From the NCBI RefSeq assembly GCF_000003815.2, contig NC_049981.1, positions 21,973,512-22,037,511 of the forward strand: a stretch of 64,000 nt of DNA. The letters run 5' to 3'. How positions within the stretch are numbered: position 1 is the first letter of the stretch; the number at the start of each line of letters is the position of its first letter. This stretch comes from Branchiostoma floridae. Taxonomy: Eukaryota; Chordata; Leptocardii; Amphioxiformes; Branchiostomatidae. The notes below the pieces were generated by a model. That model was given only the letters and a program-made list of their open reading frames with translations. It did no database searches and was not told the DNA's origin. Positions 1 through 64,000 of this stretch are shown in pieces. A program made the translations under genes and the position numbers.

Positions 1-225
1 AGTACCACAACTCTTTTTCTATATGATCCTATCCAATCAAGAACTAAGCATGTTTGCAGTATCATAGCAGCTGGCACAGAGTACATATCTAAGAGTAAAA
101 TTATACTTAGTCTATAGTTCTGACAGAGGACCTTGAACAGGTATTTCATTTTCAGAGTTCTCCACATTTACAGGTATCATGCATTATGCAGTAAAAGCTC
201 AACATGATGTCTAAAATATGCCTAC

Positions 226-1962
226 CTGTGGATTTCTCCCATCTGAAACTGTAACAGTGATCTGGTATTCATCGGTGAGCTGAAACACAGTTCAACTTGG
301 TGTTAGGAATCAAATGGCATTGTTGCAATTTTGTAATATTACCTACTTAAAGTTGTTTTTAAGCAGACTGAAACTTCAGTATTCCACAGAATAATCAAGT
401 CCTTCTTGGTAATACTAGAATTTACACAAAGCATCACTGCTGAAATGAAGACAGTATTTTAATGATTTGATTAATTTCTTGGCATTATATCTTTGACAGC
501 TAAGATCTGGTATTCTCATTTGTCCCAAAAGCAGGTCACATCTCATCAAAATGGGATTCATTAGTACAAAACAATGGTCTAAATGCAGCATCAATGCCTT
601 AAACATTTAGCTTAAGACATCAATGTAAGAAGATTACAGCTAGATCTAACCAGAGAAAAAAATCACATCTTAATCATACCTCTCTGTCCAATGGTGATTT
701 CAAAGTAACAAGCCCCGAACTTGGATTAACTATAAACAGGTTATTGGAGACTTGTCCTGAGACTCCATACATCAGAGTATCACCATCAGTGTCAGTTGCA
801 CTCAAGGTGTACACAGAAGCTCCTGTCATGGAAGGTATTCATTCTTAGTATTTTATATATCGTCAAAGAACACTTGCAGATAGATGTGCAAAAGTTAGGT
901 GTGACGGGTCCTTCGGTGTAATATAACCAGCTGCTGCCGCGCCGCATGCCTGCGAAGCTGGTGTGTTACGCCGAAGGGCGGTTATACCGGCTATATAGAT
1001 ACAGATAACCTTTGGCTTTGTCATTTTACGATATCACTAAGTAACTTTAAATTCACAGATCAGGGTTCCTTTAATGCTGTGTTTTAACCACTATTGGGGG
1101 CTTTAAAAATGTTGGCTTTATTCCATTTCATTTGACCTTCAAAATTAGTGTTTCTGACTGTGCTACAATGCTCAAGCCTACTCCACTTTTAACATAGCTT
1201 CCCTGCACTTAAATCCAGGTGAGAACTCTGATAGCCACCCACCCCCCAAAAAAATTACATGATGCCAGCAAATTCTAGGTTTTAACTTAAAACTCTTCGG
1301 CTCTTTTATAAGTTATATCTTGATATGGTCAGTCATCATCAAAACTGTTATATTTATTTGTAAAATAATATAACATTATATGCTACAACCCAATGTTGTT
1401 GTACTTACCAACTACTGTGTCTTCCGGAATCTGCTGATAGTCCATGCCTTGTGTGAAGATTGGGGGCTGGTTGGCCTGTGCACCTGAAAAGAGACAGCCA
1501 TTGTGAGTTAAAAAAGAAGTCAAACTAAACCCGTCTAGTTATAGCCAAAACCAGTATTTTTTACAGTCTCTTTTTACAATACACTTAATGTTAGTCACTG
1601 CCCATTGACACTTGTAACGTTATACCCCTTATTGTTTCTACTATGTCCTTTTGTACTTGCACTTAGCCCCGGATTGTGACCGGACATGAACTTTCTAATT
1701 AAAACTAGATAAACCCTCTAAGGTTCAATTAATTAAAAGGTAAAATTCCACAACAGAAAAGATAATGATTTAAAGAGCACCCGTAAAAGAGTATCAACCA
1801 CAATAAGGACAGCCAAGGGATGTGATTATACATCGATGAAGGTTAGACATCCTCGTAACATTAGATACACCAAAAAGCAGTTACTCAAGCAACTGATTGT
1901 AACTCACCTGTTCTAAGAATAATGCAGACCATGCCCAGCACAACTGCTTGTCTCCACAACAT
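226..1962 (-). CDS. CDH23-like: Second CDH23-like gene, exons 1-4 (partial, runs off left edge)
   Basis: Minus-strand exons 1908-1962 (ATG at 1962-1960), 1409-1483, 680-822 and 226-279 reproduce exons 1-4 of the plus-strand gene at the same lengths (55, 75, 143, 54 nt), phases and splice sites. Exon 1 is identical. By my reading the 109 shared codons show nine amino-acid changes, all in EC1 (A42V, S45A, T46S, A55T, T61M, D76N, V81L, T86S, T106R), and six silent changes. The frame is open and all donors and acceptors are intact, so this is not an obvious pseudogene. Exon 5 onward would lie left of position 1. It could be a functional head-to-head paralog, a partial duplicate, or a misplaced alternative haplotype. 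Confidence 0.8.
865..1030 (-). mobile_element. Repeat B insertion in intron 2 of the left copy
   Basis: Core at about 897-1013. The segment is absent from the right arm, where the flanking intron sequence is continuous. Related copies are at 42151-42263 and 47390-47485. The shared core includes CACCAGCTT.GCAGGCA and a TATATTACAC motif. No coding capacity; class not determined. Confidence 0.7.
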
Positions 1963-2833
1963 GGTGCTGTGTGTAATTGCTAGCGATCTGAAACATAAAA
2001 GTTAAGAATTCAATCAAAGTAGACGTAACATCTTAAGTAGCACATAACAGTAACGTTACACATTAAATCTTTTGAAGTCTTAGAAGCACATATGGATGTC
2101 GCAATGTGGGATAACAGGAAGATAACAGGAAGATCTATAATACTGGCCATAGGTACTGTGGTCCTAGCTAGGACAGGGCCACCCCACATATGTTTCTGAT
2201 AAGGGTTCAATAAAGGGACAGACCCCGGTCTGTCCATCAGCAGTTCTGACCAGGCAAGCACAGAGTGAACGTCTCATCTTATTCTCCCCTACAGAAGAAA
2301 ATGTGTGCAAGGTCATAACAGCAAATATGCCTAGTTACATTATCCAATTACTCAATATGATGCTTAGCCATTGGGAGAAAGACTTTTCATTTTGTTTTTA
2401 CAGTTTTTGATTTTTAATAGGAGAACCAGCAAATTAAATTGGTGTGGCCTAATATGGAAAATACTATTAAAAGGCACAAATTACAAGCTGTTCCTGGTAT
2501 ATGGTATGTACAATATCAAGTTTCCTTCTTTGTATGACACCATATGGCACAATCTGCATATTAAGCACACGTGAGTGTACCGCAAACAACAGGTTTTAAT
2601 AACGCCATAGAAACAAAGCTGAACAAAACCAAACAAATATGTTTGGTCAGGGCATACAAAAGCATTGAACTGTGACCAGTTGACATTTTAAAGATCAATA
2701 AGTTGCAGCCTTATCATTCTAAAGGTTTTTTTTAACTGAGAAAAAATATGGATAATGCCCATTCTATATCTAAACTATATACTTTTTTTAATGTATTAAT
2801 AGATCTGGGACTTCGTCACAGTCTAATGTATAA

Positions 2834-3196
2834 TAGGCCTAGGAAAAAATGTAACAGTTGCATTTCCTGTTTCCCTACCTACCCTAGAAGAACCTGTCAA
2901 CCCTAGACTAGTTTCCAGTTAGTATTTCTATTCAGCCTGCTTCCTATTGAAGTAAAAACACTGTTTGTCCTATCTAAGGAAGGATAGATGTATCCATTAT
3001 GCACAAAATTAAAGTTTGACATTGAAAGACAAGTGTCCTCATGAATTTCAGTTTACTTTGTTTGACTCTATTGTACTATCTATCACTTAGAGTTTTGGCC
3101 AGCCTAAAGAAAATCGAAAGAAAGATAATCCCTACCTTACGACCAATTTCTTCCTGGACTGAAATAGGAAACATACTATTTTTTTCCCTAGGCCTA
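2834..3196 (-). mobile_element. TIR element A (TAGGCCTAGG ends), left-arm copy
   Basis: A roughly 363-bp element bounded by TAGGCCTAGG and its reverse complement, followed by A-rich runs at both ends. No coding capacity. Its counterpart in the right arm is 22977-23346, so it was present before the inverted duplication. A degenerate third copy is at about 39844-40183. Confidence 0.75.
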
Positions 3197-4741
3197 ACCA
3201 AACAGATAGATAGATAGATAGGCAGCACAAACTGCCAACTACTGTATGCTGCCATCTGGGGTATCTAACCCAAAGATAATGTTCGCCATCAACACTTGTC
3301 AGAAACAGGAGAGATTGTTTGACAGAGATCTCATAGCAACAGGGGCTCTTGGGGAACAAGCTTACAGAAGGAAAGAGTGCCTGGGACTGTTTTATAAAAA
3401 CGGTTTGAGGGCTATTAGTGTTGCAACAATTTACTAACATTGATATGGCAAAACCAGGACTCCTTCCAAGTGTTGATGGAAAACAAAGCATGTGAACATT
3501 GTGCCAAATGGACAATATGTAGTCATTGCCACAGCAGAAATGTTCAAATGAAAACACTTAGAGTGTTCTCGTCTACTAATTCCCAGTAATAGATTATTTG
3601 GTAAATAATTTCTGGGGGAAAGTCTGAAAATGTCTACAAAACTGGTAAGCTCAACTCGCACATTGAAATAATACCATGAAATTAAAAGCTTTGATGTAGC
3701 CCAATTTCTATACAACTCAAAGCAAGACAATACTTTCCTGAAGCAGCAAACTGTTGCAATATGCTGTACCTGTTACTAGAAAGCTCTAACTTTTATTGAT
3801 TATCAGAAGGAACTTTGAAAATACATGGGAAACTATGCAAATGGCAGGTCAAGAATTGATTCAGAAAAAAGCTCTGGGACCAGAAGTTTAAACTTGTTCA
3901 CAAATAGGGCTTTTATCAGCAAGTCATATCTGACCTTTCACCATACCGGCAGTCACATGGGGGAATCAATAACCAACACAGGAACTTAGATGGTGACATG
4001 CTGCCAAAGTTCAGAGCAGTGACAAGTTAAGTACACAAGCAACACATCAAAAATCAATCAACAATGCATGATGTTACAGATAGAAAAAACTTTTTTAATT
4101 ATCAATTTTGATCATGAAGTATAAGAAGGAAAAATTCATATATAGATATAGATATATCATTCTTTTAGAAGAAATATGGGCATATTTGTAATATTTTTCT
4201 TCTTGTTTATATAACATCAACACCCCCCCCCCCCCAGTATAAGCCAGTGCTGTCAGACGTCTGCGAAGGAGGCTAAAAGTAAATAGTGTAACTTTACAAA
4301 GTCAATGTTTGCAAAGGGCGTAAGCACTGCACACCCCAAACAGTCTTATTTTTTACTTCCTGTTGTACATGTGCTATGTATTAAAATCAGCCACACATAT
4401 TAGAAACTCAAATTGATTGTAACCGTCCTGAGTCGCAATCCAGTTGGTGACATAATCATGCTCTTCAGCCATTATCCGTCAAGTTATATCCTTAAGATAC
4501 ACCTGAAATCGAGACGATTGTATTATTTCAGTCAAGGGTAAATGCCTACTACCGTTGATATAAACAAATTTGTGAACGTCTACAGAAGACGTGTGCAAGG
4601 GCTACGTTACGTATAAACATTCAATCTTATATTTTCTGATAACAAAGATATCTGCCCTTGCCCTTGAGTTGTTAAGTATCTGCCCTTCTTCCGTGAATAG
4701 TTTTATCAGCTAAGTTGGTACGTCATTGGATAAAGTCATAA

Positions 4742-4895
4742 AGAGATTCTATTTTTACACAACCATGGTTTTATTCACTATCAACATTTCGGTGACAGTT
4801 TGTCACCTTCTACAGGGCAATTCTTAACGAGTCAAGTGCACGGAAAAAGGTATCTGATGGTCACCGAAACGCTGTGGTTGTGTAAAAAATAGTCT
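4742..4895 (+). mobile_element. TIR element H (ATTTTTACACAACCA ends)
   Basis: The left arm GATTCTATTTTTACACAACC and the right arm (GTTGTGTAAAAAATAGTCT) are inverted repeats. Inner CATTTCGGTGAC and GTCACCGAAA also pair. One arm of a related element is at about 33840-33945 in intron 17. Confidence 0.7.
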
Positions 4896-6102
4896 ATTTA
4901 TTTATATGACTTCCTTTCTCAAAAGAACGTTCAACGTTGCACGAGAAGTTACATGGCCAAACGTTTTGCTACCTCTAGGTCTGGCAAGGACGAGAACTGC
5001 CCCCCATCTACACTGCGAACGATAGAAGATAGCTCTAGAAGTCGTTTCAATGTTAGGGAAGACGTGAGAAAACGTACCTGTTACATAACGTCACAACGGG
5101 CCGTGGAGTCTCAGCACGACGTCACCTTTCCTCAGCAGGTTCATGTATATTTGTTTAGCCGTAATTTAATCTGGCGTGCTTCTTTACGTATATACTAAAT
5201 ATTCCCTCGTACCTTTGCGCGGTATTGTCCTTACAATAAGGGCCTTGACAATCAATTGCATTCAACTTCGTGAACAGCACACTGGAATACTAGGATTGCG
5301 TTATACCTAGTTTCGGGAAGAAGATGTCGTGTGGAATCTACCGCGTTGTTAAGCAATGCATTATTATCAAAGCCATATCAGAGCTTGCAATACAGACTGA
5401 AATGTATAGACCATGTGTATATAGACTTACAAATGATCTAAAAATTTCCTAAGTGATTTTCGTTGATAGTTAAAAATTCAGCCAATTTGCTCACCAGTCG
5501 CAAGGTGGCGTCGCTTGTTCATATCGGTGACTAGGTGGAAAAAGAATCATTGATAGAAGCAACTTTTACATATAATAACGCGTATGGTTTTGACCCTCTT
5601 GGGATGTGCGTGGGTGTTCATAATCTAATCATTTATTCATTTAGCCAACACCTACCAATACGCGAAATATCATGATGATCCAGAATTAGTCTGTTCACAA
5701 ATAAAGAAAACACGAACACACAGACCCGAAAATATATTTGAGTAGCGAAAGTGACAAGAAAGGACCCATCTGTTTACTTTGTTTTGTTGTTTGTTTGTTT
5801 GTTTATTTACCTATTTTGATGATGTCTCCGCCTTGTCATGGGCGGAGACAGATTGCAATAGTCTTGGGTACAAAAAAAGGCTGACATAACCTCCCCCCCC
5901 CCCCCCATTCCGGCTTTAAACTTTACTGAGGTGAACTAACCCCGTTTTCTGACGGAATGATGTCAACCAGTCTAGCCAGTGAAGTGACTAACATCAGTAG
6001 CACTTGGTTTATCGCTATTGTAGGTCACGGACACTACGGGAGATCAACAATGCTACAGGTCCCAGTCCATTTTACACAAACAGCGGTAACCCGGTTAGCA
6101 CG

Positions 6103-6103
<1 letters not shown>

Positions 6104-6149
<46 letters not shown>
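6104..6149 (+). repeat. (GT)n microsatellite
   Basis: Uninterrupted TG dinucleotides of about 46 bp. The valine/cysteine open frames across it are artefacts. Confidence 0.95.
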
Positions 6150-6151
<2 letters not shown>

Positions 6152-6200
6152 CATGTACATGTAACACGGGCCAGCGCGGATGCTGAGTGACGAACAGCAG

Positions 6201-6344
6201 TACTCTCCAAGCAGAGGTTGGTGGGGAAAATCGTGACCTTTTCTTTATATGCCGTATTTTTCGACCAGCATCCCGCCAAGTCGAGAAATACAGCATATAA
6301 GGAAAAGGTCACGATTTACCCCACCAACCTCTGCTTGGAGAGTA
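6201..6344 (+). mobile_element. MITE family D hairpin
   Basis: 144-bp near-perfect inverted repeat with the terminus TACTCTCCAAGCAGAGGTTG, then a GGAAAATCGTGACC segment and an internal stem different from the other copy at 15480-15637. No coding capacity. The long open frames across it are hairpin shadows. Confidence 0.85.
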
Positions 6345-6411
6345 GGACAGCAAGGGTAAGACCGCCTTTTCAATGAATGGTTTCCGTGGAGTGACCAAAA
6401 GTAGATCTGTA

Positions 6412-6478
6412 TGAATGAAGTTTATTGCTAGGCAATTGTACAAGGTACATTGTTTGGCAATTTATACTATGAGGCTAC
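6412..6478 (-). mobile_element. Non-LTR-tail-like fragment
   Basis: TGAATGAAGTTTATTGC followed by GGCAATTGTACAAGGTACA is the complement of a recurring 3' end (TTGTACCTTGTACAATTG and onward, GCAATAAAGTT). Other copies are at 6660-6735 (+), 8449-8530 (-), 36355-36402 (+) and 50515-50590 (+). Confidence 0.5.
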
Positions 6479-6659
6479 ATAACAACAAAATAGTATCGAG
6501 TTGACGTTATAGCACAGTCATCCCATGATGCAAAAACAGGCAAATATGTGAAAGACTGCTTTGTTATTAGAAAGAATACCGAGACTCGTGATTAGCCCTT
6601 TTCGATTGTAAAAACTATATCAAAGACTTATGTTGGCCCTTATTGTTATAGTAATTATG

Positions 6660-6735
6660 ACTCTATTTTGTACTTTGTGTAATAGTTGTTGGCATACATT
6701 GCACGATTGTCGTGCAATTAAGTTCTTCTTCTTGT
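6660..6735 (+). mobile_element. Non-LTR-tail-like fragment
   Basis: TTTTGTACTTTGTGTAATAG, then TGCACGATTGTCGTGCAATT, then AAGTTCTTCTTC, matching the same 3'-end family as 36355-36402. Confidence 0.45.
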
Positions 6736-7198
6736 GCATGAATCCTCTTGTCTCGCACTTGGAATAATGTACAAACACATTGACCTACGAAGGAGGATAT
6801 AGGAGTTGACCATGATAGTAGTAATTACACGGAAAATACCAGGGAGAAGTGTCATTTAGTTCTAATGTATGATCTATGACTTTATAACTGGAATATGATC
6901 TATGTTGCCAAAGTAGAATTTGGAAGACAACAAAATACACGAACCGTGCAAAATACACGAAATTCGTTAACTTTGAACTACAGATGTGATGAGAGAGTTG
7001 TGACCGCTTAAAGGTCACAATGCCGTCGAAAGGGGGTATAAACAGACTGTAGAGGTCTGGCAAGCGGATACATCCCTTTTTAGATAGATAGAATAGAAGA
7101 GCACATCAACAAGCAAGACCCGCCCACATACCAAATATCATCACATCGATCCATTGCTTTTAGAACAGAGAGAGAATGAGGGAGAGAAGGAGAGACAG

Positions 7199-7204
7199 AC
7201 ACAG

Positions 7205-7237
<33 letters not shown>

Positions 7238-7250
7238 CACACACGCACAC
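7199..7250 (+). repeat. (AC)n microsatellite
   Basis: AC/GCAC dinucleotide tract of about 50 bp with a few interruptions. Confidence 0.95.
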
Positions 7251-8448
7251 TGATATCCCCATTGTACATGGAGGTAATATCTGACACCCAGGCAGGGGAC
7301 TTAATAAGCAGAATACGGTATGATTGAATACAACGATATTTGTAAAATTTACAAAGCATGTTAATCCAGTGTACTTACAAATGAAATGCAATTACATAAA
7401 AGTAAACATATTAACAATACCATACAAAACTACACTTGAGCAGAGATTACATTAGGCCAGTTTTGCCCCCCAGATAGCAGTCTAAAAATTTCAAAAATGT
7501 GCTCATGATACAAAAAGCAGAAACTCCATGTTCAAAATGTGTCCATATTTGAACCGCACATACAATGCACGGCAGATTGAAAGTCATGAAACCAACGTAA
7601 AACACCACGAAAAGGTCCTTTCCCACCTGCCGCGAAAACAAATACATTCATGAGTAATCCCTTCTAGGCTGCCGAGAAAGTATTATTTTGGTCGTTAAGG
7701 TTTTTATCATAGAGTTAAAATATCCTCGTATAAACAAGGCAAGTCGCATTCCTACTCTACCCCTCTCCGAGGTAAAACATCATGTGTGGTCATGTAAATC
7801 AACAGACCATCTCACAGCTCCATTGGATCATCTCTGCATGTCTTCTTGTACCTCGCCCTAAGCTTTGATGTACCAACTTGCTAAGACAAGAAACAACACT
7901 TCCAACACCCAAAACAAACCAGTGTATACAGCATTTCCGCCTATTCAGTTCTTTATATCAACTGTACGTTGTGCTGCCCTAAATATAATCACCCGAGTGC
8001 AACGAATCCATTATAAACGTTAATGGGGTACAATGTAATCTTCAAAAAGATATAGGGTCTATGCCAGTGTTATATTTTCACCTGGCGCCGTCTTCGTGGG
8101 CCGTCTTGTCTCTCCCACCTTCTTCACGTGCACGGCATTACCGACTGGTTCTACTTCGCATTCGCACTGCAGCTAGGCGTCGCGGTCCCATACGTGACTT
8201 AGAATGTATTCCCCCCCTCTTCACTGTTTCTGACTGGTCCATACTGCCGTCTTAAACCAGTGAGTGCATCTAGATCTGTCGCCGTCTCTGTCTATCACCT
8301 TGGACACCTTCCCAGTTTACTACTATACAACGTGTTTCTTCTGACATGTAAGCGGTGATTTGTTCAAGTTGTCTTTCTTCTCGGCCCCCTTCTTCTTCGC
8401 TCTCGTGTACCTTCCCCTCTAGATGCTGTGACTGAAACAGCAATGAAA

Positions 8449-8530
8449 CTGAATGAATAAACTTTATTGCTCGACAATTGTACAGGATATAACGTATTGC
8501 AATGGCTACTAAACTACAATGTCTACATAC
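8449..8530 (-). mobile_element. Non-LTR-tail-like fragment
   Basis: TGAATGAATAAACTTTATTG followed by CTCGACAATTGTACAGGATA, in the same orientation and with similar content as 6412-6478. Confidence 0.5.
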
Positions 8531-9579
8531 AGACTTGCTAACTATGTGTCGCTAGGCACTACACTGTTGGTGTGGGCGATCGCGCGAAAGAACGCCAAAC
8601 CGACACCTAGCGTCTGGTCTCGCCGTACTTGAAATAAACGTGACAGTCTGGCCACACAAATCTTGTTCAAAATTTAGGTCGATGACTTCTTGTCACTCCC
8701 TACTGTTAGTGTTGAGTAAACAGTGGTGCCTGATGTTTGTTAGCACCCCTTGTATTGATTAATGTCTTAAAAAAATGTCTACACAAGTGGAACATAAACA
8801 CTGTACTGGACATCACCTTGCAGGATTCTATGATTCGGACCCGTAAATTACCTAATTCACTTCGGGGTATGGGGACAATGTCCTTGCGCCTAGCATCCCC
8901 CCTCCCCCTCTCGGAAGAGAAAATTTACCTATAGTATCTTCAAGGCACGCCCTAGATTCACGACAGGTCCCGAATCGGACACTTGAACAGGACTTTGCTC
9001 ATTTGACTAAAAATGAGAACCTAGTTTTGGTTACGGACGTCTTCGGATGGGAAGTCAAGTCAGAGGTTCTGTTTTTGAGGACAGCCACATTTAGAACACG
9101 GTAAAGATCCCACCACACTTATAGGTATACTTCCCGGCGTGATTGGTCCAGGTCTTCTAGTTGACTTCCTGAAAAGTTTATTGTCATCTGTCATATCAAT
9201 ACAAAACAGAATAAAGTTTTATTTGATGTGAAATTATGAGCTGTACGCAAACTTGACGGGTACTTTCAGTAAAGTCGGCAGTGTTGATGTGCCCCTCGAA
9301 AGGACTTCAGGCAGTTTCGTCTGTGGCCGAAGAATTCGCGTCTGTGGATGACTTGATTTATTTTTCTTATCTCACAGTTAACCGCAGACGGATTTCGATG
9401 ATAACAAGGGGAGGGGGACTGTCATCAGATTGATTGATTGATCTCCATAATCAGATTGCTCCTAAGCATGCCCCTACTTGTCTTGCTGCAAGTACTTGTT
9501 CTCCATTCGCTGTAACAGTGGAGTTCTATAGGGTTCTAGTAAGCGCCACAAACTACGGTAACTGGACCGGACGTTTTCT

Positions 9580-9660
9580 TCTAGCCTAGCGTTTAGTGAT
9601 CTTTAGTGCGTTGGGTTCGGAAACTGGGTTCGAATCCTACATGGGAGCCAGGAGACTGTA
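9580..9660 (+). mobile_element. tRNA-like fragment
   Basis: Contains a perfect B-box match, GGTTCGAATCC, near 9629-9639 and a weak A-box-like TAGCCTAGCGTTTAGTG upstream. Likely a SINE remnant rather than a tRNA gene, since acceptor-stem pairing is not evident. Confidence 0.4.
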
Positions 9661-9666
9661 CTACTA

Positions 9667-10064
9667 CCCGCCTCTTGTGTCTCACTACTTCTGGATCCTT
9701 CTGGGCTAGGACACATTAACAACACGCTCTATTTGCAATGCTTTTCCTTGACCCGCGGATAACTCAATAGCCGATTTATATACACATGGACGGCGATGAA
9801 AGGAGATGATCTAGATTTGTAGAACTTGAGATAAACTTTGTTCTTCAGTAAGAGGGGGCCTGGTTGTAGGCTCCAACCCACCTCTTTTGTTTCACTATTT
9901 TTGTGTGAGGACACATCAACAAGACGTTCTGTTTGCAATACTTTTCCTTGACCCGTGGATAACACAAGCCGATTGATATACACATGGACGGCGACGAAAG
10001 GAGATGATCTGGATTTGTCGAACTAGATAAACTTTGTTGTACAATAAGACGGGGTCTGGTTGTC
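9667..10064 (+). repeat. Two diverged tandem units of about 200 bp
   Basis: The units at about 9667-9877 and 9878-10064 share the CTTTTCCTTGACCCG, TATACACATGGACGGCGA and GAAAGGAGATGATCT segments in order. Period about 211, with indels. Confidence 0.85.
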
Positions 10065-10114
10065 ACTCACATAGTGAGGAGGCTACAGTGGGTATTTCAC
10101 TGGGAGAAGCCTGT

Positions 10115-10227
10115 TAGCCTGGTATCCAACCGTATTATAGCTCCCGAGTCTCTTATGTCCTCTCCGCAAATACTTATTATTATGCTTTAAGTCCTATAAT
10201 ACGGTTGGATACCAGACAGGAGGCTAG
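10115..10227 (+). mobile_element. TIR hairpin (TGGTATCCAACCGTATTATAG ends)
   Basis: Inverted arms of about 22 bp at 10119-10140 and 10194-10215, with outer TAGCCT and AGGCTA. The loop of about 53 bp is unpaired. No coding capacity, so it resembles a MITE. Confidence 0.75.
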
Positions 10228-10406
10228 AAGCCTGTCAGTTTCTGTTTGCGAAAAACATTCGCAAACAGGCGCCAATTGGTCCCAAGTTGTCGCCTTAAAT
10301 TGTGATTTTCTTACGATAAAGAAAAAATCCATATGAAGCTAAATAGACGCCAGTAGGCTCCAACTGAAATTCTCAGTTGACAAAAGGGGCACCAAAATAT
10401 GCCACT

Positions 10407-10618
10407 TACTGTAAATGTTTTTAAGTTCGCGGGGATTTAATTTCGCGGTAGCGGGAAAAAGGACTTTTCGCGGTGGATTTAAGTTCGCGGTAACACCATA
10501 GACTGCAATCTAATATCATAGTAGAAAAATGTTCGCGGTGGTTTTAGATTCGCGGTGAAGTGGTCACCGCGAAAACCGCGAACATTAATCCACCGCGAAC
10601 ATTTCTGCATTTACAGTA
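10407..10618 (+). mobile_element. MITE family E (TACTGTAAATG ends, TTCGCGG-rich)
   Basis: 212-bp element starting TACTGTAAATG and ending CATTTACAGTA, with many internal TTCGCGG and CCGCGAA motifs in both orientations. A second copy is at 33563-33775. Confidence 0.85.
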
Positions 10619-11367
10619 TTCTGTATAAAAAGTAATATGTCCGTCTCAACTTCTTAGTTTGAACTTTCGTTAATTCATAGGATGCCAAAATCTGTATGCA
10701 GACCGTTTTTCATTGCGGTCACGAAGTAACACGTAAGTAGCAAAAAAACGATACAAATTACATTGTTGAAGTTCTAATTGTTCTAGAAAATATATTGAAT
10801 ATGTACGTGGTACAAAAGGCATGAGTTCTATCACTGCAAATCTCTGATGTATTTCAATCATTGTACATTTTTTTATTCAATTATCGGCCTTCCACAAGTC
10901 AAAGCGGCTGTGGCAAAATTTCCTCGGGGATGTTAAATAGCCCTTCCTACCTTCCCTGTGTGGGCCCTGGCAGCATTCTTCACTTCAGACTATCTGTTAT
11001 ATAAACAGTCACTTACCTCTTGACAGTTATCTGTAAGATATCTCCACAATCCCTCGTGGGTCCGTCTGGAGCTTCTGCAGCGCTAACTTGACAAGGCAAC
11101 ACACTTTCCCACCTGCCGACAACGTTTGAATACTCTAAGGTATTTTGGTGTTGATGTGTGGATAGTTTTAGAGTTACCAGACCTAGCCTATGGATCTGTA
11201 TGTAATTTTCCTTTGTGCAACCGTTGTTACAACACACTCTTAAACTTATACATTAATCAAACTGTTACAAACTCTTCTTGAGCCGTGAATTACCCATACG
11301 ATGATCAGCGGTGTTTTCATGGCTTTCAAAAAAAAAATAAGTGCTTCTTTCTGCAGCATGCCCAAAG

Positions 11368-11452
11368 GCAGTTACTCAAGCAACTGGATATGATTTTGGA
11401 AACGGTCAGACGTTTCGGATACAAAATCATATCCAGTTGCTTGAGTAACTGC
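11368..11452 (+). mobile_element. Inverted-repeat unit of repeat family F
   Basis: Arms of about 31 bp (GCAGTTACTCAAGCAACTGG and onward) at 11368-11398 and 11422-11452 surround a loop with a GTCAGACGTTTCGG core. It is followed by ATTACCTGGATGTCTAATCT. Related pieces are at 1840-1905, 24050-24120, 30657-30770, 41395-41455 and 59444-59603. Confidence 0.7.
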
Positions 11453-12645
11453 TTTTTGGCATATCTTATTACCTGGATGTCTAATCTTCATCGACGTAAG
11501 TGATTCTTTTCTTTTCTTTTCAAGAGTCGGGAGCTTTGCACATCGCTAGCATGGTGGCCCAGAAACCGAAATGGGTAGCGACGGATGCATTTAACTAGCT
11601 AGTGACAGGAACCAGTCGGAGATAAGATACAGGCTGTGGTCTTTAGGGCAATAGGTGTGTTACGGGGGCAAGCCAGAAGCTTAGCATCGCGAACTGTTTG
11701 TTTAGAAGATCAGAGTTCATTCAGTTAACTGATCTTTGGTGCTTGTTGGGCCAAAGTTGAATAAAGCCAGATTACTTTCAACGATTTGTAAAGCAGCCAA
11801 ATCTGAGAGATGTTGAAGGGAAACCCTTTTTTGCGTTAAGAAATGAAAGGCGTTTTCACAGCGATTCCCAGCATTAGACGCTTCCAATGGGTTTTGGATA
11901 ATCTCCAAGCAGATGTAAGGATGTTAGTAGGTGCGAAGAGTGAACGGTACACTACTGGGAAATGTAATGACGCTGAGTTGGACATTTGCTTGCACATGTC
12001 TTCTATGCCATCTATACATGTTTCATTGTTTGCAAAATGATGTAACTCACAATTTATTGTAATATATTCTTGATGCGTTTAGACGAACTCGGTCAAGCGT
12101 ATTGGATACTTTGCTCCCAAAGTCGTCAACAAAACAAAGCAAAACAAAGCAAAACCAAATATGAGATCACGGAGAGTAAGCAGGCTTGAAACACGGGTTT
12201 AGTTCCCCCTGCCATCTTGTTATTTTGGCAGAACCTTGTTGACGTTTCCCTTCGCTTACTTTTTATCCCAGGAAAACCCAAAGGCATTTTGTTTCGTGAC
12301 CCAAATCGTGGCCCGACCTTTTCTGTTCTGTATCAGTGGTCCACTGGGACAACCTTATGATCCATGGACTGTCTAGGTGCACGGTATGTGTCTGGCAGTC
12401 ACAGAAAAGCGGGTATACACCCGGGATATCTCTGATGGCCGAGCCTGTTTGCGAGAAAATATTGCGACAACTTTGCGAATTTGCAATAACGTTTCCTTGT
12501 TGTCACACGCGCGACGAACCGCCACTGCGAGTGATTCGCTGAATGGTGATTATATCCAGATTCGGGCATTTTGCGCACAATGTGTAATATGTTTAGAGCA
12601 CACTGTACTTGAGAAGGTTCGTGTATGAAATTGTCACAAATGTCT

Positions 12646-12752
12646 AATATCCCGGCAGATCTTAACGGTGGCATAAAATAGTATCATAAACCTGGCCAAG
12701 GCGTTTATCCGGCCTAGGAGTGTCGCCTGCCAACCAGTACGGATCTGCGTCG
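12646..12752 (+). mobile_element. Diverged partial MITE family C copy
   Basis: Contains GGCAGATCTTAACGGTGGCA, an AAATAGTATCA segment and a CCTGGCCAAGG core, and ends in ACGGATCTGCG. It matches family C but is shorter and more decayed. Confidence 0.55.
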
Positions 12753-12772
12753 AGAACAAATGTCTGTCACGT

Positions 12773-12950
12773 CTAGTCTCAAAGCAGATGTACGGTACCA
12801 TAAGATAGTATCAAAGCTGGCCAAGGGGTATTGTCGGCCAAAGGGAGTCAAACAGGCACCTCCGGTCGCGAACACACTCCTAGGCCGGCTTCACGCCTCT
12901 GTCAGCTTTTGATACTATCTTATGCTACCGTAGAATCTGCTTGGAGATTA
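12773..12950 (+). mobile_element. MITE family C copy
   Basis: About 178 bp with the same termini and interior as 47938-48121, including the GGGAGTCAAAC.GGCACC and CACACTCCTAGGCC segments. It lies just downstream of a diverged partial copy at 12646-12752. Confidence 0.8.
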
Positions 12951-13127
12951 TGTCGCGCCCCGCCATGAGCGTGAGAACCATCTGTCCGCCGAGAATTCTT
13001 CCGCGGGAAATCTTGTTGGCAAAATATACAATATGCATGAAGTAATGATCGCCGGGGGACAGTATGGTATCAGGCGTGATGACCTTGCCCGTAAGCGGCT
13101 TGTGACAATGGCAATTTCTCTCAGCGG

Positions 13128-13370
13128 CGTGGCGTAACTGGAAGAGCGTTCGGCTCGGAATCTAAAGGTCCTGACTTCGATCCCCGACGTCGTGCCATTG
13201 GGAAAGGCACCATACACGACCTTCCTCACTTCACCCAGGTGTAAGAATGGGTACCTGACTTCGGTCGGGGAGGTAAAAGACTACCTTTACCTTCTGTCTG
13301 TACCGTGTATGTGGCACTGTTAATATAAGTTACAAAACTTGGGTGCAGTGCCACATTGTCCTCGTCTGTC
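13128..13370 (+). mobile_element. tRNA-derived SINE-like unit
   Basis: The first 72 nt have tRNA promoter boxes: A box TGGCGTAACTGG near 13130 and B box GACTTCGATCC near 13171. They are followed by a non-tRNA body (GGGAAAGGCACCATACACGA and onward) and an A-rich end near 13380. I do not call a functional tRNA because the cloverleaf stems are poor. Confidence 0.65.
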
Positions 13371-13511
13371 CAAAAGCAAATAGAAAAAAAATCTCTCTGC
13401 TATTAGCATAAAGTCACTGATTTTGTGATCCAGCTAAAAATCTATCAAAACAGACCTATAGTTAGCAGACCCGTTAGAATTACCCCTAAGGCTAGGGCGA
13501 TCAATAAGGCT

Positions 13512-13692
13512 AACGTCACATTTTCCAACCGGGGCCCGGCCGGGCTGCTTGTGGAAATACTAAAAATAGAAATGTACGAAAACATACACAAATAATGCCC
13601 ACGGCTACTCTCTTGACGTCTTGTGTACTTTTGTGTCTTTTAGATCATACTTTTCGTTCCCGAAATCTGCCCGGCCGGGCCCCGGTTTGGAA
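13512..13692 (+). mobile_element. TIR element G (ACGTCACATTTTCC, GGGCCCGGCCGGG arms)
   Basis: Arms of about 33 bp at 13512-13545 and 13668-13692 enclose about 120 bp of unrelated AT-rich sequence. The strongly GC-rich arm in an AT-rich setting is distinctive. A second copy is at 59319-59678. Confidence 0.75.
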
Positions 13693-14093
13693 ATGTGACG
13701 TAGGCCTGAATAGAGAATGGTGACCAGGTTACACGATGCCAAGCGCACCTTAATTGTGTTCCACCGACAAATAGGATATCGGGTCCAAATGGGGGCGATA
13801 AAAACAACGTTAACATTCCAGACATTCCTGCGTAGGTTTGTCCGTATTCGCGATTTTTCCCTTATGAATATTCGCAAAAAAGTGTAACCAAACGGTTGGA
13901 AATAGCAATACATTATACCGGGCCCGGGTACATTGGTTGCACGATTGTCGCACGATGGCAAAATCAGTGCATTGCCGGAACAGTCGTGTATCTGTCGTAC
14001 AAAACTCTTGTTACTGTCTTGTTACGAAAAGCAGTGTCTAGATTCTTGCCGACGATCAGTTCTGTCACAGCCTGCTTGAAGACATCAAAATCG

Positions 14094-14310
14094 TAGGCCC
14101 CGTTCACACCTGTGGGTATATTCAAGTCCGCTTTGACATTTTTTGGCTCAGGTAACGTCTGCTTGGAAGAACTTCCTCGCTTCAAGACGTTATGTTTTTG
14201 CTTCGACCCACCGCATTGGGTCCTAGGCCACTACTTCCTCGACGGCAAACTTTATCAAGGCCAAAAAATATCCATACGCAACTTGAATGTACGCTCGTGT
14301 AAAAGGTGCC
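14094..14310 (+). mobile_element. hAT-like MITE copy
   Basis: Starts with GCCCCGTTCACACCTGTGGG and ends with a CGCTCGTGTAAAAGGTGCC segment. Both ends share an inner TTGAAT- or TTCAAG-type inverted stretch with 48297-48512. The interior is not alike. Confidence 0.5.
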
Positions 14311-15479
14311 GTCCGACGTGATATCGACGTTATGAGTGCTCGCACAGAGGCAGTATGGGTGAATTCAAATGGCTTAGGGTAGAACGGGCAAACTGAACAC
14401 AACAGCCCCAACCCGGACATCCGCGAAACAAAAGCCTGGGATTGGTAACTCGATTCTTCCACCTTTGCAGTCGCGGGAGGTAAGAGTGCGCTTGATACGA
14501 TCCGTATTGGGTTGCAATATTCGGATAATAGCAACAAAGAGGGGATAAAAAGGGAGGCGCACTGGCGATTAGAGGTGAGAAAGATTGTTCACGATCAGTC
14601 ACCTGTTGAGCATTGTTTAGCACCTTTGAACAACAAAACATATTGCTCCTTTTAGAACTTTCACAACTTTCCAACGACATCTTTAGAAGTATTCTTGAAA
14701 AAAAAACATGATACTAAGCTTACTGTACAGCTGTAGGTGATCCTAAATGTATACCAAAAGCTTTGTAAAAGGCGATATTGAACGAAAACAATCAATGACG
14801 TGTAAAATATAACCAATCTCCCATATAATGCATATTCACGTCTAGATACTTTAACTACACGGAGAACGATAACATTTGAGACATTTTTTTCAAGTTGTTT
14901 TAAAGCAGTATATTTTACCCCAAGAGGTTATGTTAGGGGCAAGGAAACCGGGTCACTATATGTGTCGACCGTCGAAAATGCGTTATGATATCAAACTGTG
15001 AAAGAACAGGTGCATACAGCTGTGTTGTCGCCTGGGGAAATGACCTGGCGTTGTTACGAATTGAAGCAGAAATGGCATTGAAATCACAGAAATGGCATTA
15101 AAATCAATTTGTGCATAAAATACGTCCGATGCCAATCGTTATTTCATGCGCTGTATGATAGCACATGGCCAATACGGACTTTATGCAACTATATCTTGTA
15201 AAACGTTTCGTTTTCGGTATTCCTCGTCCGTTTTCGATATTCCTCGTCCGTTTGTTTTACCTAGCGTATATAGCACTTACAGTCATGAATTAAAGTGAAT
15301 TAATTAGCCTCATTTGCAGATTTCTTAGGAGAGCTCTTATTCGCTATTTCCAACATCGGCTAGGGTTCTCTTATGCCGAAAGAGAGAGTTTTTGCGCGCC
15401 AAGAAAAACTGTCTCTCCTGACATCTAATAAGAACCTAGCCAATGATGAAAATCGCGAACCAGCGCTAACCTGCGAAGT

Positions 15480-15637
15480 TACTCTCAAAACAGAGGTTGG
15501 TGGGAAAAATCGTGAACCTTTCCTTTCATCCGTTTTTTTTTTTCGATCGGACTTCCCACCAAGAAGGCCGATCGAAAAAAAAACGGATGAAAGGAAGAGG
15601 TCACGATTTTCCCCCACCAACCTCTGCTTGGAGAGTA
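15480..15637 (+). mobile_element. MITE family D hairpin, second copy
   Basis: About 158 bp with the same terminal 40 bp as 6201-6344. The central stem is different: a CATCCG plus poly-T plus CGATCGG arm and its complement. A single terminus fragment also occurs at 60609-60629. Confidence 0.85.
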
Positions 15638-16615
15638 TGCAAAGTAGGCTAATGGCAAATAGCTTCCTACTACGTCACGGTAGCGCATTGCCCCCGCCGT
15701 TATTTTTACAACCACAATTGGTGCCAGGCGCTATGGGGTACTCATGACTAATCAACGGCATCGTTTGAGAGAGAGAAGATAATGAGAATGGCTATGGCTT
15801 GAAAAACACTTGAAATGCACGTAGGGCTAGTCATAGAGAATATATAACGGTTAGGTTGTCACCGTGCACTTGTCAAGCCACCTTAGCAGCCGGCTTATTC
15901 AAGGAAAACTCCGCCCATGTGCATCAGGGTGTTTTGCGTCACGTATGTACTGTGGGTCAACCCAGCAACCAGTGTGCGGGTTGTTGGGGAGCAGATTGTG
16001 AACACCTCTGGGTGGGGTGGGCCTGACACTGCAAACCTCATTGCGCTTACAGGAAAAGTAACCATCTTTGCATGGTTTGATTTCAATACAGACAATTAAG
16101 ATAAACACATAGAAAATCTCTAAAATCTCTAAACACAAAATGACACAACAAAGTATGAGAATGATTAATATTTATTTGTAAAATATCGCAGCCTATTGGC
16201 TGAATTGTGTGATACATTACAAGTATTTTACAAGCTCACTTAAAAAGACGAATAAGGTATGTACAACTCTATTAAATTTAAAGTTAATGGCAAATCCAAT
16301 CATAGCAGTCAATCAATCAATAAATGAATCAATTAATCTAACGTTTTGTTGAACTTGGATGTGCAGTAATGTGACATCTAACGTTAGTATACTCATTGAT
16401 AATTTTGCGCTAGTTGTTATGTGTATGTATATTGCCATTTGCAAACCCTTGGCTAATAATCAAGCTTGCACACGTTGCAAGTAAGCCAAGAAGTCGCTAA
16501 AGTTAATTTCTGTCAAAATAGATTTGTTATCAACCACAGTCTGGGCAAAGGGCGCCAACCTCACTGACCTTTGATACTTACGTAACTAACTCACCTGTCA
16601 AGCTCATATAACATT

Positions 16616-16655
16616 AAATTAAGTCACCTTTGCGAAATTAAGTCACCTTTGCGGA
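16616..16655 (+). repeat. Two 19-bp tandem units
   Basis: TTAAGTCACCTTTGCGAAA is directly followed by a near-identical unit with one change. Confidence 0.8.
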
Positions 16656-16673
16656 ATTACACAAAAATACTGT

Positions 16674-16718
16674 GTTGGATCAAGGAGCTTTTATCTGATA
16701 AAAGCTCCTTGGTTGGAT
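16674..16718 (+). mobile_element. 31-bp near-perfect palindrome with 7-bp direct repeats
   Basis: CAAGGAGCTTTTATC and its exact complement surround a single T at 16681-16711. GTTGGAT is repeated perfectly at 16674-16680 and 16712-16718. The arrangement is that of an insertion with a target-site duplication, reduced to terminal inverted repeats only. Confidence 0.75.
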
Positions 16719-19700
16719 ATAACTTTACACAACATTCGAGAAATATGGATACAGGAAAGCAGGAGATACCACTGGTATTAAGGGTTTGTTTTTTCGGACA
16801 GTATACACGCGCAGGTGTACCGAGTTGCCGACAGGTCTGTACTCCCCCGTGAATACGAGTGGGCTCGCCCGATAACTGCACCATTACTTCATTGTTTGAG
16901 CACGGGCGGGCTTGTTTGCAGTTCTATCGATGGGTGAAACGGGACCCGGCTGGGAATTTCGTGTAAGGTTCTCTCACTAAACCCTCCAGGGGGCAAGTAA
17001 GGTGTGTTTTTGACAGAATTCATCCAAGTGTGGCCTTGAAGAGGAAGAGGAAGAGGAACAAGGTTCAAGACAAAACTGTCGTCTGCAAAGAGAAACCCGT
17101 CACCGACCGACCGACCAGTGCCCACAACTCAAGGTGTGAGGGGTTCGATTCTCAGCGAACCGTCGGAAACTGAATTGCTTTTGAGTCACTAATTAGAGTT
17201 GGCGAAGCCACTCCTGGATTTGGAGAGTGCTCTGAGAGAACAGGAGACCTGGAAAACGTTGAGTAGGAGCCAAAAATACAGAGCTGAAAAACGAGGGGAG
17301 CATATAACGGTGCACCGTCATACCAACACCCCGGGGCGCTGTCTCCCTGTCCCGCACACCGCTGTAGGTACAGGTGAGTGACCATATCATGTACCAACGT
17401 TTCCGTGTGCTTTGTCGTTACGTAACGTGGTACAGTCCGATAACGATGAATATGCCCTTTTCCTCACACCCTATACTTGGTACTCGTTACAACCTATTAG
17501 TCAGGATTTTAGAGAGGATTGAAAACGTGGGTTGTCGTCGCGTGATAAAGGGAACCATTTATCCGGCTGAGGCATTTAGCTCAATCCTGCCGAACAAAAG
17601 CTCCCTGATGGCTTACTCAGCCGGGCCACAACATGGCGGACCTTCACAGCTGTGGGCCAACACTAGAACATTCCTGGGAGGGGCCAACAACTTTTCCTTC
17701 CCGTTTTTTCTTGCTTCCTACTACTAAAACCGTGGGTGAATCATAGCTCGGTTTAAAACGAATGTCAAGCCTGGAAACCCTCACGTGCCACCGTTAAGGC
17801 TAAACACACCTGTCGAACTGGCCACACCCTTAGCAGAAGCTAACGTATATATATAGAATATCACAAACAATAGGTACATATTTTTGCGCGTTGTGGAGGG
17901 GGGTGGTGGGTAGGAAAATATTCAGAAGTCTTAAACGAAAAAAGTAGTCGAATTGTTGCTGCTTAAGACTAGATTATCTTTGGATTGGGAACGTTCTGGG
18001 TCAGTGAAACCAGTAACAGGTTATTCAGTGCTTCCGCATGACCATAACTACTGAGACAACACAGCCCACTGTGTATTGTAAACAAATATGGACGCACACT
18101 AAAAATGCCTCCAAAAGTTACCACGAAGAACTATGGTTTTGAGACATTTATCATGTGCCTCTTTTATTTCTTCCTTGACTCAAAAAGCCTTTGATAAAGA
18201 CAGTTTTTCTTTGTTGACCTCCAGTGCCACCTAAAGTTTGTACTTTAGATTGGATGCTATTTAGTTTATGGTCAGTGCGTGACCAAAAGAAATCTTCTGG
18301 TCTAGGTGACCAGTTGTTGACGTCCTTTAAGGGCCCTTAAATGGACACTTGAAATACCTGTAGAAACTCGGCAGGTGTGCAAGCTATCTTGAGGACGACT
18401 TTAATGAAGAATCTTTTGACATTTGCTGAGATCTAATTAAGGCATTCAAACTTCAAAGTCTCAATAGGCAGTTTACATGGTTGTGTTTAAAAAGTTTTTG
18501 TTCAAATGTGTTTTTTTTTGTTTCCTTGATTGCTTTATAACTATCAAATGATCTTTAAAAAGAAGTAATATTTCAAAGATGAATTTCAATACCCGTTTCA
18601 GAAAATTTTCCAAATGTGTAGTTTTGTTTCATTGTTTCTTTTAATGGCTTTATTTTTATCTAGTAAGAAAATAATATTTCATCTATTAGATGAATTATCA
18701 TACCTGCATCCTGAATCGTGAGAATGTCTGGTAGTCTGTATTTCCACTGAGGTGATGATATAGGTAAGAAGTCTTAAAAAATTTGTGAATAACTTCTAAT
18801 CAAAAGAAATCTTGAACAGCAAGTTTATTTTTTCTCTACTTCTGCAAGTGAACAGGGACAGGGATATAAGATGTTTATGAGTCAATAAGACAATGCCATA
18901 CAAAACAAAGAAAAAAGAAAAATCCATATCCTGACACTTTGTAAATCAACAAACTACATGTATCAATAACTCTGTATTGAGGAGGTATTCTCACATGCAA
19001 ATTTTGAAAGGAATTTGGTCGCATTCCTGTATTGTTTTACATAAAAAGGTGAGTTCAGAGAAATAAGTAGTATGCTTTAGTTCAACTTAATTCATTCTTA
19101 TTTCATTTTTTTTCCAATTCTTCATTCACATCACATACCAACATTGCAGACATACTTGTTTACATGCAAAGAGATGGTAGCCTGAATGATGTTAATATTA
19201 CAGACTATTTGAAAGTGTCCGAAATCACACCAAGCTTAACATTGCTAAAAAACAACATCAACAAAAGATGCTCTTCCTACTGAAATCATCAAATCAATCT
19301 GTCGTAGAAAATATGGGATGTTTCATTTCATGCTTTCAAAGAAGAAGTCAAACCCTGCAATAGCAAGTTAGGTTTAGAACCATATTCTGTATACCGTACA
19401 CTCAATCACTTCATTTGCATGTTAGAATTTAGGTTATTCACATGTAACTAGCCCCATACAATAACTTCATGTCAGAATGTTAGTATTTGATTTTATTCTC
19501 TTGCAATAAGCCCCATGGGCATGACATTTGCAATAAAAAATTTCATTAACAATTGAAACACATGATATACATTGTTGCTTGGCTCAATCCTAAAAAATTG
19601 CCGAAGTACCACACCCGTCTGTTTAAACCGGATGAACAGTTGAAAATAACAAGGTTGCTCTCTGTGACCAGCAGTGACGTTCCACCATGTAGTTATACAT

Positions 19701-20619
19701 CAACCACACCTGCTGTCAATAGCTCACACATCAATACAGTCTTTGATAACTTTGTTTTTGAACTACAACACGTCCTTGCATTCATCCGTTGACAAGGAAA
19801 TGCATGCAGTTAGAGTTAGGCTTCAAAGGAAGAAGGCAATGTGAACAAAACTGTCTAACCGAAACAGCCTAAGTTTGTTAGAAGTGTATTTTAAAAAATC
19901 AAACGCTCACAACCAGGAACCTAGACTTGGTTACTAGTTGCCGCAAGTTTCTTTGAGCCTATCTTTTCTTTTTCAGGTGAGTGTAAACCTCAACACTTTA
20001 ATTTTAGATTCCTTTACACCTACAGTGTGATTTGTATATGATTGGTAATTTTTGTATGACATAGTCTGTGTCATTTTGAACCAATGGAACTGTTTGGACA
20101 TGTATATGGCCCCCTTCGATCAGTAAAAAATTGGTAAAATCCAAATTGTTAAAGATAAACAGTCCTATATATACAGTATACAAGAATGGCAGTCTCTTCC
20201 TCATAGGGCACATATACTGTAGGGCATATACTGTAGATATATCTGTAGACTGACTCAGGTTTGTTGCCAGAATGTTGTCATGTTATCGTGTTTGGACAAG
20301 TAGAATGGTAACATACGAGAAGACCTATACTTGCAAAAGCCAAAGAAAATGTCAAAAATACATGACTGTAAGTCTTTAGAAAATTTGCACATAGCAATTT
20401 TCTGTGGCCCAGTTGGTTGGACTGCTTTCATTACTCATTCCATGCATAAAATGCACTTTTGCACAGATGAGAAATTAATTCATGTTCATGCTCATTACAC
20501 AGACGCCAGGTTTGATAAAAAGGCAGCGACTAAAAGCTTTTCCTAATCTATTTATGTCTACCCAAAATAGGTTTGTGTCCTGTATGTAATACAACCTTGC
20601 ATGTAGCAAACTACATTTG

Positions 20620-20953
20620 CAGGGCTCGAAATACTTTTTCTGCATACCTGCACTGGTGCAGGTAACATTGAAAATTACCTGCACCAGACAAATTGTACCT
20701 GCACCACTCTGAGATTAGGAAGTATGAATCATACTAAATTTGTTATTGCTATTTTTTTCCTTTTATACTTAATAGGTGGTAACAGTCAATGCAGCTAATA
20801 AGAATCCCTATACGTCTAAATCAAAGGAAATTTATGTATAAAACCCAGTACATGGACCAGTGCAGGTTAGGTGCAGGTAGACACCAGAAATACCTGCACA
20901 GCTCCAATTTTCTCTGCACTAACCTGCATATGCAGGTGGTATTTGGAGCCCTG
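20620..20953 (+). mobile_element. TIR element with CAGGGCTCGAAATAC ends and ACCTGCAC motifs
   Basis: The left end CAGGGCTCGAAATAC and the right end GTATTTGGAGCCCTG are inverted repeats with one mismatch, 334 bp apart. The interior has several ACCTGCAC and GTGCAGGT motifs, two of which form an 18-bp palindrome near 20647-20664. The CAGGG start is typical of hAT-derived nonautonomous elements. No clear target duplication. Confidence 0.65.
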
Positions 20954-22976
20954 TGTATGAAGGCTTGGGCCCTAATGGGATGGGAACCTTCATTCATTCC
21001 TGGTAATCAACAGTAGAAAATCAATTATATGCCTGTCTGTCCTGACAATTTCCATACTTGGTTTAACAGCAGGGAGGAAGCTTTTTGTTTGGGGGAAATA
21101 ATCTATTTAAAACCTTTGGGACCTACAAAATTTCAAGGATGGCTGGGTAGGAGAGAAGTATAGATGATGAAAGGAAAATATTCATACTCTGTGCATACAA
21201 AGGATTTCCTTTTTGTTTGTTTTGGAAACATACCACTGTTGAAAAAAGACTTTGTCATCACCAGAAAAATCCGGGCAAAATTCTGGTTGTTAATGTTATG
21301 CTTAAGCTACCTTAAAGTATGTGGAAAAAATGTGATTTTGAATGTCACTTTTCAACACATAAGTGTATGTTATGCTTCCTTAAGTTCGGGTTGAAGTGGC
21401 GACTATGAAAACCACAAACAAACAAAAACACTGCAAAACTTCAAGAATTACAGTATCTCACTGAATACATCCGGAATATCAAACACCTAAGATGGAGGAT
21501 ACACAAAGCAGTAAGACTGTTTTATGTTTACCAAACTTAAGCATGAAATAAGGCCGATTTTGAGTGGGTCTGGTTCCTTGGCAACTCACAAATTCTCTCC
21601 CACATTTCCTTCTCTGGGGATTTGACACCTGCTCCAGATAGCACCAGGAAGGCTAATTGTGACCTTTTGATAAATGAATGAAAGCTTGGCAAACTCAACT
21701 GATATAACAAAGTGCTGCGATGCAGATATGTCACACAAATGCCAACGGCGGTTGAAGTACCCGAAATGGATGACATTGTTATGCTTTGGTGCAACATGTT
21801 TTCTCAGTGACAGGTGTTTTTTCGACAAGGTTGGAATGCATGACAAAGTTGATTCTATGCAGAAAAGTAACAGAAAGAAAAACACAAAACATTGGAGACA
21901 ACTACTACATGTACCAGAAAATCAATAGACATGTGCAAAGGGTGAAACAGCATTTTTTAAATGCAGATTTTATATAAAAACAACAAAAATAAAAGTACAA
22001 AAAATGCCCTTATTTCTTCTAAAAGACTTGTACATCTCTGCTTTTTCCTCTTATGCTTCATGTTCAAAATTAAAATAGACCCTAAGGCTTGTATTTCTTC
22101 TGTCTGTAACATCATTGTATTGTTGATTGATTTTTGATGTGTTGCTTGTGTACTTAGCTTGTCACTGCTCTGAACTTTGGCAGCATATCACCATCTAAGT
22201 TCCTGTGTTGGTCACTGATTTCCCCATGTGACTGCCAGGTATGGTGAAAGGTCAGATATGACTTGCTGATAAAAGCCCTATTTGTGAACAAGTTTAAACT
22301 TCTGGTCCCAGAGCTTTTTTTCTAAATCAATTCCTGACCTGCCATTTGGATAGTTTCCCATGTATTTTCGAAGTTCCTTCTGATAATCAATAAAAGTTAG
22401 AGCTTTCTAGTAACAGGTACAGCATATTGCAACAGTTTGCTGCTTCAGGAAAGTATTGTCTTGCTTTGAGTTGTATAGAAATTGGGCTACATCAAAGCTT
22501 TTGATTTCATGGTATTATTTTAACGTATGAGTTGAACTTACCAGTTTTGTAGACATTTTCAGACTTTCCCCCAGAAATTATTTACCAAATAATCTACCAT
22601 GTATCTTTTGTGGACAAGAATGTTCTTTTGAACTGTTCTGCTATGGCAATGACTACATATTGTCCATTTGGCACAATGTTCACATGCTTTGTTTTCCATA
22701 AACACTTGGAGAGGAGTCCTGGTTTTGCCATAGCAATGTTAGTAAATTGTTGCAACACTTAGCCCTCAAACTGTTGTATAAAACAGTCGCAGGCACTCTT
22801 TCCTTCTGTAAGCTTGCTCCCCAAGAGCCCCTGTTGCTGAGAGATCTCTGTCAAACAATTTCTCATGTTTCTGACAAGTGTTGATGGTGAACATTATCTT
22901 TGGGTTAGATACCCCAGATGGCAGCATACAGTAGCTGGCAGTTTGTGCTTCCTATCTATCTATCTATCTGTTTGAT

Positions 22977-23346
22977 TAGGCCTAGGAAAAAAAATAGTAT
23001 GTTTCCTATTTCAGTCCAGGAAGAAATTGGTCGTAAGGTAGGGATTATCTTTCTTTCGATTTTCTTTAGGCTGGCCAAAACTCTAAGTGATAGATAGTAC
23101 AATAGAGTCAAACAAAGTAAACTGAAATGCATGAGGACACTTGTCTTTCAATGTCAAACTTTAATTTTGTGCATAATGGATACATCTATCCTTCCTTAGA
23201 TACATGTAGGACAAGCAGTGTTTTTACTTCAATAGGAAGCAGGCTGAATAGAAATACTAACTGGAAACTAGTCTAGGGTTGACAGGTTCTTCTAGGGTAG
23301 GTAGGGAAACAGGAAATGCAACTGTTACATTTTTTCCTAGGCCTAT
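22977..23346 (+). mobile_element. TIR element A, right-arm copy
   Basis: Same element as 2834-3196 in the opposite orientation, with TAGGCCTAGG at one end and its complement at the other. It is flanked by T/TA dinucleotides, compatible with a TA-targeting (Tc1/mariner-like) MITE. That classification is an inference. Confidence 0.75.
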
Positions 23347-23965
23347 TATACATTAGACTGTGACGAAGTCCCAGATCTATTAATACATTAAAAAAAGTAT
23401 ATAGTTTAGATATAGAATGGGCATTATGCATATTTTTTCTCAGTTAAAAAAACCTTTAGAATGATAAGGCTGCAACTTATTGATTTTTAAAATGTCAACT
23501 GGTCACAGTTCAATGCTATTGTATGCCCTGACCAAACATATTTGTTTGGTTTTGTTCAGCTTAGTTTCTGTGGCGTTATTAAAACCTGTTGTTTGCGGTA
23601 CACTCACGTGAGCTTAATATGCAGATTGTGCCATATGGTGTCATACAAAGAAGGAAACTTGATATTGTACATAACATATATTAGGAACAGCTTGTAATTT
23701 GTGCCTTTTAATAGTATTTTCCATATTAGCTAGGCCACGCCGATTTAATTTGTTGGTTCTCCTATTAAAAATCAAAAACTGTAAAAACAAAATGAAAAGT
23801 CTTTCTCCCAATGGCTTCATCATATGAGTATTTGGATAATGTAACTAGGCATATTTGCTGTTTTGACCATGCACAAATTTTCTTCAAAAGATTTAATGTG
23901 TACTGTTATGTGCTACTTGAGATGTTACGTCTACTTTGATTGAATTCTTAACTTTTATGTTTCAG

Positions 23966-23988
23966 ATCGCTAGCAAACACACAGCACC
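23966..23988 (+). other. 5'UTR part of first coding exon, with 3' splice site
   Basis: A pyrimidine-rich tract ending TTTCAG at 23965 precedes 23 nt of leader and then the ATG in the context AGCACCATG, a good Kozak match (A at -3). The same acceptor and leader occur in the left copy. An upstream noncoding exon is implied but I could not place it. A short stretch near 23012-23035 has acceptor- and donor-like ends but lies inside a TIR element. Confidence 0.7.
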
Positions 23989-26900
23989 ATGTTGTGGAGA
24001 CAAGCAGTTGTGCTGGGCATGGTCTGCATTATTCTTAGAACAGGTGAGTTACAATCAGTTGCTTGAGTATCTGCTTTTTGGTGTATCTTGTTACGAGGAT
24101 GTCTAACCTTCATCGATGTATAATCACATCCCTTGGCTGTCCTTAAGGTTGATACTCTTTTACGGGTGCTCTTTAAATCATTATCTTTTCTGTTGTGGAA
24201 TTTTACCTTTTAATTAATTGAACCTTAGAAGGTTTATCTAGGTTTAATTAGAAAGTTCATGTCCGGTCACAATCCGGGGCTAAGTGCAAGTACAAAAGGA
24301 CATAGTAGAAACAATAAGGGGTATAACGTTACAAGTGTCAATGGGCAGTGACTAACATTAAGTGTATTGTAAAAAGAGACTGTAAAAAATACTGGTTTTG
24401 GCTATAACTAGACGGGTTTAGTTTGACTTCTTTTTTAATTCACAATGGCTGTCTCTTTTCAGGTGCACAGGCCAACCAGCCCCCAATCTTCACACAAGGC
24501 ATGGACTATCAGCAGATTCCTGAAGACACAGCAGTTGGTAAGTACAACAACATAAGAACTTGTAGCATGTATGTCAGATAAATATATCAATTTCAATGTC
24601 TTGATGAAACGTCCAACCCCTGAAAGACAGGGAACAACGGACACAAAACCGTATAGTGAGTGAGTGAGTGAATGATGACTGACAAGTTTGTAAGACCAGT
24701 TTTTGATATATAACTTATTACAATTTTTTTTGCTCTTCCATCTGGGTCTCACCTGGATTTTAGTGCAGGGAAGCCACGTGGCAAGTGGAGTAGGTGTGAG
24801 CATTATAACATTTTCCTCACTCTCGGAAACACTATTTTGAAGGCCAAATTGAATGGAATAAAGCCAATTTTAAAACTTTCTTGCAAAGCAACACTATTTT
24901 GAAGGCCAAATTGAATGGAATAAAGCCAATTTTAAAACTTTCTTGCAAAGCAACATAAAAACCCCAATGCTGGTTGAAACACAGCATATTACTAAGGGAA
25001 CCCTCCTCTATGGAAATTACAAAGGATTTAGTGAGCCCAACGATATATGAAATACTGAAAATGAATACCTTCCATGACAGGATCTACCGTGTACACCTTG
25101 AGTGCGACAGACGCAGATGGTGATACTCTGACGTATGGAGTCTCAGGACAAGTCTCCAATAACCTGTTTATAGTTGATCCAAGTTCTGGGGTCGTTACTT
25201 TGAAAACACCATTGGACAGAGAGGTAAGATTAAGACACTTTTCTAGTTAGGTCTAGCTGTGATGTTCTTACGTTGATGTCTTAAGCTTGTTTAAGGCATT
25301 GTTGCTGCATTTAAACCATTGTTTTGTACTCATGAATCCCATTTTGATTAAATGTGACCTGCTTTTAAGACAAAAAAATACCAGACCTTAGCCAAGAAAT
25401 TTATCAAATCATCAAAATGCTGTCTTCATTTCAGCAATGATCCTATGTGTGAATTCTAGTATTACCAAGAAGGACTTGATTATTCTGTGGAATAAGTTTC
25501 AGTCTGCTTAAAAACAACTTTAAGTAGGTAATAGTACAAAATTGCAACAATGCCATTTGATTCCTAACACCAAGTTGAACTGTGTTTCAGCTCACTGATG
25601 AATACCAGATCACTGTAACAGTTTCAGATGGGACAAATCCACAGGTAGGCATATTTTAGACATCATGTTGAGCTTTTACTGCATAATGCATGATACCTGT
25701 AAATGTGGAGAACTTTGAAAATGAAATACCTGTTCAAGGTCCTCTGTCATAACTATAGACTAAGTATAATTTTACTCTTAGATATGTACTCTGTGCCAGC
25801 TGCTATGATACTGCAAACATGCTTAGTTCTTGATTGGATAGGATCATATAGGAAAAGAGTTGTTCTACTTGTATTTTGCAATTTGATAAACATACTGACT
25901 GTTATGAAAGTGTTGTTACTATTATCAATTGATGACTAGAAATGCTTCACTTTCCAAGGTCGTACAAACCCCAACCATCTTCATAACTGATGCCAATGAC
26001 AACAGCCCAGTGTTCCAGGGTATTCCCTATGAAGTGTCTGTCAATGAGGTGAGTTAAAGTGCTGTGTGTCAATATTTGGAGCTCTTGAGTTCATTCAGCT
26101 CAGTAGATTCACAATTAATTAAATGTTTGTAATAAATGGTCATTTTGTCATCAGATATTGGTAACTGTAATGTCTATCTAAGAACATCTCTTTTGAATCA
26201 AATCAGGTAGTCTTTTTCAGACGTGAGTTTCTTATTTGGCAATTTGGATGGGAATGTAATTAATTAGGTTCTTGTCCTTTTGTTTGTCAGAGTGACGTTT
26301 CACAAACCAGCATATTCAGGGTGACGGCAACTGATGCAGACCAAGGGATTGGTGGAACTGTGTCATACTTTCTAGAGGTAAGTTACTGGTAGTATAATAC
26401 TTTTAGTTCCCTTTTAGATTTAGAGAAAGAGAGAGAAATGTTTTTTGGATTAAAACAACTTTTTCATCACAGATGGCTCACTTTCGGTTTCTTGCAGCAG
26501 GCAAAAAAAAAGGTTTAAAAAGATGCTAACATATCAAAATATGACATGGTCATCATAATTGATAATTAATTAACATATTTGACTAGTAAATAAAAACATG
26601 TTATGACTTTAATGACAGATATAGGATAGCCACACAAATTACTCGTCTACGTTAGATGGATTTTTCATGACGTAAAACATAGTTGAGCTATTGAAACGGT
26701 CATTTCAAATTTGTAATTTGTTCCTTCCATACCAGGCTGGAGATGAATCAAAGTTTGAGGTTGACAGACCGACTGGAGTTGTGAACTTAAAGGAGGAGCT
26801 GGACTATGAAGAATCATCTGTTTATCAACTTCGAATCAGAGCTCAGGTAAGAGTTGTTCGCCATACCATCTTTTCAATACATTTTAATTTACTTTGGATA

Positions 26901-29900
26901 CATGGCGTTGCTTTTGTTAACTGCCATTCAATCTGCTCATGTCTAACCCAAGTGCCCGTCAACTTTTAGCCTTCTACTGGTATTAAATCAACTTAAGTAT
27001 ACTAGCCCCAATCATATATAAACTTAAGGTAAATGTTACTTCTCATTGAAGAGCCTGTGGCCAGATCTGTAGCTTCCAACTTGCAGTTTTGTATGGGCAT
27101 GAACGTCTGAATAAGCAATATATAAATAATCATATATTTCTTCTTGTTCAGGACGGAGGAGGCAGCTACCAGGGAACCCAGGTTTTCCAGAGCAGCACCA
27201 CTGTACTGATAGTGAATGTTGTTGATCAAGATGATCAGCCTCCTCTGTTTCTCGGGCAGCCCTTCTCAACACAAGTGAACGAAGACACTCCACTGGTGAG
27301 ATGTTTGTTCACTTATAAGCATATTTACCCAGGAGCTGAAGCAGTAATTCAAAGAGTTGAAAGTTCACTAAGTTCAAACAGTAATCTTCCAGTTTCAGCT
27401 GAAATGTTCTTAATCTTTAAAATATAAAGGGAACTTGGCATTGACTTCAACACCTCCTTATTTTGGATGTTTATTGCTTAGTTATATTTGGGGACCTAAT
27501 ATTCTTGGATGAGTACATGTTTAATTATTCACAGTACTTATACCTTTGGGAGCTTAATGACCTTCCTCGATAACAGCTGTCAACTTCAAGTTTAAAGTCC
27601 ACTCCTGTTTCCCCTAGGGTACATCCATTATAACCATCAATGCTCGAGATGGGGACTACGGCATCGATAATCCAATCGTTTATTCCACAGAAGGGGGTAA
27701 GTTTGATGATCTTTCTTGTCAAAGCTCCTATTTTCTAGCATGTAGGTGTTGTACACAGGATCCTGCTCTGTATATTGCCATTTCATGATGGAGTTGATGC
27801 TTTAAACTTGAAAAAAGCACTGTAGTTTTTTGGAGCACATACATGTATGGTGCACACAAGGATAGACATCAAATCATGGAAATACAGTGTGAGAGGCATT
27901 TCAATCAAGGCTTGCAAACTAGTTCCTACAAATCATTTATCAATTTACAGTTGTACCTTCCATATGGGATATAGGTTTGATTTGCAATAATTGTCTGTTT
28001 ACTAAGATCATGACAGTCTAGAACACTCCAGTAAGGTGTAGTTTGCTTGACTGACTAGTGCTTCTACATTTGTATTTCAAACAAACCTTTATGCTGTTTC
28101 ATCTTCCACTCCAGATGATGGCACCTTCTCCATTGACTCCATCACTGGAGTGATCAGTCTTGCTAGGACCCTGGACAGGGAAAGCAAGACAGATGAAGGA
28201 GGGGTCTATAGCTTTGATGTGCAGGTAAGGAACATTCTTCAGGGTAAAGGACTTGCTCATTCAAACTCCCAATCTGAAGTCTTAGTGTCTAAATGGATGT
28301 TTTCGTTCGTTTGAGACTCCTGACCTGGTTGGCATTCTTTGAAAAATAGAATAGACTAGACTATTAGGCATTCTAGGATTCAAATTCAGATCTATTCTCA
28401 GCATATCATTTCTTTATGTGTTACTTGGCCATGATAAAGTTCAATGTAGATGTTCCAAACCCGGTGATAACTTGAGTGAAGGCTACCATAGGATTATTTG
28501 AACACCTTGGAGTGTGCCGAGTGCAACACTGTCAAAAATTCAAGTACTGGATTCAGCCGCTGGAATTGCAATTTTTTGTTGAGGACAACAGATTTTGTGG
28601 TCCATTTTGCATTTGAAACATGTGTCTCTCAGGTGGGTATGGCATGAATAAAATACAAGACAGTCGGTCCCAGCCCTCCTTCGGCCAATCGGACCAGAAT
28701 GCAACATGTTGTATTCTATATTTTCTAAATGTTCAAATAGTTAGGCCAGCATAACATACATTACCTAAGCATGATGTGCCATACTACATCAATCATCAAC
28801 CTGTATGATAATTTTATATGCATTGAGTGACACCCTAAACTTCTCTCTAGGCCAGAGAAAACAGCATTGAAGCCCGGACAACAAACACGAGTGTGCGCAT
28901 CACCGTAGTAGATGTGAACGACCAGATCCCAACGTTCTACAACGGCACCGGAAACTCTCCCCAGAACTACTTCACTGCCACCATTCCCGAGGGCACGTCT
29001 GCAGGAATTCCCCTGGGGGGTCTGGACATGAGGGTGGAGGATAACGATGAGGTAGGAAACTGGACGTTTGACTCTGCAGAAGATGGTTTCTATCAAACAC
29101 TGTTAACTAGGTTTTTGAACATTCATCACTAACAAGTGACCAGTGTTCAAGCCAGTCTGAATTTTTTCCCGTCCCCTTGACTTTGAATTTGGAAATCCTG
29201 TCAAGTGTCGAAGGTGCAGTGATCCTAGAGATGTCTGGGGGCATGCTCCCCAGGAAAATTCTGAAATCAAGACCTTCTGAAATGCTATTTCCGGCATTTT
29301 GAGGGGCAAATTTTGCTGGTATAAACTTTGCTTGGTTCAATTGCATCTGTTTTGGTATCTTTACATGCCGATTTGTGTCCATCATAGAGGATTGAATGGG
29401 CAAAATTTGTGTCCGTCCCCAGCAGCAAAATTCCGTCAAAAGATGGAAGGACAGATGTTGGCTAGAACCCTGCAAGTGACCCTGACATTAATCCATTTTA
29501 TGAAGCATCTGAGATAGTCCTCAGCTGCAAGTGCATTAGAGTATGTAATCAGATACGCTGGACAAAAGTCACCTGTGCCACTCATTAACTGTCATTGCTT
29601 TAAAGTCGTCCATTGACACATGGAGTATTGACACATGGAGTATGTTATAGACTTATCAAGCAGTACATGTCGGTGGATGTTAACTTTCAGCACCAAGGAC
29701 AGGATGCACTGAAAGGAAAACTAGCAATTTCAAAAACAGGGTTGTGTCCGTTAGAAGACTGGTCTGATGACTGGCATTGGCTTAAAAACTGGGATGTGAA
29801 AGAGTTTTGTACATGAAGAACATTTACCATCATACCACTGGTTTACATCAGGCACCTCAGGCTCCTTTAATACAAAGACTATGCTGTTCACCCAATCCTT

Positions 29901-32900
29901 TACTCACTTGGTCCTCAGGAACACTGTCTATTATATCTGTAAAGATTCATTAGATCTGTTGCAGCTGTAGTTGAGGAAAAAATTGCCTTTGATGAATATC
30001 AATATAATGATGACTGTACTTGATTTGTACATTCTAACAAGACAAAAATACCACAGACTCAACTTTCAGCACCAAGGACAGGGTGCCTGTTGGTGATTTT
30101 ACCCATTGTGCTGCAGGAATAGTATCTGTTAATCCAGTATAGTGTTTCGCCTAGCTTGCTCTGGACATCTAGAATAATTCTGACACAATTAACAATATAA
30201 AAATGGTATTCAATGCTTCTATTGATTTGATGCCAAATGCTGGATCCAGCCCATGTTTTTGGAGTATGTATTCTTGGATGGCACCTGCTGATGAGAAGCA
30301 TGTAGCCACTTCTCATTTGTTTCCTATACCAGATATCCTCATGACCAATTAGACATAGTGGATCATCACATAGATGATGTGTTGTGAATCTAGAGTAGAA
30401 ATAACATTTTTGTCTTGTTTTCTTTCAGGGTGACAATGGCCGGTTTACCCTGACACTTGACGAAGAAGGCAGCAGGTATTTTGAGGTGGTGCCGAGCACA
30501 GTTTATGGGCAGGCAGCAGTGAACATCCGGGTCAAGAACTCCAGACTTTTGGACTATGAGACACTGCAATCTGTGCAGTTCAAAGTAAGTCTTACTTCCT
30601 AATATTTTAATGTGCACTTTAGGTTATTTCTCAATCATTTCTTCAAGTGTTATGCCAAAAAGCAGCTACTCAAGCAACTGGATATGATTTTGGAATTGGC
30701 CAGACATTTCACATAGCAACCACTACATTTTGTCAGGGACGGCTAACCTTCAGCAACGTATCTTGAAGTGTTAGTTCTGAGTCTGGTTCTCTGAGTAGGA
30801 CCATTCATACTTGAATAATAGATAGCATAAATATATTCATTGACGAAGTGAAGTTGCTGCCACTACCTAAGATGACTCATAGTAAATAGACTTCAGAAAG
30901 CATTGTTTGTACTTATTTAAGTATAGATTGACATGTTTCATTGCACTACGCCCATTTTTTTTATTGATGTAATGCAGTGCCCACCTGTTGTACTTTCAGG
31001 TGATTGCTAGGGAAGACCTAGCAGCTGAGCATTACAACAGCACTGCCACAGTTCTGGTGACATTGGAGGACACCAACGACAACTCTCCTGTGTTTAACCA
31101 GTCTAAGTACGACCTGTCTGTAGCTGAGAACTCTCCAGACGGGACTGTTGTGGGAACAATCACGGTAAACCTAAAACTGTTTTGTTCATTCATTCAGTAT
31201 TACCGAATTGGTTCAAAGATTTTACACCTGAATTTTGATTCTGAGATGAGCTAGATGACTTGAAAATTTGGTTATGCTTTTTTTTCTCAATACAGGCAAC
31301 TGATCTGGACTCTGGAGAATTTGCAGAAATTGCATACAGTCTGCAAGGCAGTGGAAGTGAAAAGTGAGTTGATTTGCTCATTTCACTTGAAGAGCATAGC
31401 AACCTGTAGTTCAATTGGTAGCAGTTGAGGTCCTAGGTCCAGTTAGTCAGTTCAAATCTTGGGTAGGGCAATTTGGTTGGGGTTGTACTCTTCTTTTGAA
31501 AGGGATGTAATATGGGCGTCCAGTGTTTGAGGAGCTACCTAAAGTACTCTAAAGGTAAAGGGCTAGAAAACACTCCTTGTAAATATATACCCTGCTTCTA
31601 AAAGTAAAACAGCAAGGAAACGTGCTGCCCTATGTGCCACTATGCACTACATGATGAACCACAGCAACAACAACATTGAAAAACTGTACTGTTTAGAGCC
31701 TCTCAACTCCTTAAAAGACATGATAGCTTTGTGTGAATGTCACTCCACAACTTGAGCTTGCTGTGGGGTTTTGAATTTAGTTCACAGAATACAATACATA
31801 TTTTTCTTCAGGTTTGCTGTCAACAATCTAACAGGAGTGATAACAGTTGCCAAGGGCGATGAGTTGGACAGAGAGACCATCCCATTCTACTTCCTCACCT
31901 TGCTAGCAGAGGACGGAGGGGGCCGTGCCTCCAACGTGCAACTTCAAATCACCCTATTGGATGTCAATGATGAAGCACCTACTTTCCAGCGGTCGTCCAA
32001 CAAAGTCTATATCCAGGAGGATGCTGCCGCATTTGACGAGCCCTTGCAAGTTCTGGTACGTGGACGGTACCTTTGGTCTTACTGTCAGCACTCTGACAGC
32101 CAAGGATACATAAGAAGACATAAAGAAACTTGCAGTCAGAAAAAAAAGACTACAAGGGTTCCTTAGCTATGCCAATACTAGGACCTAATAGAAATGAAAA
32201 TGAAGTTATCAATGTCTTTTTTTTGCCTGTTTGTTCAATGCAAGGCCATTTGACGACTATTGGGCAATGAAATAAGTTGATATATGGTGAAAATTATTAT
32301 GCAGGAGATAGCAGTGAACACTGCTTTTGAAGGCTTTAAGATTGTNNNNNNNNNNNNNNNNNNNNNNNNNNNNNNNNNNNNNNNNNNNNNNNNNNNNNNN
32401 NNNNNNNNNNNNNNNNNNNNNNNNNNNNNNNNNNNNNNNNNNNNNAAGAAGCTGTTGCTGTAAAAGGACTTTGAGACAAGAAGTCGAACACAGTTATAAT
32501 GATGCAAGCTAGAGGAAAAGCTATAGTGTTACACTGAAAGGCTATCAATGGAGGGACATGTAGTGTGGGATCATCCAAGCAATGTCCATGGCCATGAAAT
32601 TGCCAATAGAAAAGAGACAGGGAGTCAATATTTTGCCTGTCAATGAGGGGATCCAGCTTTGATGCCAACTGATGGCCAATGTCTGATGCCAAGATATGAT
32701 GCTTGTAAGAATTTGTTCTAATTTATTTACAATCTTTTTTTACCCATAGGCTGTTGACAGGGACGAGGGCACAAACAAAGTCATCAAGTACTCCATTATT
32801 TCTGGAAATGACCACGACAACTTCACCATCGATGAAGACAGTGGTGTTATTGACCTGACACAGCCACTGGACTATGAGGCACTCGGTGGTGGGGATGAGT

Positions 32901-32977
32901 TCCACCTGGTAGTACAGGCTAAAGATGAGGGACAGCCACCCTTAAACTCTACAACAACTGTCATTGTTGTTGTTGAG
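23989..32977 (+). CDS. CDH23-like: CDH23-like exons 1-16: signal peptide and EC1-EC6
   Basis: Coding exons: 23989-24043, 24463-24537, 25081-25223, 25591-25644, 25959-26048, 26291-26377, 26736-26846, 27152-27295, 27618-27696, 28115-28224, 28851-29051, 30429-30584, 31000-31164, 31296-31363, 31812-32055, 32750-32977. The first coding exon has its own 3' splice site (AG at 23964-23965), so at least one upstream noncoding exon exists. Approximate domains: EC1 23-127 (LDRE at 88-91, linker DANDN), EC2 128-238 (linker DQDDQ), EC3 239-345, EC4 346-467 (DYE instead of DRE), EC5 468-571, EC6 572-679 (DYE). EC4 shares with human CDH23 EC4 an unusual stretch just before its DYE motif, which supports one-to-one correspondence of EC1-6. 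The N gap at 32346-32445 lies in intron 15, and exons 15 and 16 join in phase across it. Confidence 0.88.
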
Positions 32978-35900
32978 GTATGTATTAACACTAACCACTA
33001 CATAACAGGGCTCATGACTGTAACTGAAATGGTCACATTTGTGACAGACATAACAACTGTTTGTCTTGATCTGAAATCACTATCTCACAGTGAGCACATA
33101 TAAAATTTAGCAACATGGAGATAGTGGCCAGAGTGGTTCTTTCCTATTTTTCCCAATGACTTTCCTCAAATTTCTTGAAATTTGTCAGGTTTCCAGGCCA
33201 GCCTGTCGTTTTCCAGGATGTGATTTGTCCTATAACATTATTGTAACTTTTCCCATTATATTATTTTCATTAGGACATAAACGACAACGACCCCTTCTTC
33301 CTGGAGGATATGGTGAATACCACTGTGTCAGAGGCTGCTGCAGCTGGTAGGCCTGAGTGTGATCCTCAATCTCTTATTCTAGAGCAGAGAAAGCTCTGCA
33401 GATGAATATTTGTATGTGGCATAGTGATGGCATAATAGTTAGGGTGTTTGGCCTAGAACCTCCAGGTTCTGGGTTTGAATTCCCTGACGTACCACCAATG
33501 TCGTTCCCTTAGAAAAGGCACTTAACATACAATAAACTCCTTTAGGTTAATCACTACATTATCTACTGTAAATGCATTAAGTTTGTGGGGATTTACTTTC
33601 GCAGTAGCGGGACATACAGAAATGTTCGCGGTGGTTTTAAGTTCGCAGTAGCACCATAGACTGCAGTCTCATACTTTATTAAAAAATGTTTGCGGTGGTT
33701 TTAAGTTTGCGGTGCAGTAGTCACGGCGAAAACCACTAACATATAACCACTGCAAACATTTCTGCATTTACAGTATCTATAAGTACTTTACGTTTGGAAC
33801 CGCATCTGTAAGCAGCGCCACCTATGCTGCAGTGCAATGTAAATCAGTTAGAATTATCCCAAGGAAGGTGACAGACAGTCACTGAAATGTCGGTTTGAAT
33901 AAAACATTGGTTGTGTAAAAAGGGTCTCTTTATTCAATGATCAGTTGAATAAATACTTTGTTGTGTACAAAAAATCTTTTTATTCCACATGGTTAATCAT
34001 TTCTTCCCTTTGCTGTCCAGACACGTTGGTGGTAAAGTTGAATGCAACAGACGAGGACAGCGGTTTCAATGGGAGGATAGACTACCGCATCGCTTCAGGG
34101 TCCAAGGACAAGTTCTACATCACCAACGATGGGGAAATCAAGGTAAAGCTTTTAAAAAAAAGTTGTGTTTCCTGTGACTGGAAAGACTGTAGCCAAAAGC
34201 TATTAGTCCTAGCCTTTTATGGTCGACCACTAGCAGAAGCACTTGTGATAAACCAAAATATCACAGTGTCCGGACCACCTGTATTGAACGTTATCATGGC
34301 CCAGGTATAACATAATGATTATTACTTGCAATTCCTTCAGGTGTCACCAGGGGGCAGGGTTCCCTTGGATAGGGATCTATACGGGGACGGTTACACGCTC
34401 ATTGTCACCGCTACCGACCGCGGAAATCCCGATCAGAAAACAGGCACCGCGACCGTCTTCATCACCATCGAAGACATCAACAACAAGGATCCGGTTTTTG
34501 TTTCTTCGGAGAAGACCGACACCCTGCCCGAGTACCCTAACACCACGTACCCATCCAAACTGGCCGACATGCCCGCAGTGGACTCTGACATAGACAGCAG
34601 TCTGGAATACACGATAACGTCCATCATGGCACAAGATGAGAACGGACAAGTTGTGACCGTTGGCTCCAACTTGTTCAACATCACCAGCAAGGGAGAGGTG
34701 TGGGTGAATGGGGAACTGGACAGGGAGTTTGCAGAAGACTATGTTCTAAGGCTGGAGGTTAACGACACTGCAGCACCGTGGCCAGGGGAGCAAACTGCAA
34801 CAGGTGGGTAGAAGGTTTGAACTTTGATGTAAGGATGGAATTATCTCCAGCAACAAAATAGATAAAATGCTTTGAAAATTTAGGTAAGGTCAACAACAAG
34901 AGAAATTAGTACATCAAAAATAAAGTTCTGTTTACAAAATTTAGAACTTTGAATGTAAACACTTTTACAATGTTTGAAAAAGGTGGTCATAGAAACCATT
35001 GCTTCTAGGCAATGTCTTCATAATGCATATTTTCTTATTTTCAAAGCTGGATCAAATTTTACTTCAATCAGGGCTGTCTCCAACACCCGTTCCTCCACCC
35101 CAGGACAAAGATTTCCTTGCTGGGACAGACAAAAATTTTACCCCATCCATCTAAAGCATCTGAAATCCATGACATAAAAATTTTGTAAGCTCAACGTGAC
35201 AGATTTAACAACAAAAATTAGGCTCCCGTACAAAGTCAGTGGTCAGATAGACAAAAATTCAAAGCTGGAGACACCCCTGGTTTCAATTCCAAATTTTCCA
35301 ATTTTTTCATACAAAATCAAATTGTAGTTCTAGGCTTACTGCATGATACTAAGTGCCATTTTCTCTAACATTCTCTGATACTCCCCATGCCAGCGACCTT
35401 GACGATCATCCTCCAGGATGTGAATGACAACGCTCCGAAGTTCAGCAGCGACGAGATCGAACAGAACATCCAGGAACAGCTGCCCATTGGTCAGCTTTTG
35501 GCCACCATCACCGCCAATGATCCCGACAAAGGTCCCAACGGTGAAGTGATGTTCAGCTTGACTGGCACCAACCTTCTGGCCATAGACTCTTCAACAGGTG
35601 AGTCCTCTATTGTCATGTAGAAAAATATTATATATTTTATATATGTAAGAATATATAAGGTCAATATAAGCCACTTTAAAAAGTCACTGACATCTGACTC
35701 ACTCTATGACTTCAAGCTACTTGAAGGAGGTTCTATTAGATTGACCAAGCCATTTTCTAATGAATCTGAGGTTCTGAACACATTCCTATAGCACAACAAC
35801 ATTGTAATCAATGAATATAGCTAGACAATGTAGACAAATGTATATATTCACTGTATTGTGTGAAGAAATGGCCCAAGCATTAACGTTTTGATCATCCTGA

Positions 35901-38900
35901 TCCTACAATAGAGGTTATTAATGAGCTATCAATAACTGATAAGTTTTGATTACATTTTGAAGGACAAATCAAGGTGAACAGCACCATTGACAGGGAATAC
36001 GGTCAGTGGCTCAACTTCACCGTGACAGCAAAAGATGGTGGCAACCCACCCAAGTCAACAGACAAGTCTTACAACTGGAGGGTTTCTGACACCAACGACA
36101 ATGATCCAAAGTTTGAGCAACCATCATACAGTGGGGAAGTGTCCGAAAATGCAACAGTGGGAACATCTGTGTTGACCGTGACAGCAACCGACGCAGATTT
36201 TGGACAATTTGGAGCTGTACGATACTCTCTTGTTCCAGTGGATAGCAACTTTACTATCCATCCAGACAGAGTAAGTATTTGGGATTGAACTCTTTTCTGT
36301 ACCTAGCCACAAACAGTATTTTTCACCTGAAAACCATCCCTGTCACATATAGGCCATACTTTGTACCTTGTACAATTGTTGTGCAATAAAGTTATTATTG
36401 TAAGCAAGGCTCGGGCGATTGCCACAGAATCGTCGTCCGATCAATTTTCGCCAAATGTGACAGGGGTATAATTTTACAAGGCCTTTTTTATTCAATTGTA
36501 TGGATAGAATTATTTATAGTATCTTCTTGTGTTACAGTGTTGCTGGTATGTCAATGTTGAAAAATATTGTTTCTTGGTCACTTAATGATGAACCTGTTCA
36601 TCTACAGGGGGAAATTTCAGTGGACGGCAAGCTGGATCGTGAAATGGAGGAACAGGTTACCCTGACAGTCACAGCAACTGACAATCCTGGAGGGAGTGAA
36701 AACAACCAGCGGGAAAAATCTGTGGAGGTGTGCCTTTCTGTATATCACCAGGTCCTGTTATATGTGTAACTTTGGGGGGGGGGGGGGGGCAAGCACCACC
36801 AACTGAAAGGTCTAACTGGTCCAGACCTTTTAGCCTACCAGTTAGTGTATTGGCTTTGGGAGCTGGTGGGNNNNNNNNNNNNNNNNNNNNNNNNNNNNNN
36901 NNNNNNNNNNNNNNNNNNNNNNNNNNNNNNNNNNNNNNNNNNNNNNNNNNNNNNNNNNNNNNNNNNNNNNNNNNNNNNNACACAAATCTGCTTTATTTTT
37001 CCTTCTAGGAATGTATAAGAAGTAAAGCCAAGATGGCAGACACAGTATAGAGAATTGCTTACTTTCATTCCAACACAAAGATAATGTAGGGACTTACCCC
37101 TAAATTTTCGGTTGATCTCCGTCGACCTTGTTCACAGAATGACCCTTTCTCACTCCAGCAGTGACGTCAGGAAGACACCACTTTTGCAGGAGGGGGTCAT
37201 AAATATCAGAAATGGCATACACAGTTTAACACAGTGCCACAAAGGCATGCAGTTTACTGGGTATGCAATACAAATAAACAGCATGGACATGTTCTTAGCA
37301 AAAAAAGGGTTTGAGATTTGTGCAGCTTTACTAAGGTATCCAAAGTGGATATTGTTGGGCATTCACTAAAAAGACTATCTGATGTCATTCATTTACCAGG
37401 CAAATAAAAGTGCTAACATCAACATGTATATGGTATGTATATCTTTCAGATCTCTGTCATAGAAGCACATCTTCTTCAGCCCAGATTAACTCTATGTTTC
37501 AGGTGACTATAAAATTGCTGGATGTAAATGATGAAGCTCCGACCTTCTCCCAGAACATTTACACTGAGTATATCCAGGAGGATGAGGTTGCAGGAACTTC
37601 CATCATCACTCTCCAGGCAGTGGACAGAGACTCAGCTGGCCCCAACAGTCAGATAGAGTACACCATTTTGGCTGGGAATGAAGGTAAAATTCCCTGTTAT
37701 GGTAGATAGTTACCAGTCCTATAAAAGCGTGTAACTTTGTGAATAATGAAGACTTCTTTTCATGACACTGGTTGGTATCTTAACTCTCTGCACCAGTGTT
37801 CAAATTGTCTTATACAAATGGGAACAGTGCAGTCTAAATTCTACAATGATTTGACTTTGAGTTCTTGGTTGTCTACATGTAGAAGATGCTGATAGAAATA
37901 AGACACTATTGTACTGAACAAAAAATAGACTGATATCTGCCTCACCTATAAGTATCAAGTTTGTAGGGTAAGTAGAATTTTTCTAAATAACTTATTGTTT
38001 ATCTTATTTCCAGCTGGAGTGTTCACAGTAGGTCGTGATTCAGGGATCATGACAACATTAAAACCACCAGGACTGGCTCCTGGACAAGATATTAATGTGA
38101 CAGTACTGGCTTCCGACAAGGGCAGTCCTATTAGGTCCAGTACCACCATTGTTAGGGTCAAGATCCTCGACACCAACGACAATGCACCAATCTTTGTCTA
38201 CCCTGCAGCCAATGCCTCAACAACTGTCCTCGAGGTAAGGAGGATGGCCGATGGTTTTCTCCAGTGTAAAAAAAAATTAAAAACCTTGTAAGAAAATCAG
38301 GTAGCAGTATTCTGAAGTTCATTTATGGTCACACCATGAAGCTGAAGCAACATTCTTCTAAAAGTTCTATATTCATTTCTTAATCATCTCAATATCTATG
38401 TGAATCTGCAAATGATGATTGACCCAAAGGGGGCTCAAAAATTCATTTTTGGGAGTAGGTGCATCTTTAAGTCACCGTTAGCAGTGACATCTATTTGTAA
38501 GTACATAAACAATGTCAGAATTACCCTGGATGGTAACGGAAACATTGATCTTAAACACTTATATGTACAAAGTGCTTTGTGATCCATGTGGCTTCATCAT
38601 GTGACTTGCCAACCGGATTAAACCACTCACTGACGTTATTTCTGTAGAACGAGCCAGTTGGTACCTTTGTGGTGAGAGTGCTTGCCACAGACGAGGATGA
38701 GGCACAGAACGGGAACGTGACGTACTATTTTGACCCCAGCGATGAATACAACGGAGACAGGGCTAACTTTACCCTGGATCCCATCAGTGGTAACCTCACA
38801 ACAAAAGTTGTCCTGGACCGAGAGGAAAAGGCACAATATGTGGTAAGTACGGCTGCAGTGCTACCAGTTGCTATAGCTCTTATAGTTTGTCTTAACAGTT

Positions 38901-41900
38901 CGCTGGAGATGTTGGCCTTGTACGGGGTGTACTAATCCTGTTGCCCACACCTCTCAGATCTCATTCTGTTTCAAGTTTGACAAACACAAACAACAATGAG
39001 ATTTATATCTGTGTGCATAGCTGAAAAATAACTTCATTTTGCCAACCGACCTGCCTTGCCCAAAGTTTCCAATACCTTGCTGACAAATCATGACTTTTTT
39101 TAGGTAGCTTATGACATTCTTAGTTAATTTTTTTTCTGCTTACACCCTCTCTTGTTTTGCAGCTGTACATTCAAGCTAGGGATGCAGGCTTCCCCCCTCT
39201 GACAGGGGCAACTGTGATAAGAGTACATGTGGGGGATGTGCCCGACACTGATCCTGTTTTCAAACCTCAACTGGATCCTGTGGTAAGTATTTCTTTCTTC
39301 CTTTCATCTCCATTGTCATTTCTAATCCACAAATTGCAAAAAAATAGATTGAATGAAACTTAAGTACAGTAGAAGCCATTTAATTGTGATGCGCTTTTTA
39401 GCAAAAACTGCCAAATTGCAAAGAATTGTGAAATCCCAAACAGTTTCCAATTGTATATCAAACCTCATGTTGGAAAGCCCAAACTGGCTAATCGGGGGAA
39501 AAAAATTGGAAATGCAACACATTGCACCAAAAGTATGCCAAGAATTGTCAAGAATGAGCCGACAACAACTTGTACAAATACAATACTGCCAAACAGATCA
39601 AGGTGGTGTGTTTTAAGATGCAAAAGAGGTCAGTTTCTTTTGAAATTTACGTTGATAGCTCCGGTTTGTATGTAGACACAGTCACTAGACCTGTCCATGG
39701 TGCTGAAACTCAGGTGCCTTTTGCAGGTTTAAGGGGAAGGACTAGCAGCCCCTTCCTGTAAAAATACACACCTCTACAGAAACAGCTAGGAAACTTGATG
39801 ATTACTGTGGCACTAGGCAACACACTGTGAACAACATGAACAGCTTAGGCCAAGAAAAGACAAAAAAACCTGCCGACCCTAGACATTTTTTGAGGGGTCA
39901 TATAGCTTCCTGTTAGAATTTTTATTCAGCCTGCTTCCTATTGAAGTAAAAACACTAATGAAGGCTATAAGTATCTATTATACACAAAGCTATAGTTTGA
40001 CATTGAAAGATAAGAGTCATCATGTATTTCAGTTTACTTTGCTTAACTGTATTGTAACATGTATCAACAGAGTTTGGGGCAGCCTAAAAAATTAAAAGAA
40101 AAAAAGATAATCCCTACCTACCGACCCTATTTTTTTCAGGACTGAAACAGGAAACACAACATTTTTTTTCCTACGACTTATCTGTTTTGTATTGTTCCTC
40201 AGACAGGTGAAGTTGTCCCCCAGACGTTGACTGTTGGTGAGAACCTCGTCCCCGGAACTGTTGTTGGCTTTGTGCTGAACGCTTTCGATGCTGATGAGGG
40301 AGCTACAATATTCTACTACATTGTTGGTATGTAATTATAACACACACACTTGTATAGAGTTGATATGATGAACTAAGAAGTATAGAAATAAGATAGCACC
40401 TTATTTTTGTAATTTTAGTTCAAAGGACCAAAATGTTTAAGATCATACAATGTTTTTTTTTTAAATCCTCATGAAAACTTTGACGTAACAAGGAAAAATC
40501 ATGTATGTAAAGATTGTACTGTTTGTTTGCTTTGAGGAGATCCTGCTGGAAACTTTGACCTCAACAATGGAAAATGAGAATCATGTTTGTTAAGATTGTA
40601 TGATGTTTGTTTGCTTTCAGGAGGGGATCCCAACGGATACTTTGACCTAAACAAAAACACAGGAGAAATTAAAACAACAAGAACATTTGACAGAGAAGCA
40701 GAGGCAAGCTACACCCTGGTTGTAAAGGCCAGTAATAATGCGAGTTACAGCGTTCCAGGTTAGTGCACAGTTTCCTTATGAATGTTCAACTGTGATGGTA
40801 ATCAACATTTTAAGAAGTTTACATGATATCTGAATGAACAAGCTTTCAACCAGTCCTCTGGTCTGTCTCTGGTCAAATAAACTTGTTGGCATATGAATTT
40901 CTTATGATAATTCACAGTTTACGGCTATCATGGGAAAACGTAAAAAGAAAAAAAAACAGCATCATATTTATATTATTGTATTATTTAGTTTTGCTATGTT
41001 TCAGCACGATCTCATTGGGACTGCTAGTAGTTCACAAAAGACGAACCTCTTATATGTTCCAACAGGTGGCAGCAGGAGACGGAAACGGGACATTGCATAC
41101 GACCCAGCAGATCCGACGTTACAAGAGGTTATCATTGAAATTGGAGACCAGAATGACGAACCTCCAAGGTTTACCAAGAAAGAGTATACAGCAGGTAAGG
41201 CAGCTGTAACTGCACAATTCTGGTGATGTTACAACTTTGAGTAGGAATGTAGACAAGAAGGACATTTTCTTTGCAATACCGAATTCAGAATTCGTGTAAC
41301 CCTCTTCATACCACACGAAAAAATCAAGAAAAGCAATTGCGCAAAACTTGGTCACCTTGCTGCAAATTACGTTAATAAGATGCGTCCATGTAGGTTAGAC
41401 ATCCAGGTAATAAGATACACCAAAAAGTAGTTACTCAAGCAACTGAATATGATGGTTTTCCATACAAATTACAGGAAATCAAAATAGACTGCCTATGCCA
41501 TTTGAAAACGAGGCTAGCAGGTCCTCACCTTCAATCTACCACACCAAGAAACACCTTTCTCCATTGTTCCAGTTGTATGTCAGGCATTATATGTACAACA
41601 TTTGAATCTTCCGTCTTTCTTCATTCCGTTCAGGTATCACAACAGAGTTCAAGTTTGGAGATGCTGTAACTGTGGTGACGGTGAGTCATTCACAGATTTT
41701 ATTCTTCCGCTGAATTTTCCTAATGTTCTGTGTTACCCTAAGTTTTTATTCTTATCTACGTTAAACTTTGTGTCTGAAATTTACAGTCAAATCATCAATT
41801 ATTGAGATGAATGAAAGATTCCCAAATATTCAAATGAGTTTGTTGTGCTCACTTTAGGCCATTGACCCCGATGCTGGCAACAACAGTGTGGTGACCTACA

Positions 41901-44900
41901 CCATCACCCGCCAACTCTACTTTGACAGAGACAGTGAGGGAAACCTCATGTCCACACCAAAAGATGCAACGGGAACCTTCAACATTGAGTCAGACACAGG
42001 CCAAATTGTGACGGGAAAGGTGTTCAGCAGTGATGAGAAGGGGTACTACACCTTGAACGTCTCTGCAAGGGACATTGGTGGCCAGAGTGACAATGCCTCA
42101 GTTGAAGTGAGTTTAAGTACTGTAGGATTAACTCTTACAGTTAGACGGGCAAAGGTTAGGCGTGATAGGTCGTTCAGTGTAATATAACAAGCTGCTGTTA
42201 TACAGTGTGCCTGCAAAGCTGGTGATTGACACTGAATGGTGGGTATACGAGCTATGTAGATGCAAAAAGTGCTTGTGACACCAATGGCTCCAAACTGAAA
42301 CTGTGTTACATTTCCTATATTCAAAAGAGTATTACTACATATGACATATTTTTTAAACACCCATCTGATGTTAGTGATCATTTAGCCTTACAAATCATAC
42401 TAAGTCTTCCAGTTCTTGTACATCAAAATTATTCCAAGACATTACTGTAAATAAAAGTGAACACAGTAGATGGGTTGAAAACTGACACCCTGGTTTACAA
42501 AAAATATGCTTTTGAGTACCAGCTTCCATGATGTCCATTCACATGATGTCCAGTTGAACTTGATTTTGAAAGTAGATTTTTTTTGTTAAGAGACTAGTTT
42601 ACAAGATACAAGAGAAACAGAGAGAAACAGTTTTGCTTTACATGTCCAAAAAAATTTAGTCCCTCTTGCATAAACCTGTCTGTAAAAGGGGAACTTTTTG
42701 CAATTGTTGTCTTTATCTTGAATTTTTGTGTCCAACACAGATCTACCTTCTGCGTGAGGACCAAAGGGTGAAGATTGTGTTCCAGAGGACTCCTGATGAA
42801 GTTAGAGCATTCAAGGATGAATTTGCTGCGTAAGTATATTATAGGTTTAGCTGTCAAACAATGAATTCAATATTAAGGTTCAAATTTTAATGTATAACTT
42901 ATGTGCAGATTATTCATAGATAAGTAACTGTTACAGTACATTTATACTAACAAGATAAAAAAACACAGAACATTTCGTAACCTCAAAACTGAATCATAGC
43001 ATATAGGAAATCCTAGATACTGTGAATCATATTAGAATATTTGTGGTGGTTTTGCGTTTGCTATTTTCACGTTGAGAGTGAGGTGCTGTCTTGTAAGATT
43101 GTTTTATTATGGTTGTTTTCACCCAAACTTGAAATACTCAGTGAAATTCAATATTTTTTTCTACTACTGAGTCTGTACAAACTTCAAAAATATTTTCAAC
43201 TTTTACAAGTTATTATATGTGTATTGCAGGCTTCTGTCCAACATCACTGGGGCCATCATCAATGTAGATGACATCCAGTTCCACACAACTGACGACCAAC
43301 AAACAGATGAGTTGAGGTACATGTAGTAACCCATGTCTCATCTGTATACATGCACACTGTGTTTTATGTAATAATTTCTCTTCAACGTGAACTGGATAAG
43401 ATACGGATATTACTTCCTGTTGTCTTGAGTGACATCCATCACTCTTCCTCAGGTTCACTAGAATGAACTGGCAGAACAATCAAGATGCAGCATGCAAAAG
43501 ACTTGTTAACCAGTTCATGATAGAATACCTTAAAGTTTGAAAATGTGTTCAAGATATAGGCACTTTTTGCATAGAAGCTTTTAGTATTTAACAACATTAT
43601 GTAACTATATGCAGGAATCTTCCCTTGAAGCCATCATTTTGTAGAAATAAAGCACTTGACTCATTGCTAACCATTATGTCAAATGTTATCTTTACAGGAC
43701 AGACATGTTCATCCATGGAGTTGATAGAACAACTGGCCTCATCATGGACAAGGAAAGACTCATCGAGTAAGCTCCATTTGTTTGTTTGTTTAATTGAACC
43801 TTTGTTTATTCATGAAAGCTCAAAACATACATACAAAGTGACAGTAGAGAGCAAAGAATAGGACTTAATTCCTTATTACAGTCTTATACTTTGCTAATTG
43901 TTCCCTGTGTTGTTCCACAACTGTGACATTCTGTACATAGTTGTGTACCTACTGTACGTAGTAAAATACCCGTTATCCTTCCAGGCTAATCGACGCAAAC
44001 TATGAGTTCTTGGTGCGTCTTCTACGGGACTACAACGTGGTTGAGTACCAGGTAGCCGTGCCACAAGTGCAGGACGTGACCTACGATAACCTGATCATCG
44101 CGATTGCTGCGATGGCCGGCATCCTGGTCATCAGCATCGCTCTCATCGCAACGGTCTGCGTCTGCTGGACAAGCAGGTGAGATCTCACTTAGATATATAA
44201 ATATTCCATATTTGGTGCTAACTACCACAGCAAGTCCAGGTGCAAAGATATGATACAAAACGTGCTGCTGCAGTACCAAGGTCAACCAACAGGGGGCCCA
44301 AAGTCGACCTACACCATCACCAACCACCCACCTATCAAACCACCATTGCAAACTTTCCAGCAGTTCTTGAGATATATCCCAAATAACCTCCAGAGTGAAA
44401 ACAATATGGTATAGCAATACTTCCATCTTCATAAGTACTAATTTAAAGAAAGACAAAATATAGGGTAGTTCAGAGAAATGGTCATAGTTCCAGAAAAGAC
44501 AAAGCAGACGGCAAAATTGATGATTTGAAAAAGATGATTTGAATAAACTCCGCTTATGTTTTCAATAGACCAATACCCCCAGCAGTATTACAATAGGCCA
44601 ATTAAGTCGTTTTTTGGGAGGGACAACAAAGATTGGGGTCCCATGTTTGGCACGTTAAAGTGAAGGGCTAGCAACCCCTCCCTGTAGAAATATACCCTGC
44701 TTCTGAAACAGCAAGGAAATTTGCTGCCATAAGGCCTAATCAAGGAGGTTAAAAATCTTAACCTTTAACCTCCTTGGCCTAATATAAGGGTCTGGATGTA
44801 CAAATGACTAAACAAACTGAACAAAATAGTTCATGTACAGTCATTACATGTCAGTCACACATGAGTGGCAGCTGCCCGCAAGGATTTAACCTGATATTAC

Positions 44901-47683
44901 TGCCCCCTGTAGGCTGAAGCGTGAGTTGCGTGCGTCTCAGGCCATGCTGTACAGTACCAAGGACCAAGGACTATTAAACCTTATACATGTATTACTGCCC
45001 CCTGTAGGCTGAAGCGTGAGTTGCGTGCGTCTCAGGCCATGCTGTACAGTACCAAGGACCAAGGACTATTAAACCTTATACATGTATTACTGCCCACTGT
45101 AGGCTGAAGCGTGAATTGCGAGCGTCCCAGGCCATGCTGTACAGTACCAAGGACGTCATCCCAGACCTGAGTGAGAAGGACGCTCTGCAGGTGCCAGGCA
45201 CCAACCAGTTTGCCATTGATGGGTAAGGGATTCTTTATTGGTTTTCAATTCTGATCTAACAACACAACAGCCAATGACAGACTGTCCAACATGCCATCGA
45301 TTAATGATATTGAGAATGAAATTCCACTTCATAATGGGTTGTCCAACCTATGATAAAGACCAACAAAAATTGTTTAAGTTACTGCATGTAAGACTGATAC
45401 AAAATTACCGCATATCAATCTTATCATGTCCTTTTATGCAGGGCAATTATTTACAACTCTATGTGAAAATGGTACAATATTATACTTACTTAAAGTGGCA
45501 TATTGTTGTCAACATTCTGTTCAAGAGTATTAGCATACATAGCCTAAGATTGTCCTTACTGTTAAAATAGTAAATTCATAATTTAGTTTTAAAGATTGTT
45601 AGTTATGAGTTCATGGATCATGAATGTACAAGTTGCCATCCCTGTTACCATTTATCATACAATTGAACTTTTTCTTCTAACGTCTGGATGAAAGAAAGAA
45701 TGTTTTAGTTGATGTGATGATCATGATAACTTAATTGTAAGACCAAGGGCATTGTAATAACTAAGTTTTTCTCTCCCTAGATCCAACCCTATGTGGGGGA
45801 AGGAGGTCTATGTTAACGAGATAGCTGAAGAGTCAGACAGGTACCATCTTTTTTTTTTAGATTCTTGGCTGAGCATTACAATTGCTGTAAGCCATCAGCT
45901 TCTTTACCGATCTCTCATATTGTCTGAATGTTGTGTATCATTGTCTTGTGTTATGTTGTGAACTGTCTGTCAGTTGCAAATATTACAGATCTTTGAGTGG
46001 ATGTAACGTTGACTGGGTACCTTAAAAGTACCACATTAGAAGGTAGTGAATTTTAAGATACACGCAGCTTCAGCGTTAACTGAGATGTACACAATTCAGA
46101 TATCCAGTTGTTTAAAATGTTCGTGGGATTGAAGAATTAAAAAGTTATTATGTTTTTTAGTGCATCCTGCAAAATCATGGGAGTTGACCCCTAAGTAACT
46201 GACATGACATATATGTGCAACTTGGAAAACAGATACCTGTGTCTCCATTATCAAGAATGTTAAGCTATCAATCCAAGAGCTGACTTGAAGAATAAAAAAA
46301 ATGATGGATATGGAGTATATGTCTGTGCACAAAGTGTTCGTTTTTTGGAGCTACCCAAATAGTATTTGAAGAGTAGAACTATACTAGCCTGGGTTCCATG
46401 ATTCCATTTCTACTGGAGCTCCTTGCAGTGAGTGCAAGGAACCCTAGTAGAAATCGGATGGCACCCAGGCTAGAACTGTACAATCATTGTGTCCAATTAA
46501 CTAACACCGTTAGTAGTGTTAACCTCCCCGAGAGGCGTGTTTCTGTTCTGAACCCCACCTTGTCTTGTCTCCCTGCCAGCGATGATTCCCTAGATGACAA
46601 TGAGGTTGATGTGAAAAGTCCACAGGCCCCGAGCGCTCCTCCCCGAGATGACTATGCTGATGAGGTAAGTCAACCCCTCCTACCCTACCCATCCTTCGTT
46701 TGGTACAGTCCATCATCATGTGTCACATCACTATGTTTTGTTTCTTCTACAGAAGACTGCAATAACCTGTCTGTAGTTATTAGAAAGTAATTGTTTTGCT
46801 ACTGAATAATTGTTTTGCTACTAAAAGTATTATATATAAAATACAAAAATGTACATTTGTAGCTTTGATTGTTACACACATGAAAATGTAGTTCATTGCA
46901 GTGGTAGTTATATCTTTATATCGAAGATGATGATGATCAAACTGCTGTATTTAAGAATCTCTTAGAAAAAAGAATATTAGGTGCAATAAAACTTAAAAAC
47001 ATCATCCGTATGGTCTAAAAAATCAGATATGAAATTCTTTCATACACAGCCATCAACATTCAGTGCAACTACAGTTCTTTTTTTAATTCATTTATGAGAA
47101 AACAATGGCATTTCAAAATGCAAATTTAGCCAAGGAGGAAAACTCAACTGAATCAATATTGCTTTTGTTATCAAGTTAAGGCTAAATACATGTAAGAGCT
47201 AATGGCTACCAACTACATTACATGTAATGTGATTTTTATTCATTCATTTATTTATCTATCAATCTTGTAGGGTAGTCCCTTCAGTTGTCAACAACTGATT
47301 CCCAAGGGAGCCCTTCAACAAATCAACCAACATAAACTTAACAATTTGTATAACATAATGATGTTGATTGATGATTCATATTACGTAATATCTGTATCTA
47401 TATAGCTGGTATAACCACGGCGTAACACACCAGCTTTGCAGGCACACGGCACTGCAGCAGCTGCTTATATTACACTGAACGATCTTTGATAAATACTGTC
47501 TTCTCTCCACCACTGCAGGAAATCACGGTTAACCTATACAATGACGAGTATGACAACTACACCAAGTTCCCGCCCGGATACGCCAACGGAAATTTTATCC
47601 TAGACGCGGCCCTGAAAGAGCACGAGGACGCCAAGAGAAACGGTCCCCACAGGAACTTCAGTTTGGAAACTACAGAAATATAG
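23989..47683 (+). CDS. CDH23-like: Cadherin-23-like protein, complete 39-exon gene (1856 aa)
   Basis: Single-pass cadherin of the CDH23 family. In vertebrates CDH23 forms the upper part of hair-cell tip links and binds harmonin through its tail; the role here is inferred. I assembled 39 coding exons with GT/AG borders and consistent phases, totalling 5571 nt with one stop (TAG 47681-47683). The start ATG 23989 opens a hydrophobic signal peptide (residues 1 to about 20). Then follow 14 EC repeats (about 23-1568), a membrane-adjacent domain (about 1569-1670), a transmembrane helix (about 1686-1711) and a 145-residue tail ending in TTEI. EC repeats are joined by DxNDN-type linkers and most carry LDRE or DYE motifs. 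The repeat just before the membrane-adjacent domain, that domain itself and the C-terminus closely resemble human CDH23. Human CDH23 has 27 repeats, so this protein is much shorter. Exon coordinates are given in the three block entries below. The alternative, a lancelet-specific CDH23 paralog, is possible because a second copy lies at 1-1962. Confidence 0.9.
24829..24952 (+). repeat. Perfect 62-bp tandem duplication in intron 2
   Basis: Units 24829-24890 and 24891-24952 are identical by eye. The corresponding intron in the inverted copy has a single, diverged unit, so the duplication arose in this arm after the arms separated. Confidence 0.9.
30657..30770 (+). mobile_element. Repeat family F copy in intron 12
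   Basis: Begins AAAAAGCAGCTACTCAAGCA, continues through a TTGGCCAGACATTTC segment and ends CGGCTAACCTTCAGCAACGT. It matches family F units at 11368 and 41395. No coding capacity. Confidence 0.65.
31395..31690 (+). mobile_element. SINE-like unit in intron 14
   Basis: TAGTTCAATTGGTAGCAG and CAGTTCAAATCTTGGG resemble tRNA A and B boxes. The 3' half (31555-31650) has AAGGGCTAG, ATATACCCTGCTTCT and ACAGCAAGGAAAC segments shared with 39725-39830 and 44640-44735. Confidence 0.6.
32346..32445. other. Assembly gap (100 N)
   Basis: Exactly 100 N, a conventional unknown-size gap, in intron 15 of the CDH23-like gene. Confidence 1.
33274..42106 (+). CDS. CDH23-like: CDH23-like exons 17-31: EC7-EC14
   Basis: Coding exons: 33274-33346, 34021-34142, 34341-34803, 35394-35597, 35963-36270, 36608-36727, 37503-37683, 38014-38234, 38648-38842, 39163-39282, 40203-40326, 40621-40758, 41066-41194, 41634-41680, 41858-42106. 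Approximate domains: EC7 680-788, EC8 789-906, EC9 907-1008, EC10 1009-1115, EC11 1116-1221, EC12 1222-1332, EC13 1333-1462, EC14 1463-1568. EC7-14 match human EC20-27 in order. Examples are the WLNFTV stretch of EC9, the DNPG segment of EC10, the missing DRE of EC11, and DPTLQEV plus EYTAG at the EC13/EC14 border. Exon 29 encodes a basic RRRKR run at about 1430-1434. The N gap at 36871-36979 lies in intron 22, and exons 22 and 23 rejoin in phase within EC10, so no exon is missing there. Confidence 0.87.
33420..33540 (+). mobile_element. tRNA-derived SINE-like fragment in intron 17
   Basis: Has ATGGCATAATAGTTAGGGTG (A-box-like), GGGTTTGAATTCC (B-box-like) and a following AAAAGGCACTTAACATAC body resembling 13200-13225. 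Confidence 0.6.
33563..33775 (+). mobile_element. CDH23-like: MITE family E copy in intron 17
   Basis: 213 bp with the same ends and layout as 10407-10618, including the shared ACCATAGACTGCA segment, but with several TTCGCGG motifs changed to TTTGCGG. A further degenerate fragment may be at 21385-21453. Confidence 0.85.
36355..36402 (+). mobile_element. Non-LTR-tail-like fragment in intron 21
   Basis: TTTGTACCTTGTACAATTGT then TGTGCAATAAAGTTATTATT, the cleanest copy of the recurring tail. It contains an AATAAA that could act as a cryptic intronic polyadenylation signal. Confidence 0.5.
36871..36979. other. Assembly gap (109 N)
   Basis: 109 N in intron 22, next to a poly-G tract at 36773-36789 that may have broken the assembly. 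Confidence 1.
39725..39830 (+). mobile_element. SINE-tail-like fragment in intron 26
   Basis: Shares the GGACTAGCAGCCCCTTCCTG, GAAACAGCTAGGAAACTTG and TGGCACTA segments with 31555-31670 and 44640-44735. Confidence 0.55.
39844..40183 (+). mobile_element. TIR element A, degenerate copy in intron 26
   Basis: Aligns through its interior with 2834-3196 in the same orientation (shared stretches around the ATTCAGCCTGCTTCCTATTG core and the CAGTTTACTTTG segment). The terminal inverted repeats have decayed. It ends about 20 nt before the exon 27 acceptor region. Confidence 0.65.
40440..40680 (+). repeat. Degenerate tandem copies of exon 28 start
   Basis: Upstream of exon 28 (start 40621), sequence resembling the exon's first 35 nt occurs at about 40455-40485 and again at about 40541-40580. 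Each is followed by the same intron-like stretch with TGTTTGTTTGCTTT. The nearer copy encodes GDPAGNFDLNNGK-like residues matching the exon's GDPNGYFDLNKN, but its acceptor reads TTTGAG rather than TTTCAG. The period is about 80-90 bp and the copies are diverged. Confidence 0.75.
41395..41455 (-). mobile_element. Repeat family F fragment in intron 29
   Basis: Contains GTTAGACATCCAGGTAATAA and AGTTACTCAAGCAACTG, the right end of family F in reverse orientation. Confidence 0.6.
42151..42263 (-). mobile_element. Repeat B copy in intron 31
   Basis: About 113 bp, similar to 897-1013 in the same orientation, lying 45 nt after the exon 31 donor. It ends with a GTAGATGC-type terminus corresponding to GTATCTATATAGC in the other copies. 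Confidence 0.65.
42741..47683 (+). CDS. CDH23-like: CDH23-like exons 32-39: membrane-adjacent domain, TM helix, tail
   Basis: Coding exons: 42741-42829, 43230-43316, 43698-43766, 43985-44176, 45103-45222, 45781-45840, 46580-46664, 47519-47683. Exons 32-35 encode the membrane-adjacent domain, with DQRVKIV, LLSNITGAI and VDDIQFH stretches nearly identical to human CDH23. Exon 35 then encodes a roughly 26-residue hydrophobic helix. The tail (about 1712-1856) keeps a DGSNPMW motif (human DGANPVW), an acidic DSDDSLDDNEVD run and a proline-rich APSAPPR segment, and ends in ETTEI (human EITEL), a class I PDZ ligand as expected for harmonin binding. It is about half the length of the human tail. The exon 36 acceptor region is triplicated just upstream (44896-45102). 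Confidence 0.9.
44640..44735 (+). mobile_element. SINE-tail-like fragment in intron 35
   Basis: AAGGGCTAGCAACCCCTCCC, then ATATACCCTGCTTCTGAAAC, then AGCAAGGAAATTTGCTGCC. It matches the units in introns 14 and 26. Confidence 0.55.
44731..44783 (+). repeat. Short hairpin in intron 35
   Basis: AAGGAGGTTAAA and TTTAACCTCCTT pair, with outer AAGGCCTAAT and GGCCTAATAT segments. A similar small stem, CAAGGAGG and CCTCCTTG, is at 52904-52924. Confidence 0.6.
44896..45145 (+). repeat. 95-bp tandem triplication of exon 36 acceptor region
   Basis: Three units begin at 44896, 44991 and 45086. Each holds a polypyrimidine tract, an AG (ending at 44912, 45007 and 45102) and the first roughly 45 nt of exon 36. 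Units 1 and 2 are nearly identical to each other and carry the same differences from the genuine exon in unit 3. Only unit 3 continues into the complete exon. The period of 95 is not a multiple of three. Confidence 0.93.
46384..46473 (+). mobile_element. 90-bp TIR hairpin (CTAGCCTGGGT ends) in intron 37
   Basis: Arms of about 28 bp at each end form an imperfect hairpin. Direct repeats AGAACTATA (46375-46383) and AGAACTGTA (46472-46480) flank or overlap the ends and may be a 9-bp target duplication with one change. Confidence 0.7.
47390..47485 (+). mobile_element. Repeat B copy before exon 39
   Basis: Opposite orientation to the other two copies. It begins with a GTATCTATATAGC-type end and ends about 30 nt before the exon 39 acceptor at 47518. 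Confidence 0.65.
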
Positions 47684-47937
47684 CCCAGCAAGTAGAAAGT
47701 CCCAAGTAACGCTAGTTCACCTTTATCCGTAGGGTAACCTTTATCCGTTCTTTTCAAGGACAGTGTATTAAGGAATATCAAGTCGACATATGGTGGTTTC
47801 AAACTGCAATATTTTGAAAATAGTTCAATTTGTAACTACTGTCTATCGACTTGATATCCCTGGATACCCTGTTTAGCAATACAATGGATATAGGTTACCC
47901 TGAACTAACGTTACATGTATTGCTAATTAGCGTAACT

Positions 47938-48121
47938 TAATCTCCAGGCAGATTTACCAGTGGCATAAGATAGTATCAAAGCCGGCCAAGGAGAATGTAG
48001 CCGGCCAAAGGGAGTCAAACGGGCACCGGGGTAGCCATACACACTCCTAGGCCAGCTTCTCTCCACTGGCAGTTTTTTATACAGTCTATCTTATGCTACC
48101 ATAGGATCTTCTTGGAGATTA
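47938..48121 (+). mobile_element. MITE family C in the CDH23-like 3'UTR
   Basis: Roughly 184-bp inverted-repeat element. Both ends carry the TAATCTCCAAGCAGATC terminus, followed by a GCATAAGATAGTATCAAA-type segment, also inverted. The interior has paired GGCCAA and GGCC motifs. Related copies are at 12773-12950 and 51008-51172, with a partial copy at 12646-12752. Confidence 0.8.
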
Positions 48122-48296
48122 GTGTGCCTAGTAAGACCCCCCCTCCCTCCCAAACTGCCAAAGATGGGACTGTGTTAGTCATTATATAGTTCAAAACAGC
48201 ACTTCATTAATGACATTAATGACTGTCACCTTGAGACTGATCTAAAAGAGATAGCTGTGTTGACTAGCTGCATACCACATGCAGGCCTTTGATATT

Positions 48297-48512
48297 AGGA
48301 CCCGTTCACACTTGTGCGAATATATGAGTTCTATATTGACATTTTTGGGCTTAGACTGAAGAAGTAGTTTTATTTTGTTCAATTACCAGGCTACACAATG
48401 AAGGATGAAGAAACAAATTCTTCACAGAAACTTTTCTTAAACCAGAAGATATTGATAATTATGCAACTCATAGGCACTTGAATATATGCACGAGTGTGAA
48501 CAGACCCTTAGG
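48297..48512 (+). mobile_element. hAT-like MITE (ACCCGTTCACAC ends) in the 3'UTR
   Basis: Left end GGACCCGTTCACACTTGTGC and right end GCACGAGTGTGAACAGACCC form an imperfect terminal inverted repeat about 215 bp apart. A related element is at 14094-14310. The hAT assignment is only by the look of the termini. Confidence 0.65.
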
Positions 48513-49698
48513 AAATATAACACATGTACAACTTTCATTTGATTATGAGGCTATCATACCCGTAAAAAATGTAAATAACTTATAATTACCTCTTTCACCA
48601 CCTTATTATGTCACAGTCACTATCCTAAATTTTTGTCTTCCTGCATGGGGTACACATTGCACTCATACAGTTTGCCATGTAATCTACATACAGTTTTCAA
48701 AATTACATTCTCGCCAAGATTCCAAAGATATTTACAAATGAAGGTGACTGTGATTTTCTACGGTAAGAATTATCAACAATAACTTGTTAGCTGATACAGG
48801 TGCCTTTGTGAAAGAACATTATGTATCGTGATAATTTTCTGTTCTTTCTAGTGGATACTTCTCAGGAGTTACACTTGAACCCCATTTTATCGTCATGTAA
48901 GATATTATAACATGTGTTATGATTAGTGACTATGATGTATTGAAGAAGGGTAGGACTATGCTTTCTGGACAATCTTTTAGAATCATAAGATTGCTCAAAC
49001 AATCAGGCCTCTGCATAGTGGTTTTAATGTCGTAAAATTCTTGCAAACCTGACAATCAAGATGTCAGTATTAAGGAATCATGTTAACAGTGTGCCTTTGC
49101 CTTTATCCATCCTGAACAGACAGAGATGTTACAATGATTCACTGAAAATTTTATAGAAATGTTTATTTTAAATTACTGCAGTATATATATATCAAGTGTA
49201 ACTTGTTTTAAGCATTCTGTAAGATGTTTTATACAAAATCAAAACCAAACTCTAGATAAATGACAAGAATTGTATAAACAAGTTATCAAGTTATACATGT
49301 TTTTAAGTTGTTTGATCAGGTTGCAAATATTGTATATAGCAGATTGTCGACTTGAGTCATCTGAATCACGTAGTGCCTTTATTACTCACTCAGCTGTCTT
49401 CCTATAAGTGTCTTACAAAGTTTTGCTCTGCTGCAATTTAAATTGCACAACTGATAGAAAAGTTCAGAGAATTTTGAGAATTCTAATGGCAAGCTATCGT
49501 ACTTTCAGGATTGGAAAGTTATGCAAAAGTCTATCCAAAGAAAGTGAAGCAACTGGGACTGGTTCCCAGTGATGCTTATTGAAGTTTTATGCCCCTTTAT
49601 TGTTTTAAAATGTAATATGTTTTATTTGAATGTATATAATGTAGTTTTACTTTTTGATTGTGTCCATGAGCTTGTATGAATTAGTTCTTCCAAAAATC

Positions 49699-49704
49699 AA
49701 TAAA
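49699..49704 (+). promoter_or_regulatory. Polyadenylation signal AATAAA
   Basis: This AATAAA is followed within about 25 nt by a T-rich and TG-containing stretch, and it is the best 3'-end candidate downstream of the CDH23-like stop. It is a sequence match only, with no transcript evidence. Confidence 0.6.
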
Positions 49705-49792
49705 ACAAGTTTTATCCTTTGTCTTTGCATTTGTTCCTTACTGCTTATTGACTGAAGTATCAATATAAGAGATTCCAGCGTGCGAAGGAATG

Positions 49793-49920
49793 TATTGTTT
49801 GTTTGTTTATTTATTCGCACACAAGTATTACATTAAAACACAAAACGAAAACAATGGATAAAACAGGTGCAGGAGGAGGGAAAAAGCTTGTGGAGCTTAT
49901 ACTTAGCCCTCCTCCTTTAA
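49793..49920 (-). mobile_element. Non-LTR 3'-end-like fragment
   Basis: TTTGTTTGTTTATTTATTCG and onward, followed by AAACAGGTGCAGGAGG and a CCTCCTCC segment. A similar layout (TTATTTCTTTATTTGTATTT, AAACAGGTGTATATGCACC, CTGCCCTCCCTC) occurs at 53990-54075, so the two are probably the same repeat family. Confidence 0.4.
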
Positions 49921-49959
49921 ACTAAACAAAATTGATTATGATATATAATAATAAAGTAA

Positions 49960-50190
49960 TACATAGAATAATAATGATACAATAAGGATAAACAAGTAAT
50001 TAATGGTATGAATTAACGATGAATGATAAAGTAACGTAATATGTAGAAAATGATAATGATGCAATAAGGATAACCATGTAATTAATGGTTTGACTTAACA
50101 ATAAATAATAAATCAGCATAATACTTAGAAAATGATAATAGTGCAATAAGGATAATCAAATAATGGAATGAATTAATATAATATGATTAA
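49960..50190 (+). repeat. 82-bp minisatellite, about three units
   Basis: The motif AATAAGGATA recurs at 49981, 50063 and 50145. The AT-rich flanks (AGTAATTAATGGTATGAATT and onward) are shared with substitutions. Confidence 0.8.
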
Positions 50191-50514
50191 AAAGAAAAAA
50201 AATGTATAAATACTGTACATCTAAAGCAGTGGAAGACGAAATACATTTTATTTCCAAGTGTTCTGATTTAGCCACACTGAAAGGACCACATTGTTTAAAG
50301 AAATCGCAATTATATTTCCCAGCTTTCCCACATTTACGGATGAACAGAAAGCCACTTTCCTGTTAAAATCACAAATTGTAGAAAAAGTGGGACTCTGTCT
50401 TCCTCCGCTGTCAAAAAAAGTCAATTCCAACCTATCTAGATATAGTCAACACTAGTATTTCAGTAGTCTCTTTGTATAATAATATTTATCACAGTTCATT
50501 GTTACATGCATATT

Positions 50515-50590
50515 CCCTATCTTGTTTGTACCATGTACTTGCAATTGGCCTACAAGCATGAACTTGCAAATAAACTTTCTTCAATTAATT
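50515..50590 (+). mobile_element. Non-LTR-tail-like fragment
   Basis: TTGTTTGTACCATGTACTTG, then GAACTTGCAAATAAACTTTC, then TTCAATT; a diverged member of the same tail family. Confidence 0.45.
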
Positions 50591-51007
50591 AAAGGATGTG
50601 AAAATGCATGTAGATATTTTCTCAGTCCTAAGCCAAGTTTCCTCTCTCCTTTCTAGTTAAGATGGACTGTCCCCAATACGATTTATGCTAAAAGAAGACC
50701 CACTCACATAAAGTACCGAATATCAATACAATCCATCCAGGCGTTCTCGAGTTAAGCTGGTCTTCTGCTTACAAACATACATACATAACGCTACCCAAAA
50801 CATAACCTTGGTGAAGGTAATGAAGAGGAAAAACTACAAATCATGAAATAATGAGAGACTGAACTAGTCATGGGGAATTAAACATTGTCATTGTTACATG
50901 CAAACTTATTTGGAGTCTGCACCGTGGAAGGCGTAGCTTCAACTTAGGAGAGACGCCAGCGAACCGTTACGGAACTGCAGTACAGTTGCCTTCACAACGA
51001 TTGCGAC

Positions 51008-51172
51008 CACCAATCTCCAAGCAGATCCTACGGTAGCATAAGATAGTACGTTTTGTGCATGTATCAAAGTTGTCAGAAGAGTGTATACCTTCGGTAACCA
51101 AACACAGAAATGGGCCGGCTTCACTCCTCTGCCAGCTTATCTTATGCTACCGTGGGATCTGCTTGGAGATTA
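51008..51172 (+). mobile_element. MITE family C copy with 9-bp direct repeats
   Basis: A 165-bp inverted-repeat element flanked by the perfect direct repeat GATTGCGAC at 50999-51007 and 51173-51181, a likely target-site duplication. The interior differs from the other copies in the middle, while the terminal 35-40 bp are shared. Confidence 0.8.
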
Positions 51173-53989
51173 GATTGCGACATGCTAACGTTTAAACGTC
51201 AAAATAAGAAAATACTGTCAATATCTCAACCCAAGAAAATTGTTGAATGTAGGTTTTGACGTGCGTAAAATCGGCGTCAATAGAAACAGTGCCTTTTCTC
51301 AGGTAGTGAGAAAATAACACATAAAATCCAAATCAGTTTCATAGTGCAAGGAGGTATTTTAAACTCATTGATTGTACCAAGGATAACAGTTTGGCAGACA
51401 ATGTTCTAGATGCATTCATTCTTTTACCGCAATATCTAACGCCAATTCATGAAATTATCGGAGATTTTCGAGGATTTTCTTTTTTTTTGCAAAACACTGC
51501 GCCACAGATGCTGAGAATGGAAACTTTCAGACTTGCGACTAGATCGGCTTATGCAAATTTAATCAGATTTTCTTCAGCCAGAAATCTATTACGAGGTCCT
51601 AGTCGCGCGCAGAAGAAAGGGCAGGCCGCCCAGATCTGCCAGCGTGTGAAAGTTCAATGTTGTCTTACGACGGGTGATACCGACTCGGCTTTGTGTTCTT
51701 TTCCTCGGCAATTTTCAATCAACGAACAAAGGAACAAAAGGTAATAATGCGACAAATCGCCTAGTTAGCGGCTTTTCCGTGGTGTTTGTTTGTTTTGCTT
51801 TTGTTATCCACCGACACCGTTTCTAATTATTCATAACACATCCCTGCCCCCCACTAATCCCCATCCCTTACCAAGAAAGTAATTACATGTACTTGTCTTT
51901 CATACAGACTTTCACGTACTCTAATACCAGTATCAGAACAAGGCACATCGAAGGAATATTATCCAAATATAAAACGTTTATTCGCCATATGTCCTTACAT
52001 GTCTATATATAGACTTCTGTTCAATATGTGAATTATGTAAAATGTAAAGAGAAAATCAGAAAAAAAAGCAGACATTCATAGCTTACAAAACAATATTTCT
52101 GAACCAACTGTAACCAAGAGAAACTATTACTAAGCTTCGCTTTTATTGTTGTATTTCTAGCCAACATCTTTGATCCTACCAACGAAACACGCATAATAGA
52201 TCTCACTCTCTGCCAGACTCCACAGGTCGCTGGAAAAATGCTAGAAATTGACCAAATATAGACTGGTAACATGCAACAGGATTTTAATAGCCGCCCAAAG
52301 GAGTACAGCTTGTGTCCTCATCTTGCGCTGACTGACTCTCCTTGCCAACTTGAATTCCCCCTTTTTTTGTACACCCGTAGGAAGGCCTGGTGGATGCTTG
52401 GTTTCACTAGCCGTTTTATCGCTAAATCAGAGATTAGGAAGAATGATAGGGCCCGTCTGGGTTCTTTAATAGCAGGATTCATTTTCCGACTACCGGTATG
52501 AATTGGAAGCCTATATCTAATTAATAGCATTAAGTTATTAACGAAAAACCAACAATGCTGTTATCTACATCGGCAGCCAGCCTATTCGATATTTTGCATT
52601 TCCTGTACGTAAACCTCCTTGGTTTTTCCGAGAATTGCTTTTGGTAAACTTCCGTCCGATTGTCACTAAGCAAACTTTGGAGCCGAAAAAAAAGAAGGCG
52701 TATGCATGCAGCAACGTCAAAGTAGACGATAGTTTGGCGAATGTTCTTTCTTTAATGATTACTAGTATACTTTTCTATGTCTGTGTAAGGCTCCAAATAA
52801 AGAAGGGAAAACAGACATATTCACATATGATACTGACAGACAACAAAACCACAAGTTCATTTCTTTCTGCCAACTTATCGGTGAATTTACCTGGATTTCA
52901 TCAAGGAGGTTATAGCCTCCTTGATTTCTTTTATATCCTGCAAATCGCAAACATTTCTCCGTGTACCATTGTAATGTTAAAGCAATAGGTGGAAATCCGT
53001 GGGGTTTGTTTTGATTATGACGCATTAGACGCTGGAACACAAAAGGCGATCTGTCCCTCCCTCTGTTCCCTTTGTACACTGGAGAGTTGGTGTTTGTTGA
53101 AGTCGGGTGGGTTGCAATTCACACAAGGTGGAATGATTTATTTGCATGGGAAAGCCGGGTGCGTAGAGAACTCGACCTTTTTGATACGCCGTGTAGGACA
53201 AGTGGACGGCAAATTTGTTCTCTGCGTTTGCGTCACCGGCTACATGTGTGTGCTTTTGATAGAATGCTTCCATTTCCTTAGAACTCCAGACAATATGTCA
53301 ATGAGGGGGGTTCACCTGCCAATGCATTGATGGGGAATTAACCGCATGTAATTAAGTATTTCAAGCGCTCGTGCCCGGTCATGGTTATGTTGAAGAGGCC
53401 ATAGAAGCTCTTCGCGTTTACAGGCTGGCAAAAAGAAAACTACTCTCCTCGTAACAAAGTAACACCACAAAACCCACACATTACGGAAACGGTGAGATCT
53501 TTTGACTCTTCCACTGTCTCGGGAAAAGAAGTCGAACCCCCGAAGTTAGAATTTAGAAACAGCATTTAGACTAGGCAAGAGGCTCATCGAACTAGGAAGA
53601 CACATGCTACATATTCGACATTATTTGTCCGTCAATTTCATTTTACACATGTAACGTTACCTGCAATTACCCAATGGAGAAGGATTCACGATAAACTTAT
53701 TATTACATAACGGGCAATAAAGAGATTAAAAAAGATAAATTACAAATTAATTTTGAAGTGGGGTTTTCACACAAAATTTTAGATTAAAGTGGATATGAAA
53801 AAATACAGTAAGATTATGACAGTCAATAACAAATACATTGTATAGTCTAGGTCAACGACAGTTTATCATTGCTGACTACATCCGACACTTGTGTAGCTCC
53901 TAGCTCAGTTGGCATGAACAAATTTGAGAGAGACGTTTTTGTCAAACGTATTTGCGTCATAGCAGAAACAAGTGAACGCAGCTGAACTT

Positions 53990-54075
53990 TATTTCTTTAT
54001 TTGTATTTCACATGGAATGAATTGGAGGACAAAACAGGTGTATATGCACCTTTAGAAGCTGCCCTCCCTCACATA
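53990..54075 (-). mobile_element. Non-LTR 3'-end-like fragment
   Basis: Matches the layout of 49793-49920: a T-rich start, an AAACAGGTG block, then a CCTCC-type block. It lies about 550 bp upstream of the Wnt8 ATG. Confidence 0.4.
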
Positions 54076-54365
54076 AAAACACATACATGACACAACATAG
54101 ATTATACATTAATATATACATAGTAGCATCATCATGACATTATCAAAGTACATGTATACATTAGTAACTAGCATTAGGCATAATCATAGTACAGCATGAA
54201 CTGCCAGAGGAGTGATCCTGCCCGGGCACGCTTATATCCCCGCTAACTCGCACACAAAAAGGGAGTGATCACCAGCGCTTTAAGAGCAACCCCCTCAAAG
54301 GAAGCCGCGAAAATCTTCCTAAGACAATAGCCCAGGTATTCACGGCTTGGTTTAGCGAGAAGCGA

Positions 54366-54621
54366 TTGTCACCTATCCTCCTAATTTCCCACACAATGCC
54401 GACCCGGCGGCGTTTAACTTCGGCGCCCTTTTATGTTCTCCCGGACGAGCTGCCATTGGTCGGCCCTGAAAGGCACCCTTTCAAAATCGCAGTTCGCTCG
54501 CTCTGGGCAATTATTTATCCCGGGCAGAAGTGGGAAGTGGAGTATTTGCGAAGCGCCGGTCCGTGAGTCAGTGGTGTGGAATCAGCCAGTAGCTAATCGG
54601 TAGCTGAGTAGGCCAGGCACG
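54366..54621 (+). promoter_or_regulatory. Wnt8: Putative Wnt8 promoter and 5'UTR
   Basis: This GC-richer stretch immediately precedes the Wnt8 ATG and stands out from the AT-rich surroundings. An AT-rich TTATTTATCC at about 54510-54519 could act as a weak TATA-like element about 100 nt upstream of the ATG. No splice acceptor is evident next to the ATG, so transcription may start within this stretch. This is inference from position and composition. Confidence 0.35.
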
Positions 54622-57600
54622 ATGTTCGCACAGCTCCTCTGGTCTCTGTCGGTCCTGCTAGCCGCCCTGTCCGGGACGGCCGATTCAAATGGGTGGTGAG
54701 TGAAGTCAGTCTACAGAAGTTTACAACTGCTGCTGTAATAATTTTCTGATAGAAACTATGATTGTTGAATTACTGTATGTAGTTAGGAAGTTGTGTTGTG
54801 AGAGATCACGGAGTCGTGTTGTGTGTGTCGCCGGCAGGAATGACGAATTCTGTTTTGTCTTCTCTCCCTCAGGACTTTACAGAGCAACTTCTTGATCACA
54901 GGACCCAAGGTAAGATAGTGTTGTATCACTTTGCCCTCTCATTGTTAAAACAAGATCTTGGATTACTTTACGATTGACCCATTCCCGAATCCGGATACAA
55001 CATGGAGGTTTCTCTTGCTAGTACAATTAGTACAAAGTCACATGGACATCGATAATGGGTCCTCCATTTAGTATGTGTAATCAATTAATTTCCGTCGCGT
55101 AAACGCAGTGAGCTTTAATGAGACGAAACACACCGAAAAGGTCGGTAAAGGTGTGCAGGTTAAAAGGTAGGGACGCGGCAGGCCCGTCTGCACCACGTGT
55201 ATACGGTGTGCATGGAGTGTCTGGCCTGCAAGATTCATGCGGAGAATGGCAAATATTCATAAGGCTTCCCAGTCCGTCTGACGTCTGATCAATCATCGGC
55301 GGACGTCGAGAGAGAGAAGGGCTTGTTTTAATGAGAGTGGCTCTCCGCTTGTCGTCCTCTAGCGCGCGCTGTGACCCGGATCGAGACCGGGTTAAGCATC
55401 GGGCCTCTCAGGTGTTAATATCGAATTTAGTGCTTGTTTATAGAATGTATTTCAGCACACCGTGTATGTTTACATGTTCCGCTCTTAGCCAGCTTTTATC
55501 CCGGCGTATAGAGCTTCCATCGCGGGGCTTTGATAGCCCCGGATCGGGCTTCTTGCGATATCGACTCGGACACCAGCAAGCCCTTTTCTGTTTGCGCACG
55601 GCAAAAAGTTGTGCAGACATTAAGTTTTGAGGGCCAAGGCCGTGATTGTGAGACTAGGCGCTCCCGTGTCTGTGGGCAGTGGACTGTGTGATGAATTTTA
55701 CCTCGAAGCTTGGTGGTGGATAAGTCATCGGCGCGTAGCAATGTGTGTGCCCATATTGATACAGACCGTGTTGTTATGTTTTCTTAGCCAAATCCCCCCT
55801 CTTTGTACAACGTACCGACGAGCCGTTGGCACCAACTTCATATTCCCGCAGATCGATACAAATAGCTCCATCGCAAAGTAATGATGTTTCTCCAATTCAA
55901 TTTTCCGTTTTGTGCTAAATTTGAACTACGTACGTCCCGACTGTTGAATTGACGTGTTTTCTGTAAAAAAAAAATTAAAAAATCTTGATCATTTTCGTCG
56001 ACGGCTTGGCTAGATTAGACAACAACAGTCAACATAAGAACAACAAAGAATCATAACATTCTCAAATCCATCGGCTATTTCCTACCATCTAAGACCATTG
56101 TTTAGAACTATCTGATACAAATTGTATACTGGACATCAGCTTTGCTTGTGTTGATGGTCAGCCATTTCAGAATTTTTTTCGATATTTTTTACCCTCTCGG
56201 ACATAATTTTCGGGACTTCGTTAGAGACGCTGACTTCTACATTACAACAATGGGTCTAATTCACAGGTATGGCCACTTGTCATTAACAAAACATTTGAAC
56301 AAAAAATTTTTAAAAAATATTGCGAAGGATAGAGACACAAGTTGGCGTGTGTGTTTTTCCCTGTATGAAAGCTACAAGTCGGAAGTCACGACCGCTTGAA
56401 CGCAAGAGAGTGGTTCTTATCGATTTCCCAACAGACTTTGTCCCCTTCATGTAGCCCCCACGGAGAAACTACGCAGATAATGGTACTCGTGAAATATAAC
56501 CTCCACCAGGCCTTCCTATGGGGTATGGGGATCGTAGAATTCGGCCCCAAAATCGAGAAATTTGCTAAATTGACCAGGGGAGTCAGTCAGTTCATGTTCT
56601 CACTTCGGAGGTTCGACCAACTCCTCTAGTAAGCAGATCTCCCCTGGCAAATTACTTTCTCTATAATAGCCAGCGTAGTCAGTCTGATAGAGACTAGAGA
56701 CTGCTTATGAAATACTTGCTACGCTGTATCCACGGCGACGTTATTCTGAAACATGGCTCAGTTGGGGTGCAAAACTTGGTTTGAAGAGATTGCCGTTCTA
56801 TTTTTTTTCCATTGTGGTTTGCTTTCAGTCTCGTGTGGCCAGAATTTTGTAGTTTTCCCACGTCCAGAGCGCCATTGTCATCTGACGTAAGGTCATTGTC
56901 ATTTGACGTTGTCATTCCTTCTGAGACTTCCATTGTGGCACACACAACGATCTCTGGGGATGCTATGGGATTCATTAAGAAGAAAATACCTTTGACTTTA
57001 TCTCATGTGAAATTATGATGACTATATTTTTGGGAAGGCGAGATAAAAAAGTATGACCTGCCCCGGGCGGAGATACTTAGGCAAACTTGTTCGAAGGACA
57101 CCGACACAAACCAAGCTTGTTGTGAAAACATACTTCCCTATCTTCTGTGTTCACACATTGAAGCATCACACAAACACAATGGATGTATCATCAAGACCAA
57201 CAATTCCCGCTGCCCTCTTAGTTATTCAAAGCTTGCACGTTTCAACAGAGCACTTTGTGAAGTTTTGTTGATATTCTCTACCGGCACTTCGCACTTTTGC
57301 GTTTGGGCATACGGCATGGCATGGCTTGTTTAGTAGACATTGTCGATATCAACAGTCCTCCAATTACATTACTACATAGAATAGCGCAATGTTTGAAAAC
57401 GATGCCTGTAGATTGTATCTTTTCTTTCCGCATTGTTTGGCTCTTTTCAGGTGGCAACACCCCAAACCACTCCCGCTCGACTGGCCACAGTAGTTTTGTG
57501 TTTCTCTTCACCTTTCGCACTTTACACGGAGTGGTGCTATCGTGCTCCAACAGAACAAGTGATCACAACTACACTAACGGCCGCGTAAACCACTCCGAAA

Positions 57601-59921
57601 CACAAGTAGACCGGATGGTTTATATTGGGTACAGCGATTGCTATTAAAGCTCAGATCTAATCGCCCGGAGTTAAGCAAGATGCATTAGTGGCGATGTAAT
57701 CCACGACCCAGGTAACTCAAGCACAAAAGACAATGCTTCCCTGTGTCGCACCGAGCACTGCTTACAGTAAACTCCTCATGTGAATGCTTGCCATTGATAG
57801 ATCATCGCTACCAGTCGCACTGATATTCTGATGGGGAGAAATAATGGATCTGGTAGCTGCAATATAAACAAACACGCACACGCCGCGGCGATGCTCGGAT
57901 GGGCAGGCGCATGGACCGATCCTGATCGAACGCCATATCGAACAAATAGAACCAGTTAAGAACCCCCTATTCTATTTCGAATACCTCAGTCAAAAACAGC
58001 CCCAGTAGGACAAAAACGCTGTTTTTGACGAAGGTTTTCCAAAGGATCGGTCCATTCTGCCCCGCCGGACTAATACGAACGGACAGATGTTTTCGCTGCT
58101 ATTCAGGACGGTAGTCTTATCTTTCCGCATCTCTGAAACTCAAGTATTTGTCGATAATCGTTCCGTAGCGATGATACGATAACGGCTGGTGCGCTCCACG
58201 CTGCACTGCCTGGTCCTACGTTCGCACCCGCTTTCCCACGGAGACATGTGTTCACCCAAACCCATCCATCAATTATGATTTTGACATTGGCGCGCCCCTG
58301 ACGGACATCCGGCCGTGGCAACACGCGGTTCGGCTCGGCAGGAGGACATTCATGGGGAACACCAGTTGTCACGCCATTAAAAGAAGAACAAAAACTCCTC
58401 AGGCTCGTCAGAGCTGGCGGCTATCTCTTACCATCGGCAACTTCTTTTGTCTTGAGATCTGATGAACAAATGCTCAACACTTAGTAACAGTAAAACACGT
58501 CAACAAATACCGCTACTCCAGTGATATCAGTAGTCAGACCAGGATGTGAATTCAGGCGCCAAAGCCCTTTCACTTCAATTTTCCGCGAGACTCGTAGTAA
58601 TACATGTTGTATTTATATTAAATCACCATAGCGACTATCAAATCTTTCCAATGCCAGCACGGCACCAATTAATGATCGTACAAAATACTGGTGGCATCCC
58701 TGTCGTTGGGGTTAAGGAAATATTCTGTGTAAATAATCTCACTGGAGTGTGAATCGCGATGAGACGTCGTCAATGAAAATGTCCGTGTTTGATAGACAGG
58801 ACCTCCCTTGTGGTGTCCCACGATACCGTATCGGCAATCTATCTATTAAACCCGGGGAGTCGTATATGGAACTGTCGTGGTGCAAAACGTGCGCCCCTTT
58901 TATAGAAAGTAATTAGTCGCAGCTATCTTTAAGTTTGACTAACTTGAGCGTTCCAGTTTCTGAACTGTATATTCTTGTCATTCAAGTTGTACATCTTATT
59001 ATAACGCCATTGATGTAACTCTATCCGAATGCTTAACAAAAGACCACTCGCAGATATCGAGGAGGTTAAAAGACTTCCTTGTAGATATATTGCTGCTTCC
59101 ACCCCAAAAGCGTATAATTAGATTAACGGTCGTCCCAGTCCTTAATAGTCATTTGTTCAACTTGTCCATCATTGTTATCTTGAACTGTCTATATGATATA
59201 CTGTGTCATATTACAATTAGCCATTGGACAGGAACTTGAAAATAAAACGCATCTGATATATGAGGAAAAAAGTACATAACTACATTCTACATTTCTACTG
59301 CTGTATCCTACTAATACTAGGTCACCTTTCCAAACCGGTTCCCGGCCGGACCGCTTTCGGGGGTATAATCGAAAGACAGCAAAATACGCAGATCGTAGAA
59401 AAAGAATAGTCATAAGCATAATTTGTGTACATTCTTTGATAAATGGTATTGAATTGTTCTGACTAGTTCATTCTGCTTTTGCTGAAGAAGAGTGATGGAT
59501 GTCACTCGAAACGTCCGGAAGTAAATATCCGTTTTTTATCCAGTTGTAGGGTTTGAATTGTATTTGAATATTGCTTACCTGGATGTCTAACCTTCATAAA
59601 CGTATTCTTTGATAAACTTTTTTTTTTTTTCGTTTCCGCAAACATCCCGGCCGGGCCCTGGTGCGGAAATGTAACCGTAACGTGTCCGTAACAAGCTGAG
59701 TTTACAAGTATGATCTGTTTAAACCCTTCTCTGTCTCCTGTTTAACGGTTGCGTTGTGATTTTTGACCCCAAGTCGTCCTTCCAGGCGTCTCTGACGTAC
59801 GCGAGCAGCGTGGCGGCGGGCGCGCAGACGGCCATGGAGGAGTGCAAGCACCAGTTCTCCTGGGACAGGTGGAACTGTACCGACAACGCGCTGTCCATGT
59901 TCAAACCCAACACACTACCTG
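54622..59921 (+). CDS. Wnt8: Wnt8-type secreted ligand, exons 1-3 (5' part only)
   Basis: Exons 54622-54695 (ATG 54622), 54873-54909 and 59786-59921 join in phase to 82 codons. The product begins with a hydrophobic signal peptide (about 1-20) followed by the conserved Wnt N-terminus: the NFLITGPK block, then the ASLTYASSVAAGAQ block, then EECKHQFSWDRWNC with the first conserved cysteine pair. The NFLxTGPKAxLxY arrangement and the ECK..F.WDRWNC block are typical of Wnt8 rather than other Wnt classes. Wnt8 proteins are usually about 350-390 residues, so roughly 80% lies beyond this window; I found no fourth exon before 64000. Intron 2 is 4.9 kb. Wnt8 is a lipid-modified extracellular ligand that acts through Frizzled and beta-catenin. 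Part of the exon 3 donor region is duplicated at 59958-60015. Confidence 0.85.
57911..58055 (+). repeat. Nested inverted repeats
   Basis: The outer pair ATGGACCGATCCT (57911-57923) and its complement (58043-58055), and the inner pair GTCAAAAACAGC (57989-58000) and its complement (58018-58029), are perfect. The sequence between the two pairs is not self-complementary. Confidence 0.75.
59319..59678 (+). mobile_element. TIR element G, interrupted copy in Wnt8 intron 2
   Basis: Left arm at about 59319-59351 (GGTCACCTTTCCAAACCGG then CCGGCCGG) and right arm at about 59644-59678 (CCCGGCCGGGCCCTGGTG and onward). It is split by the 160-bp nested element at 59444-59603. Removing that element leaves about 187 bp, close to the 181-bp copy at 13512. 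Confidence 0.7.
59444..59603 (+). mobile_element. Nested family F-like element with 13-bp target duplication
   Basis: 160-bp insert flanked by the perfect direct repeat ATTCTTTGATAAA at 59431-59443 and 59604-59616. It contains TCACTCGAAACGTCCGGAAG and ends CCTGGATGTCTAACCTTC. The 13-bp duplication suggests retroposition (SINE-like). It sits inside the TIR element at 59319-59678. Confidence 0.75.
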
Positions 59922-60015
59922 GTTAGTACTCTCTTTTTTATTATAACTTTTATTACTACACCGACAACGCCCTGTCCATGTTCAAACCCAACACACTACC
60001 TGGTCCGTACTATCT
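59880..60015 (+). repeat. 81-bp tandem duplication over Wnt8 exon 3 donor
   Basis: The last 42 nt of Wnt8 exon 3 (59880-59921) recur at 59961-60002 with one or two changes. The donor GTTAGT of the first copy reads GTCCGT in the second, so the downstream copy should not be used as a 5' splice site at the same position. Confidence 0.9.
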
Positions 60016-60608
60016 TTTCTACTTAGTATATGTAGTAGTGGTAGTAGACTGGACTGGTTTATTACACAATACGCATAACAGTCCTCCTGGCAGCATGTGG
60101 GACATTATGTTCTTTTATTACTGCGCTTTGAGCATTTTGAAGCAACTCAAACTCCACCCAAAAGTCTTGACGATGAAGTTTATGCAAGAAGTAGCAAGAT
60201 GTAAACAAAAAAAAGTTACAATGATACATATATATACTGTATTATAGACCAACATCGGGTATTCATGTCTAAAAGTTGTTAATTTTCCTCATCTTTTTTA
60301 CCATTCTTATCTATCTGCTTTACTGTAATGTTGAATCGCTCGTTCGACAGCGTTGTCCCACCCACGGAGCCCTACCGTAGCGTTACATATGTACAGAAAA
60401 TGTTGCGGTTTTGGTCTTACAGACCCGCGTCCTGTTCTGATGACCCACAGGTGAAGGGGTCACCCACCCTCTCTTCCTGAGCAATATACATGTAATGTGT
60501 GCCCAGCACAGTGCATTGTAATGTAGTATATCTAGTGTCTATCCAAGTGTTAGGTTATAACTGCAATATGAAATCATTGATATTTAAAGGAAGTTAGATG
60601 GTACCATG

Positions 60609-60629
60609 GTACTCTCCAAGCAGAGGTTA
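60609..60629 (+). mobile_element. Solo terminus of MITE family D
   Basis: One TACTCTCCAAGCAGAGGTTA end without a matching right end nearby. The right part may have been lost, or it may lie beyond the N gap at 61132. Confidence 0.5.
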
Positions 60630-60699
60630 GGCTGTTTTTATGACGTAATTTTAGTCGTTTTTATCGGGTTTTCTATTTTGTACTAGCTTTCTTGATTAT

Positions 60700-61018
60700 T
60701 GTACAGACAAGACCATAACGGATTAGTTGTAGGTCGCCATACCATTGACAACTGGACATATTACTAAGGGTGCATGGACGAAATACATCTCCTCAGTGTA
60801 CTGGTTGAAAACGATAGTACATCGTAGAGTAAGAACGCCATGGCTGCGCTATGATACGTTTCTAAAGGGCACAATGGCTAGTGTACAGACAACGTCATAA
60901 GACTAGGTGTAGGTCGCTATAACAACTGGTCCGAGCTTGTATGGGCGGGCTGCATAATGTACTCTCAGGTGTACTGGTTAAAAACGACAGTACATCGTCT
61001 TGGTTGTGTTATGATATG
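60700..61018 (+). repeat. Two diverged tandem units of about 190 bp
   Basis: GTACAGACAA, GTGTAGGTCGC, GTGTACTGGTT and ACAGTACATCGT segments (or close variants) appear in the same order in 60700-60855 and 60888-61018. It lies in Wnt8 intron 3 just before an N gap. Confidence 0.75.
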
Positions 61019-61131
61019 GAGACGGATAGAACTGGCTTAGTTTCAAACCCTTCCGTGACAAACACCTAAGTCCGAGTAAGCCTGTGTTTAGTGTCACCTG
61101 TGTTCATGTGTTCTAGAGCTAGGATCTTCTA

Positions 61132-61231
61132 NNNNNNNNNNNNNNNNNNNNNNNNNNNNNNNNNNNNNNNNNNNNNNNNNNNNNNNNNNNNNNNNNNNNN
61201 NNNNNNNNNNNNNNNNNNNNNNNNNNNNNNN
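61132..61231. other. Assembly gap (100 N)
   Basis: Exactly 100 N, downstream of Wnt8 exon 3. Confidence 1.
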
Positions 61232-62415
61232 GGGACTGCACCGTTAGTAGCCTGGATTCTTAAGCCCAGTCCGATCTCAATAATATTTATCGTGCAGGGT
61301 GTATTAAAATCAGTAGTTGTCTTGTGTAGGCCCTGAAAACACTCTGGCATCCAGGCAACACTCTTAGGTGTCGGTCTAAACTTGTACAGTCTGTACTATC
61401 AAATAGCAAGAGCTCAGGTCGACTTCTTTCTTTTACTTTTGCATTTCTGACACTCGTATTTTTTCGCTATCCGCTTTGCTCATCTTTGAAATAATGTTGA
61501 TGCGTCGATAGCAACTGAGACGAGGTAGAACAAAGCCGTTTTTGTGCGAGACTTAACTTAACATCGGGTGTGTACACCATGCCAGGGCAGGGGGACTCGG
61601 GATTTAAACATGTTAACTTGACTTCCGCAAACTCTCGGAGTGTTAAGTGCCCAATCAGAGGTGCACTAGCGTGCCCCCGACAGGAAGCTAGAAGCACGGC
61701 GGTGACCACATGCGAGGGCTAATGTTCCACCTGGAAACCTTACCTGTTGGTGTACCTGTGGGGGAACCTGGGCGGAGGTACACAGGTGTTCCGTCAGAAC
61801 ACAACACGCACCTCTCCCTGACACACCTGACGGCGTTATCGGAGCGACGGGCCAGGTTTCGCCTCCAAACGTGAACCAAAACCCGGAGAAATTCTGCCCA
61901 GACTCAGCGTTGTGCTCAGTTCCTGTAGTTCACCTTGTGATGGACAGGTTTCCCACTTTGTTTACTGTAACGTGACCGGAAAGAGCCCCGGCATTTGATT
62001 TCACTGCCTTGTTTTGGCACAAATATCGCGGATAAAGGGATAAAAGTTGGAAATCCCTGACTTCCACTACAGTCACGGTTTGCACAACAATCAACGTTTG
62101 TTTTTTGGCCCGTGACTTTTTTTCAGTGGCTGGCAGTGCGGGTGTGTTGTGGTGCAGGGGTCGGTGCACGCACAGACGCTCGACTTTGTTGATCTGGCCC
62201 TTTCTCAGGCCTTCAAAGGTATCCAGCATCCCCGCGAACAACACAAGTGCACGGCGCGTTTGGAAACAGGGAGGGGAGGGCTTGAGTTCCGCACCTTTGT
62301 ACCCCCTACCATAGTAATCCTCGCTCAGTGTTGATATTGAGGTCACCTATTCCTTCTTCTTTCGAAACATGATTGATTTATGTGTCAAGGTAATCTTCCT
62401 GGGGGGCTGGGGGCA

Positions 62416-62766
62416 AAACATCGCCACACAACACTGTCAACTTATGTGATACATTATCATTCCGTTACAAAACATCGCCACACAGTACTGTCAACTCTTA
62501 GCTGATACATTATCATTCCGTTACAAAACATCGCCACACAACACTGTCAACTCTTAGCTGATACATTATCATTCCGTTACAAAACATCGCCACACAGCAC
62601 TGTCAACTCTTAGCTGATACATTATCATTACGTTACAACACACGGACAGTCAATCTCAGGCCATACATTACTAGGAAAAAATGTTTGACTGGTCAGTCCT
62701 TAGGTAGGGGCAAAACATCGCCACTCAACACTGTAAACTCTCACGTGATACATTCTATTCCCTTAC
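62416..62766 (+). repeat. 56-bp minisatellite, five units
   Basis: Units starting AAAACATCGCCACAC at about 62415, 62468, 62525, 62581 and 62712. The first four are contiguous. A 75-bp unrelated spacer separates the last, more diverged unit. It lies downstream of Wnt8 exon 3, presumably in intron 3. Confidence 0.9.
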
Positions 62767-64000
62767 AGCATTTATGCCCTAAATTTGAAAATGTTCTCGA
62801 GAATAAAACCTTTATGTTGAATGACATGTGCAACCAACTTTTGTACCCCCCCCCCTCTCCCCCCGAAAAAAATATATTGGCATGCTATTCTGTGGGGTTG
62901 ATCTAACTTTTTTTTATTGCAACATATATTTACAAGACATGGTGACGGCACACTCAAGTCATGACTTATATTCATGCCGCCACCGCAAAAGAATACAAAT
63001 ACATGGATAAATAAATACAAGATAAGAAATCTAACTTACTAAGTATATAAAGGCATCAGTAGGGAAATCGACTAGTAATCATAATGTTACATAATGGGTC
63101 TTCCGAAAGTTCTATCCGAAAGTTCAGAAGGGAGCGCCGACTAGTCGGTTTCGGTGATGTAGTCTGGGCACATGCGGGACAGCGGAAATTACCTGGGCGG
63201 CGGCAGATCATCAGAAAAGAGGCCCTAATCTGGCATTGGGATCAAAGATACAGTAACGTACAGTAACTAGGCCACCCAGAAAAAAACTTGCCGACCGTAA
63301 CAACTTTCCCACACGGTGGATGACATGGGTCTGTAGGTTATAACTACTAGCTCTGATAAAGAAATAAAGACCAGTCACTGGTCTTCGCCCCTGGGAATCA
63401 TATCAGGCGTGTCTCTGTGATAAAGGGAAAACTATTAGAAAATGGTCGACAATCTTCTCCTGTTAGCGTCGTCACTGGCCTCTACCAAGCTCCACAGGTC
63501 GCTGAAAAAATAGTAAAAATTGACCCAATGTACCTTTTGCGACCTAAGGCCGGCCAATTCTCCTAGGGCAAGTTTTTATTGTGATCTATAAAAGCCATTT
63601 TAATTAGGTGCTCTGCGTCATGAATTTGTCCCGCCACACGCGCCATGTCTATCCTAAAGTATTCAATATTTTTGTGATTTCTTACTTAGAAATGGATAAA
63701 CATAACCGCTATATCTGGAATATTAGGTCACACTGGCGTTCAGCTTAGCTTGATATGTAAAGAAGAGGCAAGCTGTTGATGGTGGGAGGGCAATTCGAAG
63801 ACCATATCCTTTGGATACTTTGGGCAAATACGGTACCAGCTGCAACCGAGCAGACAAGACCGAGGGATTTGGGCCTCATTGTATCTATCTAAAATTCGCA
63901 TGTCCGTCCTAAGTGTGTAAATCTCCTCAGCACCTGTTTTCCAATGTGAGGAAAGCTGCAGGGATAATATGAATTTTCATCTCCTTCTTTTCGCGCTTTG

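Follow-up and report, generated by a model that had tools for sequence, protein, structure and literature searches.

A fourteen-repeat amphioxus cadherin, probably on the CDHR2 side of the CDH23/CDHR2 group, with a separate long CDH23 on the same chromosome

The 14-repeat cadherin gene in the 64,000-nucleotide stretch of Branchiostoma floridae DNA analysed here (the window) probably belongs to the CDH23/CDHR2 group as a PCDH24-type gene of the CDHR2 side, with human CDHR2 as its closest vertebrate relative, rather than being an orthologue of CDH23. CDH23 proper is encoded by another, long gene elsewhere on this chromosome. The window gene (23989..47683, + strand) is complete, as an earlier note on this DNA had claimed, with 39 exons, GT-AG borders at all junctions and a single 1856-aa open frame that begins with a signal peptide and runs through to the stop. 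Its protein carries 14 EC repeats (A1-A14, with Pfam Cadherin matches), a membrane-adjacent domain, a hydrophobic helix recognised by eye and a cytoplasmic tail ending in LETTEI. Exons 2-16 (24463..32977, +) encode EC1-EC6, repeats that correspond one-to-one with CDHR2 EC1-6, exon 2 also holding the end of the signal peptide and exon 16 (32750..32977, +) most of EC6. Intron 16/17 (32978..33273, +) marks a join between EC6 and EC20 types, beyond which exons 17-19 (33274..34803, +) encode A7, of EC20 type, and the greater part of A8, of EC21 type, and exons 20-31 (35394..42106, +) the end of A8 and then A9-A14 (EC22-EC27 types). The membrane-adjacent domain, the helix and a tail with PGTN..NPM, SLDDNEVDV and LETTEI follow in exons 32-39 (42741..47683, +). 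A 109-N gap lies in intron 22 (36871-36979), and EC6 is interrupted within intron 15 by an assembly gap of 100 N (32346..32445). The span given previously, 32750-34803, covers just most of EC6 through most of the eighth repeat, and the intron-15 gap went unmentioned there.

Against human CDH23, the best single-block register sets A1-6 on EC1-6 and A7-14 on EC20-27 (raw score 2340, z-sum 41.9; 15 registers tried), followed by k=7 (z-sum 40.1) and k=5 (39.3). A free monotone alignment, which places A7 on EC10, reaches 42.3 and exceeds all 1000 permutations of the human repeat order (maximum 34.8). Spliced onto the window gene, human CDH23 makes one skip, of human residues 672-2069, corresponding to the absence of EC7-19. 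The five motifs cited in the earlier note lie in the repeats named (TDEDSG.NG in A7/EC20, WLNFTV in A9/EC22, DNPG in A10/EC23, TLQEV in A13/EC26, and DRE absent from A11/EC24). The EC1-6 plus EC20-27 architecture is upheld as the best register; the further claim that the repeats match one by one is not confirmed, trees bearing it out for 10 of the 14. In one tree or more, A1, A3, A4, A6, A7, A8, A9, A10, A13 and A14 fall beside the repeat expected for them, human or long-locus, with support that is not always strong. Such a placement is not seen for A2, A5, A11 and A12, and A11 and A12 are misplaced despite having their best corrected scores with EC24 and EC25. In a tree of human repeats only, A7 stands beside EC10 and A6 beside EC25, leaving the repeats at the join unresolved; both move to their expected repeats only once the long locus is added, and A6 moves off again in one later tree. 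The highest scores of whole A6 are with EC6, 178 for the long-locus repeat and 175 for the human one; A8 matches EC21 with z 3.4, and A10 and A13 strongly match EC23 and EC26 of CDH23. A chance motif at human residue 2160 was dropped when human CDH23 was split into repeats. Tandem duplication of a 14-repeat ancestor to give the 27 human repeats, which corresponds to an offset of 13, was rejected, the mean z there being -0.16 (21 offsets tried).

The earlier note had proposed looking for a full-length CDH23 elsewhere in the genome, and one is present at C3:30125588-30183521, about 8.1 Mb from the window gene. It gives a single collinear spliced path to human EC2-EC26 (44 exons, score 4190) whose sole long skip, human-query residues 736-1061, spans the three repeats EC8-10. 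Two other cadherin-rich loci reach 1963 with 4 skips and 1367 with 2. The path holds about 24 repeats, EC1 not being seen in the stretch analysed, and is followed by a weak EC27-like exon match (C3:30191369-30191611, E 6.5e-5) and a weak membrane-adjacent exon match (C3:30192480-30192590, E 0.08). For 19 of 23 long-locus rows, two fragments counted, the best match is the repeat's own human counterpart; the fragments EC2 and EC10 were left out of the trees, and repeats 24-26 out of one tree. Of the two genes, the long locus is the nearer to human CDH23 in 7 of 7 repeats across EC3-6 and EC20-22. Over EC23-26 the order is reversed, the window gene scoring higher, and long-locus repeats 24-26 look misassigned.

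Because the same genome holds this separate long CDH23, we read the window gene as CDHR2-near and not as a short CDH23. The headline of the earlier note, a CDH23 shortened by 13 repeats, falls with that comparison, while its third option, a locus that keeps a short form, survives if it is taken to mean a gene of its own. With EC7 and EC11-19 present here in a CDH23 context, no loss from CDH23 in this lineage and no gain in vertebrates need be invoked for these repeats, and the long locus rules out vertebrate gain of EC7-19 for EC7 and EC11-19. It is very unlikely that the window gene is amphioxus CDH23 minus EC7-19 and the long locus something else: the register test, the shared C-terminal motifs, a C-terminus closest to CDH23 and window EC23-26 nearer to human than those of the long locus would all fit, but the long locus is the better match across the seven repeats, carries EC7 and EC11-19 in their order and forms a sister pair with human CDH23. 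On the path between the long locus and human CDH23, the window gene branches off at a fraction of 0.48 (bootstrap 0.41-0.55; EC3-6 and EC20-23, 853 columns), which argues for an old split from CDH23. This join point, together with the grouping with CDHR2, speaks against an origin by recent duplication of the long CDH23 within amphioxus, followed by repeat loss and fast evolution, a history to which we give hardly any credence, although the two genes share a chromosome, A7 pairs with EC20 of the long locus and leaves human EC20 outside (99/86), A10 groups with long-locus EC23 (94/0), and window plus long-locus pairs in single repeats (EC3, 6, 21 and 22) are not rejected (AU 0.17-0.38).

The grouping with CDHR2 is seen in the best quartet, ((window,CDHR2),(CDH23,long)), obtained unrooted from EC3-6 and EC21. 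The rival quartets have AU values of 1.7e-5 and 3.3e-5 under LG+G4 and 6e-4 and 1e-3 under C20. Each of the five repeats alone favours the CDHR2 quartet, by 3.4-22.7 log units, but only EC5 rejects both rivals on its own; with EC5 removed they have AU values of 0.003 and 0.0003 (LG) or 0.033 and 0.007 (C20). With other repeats as outgroup, A4 and the fourth CDHR2 repeat, R4, cluster at 99/89 and 96/93 in two runs. The window gene and CDHR2 have insertions in EC4 and EC5 in common, and spliced CDHR2 scores 1094 on the window gene, 635 on the long locus (ends not included) and 780 and 631 on controls. Beyond EC3, the CDHR2 query is a provisional sequence of the human protein. As CDHR2 is divergent, long-branch attraction may contribute to its grouping with the window gene. 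Several features were counted against the CDHR2-side reading: 9 repeats against 14, a C-terminal half and membrane-adjacent domain nearer CDH23, the strong A10-EC23 and A13-EC26 matches, the pairing of A7 with long-locus EC20, a CDHR2 EC1 scoring 190 with human CDH23 EC1 as against 159 with window EC1, the position of CDHR2 EC7 beside EC26 and not EC20 in one tree, and the presence of the EC5 insertion in EC19 of CDH23 also.

A gene at a further locus, C2, competes with the window gene for the place beside CDHR2. When it is added over EC1-4, the top 3 of 15 topologies keep the window gene, CDHR2 and the C2 gene apart from CDH23 and the long locus, with unrooted AU values (LG) of 0.80 for window plus C2, 0.40 for window plus CDHR2 and 0.13 for CDHR2 plus C2. 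CDHR2 EC1-4 scores 498 with the window gene, 483 with an inverted copy described below, 411 with the C2 gene and 320 with the long locus (EC1-2 not included). With C2 on the same side, the trees unrooted and most of the CDHR2 sequence provisional, the window gene is a candidate, not an established, one-to-one orthologue of CDHR2. The window gene might instead be an old third paralogue, perhaps with the C2 gene, that predates or parallels the CDH23-CDHR2 split and that amphioxus has retained but vertebrates have lost. We consider this unlikely. In its favour, an old paralogue lost in vertebrates would give the same unrooted quartet as CDHR2 orthology, window plus C2 ranks first among the 15 topologies, though without significance, the window C-terminus is CDH23-like and rooted EC4 tests do not reject the arrangement (AU 0.19 and 0.24). 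It requires one extra duplication and a loss, and is opposed by the A4-R4 cluster with other repeats as outgroup and by the EC4 and EC5 insertions and tail motif shared with CDHR2. The position of the C2 gene slightly lowered our confidence in the CDHR2-side reading and slightly raised that in a third paralogue. The Cadherin family search of the genome scored 150 of 605 candidates, and the loci compared were chosen by eye from the list; further relatives may exist in the genome. A genome search with the human membrane-adjacent domain found no match and missed the window gene itself, and is uninformative.

On the CDHR2-side reading, the EC6-to-EC20 join would be shared by the window gene and human CDHR2. 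Intron 16/17 is 296 bp long and N-free, as first described, and the alignment of CDHR2 EC6-EC7-EC8 runs through it in register. Given that CDHR2 EC1-8 correspond one-to-one with A1-A8, the join may be characteristic of the CDHR2 side. CDHR2 repeats R1-R8 fall on A1-A8 (R8-A8 z 2.6), with R7 taken alone not closest to A7. Exons missing within the 100-N gap of intron 15 were considered and rejected. The exon 16 fragment scores 159 with human EC6, 158 with EC16 and 78 with EC19 and is not EC19-like, and in the inverted copy the counterparts of exons 15 and 16 are separated by a 148-bp, N-free intron, so no exon need be hidden there; this suggests that the gap within EC6 hides none.

The C-terminal part of the window gene is closer to CDH23 (local score 367) than to CDHR2 (134), CDHR2 and CDH23 scoring 77 with each other. 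Cadherin-23 chain 8tri, human query 2579-3030 from EC25 to the membrane-adjacent domain, matches window residues 1213-1676 at 324 bits, and a membrane-adjacent domain follows the last EC repeat as in CDH23; Pfam PCDH15_12th matches this part weakly, below cut-off. Like CDH23, the tip-link cadherin, the window gene has EC1-6 and EC20-27 types, a membrane-adjacent domain, a membrane helix and a PGTN-like tail element, which in human CDH23 is PNTN; human CDH23 differs in having 27 repeats, and a separate long CDH23 is present in the amphioxus genome. CDHR2, the vertebrate brush-border intermicrovillar cadherin, resembles the window gene in having EC1-8 in register with A1-A8, the EC4 and EC5 insertions, the tail motif SLDDNxVDV, PGTN..NPM and a PDZ-type end (LDTTDL, against LETTEI), and differs in its 9 repeats and a far more divergent membrane-adjacent domain. 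Since the window gene has 14 repeats and not the 9 EC plus MAD10 of vertebrate PCDH24, we file it as CDHR2-side and not as PCDH24 itself. PCDH15 and CDHR5, partners of CDH23 and PCDH24 respectively according to PMC8691648, were compared with the window gene through PDB and Pfam match lists alone. An echinoderm study places CDH23 in all deuterostomes it examined (PMC10734073), and neither the portions consulted of that paper nor those of an anemone paper (PMC3899209) give a CDH23 repeat count. A literature search combining CDHR2 and amphioxus found no paper.

Head-to-head with the window gene lies an inverted paralogue, whose exons 1-4 occupy 1..1962 (- strand) and which continues left of the window to C3:21964775. 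Its 21 exons encode 825 aa with EC1-6, EGF-like modules and a stop, and show no membrane helix by eye; a secreted EC1-6 plus EGF protein is predicted. The right arm of the imperfect inverted repeat (21966..30601, +) is 78-96% identical in nucleotide blocks to the left arm, which runs from window position 4218 down to 1 and on beyond the left edge; the match of exons 13-16 extends further, to 32979. The pair could conceivably be a two-gene unit, a 14-repeat membrane cadherin near the CDHR2 ancestor with a secreted EC1-6/EGF paralogue as soluble partner or decoy tuning microvillar or stereovillar links, with purifying selection acting on both and gene conversion keeping them partly alike, a proposal we regard as doubtful.

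Our reading provides a tentative model for how such a cadherin might work. At about 4.5 nm per EC repeat, 14 repeats would form a calcium-stiffened rod of roughly 60 nm anchored by one membrane helix. Its EC1-2 tip may bind a partner on an adjacent microvillus or stereovillus, as in PCDH24-CDHR5 and CDH23-PCDH15, and its PDZ-binding tail may engage harmonin-like scaffolds. In human CDHR2, with 9 repeats, further repeats would have been lost after EC21. If this is correct, CDH23, the cadherin of hearing, parted from CDHR2, that of the gut, at the base of the chordates or earlier, and the short CDHR2 rod would reflect an old EC6/EC20 join followed by further vertebrate loss. A long tip-link-type CDH23 would likewise be older than vertebrate ears. 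"CDH23-like" genes of invertebrate chordates may then be CDHR2 relatives, which calls for caution where CDH23 is taken as evidence of tip links.

The 39-exon cadherin gene of the window (23989-47683, plus strand) was modelled exon by exon, first as 37 exons and then with two more, and every junction is GT-AG. Between its ATG (23989) and stop (47683) the frame stays open for 1856 residues, the length given in the earlier note. Thirteen linkers delimit 14 EC repeats (A1-A14), the number in the note, and the intron between exons 16 and 17 is, as stated there, 296 bp long and free of N. A membrane-adjacent domain, a hydrophobic helix recognised by eye and a tail follow the last repeat. N runs lie in intron 15 (100 N, 32346-32445) and intron 22 (109 N, 36871-36979). 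Two near-identical partial copies of the start of exon 36 precede that exon at ~44900-45222, where a genome search with the stretch from EC27 to the tail gave additional matches (C3:22018416-22018570; the window spans 21973512-22037511 of contig C3).

As a PDB query, the human CDH23 ectodomain sequence used for comparison matched Cadherin-23 chains in single gapless stretches over residues 1-320, 534-969 and 1178-3030, between which lie 321-533 (EC4-5) and 970-1177 (EC10-11), and it equalled 5tfm (EC6-8) at 330/330 aligned residues. Global BLOSUM62 scores for 14 x 27 repeats, corrected for general similarity, placed the proposed register of EC1-6 joined directly to EC20-27 top among 15 single-block registers. 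The free monotone path, which outscored 1000/1000 permutations, departs from this register at one repeat (A7 to EC10). The strong pairs by corrected score are A1-EC1, A4-EC4, A8-EC21, A9-EC22, A10-EC23, A13-EC26 and A14-EC27; the tree positions of A2, A5, A11 and A12 are not those expected from the register. An assembly artefact hiding EC7-18 in the intron 15 gap would need exon 16 to be EC19, which it is not (EC6 159, EC16 158, EC19 78). Since, in addition, an inverted copy of the gene without any N separates exons 15 and 16 by 148 bp, no hidden sequence is required between them.

The earlier note had called this gene a short CDH23 and advised looking for a full-length type elsewhere. A separate long CDH23 is present. 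From a search of the genome (513 Mb, 431 contigs) that scored 150 of 605 candidates, several cadherin-rich loci were chosen by eye; tblastn with single repeats revealed exons at C3:30.13-30.18 Mb whose best human repeats ascend mostly in order. Our purpose-written spliced protein-to-genome aligner, controlled on the window gene with the human query (ten exons in the region tried, 8 identical to the model and 2 end exons with exact inner ends), gave, in sequence covering the locus downstream of EC1, a single collinear path of 44 exons (C3:30125588-30183521) that spans human residues 187 (EC2) to 2807 (EC26) and leaves out just one long stretch, 736-1061 (EC8-10). This long locus scores 4190, the window gene 2230 with one skip of 672-2069, and two other cadherin loci 1963 with 4 skips and 1367 with 2. 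By corrected score, 19 of 23 long-locus repeats are best matched by their own human repeat, the exceptions being an EC10 fragment and EC24-26, which suggests that the stretch before EC27 is divergent or partly mis-modelled. The 24 matches to the window EC27-to-tail query include an EC27-like exon (C3:30191369-30191611, E 6.5e-5) and, on the same strand, a membrane-adjacent exon (C3:30192480-30192590, E 0.08). Weak EC27-like matches at C3:24286265-24320703 (minus strand) mark another cadherin gene on this chromosome. At C3:30144194-30144901, EC7 of the long locus runs directly into the end of EC10, as if three repeats had been gained or lost by unequal exchange; human EC7/EC10 is the fourth most similar internal pair. 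Three similar truncated tandem copies precede its EC6 exon at C3:30142216-30142929.

Human CDH23 is closer to the long locus than to the window gene in all seven of EC3, 4, 5, 6, 20, 21 and 22, whereas the window gene is ahead at EC23 (261 to 242) and likewise at EC24-26. A tree of 62 repeats pairs human and long-locus repeats with starred support for 13 (EC3-7, 11, 12, 15-17, 19, 21, 22), more weakly for EC13 and EC18 and not for EC14. The window repeat falls outside that pair for EC3, 4, 6, 21 and 22, starred only for EC3 and EC22; EC20 and EC23 show the opposite arrangement. Single-repeat AU tests do not reject a pair of window and long-locus repeats (0.17-0.38; EC3, 6, 21, 22), and the small EC4 tree itself contains it (82/0). 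In an alignment of 853 columns covering EC3-6 and EC20-23, the point at which the window gene attaches to the human/long-locus path lies at 0.48 (0.41-0.55) of the path length, indicating an old split.

In a PDB search, window EC1-3 matched Cdhr2 5cyx (158.5 bits) and Cadherin-23 chain 5w4t (160.4 bits) almost equally. The human CDHR2 (PCDH24) sequence used for comparison agrees with PDB chains over EC1-3: its EC1-2 show full identity to the natural part of the 7n86 construct, and 329 residues of EC1-3 match 5cyx. Among the 62 repeats, CDHR2 EC2, EC4 and EC5 are best matched by A2 (144), A4 (163) and A5 (229), and EC1 by human CDH23 EC1 (190; window EC1 159). For EC3-6 and EC21, the unrooted quartet ((window,CDHR2),(CDH23,long)) has a lead of 39 log units under LG and of 24 under C20, with AU values for its rivals of 1.7e-5 and 3.3e-5 (LG) and 6e-4 and 1e-3 (C20). 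Each of the 5 repeats singly prefers this quartet; only EC5 rejects both rivals by itself, and the quartet stands without EC5. Alignments show insertions in EC4 and EC5 common to the window gene and CDHR2, the EC5 type being present in CDH23 EC19 as well, and both tails carry SLDDNxVDV and PGTN..NPM. Spliced alignment of CDHR2 scores 1094 on the window gene, 635 on the long locus (ends missing) and 780 and 631 on controls; 17/29 exons of the window run equal the window model.

CDHR2 EC1-8 align to A1-A8 in order, the path straying beyond, and EC9 is nearest A14/EC27 by z-score. Human CDHR2 therefore seems to share the EC6|EC20 join with the window gene, with A9-A13 lost later. Three points weigh against this view: CDHR2 EC7 groups with EC26 in one tree, the C-terminus of the window gene is far nearer CDH23 (367) than CDHR2 (134), and the quartet has no root.

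A further short relative lies on contig C2 (10595001-10625000, minus strand; loci L021-L023), which the protein of the window gene matches at 39% (22 exons, score 985). Its exon borders equal those of the window gene through EC1-4; there follow a fused repeat, made of the first part of the fifth and the second part of the sixth, then one or more repeats and a short tail. With this gene included for EC1-4, the best 3 of 15 topologies all place window, C2 and CDHR2 on one side and human CDH23 with the long locus on the other, and they differ in the arrangement within the former: window+C2 (AU 0.80 LG, 0.83 C20), window+CDHR2 (0.40, 0.40) and CDHR2+C2 (0.13, 0.29). Among the other 12, C20 keeps one above 0.05 (window+C2 with CDHR2+CDH23, 0.06). 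These topologies support placing the window gene on the CDHR2 side, as a possible CDHR2 orthologue.

Head to head with the window gene lies the inverted paralogue (minus strand, window 1962 to C3:21964775), with 21 exons and no N. Its 825 residues start with a signal peptide and EC1-6; a short linker exon comes next, and an EGF-like part of about four cysteine-rich stretches, as judged by eye, runs up to the stop, with a Pfam EGF match at 730-759. Inspection of this protein by eye for a membrane helix found none, and the product is predicted to be secreted. Exons 1-12 of the two copies differ by dS 0.14 and dN 0.02, a pattern as if under purifying selection. Intron identity is 95-99% for introns 1, 4-6 and 8-10, 92-93% for 3 and 11, 77-84% for 2 and 7, and 71-82% for 12-16 (forced alignments of unlike lengths), consistent with gene conversion along the initial portion of the arms. 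Exons 3 (25081-25223) and 10 (28115-28224) are each 90.9% identical, below the nearby introns 4 (98.1%) and 10 (97.7%).

The window gene is real and was well described, but the short-CDH23 label most likely named the wrong gene. It is a cadherin that falls on the CDHR2 side, its C-terminus resembles that of CDH23, its neighbour is a paralogue predicted to be secreted, and the genome contains a long CDH23. PMC8691648 describes PCDH24 as most similar to CDH23 (EC1-MAD10 against EC1-MAD28) and as the partner of CDHR5, in parallel to the pair of CDH23 and PCDH15. On the model of these pairs, the product of the window gene may form a microvillar or stereovillar link.
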